Below, piece after piece: positions 1 through 26,673 of a stretch of 26,673 nucleotides of DNA; the first letter of the stretch is position 1; every line of letters starts with the position of its first letter. The DNA is taken from positions 1 through 26,673 of the IMG/VR virus record IMGVR_UViG_3300047550_006151. The stretch is one strand, 5' to 3'. The position numbers were made by a program, and so were the translations under genes. A model generated the notes under the pieces. That model saw nothing but the letters and a program-made list of their open reading frames with translations, was not told where the DNA came from and searched no databases. The stretch is from a virus.

Positions 1-184
1 TCTGGAATGAATATGCCTCGAACGGTATCTTGCCTTTTACCGAATGTTGCACATACATGTAGTGTTCCATGAAGTAGATCGGATCATTCGCGCATCGAAC
101 GAATTCCTGTAGCTGCTCGGCCGTGTAAGTGGTTGGCTGGTTAGGAGCCTTGAGCTTTTCAAAGTCTGCGGTGTTTTTTGCCAT
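1..184 (-). CDS. gp17: Terminase large subunit, N-terminal fragment (T4 gp17-like)
   Basis: This is the start of a protein whose remaining part lies beyond the left edge; 61 codons are visible. T4 gp17 is the ATPase/nuclease motor that packages DNA into the prohead. The visible residues are the family's N-terminal adaptor region: a cysteine followed by NDPIYFMEHYMYVQH, then KGKIPFEAYSFQ. This matches the usual gp17 pattern of 'DPxYFxExYxxVxxxxKGxIxFxxYxxQ' that precedes the ATPase domain. The ATPase and nuclease motifs are outside the window, so activity cannot be judged. The start is the ATG at 184-182, preceded by a weak GGATG-type ribosome site. It is last in the minus-strand morphogenesis series, 17 bases after the Usg-like gene. 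Confidence 0.8.
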   Translation of the reverse strand, partial: MAKNTADFEKLKAPNQPTTYTAEQLQEFVRCANDPIYFMEHYMYVQHSVKGKIPFEAYSFQ

Positions 185-201
185 TTTTCATCCAATGATG
201 G

Positions 202-447
202 TTAGTTTAGGTTGAGTATTTCATCAACCGAACGCCATGTTTTGCGGCGCTCATCAGCTATACTTAGCATCACTTCGGATATGACGGCATCAATATTGCG
301 TTTCCAATAGTTTAGAAACTGATGCGTTCGCATCAGCTCGGGTATTCGATCCTCGTAACCCCACGTAAATTCCTGCAACAGAGTTGGGTGTGCAGGCATG
401 TAATAGATGACCTGTATCAATACGGGCCTTACGTTGGTGATGAGCAT
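202..447 (-). CDS. Usg-family small protein
   Basis: This 81-residue protein carries the pattern of the Usg family: YYMPAHPTLLQEFTW near residues 15-29, then RIPELMRTHQFLNYWKR and a C-terminal stretch ending in a 'RSVDEI'-type segment. Bacterial Usg proteins show the same order: Y-x-MPDHPxLLQxYxWQ, a PxxPxLxxFLxFW block, and a tail that starts from a conserved proline/valine. The family is about 80-90 residues long and is known mostly from Alphaproteobacteria, where it was named for lying upstream of trpF; its biochemical role is unknown to me. The start at 447 is chosen because GGAGGAAGG lies directly before that ATG; a TTG at 462 is in frame but would overlap the ribosome site. It sits between the zinc-knuckle gene and gp17. 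Confidence 0.65.
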   Translation of the reverse strand: MLITNVRPVLIQVIYYMPAHPTLLQEFTWGYEDRIPELMRTHQFLNYWKRNIDAVISEVMLSIADERRKTWRSVDEILNLN

Positions 448-480
448 CCTTCCTCCATCCAAATTGCTCTTATTCCTGGA

Positions 481-1176
481 TCACTTCAGCGACGGCTGGC
501 GCTTGACGGTGCTCATCGGACTACGGCTACCATCGTCCACCGGCTTGTCCCCGGAAAATGGATCCTTATCAAATTCCGGCTTGGTTGGGTCGCTAAGGGG
601 GCTCATGCTCCCATCCTCGTTCTCCGCCTCGGAAATGTAGGCTTTGTATGCTTCCTGCAGATTATGGAAGATGGAATCGGCCTTCTCGGTCAGCGGATCA
701 TTAAGAGTGTTGTCACCCTGCTTACCAAAATGCTGGGGAAGCCTATCCGGCTGATAGACATAGGTCCCAACATCGACCTCCTCACCCTCATCGTCAACTT
801 CTTGATGGCCGTGGTCGAACTCGGCCATTTCCTCATCCAACTCAGCTGACATGTCCTCGATGTCTTCGGCGGCTAGGGACTGCGGGCATTCGTGCTCGTC
901 GTGATCAGATGCTCCGCAAATGCTGCATGTCTGCTCGTCCATTTCGGATCCCATTTCTGGTTCTCCGTCCACGGATGGACCCGACATTGCCGGTGCCTGC
1001 ACCGATGCAGGCATTTCGGTCGGAGCCGGTGACGCAATCGGGGTCGGAAGCGTTGAGCTGCTGGACCCCTTAAGACCAGCTAGCTGGACGATTCTCGAAA
1101 CCTCGTCGGCATCAATGCTATCAACGTCTATGTTGGTGGTGTCGCTCGTTACCTTGAGCTGATAATGTCTGTCCAT
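481..1176 (-). CDS. Acidic protein with a CCHC zinc-knuckle motif, probable head/packaging-associated protein
   Basis: The 231-residue product is not one I can name. The middle is low-complexity Pro/Ala/Ser (about residues 38-70) followed by a very acidic stretch rich in Asp and Glu (about 70-140). Between them lies CSICGASDHDEHECP, which has the exact CX2CX4HX4C spacing of a retroviral-type zinc knuckle, including the Gly after the second Cys and the Pro after the last. The N-terminus contains a short conserved-looking block, DADEVSRIVQLAGLK, and the second half contains QPDRLPQHFGKQGDNTL followed by an AYKAYISEAE helix. Similar segments occur in uncharacterised proteins near head genes of marine T4-like phages, from general recollection. 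It starts one base after the preceding gene ends. A nucleic-acid or zinc-binding role in packaging is inference only. Confidence 0.7.
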   Translation of the reverse strand: MDRHYQLKVTSDTTNIDVDSIDADEVSRIVQLAGLKGSSSSTLPTPIASPAPTEMPASVQAPAMSGPSVDGEPEMGSEMDEQTCSICGASDHDEHECPQSLAAEDIEDMSAELDEEMAEFDHGHQEVDDEGEEVDVGTYVYQPDRLPQHFGKQGDNTLNDPLTEKADSIFHNLQEAYKAYISEAENEDGSMSPLSDPTKPEFDKDPFSGDKPVDDGSRSPMSTVKRQPSLK

Positions 1177-1177
1177 G

Positions 1178-1969
1178 TCAGTTCTTCTCCACTGGCTTTA
1201 GCACCTGCTTGGCCTTGCCGGTCTTTGGGTCCTTGAAGAACTTGACCTGGGGAATGGCGTCATTTGACATGGTGCCCGTGTTGTTTAACCATTTATCGTT
1301 GACCGGTGCGGTATCATCTCCAGACGAGATCGGCATCGGCGCACCCTTGATGTGGGCGTTGAAATTGCTGGTATCCTGCATCGGTTCTCCAGGAGCAACA
1401 TCCTCCATCTGTATCCAGCTGAACAGCGGAGAAGGAGGATCTACCTCCATCGTTGGACGAGATTCAGCAACACCGGCAAGGTATGTCAGCAGCTTCTTGT
1501 TGTATTCATTTCCGAACAACGGATCAGCAGGTGGTTGCTCGGCTTCCGGATATTCTCGGTCGGTGCTGAGCCTTGCACCATCAACCTCTCCGTCCGCCTT
1601 GGCTTTCGCGTCGGCCTTTCGTTCCCAAGCGTCAAACTGCGAATACAGTTCGATCGGTTCGTTTGAGCTCCTGACCGCCAGCAGTTTTTCGGATATATTT
1701 GCCGCATCCTTCAGGTCCTGCAGGAGTATGTATTGGCTGATCGGCATGCCAAGCGTGACCTTCATCGAATGCACCTGCCTGTTGCGGACGTCGATGAAAT
1801 CCTTGTGATTGTCCTCGACCAACACCGGTTCCTCGGCATCAAGCAGATCATACTTCTTGAGCCAAGATTCAATGATCTTGACCTGATCGTCCGTGGGTCG
1901 CACGGCGAACTTGATGAAATAGACATGCGCCTTTGAGCTCTCGGCCAGGTAATCCCTGAAATTCTTCAT
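1178..1969 (-). CDS. Conserved phage protein with MKxFxxYLxE start, function unknown
   Basis: This 263-residue protein opens with MKNFRDYLAES, an N-terminal signature shared by several T4-superfamily head and core proteins; by itself it does not identify the function. Residues 15-105 form a plausible folded domain, with charged helices and the segment VTLGMPISQYILLQDLKDA followed by VRSSNEPIELY. The C-terminal half (from about 105) is rich in Ala, Pro, Asp and Lys and looks disordered. The start at 1969 is supported by AGGAG about ten bases upstream, and a late-promoter octamer lies at 1992-1999. It is translated just ahead of the zinc-knuckle gene, with one base between them. A structural or prohead role is likely from context but unproven. 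Confidence 0.7.
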   Translation of the reverse strand: MKNFRDYLAESSKAHVYFIKFAVRPTDDQVKIIESWLKKYDLLDAEEPVLVEDNHKDFIDVRNRQVHSMKVTLGMPISQYILLQDLKDAANISEKLLAVRSSNEPIELYSQFDAWERKADAKAKADGEVDGARLSTDREYPEAEQPPADPLFGNEYNKKLLTYLAGVAESRPTMEVDPPSPLFSWIQMEDVAPGEPMQDTSNFNAHIKGAPMPISSGDDTAPVNDKWLNNTGTMSNDAIPQVKFFKDPKTGKAKQVLKPVEKN

Positions 1970-1991
1970 GATAATCGGCTCCTATGTCGGT

Positions 1992-1999
1992 TATTTATC
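1992..1999 (-). promoter_or_regulatory. T4-type late promoter octamer GATAAATA
   Basis: The octamer reads GATAAATA on the minus strand, 7 of 8 to the T4 late consensus TATAAATA. It lies 22 nt upstream of the ATG at 1969 and overlaps the stop of the preceding gene. The downstream gene has an AGGAG ribosome site, which fits a leadered transcript. Confidence 0.55.
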
Positions 2000-2462
2000 C
2001 ACCGGTGCTCATTTGCTTCAGCTGTTTGAGTATTTCATTTCGATCCAATGTTACCGCGGTACCCTCGACGGTGTTTGGATCATTGCCTCCCATGCGATCG
2101 ATCCTCTGCTTGTCAAGCTGCAATCTCAGGAGCTTGAGCTTCTTTTCTACCTTGAGATGCTTGGCATCCACGGCGATCTTCAGCATTTGGCTAGCCCCTG
2201 AGAAGATCTCACCGGCATGCCTGACCTCAACGTTCATCCCAAGCTCCATCATGTCCTTGTGGGCCTGCTTGGCTAGATCTGCTAGTTCGTCCATTTCAGC
2301 ATCATGCTGATCAAAATGGTCGATCTTATCGAATTCCTTGCCGATTTCCTCGGCGTGTTCGAGGGCAGCTACGACCTCTTCGCTGGTCGGAGGTGCACTC
2401 CTTACCAGATCAAGATCCGGTAGCTCGAACACCTCCTCTAGCTTGTCAAATTGCTTGCTCAT
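1995..2462 (-). CDS. gp16: Putative small terminase subunit (T4 gp16-like)
   Basis: The 155-residue protein is almost wholly helical and charged. Its centre (about residues 58-115) contains LAKQAHKDMMELGMNVEVR, then a segment on a putative core helix, FSGASQMLKIAVDAKHLK, followed by EKKLKLLRLQLDKQR. This 'region of long helices, PR/R turn, AxxML, Lys-rich coiled coil' organisation resembles gp16 proteins of T4-like phages, which assemble into rings, recognise DNA and stimulate gp17. T4 gp16 is 164 residues, so the length agrees. The gene lies four genes from gp17, whereas in T4 the two are adjacent. Identity is by architecture and recalled family patterns, not by a catalytic motif; another coiled-coil assembly protein is the alternative. 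Confidence 0.5.
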   Translation of the reverse strand: MSKQFDKLEEVFELPDLDLVRSAPPTSEEVVAALEHAEEIGKEFDKIDHFDQHDAEMDELADLAKQAHKDMMELGMNVEVRHAGEIFSGASQMLKIAVDAKHLKVEKKLKLLRLQLDKQRIDRMGGNDPNTVEGTAVTLDRNEILKQLKQMSTGG

Positions 2463-2463
2463 G

Positions 2464-2910
2464 TCATCTCTTTTTCAGCTGGTTGCCCTTGCGTATGTAT
2501 AGCTCGTTCTCGGTTAGTATCCGAAAGGTGAAACCGTTTTTCTTGCACCATTGCATCGCTGCCGCCCATTTTGCGGTGTTGATCAACAGAGCTGCCTTGT
2601 CTCGCTTGCTCCTGGCGTTTTCAGCGATCGCTTCCTTGGCAGGCTTGACCTCCACGAGCTCTGCTCGCTTCCTCCCATGTTTGTCCTGGTAGACTATGAG
2701 GAAGTCTGGTATGTAAACGCTGCGCTTTCCGGTCAACGGATTGATGTATGGAATGCTGACGCTTTCGCTGGCCCAGTTGATGACGTTGGGATGTTGGTCC
2801 AGCAGGGTCATCACCGTCAGCTCCCACGAGCTTCTGTAGAAAGGTTGTGAATTACCCACCAGCTTGTGCGGGTTCTTTGGAACGAATAGATCTTGGCTGT
2901 ACTTGCTCAT
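2464..2910 (-). CDS. gp4: Head-completion nuclease-like protein (T4 gp4-like)
   Basis: This 148-residue protein belongs to the gp4 head-completion family, which acts after DNA packaging to make heads competent for tail joining. The visible pattern is strong: KNPHKLVGNSQPFYRSSWE (about residues 12-30), then WASESVSIPYINPLTGK, YIPDFLIVYQDKHG, and LVEVKPAKE near residues 85-93. The E-x(n)-PDF-x(n)-ExKP arrangement is the core of a TnsA/restriction-endonuclease-like fold, with the Asp of PDF and the Glu/Lys of VEVKP as likely metal-site residues. The length matches T4 gp4 (about 150). It overlaps the upstream gene by ATGA, implying translational coupling, and is followed one base later by the gp16-like gene. 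Confidence 0.8.
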   Translation of the reverse strand: MSKYSQDLFVPKNPHKLVGNSQPFYRSSWELTVMTLLDQHPNVINWASESVSIPYINPLTGKRSVYIPDFLIVYQDKHGRKRAELVEVKPAKEAIAENARSKRDKAALLINTAKWAAAMQWCKKNGFTFRILTENELYIRKGNQLKKR

Positions 2911-3386
2911 GGTTGGTCCGTGATCGCGGCGCTGATGCTACCCCTGAGTGTTGGATTGTTCGCCCATGGTGGCGACGTGTTTTCGGTCATCACTCCGATC
3001 TGGGACCCCTTTGGCTTGAAGGCGTTGTATGCCCTGATCAGCCGAAGTCCGACATTGTTGTTTGGGAACAGCGAGCTTACCGAAACTCCGGTTACTGCGG
3101 ACTCGTATGCGGCCACGCTTGCGATAGCCTCTACCAATTCAGGAGGGACGTTCTTGCTGCCCATCGCGCCCTTGGCTAGATTGACCGCGTGTGCCTTGAT
3201 CTTCGGATCATTTGGTCGTTGGGGATTTGCTAGCATGCTGGAAGATGCTGGCTGACCTGCTAGCGTCTGGCCGGTCAGATCGTCAACGAACTGATAACCA
3301 CCGTCTCGTTGGCTGACGGAAACCTGCCCGCTACGTTGCGCTAGCTGTTGTCGTATGGTTTGTTGTACGAAATTAGTGGTTGCCAT
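2907..3386 (-). CDS. Unknown phage protein in head/tail gene cluster
   Basis: I do not recognise this 159-residue protein. The N-terminal 40 residues are Gln- and Ser-rich (MATTNFVQQTIRQQLAQRSG). A likely folded helical domain spans about residues 55-135, with PPELVEAIASVAAYESAVTG and LRLIRAYNAFKPKG. The C-terminus is short and Pro/Asn-rich. No membrane segment, signal peptide or catalytic motif is evident. It lies between the tail-tube-fold gene (14 bases away) and gp4 (ATGA overlap), so it is co-expressed with head-tail assembly proteins. A virion or assembly role is a guess from position only. Confidence 0.65.
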   Translation of the reverse strand: MATTNFVQQTIRQQLAQRSGQVSVSQRDGGYQFVDDLTGQTLAGQPASSSMLANPQRPNDPKIKAHAVNLAKGAMGSKNVPPELVEAIASVAAYESAVTGVSVSSLFPNNNVGLRLIRAYNAFKPKGSQIGVMTENTSPPWANNPTLRGSISAAITDQP

Positions 3387-3400
3387 TCCGATACCTCATG

Positions 3401-4435
3401 TTAAAAGTCAAACGATCCAAAATTAAGATCTCGACCACCAGCTGTTCCGGCATTGTATGGATTTGGTATCTGCATCGGATTGGAAATCGCCGGAATTGTC
3501 ACGGTCTGTCCCGGGGGCAATCCGGTAGTTATTCCTGCTACATTATACCCCCATACCTCCGTTGTTGCACCAGTCTCTGGCGGCAAGTTGGTAACCGTAA
3601 CGACGTCGTTATATGGCGCAACCGCTTGATCCAGTGATTGGTTAGCGTTGTTTATGATATTCTGACCAAAAATCCTAGGTAACGGTGCTTGTGGTACGTC
3701 CGGAATGGGGATTTTTACGAAGAGAGTATCAATTGGTAGCCATCCAAATCTTGACGGGTCTCTTATTGGTTTTCCAAATGCCTCATATTCGATTAATTCA
3801 TACTTAAAACTGATCCCCAATTCTTCGGGTTCACTGCTGGAATAGTCCTTCGTCTGCCAATCAATCAGTGTTATCTTTGGATTGATGTAGCTAAATGCGG
3901 TGTAGGTGTTGGCATAGAACGCATAAACCGTTATCTTATCAAAAAATTTGGTATCTTCTGATATTGGTCGAAACCCCCATCCGCTCTCATCGGTAAACGT
4001 CGGGTCAATTGGTGATTGTCCGTATGCCATCTTGGTTTTGATACGGCTATCACCGAAGTAATAGGTAAAGTAATCAATCCAAGTTGCCATAGCCGAGTCA
4101 TCGACGGTATCATATAGTTTTATCGAGGCTTCGGAATAGTCTGCACCGGTGTATACCAACCGTTTCTTGTTATATTGGTTCAGTTCGGTCGTTTTTATCG
4201 TGATCTTTGGCTTGTCGATCTGCTTGACCTTGAACGATAATCCCCTGTTGCCGTTGTACGTGTTAAGGTCGGTGTTTCCGGTTATCATGGCCCGGCCGCC
4301 AGCGCTCAAGACAAACTCAACAAAAAACATGAATTTTGTCTTCGGTACTGCTGTTACTACCTGATTTGGACTTCCTACGCCAAACGCTCTGGTTGCGGTT
4401 CGTGGAGATCTCAATATTGTTTCGGTTATTGTCAT
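3401..4435 (-). CDS. Tail-tube-fold protein, probable baseplate/tube junction protein (gp48/gp54/gp19-like)
   Basis: The 344-residue protein has features of the tail-tube superfamily: KTKFMFFVEFVL near residue 30, a block QIDKPKITIKTTELNQYNKK, the strand-turn-strand segment TGADYSEASIKLYDTVDD, then MATWIDYFTYYFGDSR, and near residue 215-235 SSSEPEELGISFKYELIEYE. The last segment is the kind of C-terminal beta strand pair seen in tube and baseplate-hub tube proteins. From memory, cyanophage proteins annotated as the baseplate tail-tube cap (gp48) carry very similar blocks. The last hundred residues are Pro/Asn/Thr-rich and probably flexible. The ATG at 4435 is chosen over an upstream in-frame start at 4474, which lies inside the gp19 terminator hairpin. 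It has no Shine-Dalgarno, and GGTAAATA ends five bases upstream. Confidence 0.65.
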   Translation of the reverse strand: MTITETILRSPRTATRAFGVGSPNQVVTAVPKTKFMFFVEFVLSAGGRAMITGNTDLNTYNGNRGLSFKVKQIDKPKITIKTTELNQYNKKRLVYTGADYSEASIKLYDTVDDSAMATWIDYFTYYFGDSRIKTKMAYGQSPIDPTFTDESGWGFRPISEDTKFFDKITVYAFYANTYTAFSYINPKITLIDWQTKDYSSSEPEELGISFKYELIEYEAFGKPIRDPSRFGWLPIDTLFVKIPIPDVPQAPLPRIFGQNIINNANQSLDQAVAPYNDVVTVTNLPPETGATTEVWGYNVAGITTGLPPGQTVTIPAISNPMQIPNPYNAGTAGGRDLNFGSFDF

Positions 4436-4440
4436 GTAGA

Positions 4441-4448
4441 TATTTACC
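4441..4448 (-). promoter_or_regulatory. Late promoter octamer GGTAAATA, leaderless type
   Basis: GGTAAATA is read on the minus strand with only five bases (4436-4440) before the ATG at 4435. T4 late transcription begins about six bases after the octamer, so the mRNA would start at or next to the start codon. No Shine-Dalgarno sequence is present. It follows directly after the tail-tube terminator. Confidence 0.5.
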
Positions 4449-4451
4449 ACG

Positions 4452-4484
4452 AAGAAGGGCGGTGCTATTGGCACCGCCCTTCTT
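4452..4484 (-). terminator. Hairpin terminator after the tail tube gene
   Basis: A perfect 14-bp inverted repeat (4452-4465 paired with 4471-4484) with a five-base loop lies 28 bases beyond the gp19 stop. The stem is GC-rich at the loop end and AAG/CTT-rich at its base. On the minus strand the 3' arm ends in CCTTCTT and there is no long T run after it, so it may be an attenuator or a processing/stability hairpin as well as a terminator. Confidence 0.75.
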
Positions 4485-4512
4485 GCACGGTTCTATCTAT
4501 AACTCAGGAGCG

Positions 4513-5136
4513 TTACGGAGCCAGGAAGTTTAATGCGTCCTGGTATCCGGCCGTCAGCAGCTCGCTTCCCTGCGTGGCATTATCGTAGCGAACGGTCAGC
4601 GTGATCATTACCGGATCGGAGCTCGAGTAATCCATCTGATCATACTGTACCTGCTCGAGATAACAACCTTCCAGCATCCATTCCTCCAGAACGTTGGATG
4701 GATAGCTCATGCTCCCGTCCAGCGTCTGCATATAGGTCGTGAATTTGTAGTTCATGTGCGACCGAGCAGCGCTCTGGGTGTAATGGTTCATCTGCTTCTG
4801 GAGCTGCGCGCTAACCAGCGCGGAGACGCTGTTGTTGATGTCATCGCGCAGCGTGATTTCAACCGTCTGCCATTCCGGCTTCTGGGCCAGATATACCACG
4901 TTGTTATAGCTGTGCAACGGCGTGTTGTTATGCTGGATTTGCGGCCGGCCGGCCGTGGCGACCTGCCTGGTAAAATCAATTGTCCTAGGGAAGTCGCCAA
5001 AATTTGAAACGGTAACCCTGAACCGATGCTTGAGCTTTGGCATCAGTATCGTTCCGTTGTTGACACCTGCACCTGCAGGTACGCCGAATCTCGTGAGCGT
5101 ACCTGGGTTGAAATTCCTGGATGGTATAATAGCCAT
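4513..5136 (-). CDS. gp19: Tail tube protein (T4 gp19-like)
   Basis: This 207-residue protein is the building block of the inner tail tube through which DNA is injected. It shows the gp19-type order: an N-terminal loop region, KLKHRFRVTVSNFGD (about 34-48), a FTRQVATAGRPQI block, NNVVYLAQKPEWQTVEITLRDD (near 78-98), and a C-terminal strand pair with QVQYDQMDYSSSDPVMITLT and VRYDNA. T4 gp19 is 163 residues, so this one is somewhat longer, with an extended N-terminus. An in-frame ATG at 5193 exists, but GGAGGT eight bases before the ATG at 5136 fixes the start. A late octamer lies at 5163-5170, and a strong hairpin follows the gene, as expected for a highly expressed single-gene transcript. Confidence 0.85.
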   Translation of the reverse strand: MAIIPSRNFNPGTLTRFGVPAGAGVNNGTILMPKLKHRFRVTVSNFGDFPRTIDFTRQVATAGRPQIQHNNTPLHSYNNVVYLAQKPEWQTVEITLRDDINNSVSALVSAQLQKQMNHYTQSAARSHMNYKFTTYMQTLDGSMSYPSNVLEEWMLEGCYLEQVQYDQMDYSSSDPVMITLTVRYDNATQGSELLTAGYQDALNFLAP

Positions 5137-5162
5137 TACGATGACCTCCGTGCTTGCTAGAG

Positions 5163-5170
5163 TATTTATG
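5163..5170 (-). promoter_or_regulatory. Late promoter octamer CATAAATA for gp19
   Basis: CATAAATA on the minus strand is 7 of 8 to the T4 late consensus. It lies 26 bases upstream of the gp19 ATG, with a GGAGGT ribosome site in between. Its position agrees with a short-leader late transcript. Confidence 0.65.
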
Positions 5171-5196
5171 CCTGAAGGTTGTTTTGAGATCATGCC

Positions 5197-5214
5197 AGCA
5201 CCGATACCGGTGCT
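5197..5214 (-). other. Small stem-loop at the end of the methyltransferase-like gene
   Basis: A 7-bp perfect stem with a four-base loop overlaps the stop codon of the gene ending at 5213. No T run follows on the minus strand, so a terminator function is weakly supported. It could instead protect or process the mRNA 3' end ahead of the gp19 promoter. Confidence 0.3.
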
Positions 5215-5827
5215 ATCTCGGCTTGATACCTATCTGCATGTAACGGCTAAATGCCCAGGTCGGATAGTTGAAATCCAGCTGACCGGCATATAGGAGGGGG
5301 TCTAGGTCGTATGCATTGACGAACGATCCCAGGTCCGTATAGCAATCGTGGTGATCGTCGTTCGGCATGTTGTTGCTTTGCAATACCACCATCGTGCCCC
5401 CAGGAACGTTATCGTACCAATCCCTGGACGTGAAATGTTCGGTGCTTGAATTGATCACGATGTCCGGCGGCGGCCCATAATGCCCATCCGTGGGATCAAT
5501 GGAGTTGCAATCCTCGGTAAATGCCTTGAAGGTCCATTCCTTCCATAGCCAGTTCTCCATGAGAACGTCGGCCACCGGTTGGCATTCCGGATCAATGTCA
5601 AAGCTTCGGATCTTGTGTATCGGTATGTTGCCCCTTGCCAGGAGCAATAGACCGGTTATACCGTGCCATCCGCCATACAACCATATGGTCTGTGGTTGAT
5701 CGAAGCCGATCTTTTCTAGATTTTCACAAAGCCATATCTTGCTAGACATCTGTCCGCTGCTAAAGGCATCCTTGCAAGCAAGAAAGCGCTCATGCATGGC
5801 CGACCTGTCCGTAGACGTTCTCATCAA
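5213..5827 (-). CDS. Class I methyltransferase-like protein
   Basis: The 204-residue protein has a Rossmann-like S-adenosylmethionine site: QTIWLYGGWHGITGLLLLA (about residues 45-63) corresponds to motif I (strand followed by a Gly-rich loop), and KIRSFDIDPECQPVAD (near 72-87) supplies the acidic residue that normally binds the ribose. Later segments IVINSSTEHF (about 125-134) and GGTMVVLQSNN resemble motifs IV and V. The catalytic motif is not diagnostic, so the substrate is unknown. Related small methyltransferase-like proteins occur in marine T4-like phages, from general recollection. AAAGG lies four bases before the ATG at 5827 and seven before the next ATG, so either may be used. The gene overlaps the preceding one by 38 bases and precedes gp19. 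Confidence 0.65.
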   Translation of the reverse strand: MMRTSTDRSAMHERFLACKDAFSSGQMSSKIWLCENLEKIGFDQPQTIWLYGGWHGITGLLLLARGNIPIHKIRSFDIDPECQPVADVLMENWLWKEWTFKAFTEDCNSIDPTDGHYGPPPDIVINSSTEHFTSRDWYDNVPGGTMVVLQSNNMPNDDHHDCYTDLGSFVNAYDLDPLLYAGQLDFNYPTWAFSRYMQIGIKPR

Positions 5828-6083
5828 ACCTTTCGGCCCCGGCGACGATCGCCTTGTCTATGATGACCTTGGCAACGTCGAGGTAGGTTTCCCTGTGTGA
5901 TTCCGGTAGCTGGGCAATCAGCATGCCTAGATTGGTTGCCACCGCCGACAGTATGATGCCGACCGCAACGGAATCATCGGATAGATCCACGGTCTGTTGG
6001 TATGCTGTTGCGATATGATCGTAGATGGAATGATTAACTGCCAGCTGCAACGTTGCTATCTTTTCTAGATCCGTGTCATCCAT
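5790..6083 (-). CDS. Small helical protein of unknown function
   Basis: The 97-residue product begins MDDTDLEKIATLQLAVNH and appears entirely helical, with a moderately hydrophobic central segment (VAVGIILSAVATNLGMLIAQL, about residues 42-62) that is interrupted by polar residues and is not a convincing membrane span. I do not recognise the family. An in-frame start exists at 6152, but it would lie inside the preceding gene; the ATG at 6083 has AAGGA about ten bases upstream and overlaps the preceding stop by eight bases. It belongs to the three-gene unit of 6291, this gene and the methyltransferase-like gene. Confidence 0.55.
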   Translation of the reverse strand: MDDTDLEKIATLQLAVNHSIYDHIATAYQQTVDLSDDSVAVGIILSAVATNLGMLIAQLPESHRETYLDVAKVIIDKAIVAGAERFDENVYGQVGHA

Positions 6084-6291
6084 CGGATTTGGTCCTTTTC
6101 TTGGCGGTGGTCCGCATGAGAGCCGACACGGTTTCCGGATCTCCCTGATCATCCGGATGATTTTGTTTCAGCCATTCCTCGATTTCAAGGCAGGTCCTAT
6201 CATTGCGAGCCACGAGCCGCAGCATCTGGACGGCTTCCTCGAGCTGTAGCTCAAGGATCTGTATCCTGCTTTCATGTACCTTCCGTACCAT
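6076..6291 (-). CDS. Small coiled-coil protein of unknown function
   Basis: This 71-residue protein has a heptad-like N-terminal half (ILELQLEEAVQMLRLV) that could form a short coiled coil, then EIEEWLKQNHPDD and a basic C-terminus. I do not recognise the family. It is the first gene after the sheath terminator. A sigma70-like promoter places the -10 box six bases before the ATG, and there is no ribosome site, so the mRNA may be leaderless. It overlaps the next gene by eight bases, which supports it being real despite its size. Confidence 0.5.
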   Translation of the reverse strand: MVRKVHESRIQILELQLEEAVQMLRLVARNDRTCLEIEEWLKQNHPDDQGDPETVSALMRTTAKKRTKSDG

Positions 6292-6297
6292 TTAAGA

Positions 6298-6326
6298 ATT
6301 ATTAGACCGGCCGGGGGAAAGATCAA
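6298..6326 (-). promoter_or_regulatory. Sigma70-like promoter, leaderless type
   Basis: On the minus strand TTGATC (6326-6321), a 17-base spacer and AATAAT (6303-6298) are followed after six bases by the ATG at 6291. The -10 is 5 of 6 to TATAAT. The same -35, spacer and -10-to-ATG distance occur at the kinase gene (10563-10591). It lies between the sheath terminator and the small-gene unit. Confidence 0.5.
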
Positions 6327-6339
6327 CCCCGTCGATGAA

Positions 6340-6369
6340 AAAGAAAGGGGGCAATCGCCCCCTTTCTTT
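6340..6369 (-). terminator. Rho-independent terminator after the tail sheath gene
   Basis: A perfect 13-bp stem (6340-6352 with 6357-6369) and a four-base loop lie immediately after the sheath stop codon at 6371. On the minus strand the hairpin runs into TTTTT followed by C. This is a textbook intrinsic terminator and would isolate sheath mRNA from the genes downstream. Confidence 0.9.
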
Positions 6370-6370
6370 C

Positions 6371-9300
6371 TTAGGCTACCGTGCCGTTTGGCATCGGATC
6401 TCCGGTGTTGAGGATTCGTATCGGGATGTAGATGAACTCGATGGCCTTTTCTGGCTTGATGGCGATGTCAATCCACAGCTCGTTGCGATCAATCCTTGCC
6501 GGGGTGTTGTTGCTTTCGTCGCATACCACGGCAAAGTCATACAGTGCCCGCAGGGTGATGAGGTTCTGCATGAATGCGTTGAACGTGGTGGTAACGTTCT
6601 GCCTGGTCTGGCTGTCGTTTGGCTCAAAGAGGAACGGCTTTGCCAGGATGTCCAGATTGTACTTGAGGTAGTTGATCAGTCGTGCAACGTTGATCCTATC
6701 CAGCGCGGTTGCCGTCGGGTTCAGCGTCTTCTGACCGTACACCACCAAACCGCGTCCCGGTATGTAAGCGATCGGGTTGATCTTGTTGGTGTACATGACA
6801 TCCCGCTGTCCCTGGTTCAGCTTCACCGGAGTGTATTCTCCTTCGCCGTTCAGGTAGCCAACGCTTGCCACACCGGTGACCAATCCACGGTTGAACCCAG
6901 CAGGAGCAAACCAAGGATATGCGACCTGGTCGTTGTAGGCGATCGTGCGCAGGGCGATCATGCTAGGAGGCACCATCACCTCGGCACCATCCAGGTTCGT
7001 TCCTAGGCCCCATGGATAGTAAACGGCGGCATATGGAGTGCTGCTGGTAAGCCCATCCGCTCCGTTGCTTGCCACGTTCTCCTGGTTATTTGCCCAGTTC
7101 ACGAACGAGGTTCCGGTTGGTTGCAGGGTCGCCGGGGTATCAGCAACGATGAACGCGATCTCCTTCTTGTCGGTGTTAAGGGTGATCATCTCGTCGATGC
7201 ACTCAATGTATCCCGGCGTGGATATCAGGTTGAAGTAGGTTTCTTCTGCCCTTGCTTCCTCGTTGCTAACCAGGACCGCCTGCAGGGCCTTGACGACCAC
7301 CGCCCTCTGTGCGGCACTGCCCATGTAAGGAGCACCATCCTGCATGTTACCGCTGTAGGTAACCCAACGATCCCTCCAGGTTCCGCTGGACAGGTAGTTC
7401 TTTCGGAACACCTTCACGTTGTTGGTGCTGTAACGTGTGTTGAACAGCATCATTCCGGCGGGGTAGAGCAGGGCGTCCGGAGCGTCAGGGTCAATGTCAT
7501 TGCTCATGACCATGTCGCTTGGCAAGGTGCTGCCGTTCTGGGTGCAGGTCGCGTTCGGCCGGGCATCAGCAAACAGCACACCCTTGCTGGTGGTCTGGTC
7601 GGTGTTGTCCACCAGGATCCAGCTGGCCGACATCGCATCATAGCGATTGATGACCGGATATTCCGCGGAGTTGGTGTCGATCCAGATATCATAGTCGACC
7701 AGCGAAGCACCGGTGCTCTGGGAGGTCGGCTCAGAGGAGCTCAGTATTGGACCGTTTGGATCGGTTGCCGGATACTGTATCTTGTAACCAAGCCACTGCG
7801 TTCCGTCATTCACCATGATGTCCGCACGCAAGTCGGTGTTGTACCACAGGGTACCATCCACCGGAGAGCCCATTGGGCTGGATGCGGAAGGCGTATAGCT
7901 AAGATCAACCCAGGACAGGGTATCATCCCACTTCTTCAACCTCACGGTCGCTTCCGGAGGATCCGTGCCGTCGGTATTGTACTGGGCATAAACCGTGCCG
8001 ATCTGCTTGAGGCTACCAAATCCGATATCAGCATCAGCATCGCTGGCGTACATCGGAACCGTTCCGGTGTTTGGTTTGATGTTCAAGGTCTTCCAGGAAC
8101 CGGTGGAGTATTGCTTGGTGACCAGGTTTGCTCCCTGGTTTGCCGGGGTGGTGTTGATCCACACGTTGGTTGATGCGATCGATCGTATGTCGCTCGGTAC
8201 CGTTAGGTTTGGAGAGTATCCCTTGAACACCAAGGCCCTGCCGAAGGTCACTCCGGTCGGAATGCCAGCATGCATTAGCGGACCAATGTCATGATCCGAC
8301 GGATTCCCGCGAAGATCCTCCACGGTGAAGCTGGTCTTGTTGGTGTTGGTCAGCTTTAGGTACCCGCCGTCGTTGCTGGCCACGATCGGACCGGATGGGA
8401 ATCCAACCGTGTTGATCGCGGTAATCAGCTCGTCGAGGGTTATTTCTCCGTCCGGCGAGCTGGTCTCGGCCGGGACGTGTATCGTTATCGGTCCGGTACC
8501 CGGATCGATGGTGAAGCTTTCGCTCTGATACCAGGTCGGGGTCAGATCAAACGTTGCTCCGGTACCGGTACCTCCGGTAATCGCAACGGGGTTGTCCGGA
8601 TAGACGAGATACTGGCCAGGGGTGTTAACCGTAACGGTGTTCACACCCCATACCAGATTGAAGGTAGCGCTGCTTCCGCCGCCGCCGGATACCGATACCG
8701 GATTGGACGGAGGCGTTGCTCCGGTATACTGTCCTGCCTGCATTATGGTCACGGATGTCACGGCCCCGGTGCTAACTCCGGTAACCTTGAGCTTGACCGG
8801 AGTGGTTCCGGTACCGGATACCGTCAGCACGTCGTTCACGGAATAACCGGAACCTCCGGCCGATACCGCTGCCGAAACGGCCTTGATGCTCGCAACGGCT
8901 AGCACGGTGTCGATCACCGAGTCACCCGGATTGTCAGCAACAACGGTCAGGGCATCTCCCCTGAGATATCCGGTTCCAGCGGCTACCACCGCAGCGCTCG
9001 CGGTCTTGACCTGGGATGCGACGAAGGTCGGCTCATATTCGGTTCCGATAACGCTGCTCCAGTAGGTGTTGGAAACCGGCATTCCACAGTCCGCCAATGG
9101 CGTTCCGACACCGTCCTGGTCGCTGACATCGTTCAGGACTATGTCCGTACCGCTCCAGTTGATGATGCGTAGATAGCTCTTGCTTCCAACCGCGTAGGCC
9201 AGTGCCGTTGCGTTGACGTCGATGTCGTTGAATGCGGTGTTGATCTCTCCGACGAAGCTTTCAAGTGTTTCTGCGGAAGGAACCGTGATCTGTGCGGTGA

Positions 9301-10474
9301 TGGCGCTGCCAATGGTGATGCGGCATATGTCGCCGGAATTCAGGGTCGGATTGCCGATCGATCCGGTAACGACCCTCGGTGCTGCTTCTCTCCATCCCCA
9401 TCCTGCGCAATCGCCGTCGGTGCTACCGACCTTGAACCACTGGGAGGTAACCGTTGAACCGGTCTTGTTGGAAACGGAGATCTTTTCCCATATCTCGTTC
9501 TTGTAGGTACCGTCAACACCGGCCAGGGTGTTAACGGCGAAATCACCAGCCGCGCCGTAGGCAGGCTTTGGAAGTATGTAGTTGGTCGGTTCCGAGGAGA
9601 GACCCAGGTTGGTCAGTATTCCTGCGGTGCTTCCGATCAGCGTGATGGCCTGATCAACGTCCGAGATTGCTATGCGGAGATTGTAAACGTCCCCATACTC
9701 GCTTTGATCGGAGTAGTATTTCTCGTTGCGAACGGTAACGCTTGCCGTGATGCCGGCAAGGTTAAGGGATGCGTTGCTGTTGATCTTGCTGGCGATGGTC
9801 GAGATGCTCATCCCGGCCGTTAGCGCGATAGACACGTTGTTGATGATGAGGTTGCCGCTAACACTGATGCAGCTGGAAGATCCGCTAGTGATCTTGGTCT
9901 GCGGCGGGATCGCCAGCAGATTTGGAATCACACATCCCTGCACCACGCGCTCGAGATTGATCTTGGAATTGATGACCAGAGGAGGCCTAGCTTGCCAGCT
10001 AAATGCTGGGTTCGGATTGCCGTTGCTGCGGAAGATTCCCCAGGTTGTCATCGACAGATCCAACCAGCTCTGTCCGGAGGTCGGAGGACCTGATGGTTCG
10101 GTGCTGGTCGGGATCAGCTCACCTAGGTCAACGTCGGCCCTGATGGCATATGCCTGGTTTGCGATGCCAAGGTATTCGTAAAGGGTGAACAGGCCAAGCT
10201 CGTTGAGCTGGTTATCCTGCTGAACGGTACCACCCGAGCTGTAGAACGTTGGGTTACCAAAGGTTTGCAAAGCGTCCCTCTGGCTGGTGATCAGATACAG
10301 CTTACCTGCGTTGGCCTTGGTGGTGCCAGGTGCGACAGCGACGGCGCTGCCCGGCTGTATTTTGTCCTTCTTGGTGGCGATCACGATGAGCGGAACCGTT
10401 CCCGGGCCGGCAGGGCCATATTGGCTCTCATCGGTTACGGTTACGGATACACCCGGAGAAACTAGAATTGCCAT
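6371..10474 (-). CDS. gp18: Tail sheath protein, greatly enlarged (T4 gp18-like)
   Basis: This protein forms the contractile outer tail. The ends match gp18: MAILVSPGVSVTVTD at the N-terminus, and from about residue 1220 YIPGRGLVVYGQKTL, LDRINVARLINYLK, FLFEPNDSQTR, RALYDFAVVCDE and AIEFIYIPIRIL. This is the conserved handshake domain that joins sheath subunits. At 1367 residues it is about twice T4 gp18 (659). The extra mass lies roughly between residues 120 and 1000 and is beta-rich, Gly/Ser/Thr/Val-rich sequence. It includes GGSGY-x-NDVLTV type repeats (about 490-640) and carbohydrate-binding- or Ig-like segments such as DGTLWYNT and DYDIWIDTNSAEYP (about 870-955). GAGG seven bases upstream and a late octamer support the start. 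The inserts probably project outward from the sheath. Confidence 0.93.
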   Translation of the reverse strand: MAILVSPGVSVTVTDESQYGPAGPGTVPLIVIATKKDKIQPGSAVAVAPGTTKANAGKLYLITSQRDALQTFGNPTFYSSGGTVQQDNQLNELGLFTLYEYLGIANQAYAIRADVDLGELIPTSTEPSGPPTSGQSWLDLSMTTWGIFRSNGNPNPAFSWQARPPLVINSKINLERVVQGCVIPNLLAIPPQTKITSGSSSCISVSGNLIINNVSIALTAGMSISTIASKINSNASLNLAGITASVTVRNEKYYSDQSEYGDVYNLRIAISDVDQAITLIGSTAGILTNLGLSSEPTNYILPKPAYGAAGDFAVNTLAGVDGTYKNEIWEKISVSNKTGSTVTSQWFKVGSTDGDCAGWGWREAAPRVVTGSIGNPTLNSGDICRITIGSAITAQITVPSAETLESFVGEINTAFNDIDVNATALAYAVGSKSYLRIINWSGTDIVLNDVSDQDGVGTPLADCGMPVSNTYWSSVIGTEYEPTFVASQVKTASAAVVAAGTGYLRGDALTVVADNPGDSVIDTVLAVASIKAVSAAVSAGGSGYSVNDVLTVSGTGTTPVKLKVTGVSTGAVTSVTIMQAGQYTGATPPSNPVSVSGGGGSSATFNLVWGVNTVTVNTPGQYLVYPDNPVAITGGTGTGATFDLTPTWYQSESFTIDPGTGPITIHVPAETSSPDGEITLDELITAINTVGFPSGPIVASNDGGYLKLTNTNKTSFTVEDLRGNPSDHDIGPLMHAGIPTGVTFGRALVFKGYSPNLTVPSDIRSIASTNVWINTTPANQGANLVTKQYSTGSWKTLNIKPNTGTVPMYASDADADIGFGSLKQIGTVYAQYNTDGTDPPEATVRLKKWDDTLSWVDLSYTPSASSPMGSPVDGTLWYNTDLRADIMVNDGTQWLGYKIQYPATDPNGPILSSSEPTSQSTGASLVDYDIWIDTNSAEYPVINRYDAMSASWILVDNTDQTTSKGVLFADARPNATCTQNGSTLPSDMVMSNDIDPDAPDALLYPAGMMLFNTRYSTNNVKVFRKNYLSSGTWRDRWVTYSGNMQDGAPYMGSAAQRAVVVKALQAVLVSNEEARAEETYFNLISTPGYIECIDEMITLNTDKKEIAFIVADTPATLQPTGTSFVNWANNQENVASNGADGLTSSTPYAAVYYPWGLGTNLDGAEVMVPPSMIALRTIAYNDQVAYPWFAPAGFNRGLVTGVASVGYLNGEGEYTPVKLNQGQRDVMYTNKINPIAYIPGRGLVVYGQKTLNPTATALDRINVARLINYLKYNLDILAKPFLFEPNDSQTRQNVTTTFNAFMQNLITLRALYDFAVVCDESNNTPARIDRNELWIDIAIKPEKAIEFIYIPIRILNTGDPMPNGTVA

Positions 10475-10505
10475 TGTTTACCTCATTGGATGGTGGTGTG
10501 CCCGA

Positions 10506-10513
10506 TATTTAGC
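10506..10513 (-). promoter_or_regulatory. Late promoter octamer GCTAAATA for the tail sheath
   Basis: GCTAAATA on the minus strand lies 31 bases upstream of the sheath ATG. The CTAAATA form is a known variant of the T4-type late promoter in cyanophages. A GAGG ribosome site separates it from the start codon. Confidence 0.6.
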
Positions 10514-10550
10514 GATGCTCCAATAAAACCAGCTTGATTTCCAGCGGAGG

Positions 10551-10591
10551 CTGTCAGACAGGTTGATCTAGGTGCATTGGTTTCCTATACT
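10551..10591 (+). promoter_or_regulatory. Sigma70-like promoter with adjacent inverted repeat, leaderless type
   Basis: TTGATC (10563-10568), a 17-base spacer and TATACT (10586-10591) precede the kinase ATG by six bases, so transcription would start at or next to the start codon. No Shine-Dalgarno is visible. A perfect inverted repeat CTGTCAGACAG (10551-10561) abuts the -35 and may be an operator; that part is speculative. Confidence 0.55.
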
Positions 10592-10597
10592 GAAATC

Positions 10598-11197
10598 ATG
10601 GCAAACAACATCATCGGAGTCGTCGGTTTCATTGGCAGCGGCAAGGGCACCGTCGGGGATTATCTAGTATCAGCACATGGCTATAGATCAGCAAGCTTTG
10701 CGCACAGCCTCAAGGATGCGACGGCAGCGATCTTTGATTGGCCGAGGGATTTGCTCGAGGGGAACACCCCAGAAGGTCGAAGCTGGCGAGAGCAGCCTGA
10801 TCCATACTGGAGCGCCAAGATGGGGCGTGACATCACCCCGCGATGGGTGCTGCAATACATGGGAACCGACGTGATGAGGAAACATTTCATCGACAACATC
10901 TGGATATGGAGCCTCGAAAAAAAGCTTGCCGGCAATGACCGTCCGACGGTGATAACGGACGTGAGATTCCCGAACGAGATACGGATGATACAGGAGCTCG
11001 GAGGCAAGCTGATATGGGTCAGGCGGAGGCCCGAACCGGAATGGGTTGACATGGCCATCAATAATCCAACGACCATGTCCCTTCGTTCGGACGTGCATCC
11101 GAGCGAGTATGAGTGGATCGGGGCCACCGACTATCACGTCATATGGAACGATTCCACGCTTGAGGATCTCTATCAGCGGATTGATCAGGCTTTATGA
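10598..11197 (+). CDS. gp1: Deoxynucleoside monophosphate kinase (T4 gp1-like)
   Basis: This 199-residue enzyme would phosphorylate dNMPs to dNDPs from ATP for phage DNA synthesis. The P-loop GFIGSGKGT lies at residues 10-18, and VITDVRFPNEIRMIQELGG lies near 120-138. The DVRFPNE block is characteristic of the gp1 kinases, and T4 gp1 is slightly longer (241). VRRRPEPEW and SEYEW in the last third fit the family's lid and C-terminal region. The ATG at 10598 is chosen over an in-frame TTG at 10577 because the -10 box TATACT lies only six bases upstream. The stop overlaps the next start (ATGA). Confidence 0.85.
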   Translation: MANNIIGVVGFIGSGKGTVGDYLVSAHGYRSASFAHSLKDATAAIFDWPRDLLEGNTPEGRSWREQPDPYWSAKMGRDITPRWVLQYMGTDVMRKHFIDNIWIWSLEKKLAGNDRPTVITDVRFPNEIRMIQELGGKLIWVRRRPEPEWVDMAINNPTTMSLRSDVHPSEYEWIGATDYHVIWNDSTLEDLYQRIDQAL

Positions 11198-11757
11198 GCA
11201 ACATCTGCTTCAGTGGCGGTGCAAAGGGCGCTGACCATGCATGGGGACTGATGGCGGTGGACAGGGGACACGATCTCATACATTTCAGCTTCAAGGGACA
11301 CCGATCGGTTGACGACGAGCACGCCAAGGTCCTAACGAGGATGGAGCTCGATGAGGCTGAGCATTCGGTCGCAACCGCGGCCAAGAGCATGAAAAGGCGA
11401 TGGCCAAGCCAGAATCCTCACGTCAACGATCTGTTGCGCAGGAATTACTTCCAGGTCAGATGGAGCGAACGGATCTATGCCGTTGCCAATCTACTGCCGG
11501 ACGACAAGAGCGTTCTCAAGATATCCGGAGGAACGGCCTGGGCATGCCAGATGTATGTCGATCGCTGGTACAGCGGCCGGGATCTCAAGGAGTGCGAGCT
11601 GTATTTCTTTGACATGGCATCCAACAAATGGATGCAGTGGTGGGAGACCTGGAAGGAGATCGATCGCCCTCCGGCCCCCTACGGTCGTTATGCCGGCATT
11701 GGCAGCCGAGATCTAACGGATGACGGTATCCGTGCTATCTTCGCCGCCTACGGGTGA
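11194..11757 (+). CDS. SLOG/DUF2493-like nucleotide-binding protein
   Basis: The 187-residue product opens with MSNICFSGGAKGADHAWGL, which is the Gly-rich nucleotide-binding loop of the SLOG superfamily (the same 'SGGARGAD' type seen in DprA/LOG- and DUF2493-like proteins). Later blocks VLKISGGTAWACQMYVDRW (about residues 105-125) and YAGIGSRDLTDDG near the end resemble a second half of the same fold, so a degenerate internal repeat is possible. SLOG domains bind nucleotide-derived ligands and often cleave or sense them; the substrate here is unknown. The gene follows the kinase with an ATGA overlap and converges on the Pth2-like gene with a ten-base overlap. Confidence 0.65.
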   Translation: MSNICFSGGAKGADHAWGLMAVDRGHDLIHFSFKGHRSVDDEHAKVLTRMELDEAEHSVATAAKSMKRRWPSQNPHVNDLLRRNYFQVRWSERIYAVANLLPDDKSVLKISGGTAWACQMYVDRWYSGRDLKECELYFFDMASNKWMQWWETWKEIDRPPAPYGRYAGIGSRDLTDDGIRAIFAAYG

Positions 11758-12236
11758 AGATCAAGCCCATCGAAGATGGAGCGAAAACGGATGTCATTGC
11801 GATCGCCCACGAACCATGCGCAGGTGACTTCCGGACGCACCATCAGCACCTTGCCGTTGTCCATGACCTTGATGACCTTGGTTCCCGCATCCTGTGGGAT
11901 GAGATTGGCGATCTCCATGTTCTCCACGAAGAACGGATAGCTGGGGTCCGTTACGGTGTTGAACATCACCACGCCTTCACCGGAATCCCTCGCCAGCTGC
12001 TCTCGCTGGGCGATATCCCCGGCGGTGGCGCCCAGCACCAGCGTGGTGTTGAAGTGATCAGCACCCTGGTCGTAGCCATCCTGCAGGTATTGGTCGACCA
12101 GCGTGGACTTCCGCCGTTTCGCGACCATCTGGACGCCGGCATGATGCACCTGCGCCGCGGCCTTGCCTGCGTTCATGCTGGGCAGATCCGTGCGCAGCAG
12201 GACGTAGACCGCCATATCCCTCGTGTTTTCTTCCAT
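11748..12236 (-). CDS. Pth2-family peptidyl-tRNA hydrolase-like protein
   Basis: This 162-residue protein contains VYVLLRTDLPSMNAGKAAAQ followed by VHHAG, which is the archaeal/eukaryotic Pth2 signature (RTDL-x-M-x-x-GKxAAQxxHA). The middle (QGADHFNTTLVLGATAGDI) and end (LIPQDAGTKVIKVMDNGKVL) also fit the Pth2 fold of four strands and two helices. Pth2 releases peptides from drop-off peptidyl-tRNAs. Bacteria normally use unrelated Pth1, so a Pth2 type in a phage is notable, although Pth2-like proteins do occur in phages. The ATG at 12236 has AAGGAG twelve bases upstream; an ATG at 12215 with GAGG is an alternative. A TTG at 12260 is excluded because it lies too close to the -10 box. Confidence 0.75.
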   Translation of the reverse strand: MEENTRDMAVYVLLRTDLPSMNAGKAAAQVHHAGVQMVAKRRKSTLVDQYLQDGYDQGADHFNTTLVLGATAGDIAQREQLARDSGEGVVMFNTVTDPSYPFFVENMEIANLIPQDAGTKVIKVMDNGKVLMVRPEVTCAWFVGDRNDIRFRSIFDGLDLHP

Positions 12237-12260
12237 GTGATTCTTTTGCTCCTTTGGCAA

Positions 12261-12289
12261 AGGATAACACGGAACGAAAGCATGGTCAA
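12261..12289 (-). promoter_or_regulatory. Sigma70-like promoter for the Pth2-like gene
   Basis: TTGACC (12289-12284), a 17-base spacer and TATCCT (12266-12261) lie in the short gap after gp13. Transcription should start near 12254, leaving a short leader that contains AAGGAG. This supports the ATG at 12236. Confidence 0.5.
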
Positions 12290-12295
12290 CTGATT

Positions 12296-13048
12296 TTATC
12301 CGATGACTATACCCGGCGGCATCGAGCTGTCAATGTAAAGATCCAGCTCCTTTTCAAGCTGTTCGATCAACTGCGAGGCTTCCTGTTTCAAGGCGTCTCC
12401 CTTGAGGGTGGTTCCTCCCTGCGGACCGATGACGGTGTTGAACTTGCTGTAGGCCTCGCCCAGCATCTGCTTGCACCATGCCAGCGTGTAGCTACGTATC
12501 CACGGCCTGATGTAAGGATCCTGCAGGATCTGATCGTCCGGCTTGACCTTCATGACCCACAGAACGACCTGCTCACCGCCGGTCGGCTTGCGGATCAGCT
12601 GTAGCTTCTTGGTCACCGGATCGAACGTGAAGTTCATGTAGGCTCCGAACATCCTACCGGCCTGCTTGAGGTAGTCATTAAACAGCTCATAAGTCAGCAA
12701 TCCGGCCGTGTAACCTCCGCCGGCGCCTGCCTGTAGCAGGTAAAGGTTGGTATATGCGAGGCTAAACGGATCAAGGGAGGTTCCTCCACCGGTCTCTCCG
12801 AGACCGCGCCTGAATATCTGGCGAACCTGGACGATCTCGTCCGGAAGGGTATAGACGTTGGTCTCGTACAGTATGCGAAGGAACATGTATGCTTCTTCCA
12901 TGCTGTTACCAGCCCTCTGCCGGTATCTGTCAAACGCCAGTGTTGCGGCGGTTTCATAATGTTCCGGATCAAGCTCGATGTCGACCATCTGGCCGCCCAT
13001 CATGAGCCTGACCTCGTTGATCATCTGTTGCCTAAGAGGTGTTGCCAT
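12296..13048 (-). CDS. gp13: Neck protein gp13-like (marine T4-like phage type)
   Basis: The 250-residue protein matches the gp13 neck protein of marine T4-like phages. Its blocks are, in order: LDPEHYETAATLAFDRYRQR (about 28-47), EEAYMFLRILYETNVYTLPDEIVQVR (52-77), LDPFSLAYTNLYLLQ, GAYMNFTFDPVTKKLQL, and near the end WCKQMLGEAYSKFNTVIGPQGG. T4 gp13 seals the head after packaging and, with gp14, forms the neck that binds the finished tail. T4 gp13 is 309 residues, so this is shorter. The gene diverges from gp14, whereas in T4 both genes run the same way. The ATG at 13048 or a GTG at 13054 could be used; no Shine-Dalgarno is present, and GATAAATA ends six bases before the ATG. Confidence 0.7.
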   Translation of the reverse strand: MATPLRQQMINEVRLMMGGQMVDIELDPEHYETAATLAFDRYRQRAGNSMEEAYMFLRILYETNVYTLPDEIVQVRQIFRRGLGETGGGTSLDPFSLAYTNLYLLQAGAGGGYTAGLLTYELFNDYLKQAGRMFGAYMNFTFDPVTKKLQLIRKPTGGEQVVLWVMKVKPDDQILQDPYIRPWIRSYTLAWCKQMLGEAYSKFNTVIGPQGGTTLKGDALKQEASQLIEQLEKELDLYIDSSMPPGIVIG

Positions 13049-13054
13049 GGACAC

Positions 13055-13062
13055 TATTTATC
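13055..13062 (-). promoter_or_regulatory. Late promoter octamer GATAAATA for gp13, leaderless type
   Basis: GATAAATA on the minus strand ends six bases before the ATG at 13048 and abuts the GTG at 13054. There is no ribosome site, so a leaderless or nearly leaderless late mRNA is likely. Confidence 0.5.
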
Positions 13063-13081
13063 ATCGGAGAACCTAAATTCA

Positions 13082-13089
13082 TATAAATA
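13082..13089 (+). promoter_or_regulatory. Exact T4 late promoter TATAAATA
   Basis: TATAAATA matches the T4 late consensus at all eight positions, on the plus strand, 38 bases before the HNH gene start. It forms a divergent pair with the gp13 octamer, 20 bases away. It may have served gp14 before the HNH gene was inserted. Confidence 0.7.
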
Positions 13090-13127
13090 GACGACTACAA
13101 ATTATCGGATATCATGGAGATAGCGGC

Positions 13128-13820
13128 ATGTGCAATCATTGCGGAACTACGAATTATAGACGTATATACATCGAACATCGTGGCCCAATCCCCATTGACG
13201 ATGCTGGAAGAAAGTACGACATACATCATATTGACGGTAATAGAAAAAATAATTCAATAGATAACCTGATCGCAGTATCAGTTGAAGATCATTATAGAAT
13301 CCACTATCTTCAACACGATTATGGCGCATGTCTTAAAATTGCCCAGCGCTTACAATTCAGCAAAGAAGAATTGTCGAACCTCGCATCCCTTCATAACCTC
13401 AATAGGGTTAAAAATGGATCCCATCCGTTTGTCGGCGGAGAAATACAACGTAAAAGAATCGAGGATGGCACTCATCATTTTCTAAACAGCCAGTGGCAGA
13501 GAGAAAATGCATTAAAACGCGTCAAAAATGGAACTCATCATATGCTAGGCGCATCAAATCCTAGCCATGCTCGAGTCAAAAATGGAACTCATAATTTTCA
13601 AAATTCTGAGGCAGCTAGAGATCGACAAATCCGCAGGATTGTGTCGGGAAAACATCATTTTCTTAACAGGGTTCAATCCGCCGAACGAGCCAAGACTATT
13701 ATGGAGAATGGTAACCACAGTTGCCAATTAGAACGCCAATGCCCCCATTGTCAAAAAATCGGCAAAGGACCATCTATGGGACGTTGGCACTTTGATCGTT
13801 GTAAAAAGCGCCCAAACTAA
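13128..13820 (+). CDS. HNH homing endonuclease with VKNGTHH-type repeats
   Basis: This 230-residue protein carries an HNH core, DIHHIDGNRKNNSIDNL (residues 31-47), with His33/34, Asn46 and a following HYRIH as the likely catalytic and metal-binding residues. Residues 94-197 hold six repeats of about 17-21 residues with core (V/I)xxG(T/S/N/K)H(H/P), for example VKNGTHH. These are DNA-contacting repeats of the kind seen in phage homing endonucleases. The C-terminus has a zinc-finger-like CX2C...HX3C (residues 205-225). An N-terminal CX2C pair (residues 2-5) may also bind metal. The gene is visibly more AT-rich than its neighbours. It sits between divergent gp13 and gp14, has GGAG eight bases before the start, and has probably been inserted. 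Confidence 0.9.
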   Translation: MCNHCGTTNYRRIYIEHRGPIPIDDAGRKYDIHHIDGNRKNNSIDNLIAVSVEDHYRIHYLQHDYGACLKIAQRLQFSKEELSNLASLHNLNRVKNGSHPFVGGEIQRKRIEDGTHHFLNSQWQRENALKRVKNGTHHMLGASNPSHARVKNGTHNFQNSEAARDRQIRRIVSGKHHFLNRVQSAERAKTIMENGNHSCQLERQCPHCQKIGKGPSMGRWHFDRCKKRPN

Positions 13821-13823
13821 ATA
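13816..13823 (+). promoter_or_regulatory. Late promoter octamer ACTAAATA for gp14
   Basis: ACTAAATA overlaps the HNH stop codon and lies 26 bases before the gp14 ATG. The leader contains GGAGGA six bases before the start. The sequence would let gp14 be expressed independently of the HNH gene. Confidence 0.6.
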
Positions 13824-13849
13824 TTCAAGCATCAGCGCGGAGGAATTTT

Positions 13850-14965
13850 ATGCCACCATTGTCATTGTGGAAAGGTGTTGCGGTTCGAACATCAGATTAC
13901 AAGTTCATCGACCGCGTCGTGTCTGAGCAATACAGGGTGGGCGGAACGGAGTTCTACATACACAAGTACCTCGGGGTGTATGATCAAGGAACGACCGGCG
14001 GACCTTCCGTCAACCTCGATCAGACCGGACAGGCTGATCCAACGCTGACGATCGAGGATGTGCTGAACATGGAGAACCGAAACAGGAAGTACGACTCGGA
14101 TGTGTATAGCATGCGCGGACATTACCAGGTCAGTGACACCGAGTTCGATCTCAGGCAGTTTGGGTTGTTCCTCACCAACGAGACCATTTTCATCACCTTC
14201 CATCTCAACAACATGGTTGATCAGATAGGAAGGAAGCTGATGAGCGGTGACGTGATAGAGATCTTGCACCAGAGAGATGATTTGGTCCTGGGATCGCCGG
14301 CCGCCATCAGCAAGTATTACGTGGTCCAGGAGGGAACGAGGCCGGCTGATGGATACAGCCCAACATGGTGGCCCCACCTGTGGAGGGTCAAGTGCGATCC
14401 CATAACCGACAGCCAGGAATATCGGGACATATTGAACAAGCCCATTACTGATGCCAGCGGAGATCCCGTGCCAGATCCAAACGGTTGCGGGGATCTCACC
14501 CTTGAGGACATCCTCAGCACCAGGAACGATGAGCTCAAGATCAATGATGCCATCGTTGCTGCGGCCGAGACCGAGGTGCCATTTAGGTATTTCCAGGCCC
14601 AGCATTTCTACATCCTACCAAACGAGAACCCAAATTTCATGGGCCAGGACATATGGACCGGGGATGGTATACCTCCAAACGGTAGCAAGCCGGTCAGCAG
14701 CGGGCAATCTTGGCCCGCCCAACCTCTTGTCGGGGATTATTTCCTCCGCACCGATTACAATCCTCCCCAGCTTTTCAAAAGGGAGACCAACAAGTGGATC
14801 AGGGTGCAGACCGCATGGAGGAACCCGTGGTTTCCAGCCAATCAAACGCTGGTCAGCTTCATCAACAACACCAACACGTCGACGTTCACGGATGGTAGCC
14901 AGGCACCCGAGCAACAAAACCTGCGAACGGCCATCAAACCAAAATTGGATCCAGACATCCTTTAA
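13850..14965 (+). CDS. gp14: Neck protein gp14-like
   Basis: The 371-residue protein resembles T4 gp14, which completes the head-tail neck. Its first third carries the family's layout: GTEFYIHKYLG (about 32-42), SDTEFDLRQFGLFLTNETIF (near 95-114) and GDVIEILHQRDD (about 133-144). In T4 gp14 (256 residues), the equivalent blocks are an E-C/F-YY-x-PR segment, a FxxFGMQVxDEVTL block and a KEGDLIYFP segment. The second half is extra relative to T4, ending in WFPANQTL and a flexible tail. Residues 281-324 contain GDYFLRTDYNPPQLFKRETN and a trailing WIRV, a module also found in the sheath and in gp15. GGAGGA six bases upstream fixes the start. It is followed by the endolysin after 11 bases. Confidence 0.7.
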   Translation: MPPLSLWKGVAVRTSDYKFIDRVVSEQYRVGGTEFYIHKYLGVYDQGTTGGPSVNLDQTGQADPTLTIEDVLNMENRNRKYDSDVYSMRGHYQVSDTEFDLRQFGLFLTNETIFITFHLNNMVDQIGRKLMSGDVIEILHQRDDLVLGSPAAISKYYVVQEGTRPADGYSPTWWPHLWRVKCDPITDSQEYRDILNKPITDASGDPVPDPNGCGDLTLEDILSTRNDELKINDAIVAAAETEVPFRYFQAQHFYILPNENPNFMGQDIWTGDGIPPNGSKPVSSGQSWPAQPLVGDYFLRTDYNPPQLFKRETNKWIRVQTAWRNPWFPANQTLVSFINNTNTSTFTDGSQAPEQQNLRTAIKPKLDPDIL

Positions 14966-14976
14966 GGAGAAATCCC

Positions 14977-15603
14977 ATGGGCTTTGATTTTAACTTTACA
15001 CCGGAAAAGCTAGCGGCATGCATCAAAAATCCAAACATCGAACAATGGTACGGACCTCTGGTGGAGATATTGCCCCAGTATGCGATCAGCACGAGGCCGC
15101 GCGTGGCAGGCTGGCTGAGCCAGTGTGGCCATGAAAGCGGAGATTTCAAGATCCTGCAGGAGAATCTCAATTACAGTGCCAAGGGTTTGCTGGGCGTGTT
15201 CCCCAAGTATTTCCCGACCCAGGCATTGGCCGAGTCATACCAGCGCAAGCCAGAAATGATAGCCAACCGGGTCTATGGTGGCAGGATGGGAAATGGTGCG
15301 GAATCCACCGGAGACGGATGGAAGTACAGGGGCCGTGGATTGATACAGATCACCGGCAAGGAAAACTACACGAAATGCTCCATGGCACTTTACGGGGATG
15401 GATCTTTGCTGGAAAATCCAAATCTCCTCATGGACATCGACGGAGCCATACGATCAGCCTGCTGGTACTGGAACTCTAGGAACATCAACGTTGATGCCGA
15501 TAATGGTAACGTTCTCGCGATGACCAAGAAGGTCAACGGAGGCACCATCGGACTGGATGATCGCCAAGCCCGTTACGATCGCTGCATGGCAGCCCTTCTC
15601 TAG
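14977..15603 (+). CDS. GH19 endolysin (chitinase-like muramidase/glucosaminidase)
   Basis: The 208-residue protein is a glycoside hydrolase family 19 enzyme of the phage endolysin type, cutting peptidoglycan glycan strands in the periplasm at lysis. The catalytic Glu is in SQCGHESGDF (Glu53), and a second likely catalytic Glu is in LQENLNYS (Glu62). WKYRGRGLIQITGKENY (residues 115-131) is the substrate-groove block conserved in the family. The length is normal for a single-domain phage GH19. There is no signal peptide or N-terminal membrane segment, so a holin must release it; none is visible nearby. AAGGAG seven bases upstream supports the start. It lies between the neck gene gp14 and gp15, an unusual place for a lysis gene. 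Confidence 0.93.
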   Translation: MGFDFNFTPEKLAACIKNPNIEQWYGPLVEILPQYAISTRPRVAGWLSQCGHESGDFKILQENLNYSAKGLLGVFPKYFPTQALAESYQRKPEMIANRVYGGRMGNGAESTGDGWKYRGRGLIQITGKENYTKCSMALYGDGSLLENPNLLMDIDGAIRSACWYWNSRNINVDADNGNVLAMTKKVNGGTIGLDDRQARYDRCMAALL

Positions 15604-15615
15604 CCGGAATGGTGA

Positions 15616-15659
15616 CTGAATACCACTGGTAAATACCATCATGCAATATTGGTATTCAG
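15616..15659 (+). promoter_or_regulatory. Inverted repeat around the gp15 start codon
   Basis: CTGAATACCA (15616-15625) and its exact complement TGGTATTCAG (15650-15659) form a 10-bp stem whose 24-base loop contains the late octamer and the gp15 ATG. A smaller palindrome, TGGTAAATACCA (15627-15638), sits inside the loop. The result is four copies of TGGTA/TACCA in 44 bases. It could be an operator, or an RNA hairpin that exposes or hides the start; either reading is inference. Confidence 0.5.
15628..15635 (+). promoter_or_regulatory. Late promoter octamer GGTAAATA for gp15, leaderless type
   Basis: GGTAAATA is followed by five bases and the gp15 ATG. There is no Shine-Dalgarno sequence. It has the same octamer and the same spacing as the promoter at 4441-4448. 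Confidence 0.5.
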
Positions 15660-17296
15660 CCCAGCTTAGGCAGTATCGCCTCCAGTTCATAAGGGCATTC
15701 AGCAACTTCAGCGTCAAGACCGGTGCCATCGGTCCAAATGGTACCCAGGAGCTTCTCAGGGTCCCATGCCGGTACGGCGATCCGACCAGGATCGCATCGA
15801 GCATCGTCAGGGGCAACAGCGAGAACAAGGTCCTGTCGGTGCCCTTCATCAGCTGCTTCATCAGCGCGCTGAACATGAGTCCGTCCAGGCGCCAGGATCC
15901 ACAGTTGGTGCAACCGGTGCAAATAAACGAACGGCAATATGACGAGGAGCTCGGGCACTACACCAACGAGATCGGGAACAGATACACGGTAGAGCGCCTC
16001 ATGCCGGTCCCGTATGATCTCACCATGCAGGTGGACATATGGTCCAATAACCTCGACATCAAGGAACAGCTGGTCGAGCAAATACTGGTCCTATACAATC
16101 CGGCCGTTGACGTCCAAACATCGGTGAATCCCATTGATTGGACGGTTCTGACCATCATAGAAATGCAGGACAGCATCAACTGGAGCTCTAGGAGCATACC
16201 GGTTGGAACGGAAAATCCCATCGACGTGCTTACCATGCAATTCAAGCTGCCAATATGGATCAACCCTCCTGCTAAGATAAAGAAGCAGGCCATAATCGAG
16301 CAGATCGTCACCAACATCATCCAGGGCAGCAAGGATCCGCGCGCGATGGAATGGAACGAATACGAGTTCTTCTCAAGGACCATAACCACCCCTGGCCAGG
16401 CGACAATAAGGGTCACACCAAACACCGATGGGACTTATTCCTTTTATCTCTGCGACGATACCGTGTCAACCACCGACAGGGAAAACCTGCCAACCGTGAC
16501 ATTTGCGGCACAAAATCCTCAGTTTTTCAGCGGCATGTCCTTCATATGGAATGATAACACCATACGGATAAGCTCGACCGAGATCAACGGAGCCATCTCC
16601 GACATTCGATCCTGCATAGCCAACACTGACCTAAACTGCGTGATGTTCAATGACACTTCGTTCCAGCTTTTGAACATGACCGGAGGCGACAACGTTCTCG
16701 TTGACATCGTTCCCGGATCCCTGGCCGCCCTTGGATTGCAAGCCGGTACCTACCAGGGCAAAAAGCTAGCATGGTGGAGATTGTTGCAGCTATACGGGAC
16801 GGTCAGGCCTTATTTCACCTATGGATCAAATGCTAGCCAGATCAGGCTCAAGACCATCGAGGATATAGATCAGGTCAGTACCGACGTGGTAGGATGGATA
16901 GACCTCGACCCCCTTGATCAAAATCGCATCATATGGACGCCTGATCCACAGAGCTATCAACCAGCGACCCTTGCTCCAATAGATGCCATCGTGGATCCAC
17001 TTACCAGCGGACCAAACGTCAACCTACCTTTACCCTCGATCGGGCAGAGATATCTCCTAACCGAGGACATGGCGGATGGTAGCGTGAGCTGGGGACCGGC
17101 ATCCGGCAAGGAAAATGACATCATCGAGTTTGACGGGTCGACCTGGCAAATCGCATGGAATTCAAGTGAAAATCCCGATGGTTTGCAGTATGTCCTGAAT
17201 AATAGATCAGGTCGCATGTATAGATGGTATAATGGATACTGGTCTCCGGTCGTGGAAAACAAGTATCTCCAGGGTTACTGGAGGATTTCACTATGA
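15641..17296 (+). CDS. gp15: Tail sheath stabiliser/terminator (T4 gp15-like)
   Basis: T4 gp15 caps the sheath and joins tail to neck. The N-terminal 200 residues match it: MQYWYSAQLRQYRLQFIRAF, FSNFSVKTG, LLRVPCRYGDP, YDLTMQVDIWSNN, VEQILVLYNPA and FKLPIWINPPAKIKK, corresponding to the FYNSSFRRY, FSNIQIK, RVPITYA, YELSIFTRYED, VEQILPYFQP and FEVNGWMYPP segments of T4 gp15. At 551 residues it is about twice T4 gp15 (272). The extra C-terminal part includes a flagellin/adhesin-like segment (about 255-375) and a terminal beta module (about 463-541) with IIEFDGSTWQI and RMYRWYNGYW, similar to modules in the sheath and gp14. No ribosome site is present. It overlaps the nucleotidyltransferase start by ATGA. 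Confidence 0.85.
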   Translation: MQYWYSAQLRQYRLQFIRAFSNFSVKTGAIGPNGTQELLRVPCRYGDPTRIASSIVRGNSENKVLSVPFISCFISALNMSPSRRQDPQLVQPVQINERQYDEELGHYTNEIGNRYTVERLMPVPYDLTMQVDIWSNNLDIKEQLVEQILVLYNPAVDVQTSVNPIDWTVLTIIEMQDSINWSSRSIPVGTENPIDVLTMQFKLPIWINPPAKIKKQAIIEQIVTNIIQGSKDPRAMEWNEYEFFSRTITTPGQATIRVTPNTDGTYSFYLCDDTVSTTDRENLPTVTFAAQNPQFFSGMSFIWNDNTIRISSTEINGAISDIRSCIANTDLNCVMFNDTSFQLLNMTGGDNVLVDIVPGSLAALGLQAGTYQGKKLAWWRLLQLYGTVRPYFTYGSNASQIRLKTIEDIDQVSTDVVGWIDLDPLDQNRIIWTPDPQSYQPATLAPIDAIVDPLTSGPNVNLPLPSIGQRYLLTEDMADGSVSWGPASGKENDIIEFDGSTWQIAWNSSENPDGLQYVLNNRSGRMYRWYNGYWSPVVENKYLQGYWRISL

Positions 17297-18048
17297 AAAC
17301 CAATCTCCTCGAGATCGAGGGGGCCATCAGCATGGACGAGTTCGGCAAGATCTTCACACCGGAGATCAAGAGAATTATCGGTATCGTCCGCAAGTATGGG
17401 TTTGACATACGGGTCGTGGGCGGAGCCGTCAGGGATTTCCTGCTTGGTAGGACCCCCAGGGACGTTGATTTTGCCACCGATGCCAGCCCGGCTGAGCTCA
17501 TGTTCATATTCGACCTCGAGGATATCGAGCACGATGATGGTGGTATAAGGCACGGTACCATCAAGGCCGTCTTTGGCAACAACAAGATCGACGTGACCAC
17601 CATCGACTATCGGATGCACGTCAGGCAGGGCCGCGTGGTTACCAAGCACGGATCCTCGTGGAAGGATGATAGCAAGCACAGGGATCTCACCATTAATTCC
17701 ATGAGCGTTGACATGGATGGGAATCTGTATGATTACCACGGAGGCCAGGAGGATCTCAGGAGGGAAATGGTGAGGTTCACCTCGGACCCCCAGGAGCAGA
17801 TCGACGAGGATCCAAACAGGATACTACGATGGTTCAAGGCAATCTCGATGTTTGATAACCCGAGATGGACCAAGAAGGATCGCATGGTCATCGAGAGAAA
17901 CGCTGCCAAGGTCGCCGATGTCATGGATAGCAAGAGGAGCCAAAAGCTCCTGGCTAGCATCAAATCGAGCGAAAGATACCCGAGGATACTGGGGCTCATG
18001 TGCCAAACTGGCGTGGCCAAGCATCTCGATCTAAATTGCACCATCTAG
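17293..18048 (+). CDS. Short class II nucleotidyltransferase (CCA-adding/poly(A)-polymerase type)
   Basis: CCA-adding enzymes build or repair the 3' CCA of tRNA; poly(A) polymerases of the same fold tail RNA. The head domain is intact: VVGGAVRDFLLGRTPRDVDF (residues 41-60), with Gly43/Gly44 and the DxD metal ligands Asp57 and Asp59. The flexible-loop RDLTINSM block (130-137) and EDPNRILR (172-179) in the neck, which reads the incoming nucleotide, follow. The protein ends at residue 251, whereas bacterial enzymes are around 400, so most of the tRNA-binding body and tail are missing. The gene is coupled to gp15 by ATGA overlap. Which RNA it acts on cannot be told from sequence. Confidence 0.85.
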   Translation: MKTNLLEIEGAISMDEFGKIFTPEIKRIIGIVRKYGFDIRVVGGAVRDFLLGRTPRDVDFATDASPAELMFIFDLEDIEHDDGGIRHGTIKAVFGNNKIDVTTIDYRMHVRQGRVVTKHGSSWKDDSKHRDLTINSMSVDMDGNLYDYHGGQEDLRREMVRFTSDPQEQIDEDPNRILRWFKAISMFDNPRWTKKDRMVIERNAAKVADVMDSKRSQKLLASIKSSERYPRILGLMCQTGVAKHLDLNCTI

Positions 18049-18065
18049 AGATCCAGTGATATACT
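18036..18065 (+). promoter_or_regulatory. Weak sigma70-like promoter before the glycosyltransferase genes
   Basis: TATACT (18060-18065) lies nine bases before the ATG at 18075, with a poor -35 TTGCAC (18036-18041) at an 18-base spacing. The gene has no ribosome site, so a near-leaderless transcript is possible. The -35 match is weak. Confidence 0.35.
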
Positions 18066-18074
18066 TGATCCATC

Positions 18075-18932
18075 ATGGATCAATCAACTCCCCGCGACCT
18101 GATCATCAGCGCATACACCAACTACGACTGGAGCAAGATAAGATACTGGGCCAACAGCATCGACCGGTGTGGATTTACCGGAGACAAGGCCATGATCGTT
18201 TACAACAGCGATCAAAACACGGTACAGCGCCTAGTTGATCTAGGATTCAAGGTTTGGGCATTTTCCAGGGACTCGGCAACCGGTAACTTCGTCTGGGAAC
18301 ACGATCTCATAATAGTGGTGCAGAGATTCTATCATCTCTGGTATTACCTGGATCAGCTACCATCTGATCACTATCGATACGTGATCAGCACCGATTGCAA
18401 GGACGTGGTGTTCCAGACCGATCCGACCAAATGGCTGGAAAGAAACATCGGAGATCGAGACATCGTCGCTAGCTGTGAAAGCCTAAGATATCGTGATGAG
18501 CCGTGGGGGGACGACAATCTGCAGGGCAGTTACCCGATGGTGCATGCCAGGCTGCGTGAAAATCCAATATGGAACTGCGGCGTGCAGGCCGGGAGGATGC
18601 AGGCCATCAAGGATCTATGGTTGCAAATATGGCTGACCTGCAAGGCAGGAGGACGACCAAATCCGGATCAAGCGGCATACAATCTCCTGCTTAATTCAAC
18701 GCCGTGGTCCAGGATTACCAAATTTGCCATGAGCGAGGATGGATGGGCTTGCCAGGCAGGTACCACGGTTGATCCTAGCAAGATCGGTGTGTTTCGGTCA
18801 AAGCTCCTCGAAGCCGAGCCGATGTGGCAGGACGGTTTCTCCAAGACCAGCCTAGGAGAGACGCATGCGATACTGCATCAGTGGGATCGGGTACCATCGT
18901 GGTCATCCGAGATAGAAAAGAAATATGGGTGA
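18075..18932 (+). CDS. Probable GT-A-fold glycosyltransferase
   Basis: This 285-residue protein starts with a Rossmann-like DLIISAYTNYDW segment and contains YVISTDCKDVVFQTDPTKWL (residues 102-121). The T-D-x-x-D-V-x-F-Q-x-D-P pattern is shared by several GT-A-type glycosyltransferase-like families, where the Asp pair binds the metal and nucleotide sugar. WNCGVQAGRMQAIKDLW (about 172-188) and GGRPNPDQAAYNLLL (about 197-211) resemble the later 'N-x-G-x-x-x-G' and 'D-Q' blocks of those families. The family and sugar are not assigned. It opens the plus-strand glycosyltransferase block, and its end overlaps the next start by eight bases. Confidence 0.65.
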   Translation: MDQSTPRDLIISAYTNYDWSKIRYWANSIDRCGFTGDKAMIVYNSDQNTVQRLVDLGFKVWAFSRDSATGNFVWEHDLIIVVQRFYHLWYYLDQLPSDHYRYVISTDCKDVVFQTDPTKWLERNIGDRDIVASCESLRYRDEPWGDDNLQGSYPMVHARLRENPIWNCGVQAGRMQAIKDLWLQIWLTCKAGGRPNPDQAAYNLLLNSTPWSRITKFAMSEDGWACQAGTTVDPSKIGVFRSKLLEAEPMWQDGFSKTSLGETHAILHQWDRVPSWSSEIEKKYG

Positions 18933-19923
18933 TCAAATGGAAGTGAATCTAGAAGACCTTTATCAGCAACAGGATCGGGCCATGAACGAGCCCATTCCGA
19001 TGCCGCAGTACCGTCCGGGAAGAAGCATAGTGACCAGCTGCTATCGTGCGGAAATACCAGGGACATACATATTGCTCAGCGAGATCAGGAGATTGGAGAT
19101 CAACCTCCCGGTGGAGGTTTTTTACCGAGAAGGTGAGCTAAACGACGATGAAACCTCGGAGCTCGCAAGGATATCCCCGGGACAGATCACCTTCAAGAAG
19201 GTGCAGGGGGCGGCACCGGACTTCAATGATAGGTGGGGCAACACCAAGGGATGGAGCACCAAGGTGCTTGCCATACTGGAAAGCGAATATGCCGAAAACC
19301 TATGGATAGACAGTGATAACGTTCCCACCAGGAACTGCATGGATCTCTTTGACGACCCCGAGTATGCCAAGAAGGGCAGCATGTTTTGGAGGGATGTCTA
19401 CAGCATCGACAGGGCCGATCAATATTATAGCGGTTCAGATATGTGGAAGCTGTTCAGGGTATCACCAAACGATGGGGAACCATTTGAAAGCGGCCAGTTC
19501 CTGGTCAACAAGCCGATGGTATGGACCCAGCTTTCGGTGATGATGCACTACACCCAGAACAGCCAGATCTATTACAGATTTGGCGGGGATGCCGAGTGCT
19601 GGAGGATGGCCTGGCAGTTCGTTAGCATCATGAAACAGGGATACCACGCCAGGTTTAACTACCATGCTAGCGATGAGGTGCCCTACGGTATGATGCCGTA
19701 TGGTCCGTTCCACAAGGGCGTGCAGAACCAATGGCACAAGTATGGCGGCGGATCGGTGATGGTGCAGCGTGATCGTGCCGGTGCTGACCTCTTCAACCAT
19801 CGGAATCTCAACAAGTGGAGATGGAACGAGGAAAACCCCTACAATGAGGATGTCGTCAACGAGATGACCTATCACATGATCATGAGGCACATCAAGGCCA
19901 AGTATGGTGTTCCCCGTGGTTGA
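18925..19923 (+). CDS. GT71-like (MNN1-type) glycosyltransferase
   Basis: The 332-residue protein resembles alpha-mannosyltransferases of the fungal MNN1 type (GT71). KGWSTKVLAILES (108-120) is the usual donor-adjacent helix; ENLWIDSDNVPTRNCMDLFD (124-143) holds the DxD metal motif Asp129/Asp131; GSMFWRDVYS (151-160) and PFESGQFLVNK (186-196) match the family's 'GxxFWxD' and 'ESGQxxxxK' blocks. Donor specificity cannot be taken from the fungal relatives. The ATG at 18925 overlaps the preceding gene by eight bases; an ATG at 18937 is possible. Neither has a clear ribosome site, so translation may be coupled. Confidence 0.75.
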   Translation: MGDQMEVNLEDLYQQQDRAMNEPIPMPQYRPGRSIVTSCYRAEIPGTYILLSEIRRLEINLPVEVFYREGELNDDETSELARISPGQITFKKVQGAAPDFNDRWGNTKGWSTKVLAILESEYAENLWIDSDNVPTRNCMDLFDDPEYAKKGSMFWRDVYSIDRADQYYSGSDMWKLFRVSPNDGEPFESGQFLVNKPMVWTQLSVMMHYTQNSQIYYRFGGDAECWRMAWQFVSIMKQGYHARFNYHASDEVPYGMMPYGPFHKGVQNQWHKYGGGSVMVQRDRAGADLFNHRNLNKWRWNEENPYNEDVVNEMTYHMIMRHIKAKYGVPRG

Positions 19924-21073
19924 GGTCCTGTCCAGATTTACCTTTCCCGAATCATGGAATCGCCGGCGAGAACCTGCCAGGCCGATTGATCTAAGGGTCG
20001 GTGAATGGGAGACCATGTATGACTATGATTCGGTGTGGAATGACGCCGTGCAGATCAATCCATCAACCCTGTTGCTGATCGGACCACCTCTTTATGCCAC
20101 GGCCGACTGGTTGAGATCATCATGCTCTCTTACTGATGCGAGCGGTAACGTGCTCGATTGGCAGCATCGAGAGATGGACCGGGCATGCTTGACCATGGTC
20201 AGGACCAACGATTGGATCGATCGCATCAACGTGCGGAGCCCGTCGTCGATCGATCAAATGGTGGTCAATCATCCATCATCAGATTTCTCCGGCCTCAAGG
20301 TCATAGTCACGATAAGCAAGGACCATCCGGTCTCCTGGTTGAAACAATGGATCGACTATCACCGTGTCGTCCATAACATCGAGGGGTTGTTGCTCTACAA
20401 CAATCGAAGCACGCTGTATTCATCAAGCGATCTCGAGGCCCAGCTACGTCGCGATGACATGGTGATCAAGGTGGTTGATTATGATGTTCCATTTGGTATC
20501 ATGGGAGGCGGTATATGGGAATGGAAGGGTCGACGCGGAACCCATCTCCCTTGGGACAGCGACTTTTCCCAATACGTCATGCTCGAGCACGCCAAGTGGA
20601 GATATCTCCATTGCGCCAAGATGGCGATCAATGCCGACACCGATGAGCTGCTCTACATCAAGGGAGCAACTATGGACGACCTGGCCAACTACTGCGAGTC
20701 CAACGAGGATTCGGTCTGGCTCTACAACGGTACCTGGGTCGAACCGATCGACAGCACGACCGGCCAGATTGCCAACACCGTTCCGTTTGACCAGAGATTG
20801 TTTGAAAACTACTGGCACACCAACCACAGCGAGCAACGTGGCATCGGCGTTAAGTGGGCGCTCAATCCACAGAAGAACATGGGCTACCAGTGGCACCTTC
20901 ATCGTACCTTTGGTCCAAACAAGTCCACCGATTTCATAGGATTTGGCCACTATTTGGCAATGAACACGTCCTGGAGCTGGAAGAGGGACGAATTCCTCGG
21001 AGATTCGTCATCTTTGGTGGAGCTATCCGAGATAAAAGAAAATCTAATGACATGGAAAGCCAAGAGAGGTTGA
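19904..21073 (+). CDS. GT92-like glycosyltransferase
   Basis: The 389-residue protein has an N-terminal region of about 125 residues with no recognised motif, then a glycosyltransferase domain resembling GT92 (former DUF23). KVIVTISKDHPVSWLKQWID (132-151) and YHRVVHNIEGLLLYNN (152-167) match the usual 'ExxxxLxEWIxYHxxxGVxxxxxYxN' block. KWRYLHCAKMAINADTDELL (231-250) matches the 'WxxxxDxDE' metal-binding region, with Asp245, Asp247 and Glu248. LYNGTWVEPI and a DFIGFGHYLAMN segment follow. The start overlaps the preceding gene by 20 bases and has AAGG six bases upstream. The N-terminal domain may fix acceptor specificity. Confidence 0.7.
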   Translation: MVFPVVEVLSRFTFPESWNRRREPARPIDLRVGEWETMYDYDSVWNDAVQINPSTLLLIGPPLYATADWLRSSCSLTDASGNVLDWQHREMDRACLTMVRTNDWIDRINVRSPSSIDQMVVNHPSSDFSGLKVIVTISKDHPVSWLKQWIDYHRVVHNIEGLLLYNNRSTLYSSSDLEAQLRRDDMVIKVVDYDVPFGIMGGGIWEWKGRRGTHLPWDSDFSQYVMLEHAKWRYLHCAKMAINADTDELLYIKGATMDDLANYCESNEDSVWLYNGTWVEPIDSTTGQIANTVPFDQRLFENYWHTNHSEQRGIGVKWALNPQKNMGYQWHLHRTFGPNKSTDFIGFGHYLAMNTSWSWKRDEFLGDSSSLVELSEIKENLMTWKAKRG

Positions 21074-21077
21074 TCAG

Positions 21078-21728
21078 ATGCGCTGCGCCCTAGTAACCAT
21101 ACACGATGCCAACTACAAAACGCTAGCCGATCTAACCTGGCACAGGAATCGAGAGCTGTATGCCGCCCGGCACGGGTACGATGCAATCGTGCAAACCGAA
21201 AACTTCAAGGTTGCCAACCTGGGTTGGGCAAAGATAGCCTTGCTGCTTGAGATCATGGATCGCAAGGAGCATGACCTGCTACACTGGAGCGGCACTGATA
21301 CCATGATAACCAATTTCACGATACCCTTGACCGAGTTCGCATACGATGGGTATCACATAACCATATCCACGGATTTCAACGGGATACAAAACGACAGCTT
21401 CCTGGTGAGGAACACTCCTGAGGCAAGGGGCTGGCTGCAAATGATAATGGATAAGATGCCGGAATTCCTCTCCCATCCTTATCTCGAGCAGGGCGTGATG
21501 ATGGATACATATCAGCAATACTCCGACATAATAAAGGTGGTACCGCAGAGGTTCATCAACGCCTATCACTATCCATTGTATCAAAACAAGGGTGCGAAGG
21601 GCAGCCTCGATAGGATGGGGTTCAGCGGGCAATGGCAAAAGGGAGATTTCCTGATACACTGTCCGGATCAAAAGATGGACGTTAGGATGAACCTCTTCAA
21701 CCAGATCATCAACATGGTCGTGATCTAA
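21078..21728 (+). CDS. GT34-like glycosyltransferase with altered DxD motif
   Basis: This 216-residue protein resembles GT34 (galactosyl/xylosyl/mannosyltransferases of the GMA12/MNN10 type). RHGYDAIVQ (31-39), GWAKIALLLEIM (49-60), STDFNGIQNDSFLVRNTPEARGWL read in order, the EQGV block near 137-141, and WQKGDFLIHCPD near residue 190 all fit. The expected 'W-L-D-A-D' metal motif is WSGTD (70-74): the first Asp is replaced by Gly72 and only Asp74 is kept. The enzyme may bind metal differently or be impaired. AGAGG eight bases upstream supports the start. It is the last gene before a 37-base gap and the sugar-pathway operon. Confidence 0.7.
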   Translation: MRCALVTIHDANYKTLADLTWHRNRELYAARHGYDAIVQTENFKVANLGWAKIALLLEIMDRKEHDLLHWSGTDTMITNFTIPLTEFAYDGYHITISTDFNGIQNDSFLVRNTPEARGWLQMIMDKMPEFLSHPYLEQGVMMDTYQQYSDIIKVVPQRFINAYHYPLYQNKGAKGSLDRMGFSGQWQKGDFLIHCPDQKMDVRMNLFNQIINMVVI

Positions 21729-21753
21729 TTCAGCATCATTTCAATCAAGGTGG

Positions 21754-21759
21754 TATATT
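21754..21759 (+). promoter_or_regulatory. Possible -10 box before the sugar-pathway operon
   Basis: TATATT lies exactly six bases before the ATG at 21766, the same -10-to-start distance as at 6291 and 10598. No convincing -35 is found at 16-18 bases, and no ribosome site is seen. It may be an activator-dependent or chance element. Confidence 0.3.
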
Positions 21760-21765
21760 CTCGAC

Positions 21766-23103
21766 ATGAGCAACATCAATGACATCCTCAGGATGGTTAA
21801 GGAACACGTGGATTCAAAGGCCGGTAAGATATGGAGGCCCGGTGAGGACACCGTGCAGTATGCTGGACCGTATTTCGATCATCGGGAATATGTTTCCGCG
21901 ATAGAAAGCCTGCTCAATGGTTGGTTGGTCCTTGGAAAGGACGCCCAAAAATTCGAACATCATTTCCCAAGGCAGTTTGGTAAGGATTTTGGTATCCTAA
22001 CCAATAGCGGTAGCTCGAGCAATCTCATACAGATGAGCTCCCTGCGCAGCAAGAGATTGTGGAACCTCCCCGAGGGAACGAAGGTGCTGACCCCGATAGC
22101 CGGTTTCCCGACAACAGTGAATCCGATATTCCAGGTCGGGTTTTCCCCGGTGTTCGTTGATATTGATCTCGACGGGTTGAATCTGGACCTAGATCAGGTC
22201 GAGAAGGCGCTCGAGGCACATCCTGATTGTAAGGTCATCACCTTTGCCCACGTGCTTGGCAATCCTCCAAACATGGATCGCTTGATGGATATCATCAAGC
22301 GCCACGGCATGATCCTGCTCGAGGATTGCTGTGATGCATTGGGCAGCACCTACAAGGGACAACCCCTCGGTAGCTTCGGAGAGATGGCCAGCTGCTCGTT
22401 CTATCCAGCGCATCACATCACCGGAGGAGAGGGAGGATTCGTGGCAACCAAGACCGCTGACCAGGAAAAGGTGGTTCGCAGCTTCAGGGAGTGGGGTAGG
22501 GGTTGCTATTGCGTCGGGCAAAAGGCCAATCTGCTGAAGAACGGTACCTGCGGTTGCCGTTTCAAGGAGTGGGTATCAGCCATGCCCGGGGAGATATTCG
22601 ACCACAAGTACGTGTATGACGAGATCGGTTACAATCTCAAACCAATTGAGCTACAGGCCAGCATGCTTCTGGTACAGATGTCAAAGCTGCCGGAGATTGG
22701 TAGCCTTCGCCGGAGAAACCATGCTCGCCTATCGGAAATATTCAAACCATACGAGGAGCACCTCATCCTTCCCACGGCAACGGAAGGCAGCGATCCAAGC
22801 TGGTTCGCGTTTGCGATAACCATCAGGGATGGATCTCCGGTTACCAGGAGACAACTGGTCGACTGGTTTGAAACCGCCAAGATACAAACGAGACCGTATT
22901 TTGCCGGAAACATCATGCTGCAACCAGCATACGATCATCTCGTTGATCCGGTGCAGGTCGCGGGACTGTTTCCTAACGCGACGAAGGTCATGCGCGATAC
23001 CTTCTTCCTGGGTACCAGCCCGGTGGTCACTCCGGAACAGATTGACTATATCGGTGAAAAGACCACTGAATTCATGAATCGACTAAAGCAAGGATCGATA
23101 TGA
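21766..23103 (+). CDS. rfbH: Fe-S/PMP sugar 3-dehydratase (RfbH/AscC/E1 type)
   Basis: In O-antigen pathways this enzyme removes the C3 hydroxyl of CDP-4-keto-6-deoxy-D-glucose, using pyridoxamine phosphate and a [2Fe-2S] cluster. SFYPAHHITGGEGG (211-224) has His216 where DegT/StrS aminotransferases have the PLP-binding Lys, the hallmark of this subgroup. The cluster ligands are seen as Cys189-X57-Cys247-X1-Cys249, which is the known C-X57-C-X1-C spacing. The fourth Cys (262) is at X12 instead of X7 and is followed by another at 264. The length, 445 residues, matches RfbH (437). The C-terminal domain is normal. The partner reductase is not in the window. An ATGA overlap joins it to the ThDP enzyme. 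Confidence 0.88.
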   Translation: MSNINDILRMVKEHVDSKAGKIWRPGEDTVQYAGPYFDHREYVSAIESLLNGWLVLGKDAQKFEHHFPRQFGKDFGILTNSGSSSNLIQMSSLRSKRLWNLPEGTKVLTPIAGFPTTVNPIFQVGFSPVFVDIDLDGLNLDLDQVEKALEAHPDCKVITFAHVLGNPPNMDRLMDIIKRHGMILLEDCCDALGSTYKGQPLGSFGEMASCSFYPAHHITGGEGGFVATKTADQEKVVRSFREWGRGCYCVGQKANLLKNGTCGCRFKEWVSAMPGEIFDHKYVYDEIGYNLKPIELQASMLLVQMSKLPEIGSLRRRNHARLSEIFKPYEEHLILPTATEGSDPSWFAFAITIRDGSPVTRRQLVDWFETAKIQTRPYFAGNIMLQPAYDHLVDPVQVAGLFPNATKVMRDTFFLGTSPVVTPEQIDYIGEKTTEFMNRLKQGSI

Positions 23104-24959
23104 CAGATACCATGAAAATCGCAGACGTAATCGCCGAGACCCTTGAAACACTTGATATAAGGCATGCATTTGGCATAATCGGTGCCGGTAACGTGCATAT
23201 CTTCGAGGCCATCGCCAAGCGAGGCTATACCGAGATAATTTGCGTTCATCACGAACAGGCCGCCGCGATGGCGATGCAGACCTATTATCGAACCAGCGGG
23301 AGGTTAGCGGCTTGCCTGTCGACCACCGGAGCCGGGTCAACGAATGCCGTCACGGGCGTGGTATCGGCATGGGCCGATTCCATACCAGGTATCGTCATAG
23401 CCGGCAACGAGAATTCCCAGCATACCAGCCATGCCAATCCATTGAGGATGTGGGGAGTGCAGGGATACGACAGCGTTCACATGGTGGAAAGGGTTGCCAA
23501 GTATTCCGTCAGGATATCCAATCCGGTTGACGTGGTTTATGAATTGCAGAAATGCGCCCACATTGCCCTGGATCAGAGACCCGGACCGGTGTGGATCGAG
23601 ATTCCGATGGACATACAGAGCAGCGTCATCGACAGATCCCTGCTGAGGTCGTTCTCCTCTCCCGGCCCGACACCATCAAGGCGTTCCGAGATAACCGATC
23701 AGCTAGATCGGGTCATTCGGTCCCTGATAACGAGTGATCGTCCGATCCTATGGCTAGGACATGGCATCAAGCTGGCGGGAGCTGATGACAAGCTGCCTGT
23801 TCTACTTGATAAGCTGGGAATACCGGTGTTGGTCAGCTGGGCAGGGATCGACATGGTCGACAGCGACCATCCCCTCGTTTATGGCCGGGCGGGTGTTTAC
23901 GGACAGCGTGCCGCGAATTTCGTCCTGCAAAACAGCGGATATGTTCTAGCGATTGGTACCAGGCTTGCGATACCCCAGATCGGATATAATCTGACCGAGC
24001 TTGCCAGGGACGCGGAGATCGACATGGTCGACATCGACCCAACGGAGATCAACAAGCTGGCTGGCCGCATCAGGGAAGGCATCGTGTGCGATGCCGGAGA
24101 ATTCATCGACCTACTGCTGGAAAGAATGGCCGATGTGACCGTGCCGTTCAAGCGCCGATGGCTGGAAAGGTGCGACATCTATCGCAATGACTATCCATGG
24201 GTTGATGTTGAGCACAAGGATGTTGATGGATTCATCAACTCCTATCGATTCATGGAAAGGTTGAACGCTTTCTTCAAGCCTGATCAGGTCGTGGTCACCG
24301 ACATGGGAACGGCCCTGCTGAGCGGCCATCAGGTGCTTAGGTTCAAGCCAGGGCAGCGTTTGATGACCAGCACTGGCCTGGGAGAGATGGGTTACGGATT
24401 ACCAGCTGCGATAGGAGCGAGCGTTGCATTGGGCAACGGCGAGGTCATGTGCCTGAACTGTGACGGCGGAATGATGATGAACCTGCAGGAATTGCAAACG
24501 ATGGTGCATCACAAGCTGCCGATTAAGCTGTTCATTTTCAACAATGACGGTTATCTAATGATCAAGCACACGCAAAGGACCCTGTTTAGCGGTAATACCG
24601 TCGGGGTTAATCGATCCACCGGCGTGAGCTGCCCGGATTTCAGCAAGCTTGCTGCCGCGTTTGACATACCATCATACCAGATCAAGGGGTGGGAAGAATG
24701 CGATGAGGTCCTGCAAAAGGTGCAGGACGAGCCCGGCCCGGTGATATGCGAGGTGTTCATGCACCCAGAGCAGCTTTTCTCACCGAAGCTGGGATGGTCC
24801 ATACTCAGCGATGGCCGGCAGATATCCAGCCCGCTGGAGGATCTATCTCCGCTGATCGCGCCGGATCGCCTAACCGCCGCCATGATCATCGGAGTGCATG
24901 AGAAATCCAAGGCAAGATTCAATGATTTCTACAAGGACATTCCTCCCTGTGGATTATGA
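23100..24959 (+). CDS. Thiamine diphosphate enzyme, acetolactate synthase/YerE-like
   Basis: The 619-residue protein has the three-domain plan of acetolactate synthase-type enzymes. CVHHEQAAAMAMQ (48-60) contains the catalytic Glu52 that activates thiamine. LSTTGAGSTNAVTGVVSAWAD (residue 73 on) follows, then a central domain (about 200-345). TSTGLGEMGYGLPAAIGA (423-440) and CDGGMMMNLQELQTM with IFNNDGY (454-485) form the Mg/ThDP site, with Asp455 and Asn482; Cys replaces the usual first Gly of GDG. YerE, of this family, transfers a two-carbon unit from pyruvate to C4 of a CDP-keto-sugar. Here the aldolase two genes on would supply a longer 2-oxo acid. The start overlaps the dehydratase stop by ATGA. 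Plain acetolactate synthase is the alternative. Confidence 0.88.
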   Translation: MTDTMKIADVIAETLETLDIRHAFGIIGAGNVHIFEAIAKRGYTEIICVHHEQAAAMAMQTYYRTSGRLAACLSTTGAGSTNAVTGVVSAWADSIPGIVIAGNENSQHTSHANPLRMWGVQGYDSVHMVERVAKYSVRISNPVDVVYELQKCAHIALDQRPGPVWIEIPMDIQSSVIDRSLLRSFSSPGPTPSRRSEITDQLDRVIRSLITSDRPILWLGHGIKLAGADDKLPVLLDKLGIPVLVSWAGIDMVDSDHPLVYGRAGVYGQRAANFVLQNSGYVLAIGTRLAIPQIGYNLTELARDAEIDMVDIDPTEINKLAGRIREGIVCDAGEFIDLLLERMADVTVPFKRRWLERCDIYRNDYPWVDVEHKDVDGFINSYRFMERLNAFFKPDQVVVTDMGTALLSGHQVLRFKPGQRLMTSTGLGEMGYGLPAAIGASVALGNGEVMCLNCDGGMMMNLQELQTMVHHKLPIKLFIFNNDGYLMIKHTQRTLFSGNTVGVNRSTGVSCPDFSKLAAAFDIPSYQIKGWEECDEVLQKVQDEPGPVICEVFMHPEQLFSPKLGWSILSDGRQISSPLEDLSPLIAPDRLTAAMIIGVHEKSKARFNDFYKDIPPCGL

Positions 24960-24963
24960 TGGC

Positions 24964-25833
24964 ATGAAGCTGAAGGTAGGTATCATTGGTACTGGAAACA
25001 TCGGGACGGATCTCCTAATCAAGATCATGAGATCTCCTGATCTCACCTGCACGCTGTTCTCGGGTCGAACGCTCGGATCGGCCGGGATGGCCAGGGCCAT
25101 GGATCTTGGCATCAGGGTCTCCGACCAAGGGATATTGCCGATCATACAGGATCCAAGCGTGTGTGACTTGGTCGTCGATTGTACTTCGGCACAGTCACAT
25201 GTCGAGCACTGGAGGATCCTCGAGGATCTGGGAAAGACCACGATAGACATGACCCCGGCCAAGCTTGGAGAGCTATGCATTCCGGCCATTTCTACCAAGG
25301 TTTGGGATGCATCAAACACCTGCAACATCAACATGGTGACCTGCGGAGGGCAGACGACCGTTCCGATCGCCCATGCCCTTTCGCAGGTACATGACATTGA
25401 ATACATAGAGGTAGCATCAAGCATTGCCTCTTTGAGCGCCGGTCCGGCTACCCGCAGGAATCTGGATGAATACGTTGACACGACGGAAGCCGCCCTGAGG
25501 GCATTTTCCGGAGCAAAGGGCAGCAAGGCCATATTGATACTGAACCCGGCCATCCCACCGATCGACATGGTCACCACCATATATGCCAGGATCAACGATC
25601 CAGATCTGTCCAAGATCAACGCGTCGATTGATCGAATGATCAGATCGGTGAGGGAATACGTGCCGGGTTATCAGCTCATCGTCCCTCCAAGGATAAAGGA
25701 TGGCACCGTTGTGGTGTCGGTAAAGGTAACGGGGGCCGGAGATTACCTACCGCCGTATGCCGGTAATTTGGACATAATCAACTGCGCTGCCATCAGGGTG
25801 ATGGAGATGATATCACGATCGAGGTTACCATGA
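24964..25833 (+). CDS. mhpF: Acylating acetaldehyde dehydrogenase (DmpF/MhpF type)
   Basis: The enzyme interconverts acetyl-CoA, NADH and acetaldehyde, and works in a channelling complex with a DmpG-type aldolase. GIIGTGNIGTDLLIKI (6-21) is the NAD-binding loop. NMVTCGGQTTVPIAHALS (123-140) contains the catalytic Cys127, followed by the diagnostic ASSIASLSAGPATRRNLDEY (151-170) and GAGDYLPPYAGNLDIINCAA (257-276), both family signatures. The length, 289 residues from the ATG at 24964, is slightly short of the usual 300-plus. An in-frame start at 24898 lies inside the preceding gene and adds residues that do not fit the family, so 24964 is preferred. The stop overlaps the aldolase ATG. Confidence 0.92.
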   Translation: MKLKVGIIGTGNIGTDLLIKIMRSPDLTCTLFSGRTLGSAGMARAMDLGIRVSDQGILPIIQDPSVCDLVVDCTSAQSHVEHWRILEDLGKTTIDMTPAKLGELCIPAISTKVWDASNTCNINMVTCGGQTTVPIAHALSQVHDIEYIEVASSIASLSAGPATRRNLDEYVDTTEAALRAFSGAKGSKAILILNPAIPPIDMVTTIYARINDPDLSKINASIDRMIRSVREYVPGYQLIVPPRIKDGTVVVSVKVTGAGDYLPPYAGNLDIINCAAIRVMEMISRSRLP

Positions 25834-26673
25834 CCAGGAGCATAATCATAAACGATTCAACGCTGCGCGATGGTAACCATGCCGTGAGGCATCAGCTCAC
25901 GATCGACAACATTCGGAGCTACTGCGCTGCTGCCGAAGCCGCCGGTGTTGCCGTTGTTGAGGTCGGACATGGCAACGGTCTTGGTGCTTCCAGCATTCTG
26001 GTCGGTCAAGCGGCATGCAGCGACGACGAGATCTTTTCTGCGGCAAGGAGCAGCTTGATCAATACCAGGTTAAGCACGCATGTCATCCCCGGATTCGCGA
26101 CCATCAAGAGGGATCTCACCAAGGCGATCGATCTCGGAATTGACGTGTTTCGGATAGCGGCACACGTAACCGAAGCTGACATCTGCCAGCGCCACATTGA
26201 GCATGTGAGGAAGGTTGATCGAACGGCGATCGGGGTTCTCATGATGAGCCACATGGCGGATGTTGGAACGTTGGTGGCCGAGGCCACGAAGATGGAAGCA
26301 TACGGTGCCCAGGCACTGGTGATCATGGATTCATCCGGTACGTATCTTCCTGAAGATGTTAGAGAGCGCATAACCTCGCTAAAAAGCGGCATCAGCATCC
26401 CCGTTGGTTTCCATGCCCACAACAACCTAGGGCTTGCGATCGCAAACAGCCTCGCGGCAATCGAGGCAGGAGCTGACATGCTGGATGCCAGCATACGAGG
26501 GTTTGGCGCCGGTGCTGGAAATGCGCAGCTAGAGGTCCTGGTAGCAGTCCTGCATCGCATTGGATATCATACCGGGATAGACCTCTACAAGATACTCGAT
26601 GCGGCCGAGATGGCCGAGAGGGAGTTCAATCCGATATCGCCCCACATAAGCCCCCTTTCGATAATCAGCGGAC
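25830..26673 (+). CDS. mhpE: 4-hydroxy-2-oxovalerate aldolase (DmpG/MhpE type), cut by the window end
   Basis: Visible are 281 codons of an enzyme of about 340. It reversibly joins pyruvate and acetaldehyde to 4-hydroxy-2-oxovalerate, passing acetaldehyde through a tunnel to or from the dehydrogenase. DSTLRDGNHAVRHQ (9-22) provides Arg13, metal-binding Asp14 and the catalytic His21. EVGHGNGLG (44-52), VIPGFATIKRDL (85-96) and GFHAHNNLGLAIANSLAAI (193-211) follow, the latter with metal ligands His195 and His197. DASIRGFGAGAGNAQLE (219-235) is also conserved. All catalytic residues checked are present; the C-terminal complex-forming domain is beyond the edge. The start overlaps the dehydrogenase stop by ATGA. 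More pathway genes may continue to the right. Confidence 0.92.
   Translation, partial: MTRSIIINDSTLRDGNHAVRHQLTIDNIRSYCAAAEAAGVAVVEVGHGNGLGASSILVGQAACSDDEIFSAARSSLINTRLSTHVIPGFATIKRDLTKAIDLGIDVFRIAAHVTEADICQRHIEHVRKVDRTAIGVLMMSHMADVGTLVAEATKMEAYGAQALVIMDSSGTYLPEDVRERITSLKSGISIPVGFHAHNNLGLAIANSLAAIEAGADMLDASIRGFGAGAGNAQLEVLVAVLHRIGYHTGIDLYKILDAAEMAEREFNPISPHISPLSIISG

Follow-up and report, generated by a model that had tools for sequence, protein, structure and literature searches.

What could a phage make with an RfbH-type 3-dehydratase, a ThDP-dependent carboligase and the enzyme pair DmpF and DmpG, encoded one after another at positions 21766-26673 beside a set of glycosyltransferases? The window analysed here is an entire IMG/VR record of 26,673 bases, with no sequence past either end, and a sequence-only reading of it had proposed that the four genes build a nucleotide sugar with a four-carbon, erwiniose-like branch. 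The four open reading frames are present and intact as that reading described them, apart from DmpG, which is cut by the contig end (Table 1). We consider them, with a probability of about 0.7, to be the visible part of a phage-borne nucleotide-sugar branching module that forms a C4 branch.

Table 1. Genes of the putative sugar-branching operon and the neighbouring glycosyltransferase genes
Feature	Position	Strand	Basis or remark
Putative glycosyltransferase-like protein	18075..18932	+	weak PLOD-GT similarity, E=0.0013; ortholog in L167
Mannosyl_trans3-type glycosyltransferase	18925..19923	+	PF11051, 82 bits; ortholog in L167
Probable glycosyltransferase, weak GT92 similarity	19904..21073	+	PF01697, E=0.05 only; ortholog in L167
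GT34-type glycosyltransferase, directly upstream of RfbH	21078..21728	+	PF05637, 54 bits
RfbH-type PMP/[2Fe-2S] NDP-4-keto-6-deoxyhexose 3-dehydratase, phage clade	21766..23103	+	RfbH equivalog
YerE-like ThDP-dependent carboligase, JanthE subfamily	23100..24959	+	CDG motif, residues 454-456
DmpF, acetylating acetaldehyde dehydrogenase	24964..25833 (ORF opens 24898)	+	TIGR03215
DmpG, 4-hydroxy-2-oxovalerate aldolase	25830..26673, 3' end cut by contig end	+	TIGR03217

The genes had also been described as coupled by ATGA overlaps. Such overlaps were found in frame between RfbH and the ThDP gene (23100-23103) and between DmpF and DmpG (25830-25833), but not between the ThDP gene and DmpF, where the ATGA at 24956-24959 lies in a different frame from that of DmpF, whose conserved start follows it. 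The phage context claimed for the operon is supported by the rest of the window, which is filled with structural and packaging-neck genes; tail sheath, tail tube, head closure, head-tail adaptor and tail sheath stabilizer proteins were recognised, as well as an endolysin, and GC content is even throughout, with no shift at the operon. By its sheath protein, the nearest annotated phages are Atu_ph07, Phosso and PA5oct (records of 287-490 kb), and a 452.8-kb IMG/VR contig is closer still, with a sheath identity of 71% and a gene order shared from the tail genes up to the glycosyltransferase ending at 21073. Because of these structural genes, the sheath kin and the syntenic relative, the window is, by sequence criteria, a fragment of a jumbo myophage. 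Its tail sheath protein (6371-10474) is unusually long, at 1367 aa, and sheath similarity is confined to the C-terminal half. All syntenic relatives lack the HNH endonuclease gene at 13128-13820, which has the appearance of a mobile homing endonuclease inserted between virion genes.

The product of the first gene scores 443.3 bits against the NCBIfam RfbH equivalog (cut-off 423), and its best PDB matches are 3bcx and 3bb8, the CDP-4-keto-6-deoxyglucose 3-dehydrase of Yersinia. The catalytic His217, which replaces the lysine of aminotransferases, is a histidine in all 25 viral sequences aligned, and the [2Fe-2S] cysteines Cys189, Cys247, Cys249 and Cys262 are present in 25/25 viral and 62/62 bacterial sequences. 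The passed cut-off, the catalytic histidine and the four cysteines support the earlier assignment as an RfbH-type dehydratase, and from the His217/Cys pattern we judged an aminotransferase unlikely. In the tree, the 24 RfbH proteins of the ThDP-linked viral set (24/24) form a single clade, separate from the bacterial RfbH compared. Phage RfbH is common in IMG/VR, where at least 593 loci were found, paired with several kinds of ThDP enzyme.

The second gene product is most similar, among proteins of solved structure, to JanthE of Janthinobacterium sp. HH01 (8rph, 945 bits), with 69.8% identity across 600 aligned residues, and it carries the same rare ThDP-binding motif, CDG in place of GDG. Seven residues named as active-site residues of JanthE (PMC12188165), namely V121, Y268, P293, Y297, H494, F564 and K567, are all kept, at positions 120, 267, 292, 296, 490, 560 and 563 of the window protein, and the catalytic Glu52 is invariant in the aligned sequences. 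JanthE is a YerE-like ligase that accepts various ketones and takes 4-hydroxy-2-oxovalerate in vitro with benzaldehyde as acceptor, and its physiological substrates were given as unidentified (PMC12188165). This close kinship and the conserved active site support the view of the phage protein as a predicted YerE-like, ketone-accepting ThDP ligase. Among annotated cultured phages, no homolog with the CDG motif and no true DmpFG homolog was found; the matches were acetolactate synthases of less than 30% identity, apparently in bacterial records. Several GenBank records labelled as phage (AFYI01000001-6, OR844991-OR851175 and AGRM01000003) gave matches to acetolactate synthases, DmpFG and oxaloacetate decarboxylase that look bacterial or contaminated.

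DmpF and DmpG, whose usual role is catabolic, were assigned by equivalog scores of 370 bits (cut-off 282) and 308 bits (cut-off 286), respectively. The catalytic cysteine of DmpF, in the motif TCGGQ, is invariant in 43/43 viral and 72/72 bacterial sequences, and Arg13, Asp14, His17, His195 and His197 of DmpG are kept in all bacterial sequences and in every viral sequence covering them. Since the contig ends inside DmpG, the window lacks the C-terminal communication domain of this protein; full-length DmpG proteins in relatives mostly have 332-346 aa, and the DmpG_comm domain was found in one of them (L042). The proposal that DmpFG supply a C4 donor is supported by analogy, as JanthE takes 4-hydroxy-2-oxovalerate (PMC12188165) and ErwE of Pectobacterium atrosepticum uses donors of this kind (PMC12247030).

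Gene linkage points in the same direction. IMG/VR searches yielded 43 loci with the ThDP protein and 32 with DmpG, and DmpF and DmpG adjoin the ThDP gene in 50 of 51 distinct viral ThDP loci, the single exception being a contig that breaks off at the ThDP gene. In GTDB genomes, 311 relatives of the ThDP protein were detected; of the 80 best, 74 adjoin DmpF and DmpG, and RfbH lies within the stored DNA of 63. Bacterial ThDP loci with DmpFG or RfbH span Proteobacteria, Bacteroidota, Verrucomicrobiota and others. With the ThDP-DmpF-DmpG order recurring at these frequencies, the arrangement is not a matter of chance, and the complete RfbH-ThDP-DmpF-DmpG order was also seen in viral contigs of 141 and 327 kb. 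Phage ThDP ligases with the CDG motif lie beside DmpFG in 31 of 31 loci, as against none of 10 GDG ligases near phage RfbH, which came from an RfbH search and comprise those with enough flanking DNA; the Fisher p of about 1e-9 is descriptive, since the sequences are related and the association comes from few, phylogenetically non-independent lineages. This linkage supports 4-hydroxy-2-oxovalerate as the likely natural donor of the JanthE subfamily.

E3, a 4,6-dehydratase, the final reductase, RfbF and RfbG are all absent from the window. The sequence-only reading had pointed to the DNA beyond position 26673 as the place to look for such partners and had assumed a CDP-linked, E3-dependent scheme; apart from the reductase, relatives speak against both. 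No protein with a FAD_binding_6 or Fer2 domain was found in 24 related viral records, some of them longer than 150 kb, and CDP-type RfbF and RfbG occurred among related phage records only in L046, which carries a GDG ligase and was treated separately, being only weakly related, of doubtful viral origin and without a match to tail sheath or terminase. In the bacterial loci, RfbF was found in 62 of 80 and RfbG in 60 of 80, and an E3-like flavin/iron-sulphur reductase candidate lies within the stored DNA in 24 of 80, a count from a regular-expression motif search that may miss or over-count. Partners of this type thus probably do not lie just to the right of DmpG. The near relatives carry instead an RmlB-like 4,6-dehydratase, in most cases immediately ahead of the ThDP gene, but after DmpG in L002 and L003; an epimerase-family SDR follows DmpG, and the two genes flank the block in most relatives. 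The viral RmlB-like proteins have the triad STDE in 45/45 cases, which we take to mark a dTDP-type 4,6-dehydratase, and the bacterial RfbG proteins have [TS][TS]DK in 60/60. The L002 protein (15437-16378) scores 301 bits as a dTDP- versus 61 bits as a CDP-glucose 4,6-dehydratase, and that of L003 likewise scores far higher as the dTDP type. Because of the uniform triad and these scores, the phages probably do not follow the CDP/E3 scheme but use dTDP sugars and host electron donors; for the window phage, the relatives suggest the same. E3 can be dispensable: SpnQ takes a ferredoxin or flavodoxin reductase pair in its place (PMC8987622). The reductase predicted beyond DmpG has a candidate in the SDR that follows DmpG in L002 (13746-14552) and L003. 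Near the block of L003, a 327-kb phage, a gene at 17515-19095 joins a sugar nucleotidyltransferase-like domain to a phosphotransferase (APH-like) domain in one protein, and similar long open reading frames with a partial match were seen in three other records.

In the pathway that we propose, a 4,6-dehydratase encoded outside the window (RmlB-type and probably dTDP-type in relatives) would form an NDP-4-keto-6-deoxyglucose, from which RfbH would remove the hydroxyl at C3, drawing electrons from ferredoxin/flavodoxin-type reductases of the host, a source suggested because no E3 was found in related phages. DmpF would convert acetyl-CoA to acetaldehyde, which DmpG would condense with pyruvate to give 4-hydroxy-2-oxovalerate, and the JanthE-like ThDP enzyme would decarboxylate this compound and transfer its C4 unit to the 4-keto carbon of the sugar. 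The new ketone would then be reduced by the SDR encoded after DmpG in relatives, and the finished sugar would be used by the soluble glycosyltransferases next door. Because JanthE takes this donor and ErwE makes erwiniose, C4 branching by the window enzymes is plausible by analogy, and as chemistry it is not new; erwiniose is a candidate product only.

The donor could also be a different one. JanthE accepts pyruvate and other keto acids as well (PMC12188165), and among NCBIfam models the ThDP protein scores best as an acetolactate synthase, so that it might add only a C2 unit from pyruvate, as for yersiniose, or make acetolactate, with DmpFG serving otherwise. We regard this as unlikely: the acetolactate synthase score, 337 bits, falls under the cut-off of 538, acetolactate synthase is the next solved structure after JanthE at 255 bits, with no AHAS above that, and DmpF and DmpG are near-constant companions of this ligase subfamily, both in phages and across many bacterial phyla, but are missing where another ThDP ligase lies beside phage RfbH. 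Another reading takes DmpFG as a catabolic auxiliary pair that converts 4-hydroxy-2-oxovalerate to pyruvate and acetyl-CoA during infection, with the sugar genes as incidental neighbours. That would be the textbook direction for the pair. The aldolase does appear by itself among the auxiliary metabolic genes of one virome study (PMC13303688), but no other meta-cleavage gene occurs among the annotated genes around the block, and the strict linkage to the ThDP ligase and nucleotide-sugar genes in the viral loci makes this very unlikely.

The lack of E3 could further mean that RfbH turnover fails or that RfbH transaminates, as SpnQ does act as an aminotransferase in the absence of a reductase (PMC8987622), in which case the product would be C4-branched but not a 3-deoxy sugar. 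The absence of FAD_binding_6 and Fer2 proteins from the related phage records favours such an outcome, and the reductase pairs on which SpnQ runs weigh against it; the active-site histidine in place of lysine and the four invariant cysteines of the viral proteins fit selection for the reductive dehydratase reaction, so we hold it to be highly improbable. Least credible of all is an origin of the operon as bacterial DNA that misassembly or contamination attached to a phage contig. The contig does end within the block, and ThDP-DmpF-DmpG has beta- and gammaproteobacterial kin, but the nearest kin of all three are viral, GC is unchanged, the same four-gene order stands in the 141- and 327-kb viral contigs, and the RfbH gene, which overlaps the ThDP gene, belongs to a virus-only clade and is 79.5% identical to the one behind the GT34 ortholog of an independent phage contig of 453 kb. 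Contamination is rejected by this synteny and the virus-only RfbH clade.

That 453-kb contig (L178, IMGVR_UViG_3300032315_001715) also bears on how the proposed branching module came together. A ThDP search of the phage-backbone relatives gave no match and ran without a positive control, so the slot was read directly in L178. There, the orthologous GT34 gene (3204-3854, 70.7% identity) and RfbH stand as in the window, and RfbH is followed at 5191-6359 by two short genes with similarity to the alpha and beta parts of 2-oxoacid dehydrogenase E1, which stand in place of ThDP-DmpF-DmpG; an SDR and then an RmlB-like gene come next. The split ketoacid-dehydrogenase-type ThDP enzyme was found in at least 94 viral loci, with RfbH directly upstream in 41 of the 80 kept, and ThDP enzymes of the alpha-ketoacid-dehydrogenase type carry out keto-sugar branching for aldgamycin and kibdelomycin (PMC12247030). 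Because the same RfbH precedes different ThDP types in syntenic phages, the branching enzyme after phage RfbH looks interchangeable. In the trees, the window ThDP, DmpF and DmpG proteins sit among beta- and gammaproteobacterial sequences; in that of the ThDP enzyme, the other 36 viral sequences are placed elsewhere, and two separate viral acquisitions are not claimed, as the AU test does not reject a single viral clade (p=0.17). Since RfbH belongs to the virus-only clade and the other three fall among proteobacterial sequences, the operon is, as far as the trees reach, a mosaic of an old phage RfbH and an exchanged branching cassette. We tentatively suggest, at somewhat less than even odds, a more general scheme in which large uncultured phages run a branching pathway of their own, probably dTDP-linked and E3-independent, with a phage-specific RfbH and interchangeable ThDP cassettes, be it the JanthE type with DmpFG (C4 branch), the GDG type or the split ketoacid-dehydrogenase type, whose swapping would change the branch length.

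The glycosyltransferase neighbours hint at where the sugar may go. The gene with weak GT92 similarity is conserved together with the phage backbone, and the GT34 gene is syntenic in L178. A crude test predicted no multi-pass membrane protein among 1,105 open reading frames of 57 viral loci but 59 in the bacterial loci, and no flippase, polymerase or exporter accompanies the block in the viral loci. With no exporter at hand, attachment may take place within the cell, or the sugar may use the export route of the host, and the soluble glycosyltransferases suggest that it decorates the virion or another intracellular acceptor. An FkbM-type methyltransferase often stands directly after DmpG or the SDR (L018 14510-15151; cluster c8, 21 loci), so the sugar may be methylated.

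C4-branched 3,6-dideoxysugars belong to the rarest sugars of bacterial surfaces, and a natural donor has been assigned for few of the enzymes that make them; for the JanthE subfamily, the linkage reported here provides a likely one. It also indicates that viruses assemble such sugars with a gene set unlike the bacterial one, and that phages swap the branching enzyme with one another. Should the sugar coat virions or alter the surface of the host, it would be relevant to receptor use, superinfection exclusion and phage recognition. The rfbH gene and the 4-hydroxy-2-oxovalerate aldolase gene occur singly in virome auxiliary-gene lists (PMC10653327, PMC11295528, PMC13303688). In a literature search that was thin on subscription journals, no account of the combined block in phages was found, so that the earlier impression of an undescribed pathway holds for phages but not for the branching chemistry, which has been described in bacteria; a recurring, apparently swappable sugar-branching block in viruses seems new.

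Compared with known systems, the closest counterpart of the phage ligase is JanthE (8rph/8rpi/8rpj), which shares 70% identity, the CDG motif and the active-site residues and is bacterial, whereas the phage copy sits with a phage-clade RfbH. In published chemistry, which is the basis of this comparison, the pathway of ErwE also places a hydroxylated C4-type 2-keto acid unit on a 4-keto-3,6-dideoxyhexose nucleotide: ErwE joins a hydroxy 2-keto acid to CDP-4-keto-3,6-dideoxyglucose to give erwiniose, and it differs from the phage module in being bacterial, CDP-linked and closed to pyruvate, according to a 2025 review (PMC12247030). YerE of Yersinia pseudotuberculosis likewise acts as a ThDP ligase at C4 after an RfbH-type 3-dehydratase, but uses pyruvate as C2 donor for yersiniose A (PMC12247030), in a CDP-linked pathway with a dedicated E3 and no DmpFG partner described. 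The phage DmpF and DmpG genes are adjacent and keep the catalytic residues of both enzymes, as in the DmpG-DmpF complex, and are proposed to work in the synthetic direction. The aldgamycin and kibdelomycin branching enzymes find their match in the split enzyme of this fold in the ThDP slot of L178, not in the window. T4-like cyanophages such as S-SM2, P-TIM68 and RN05-S resemble the window phage in carrying sugar genes, which there form nucleotide-sugar/LPS clusters with epimerases, glycosyltransferases and RfbH-like or transketolase-like genes; what sets the window apart from them is its CDG ThDP ligase with DmpFG.
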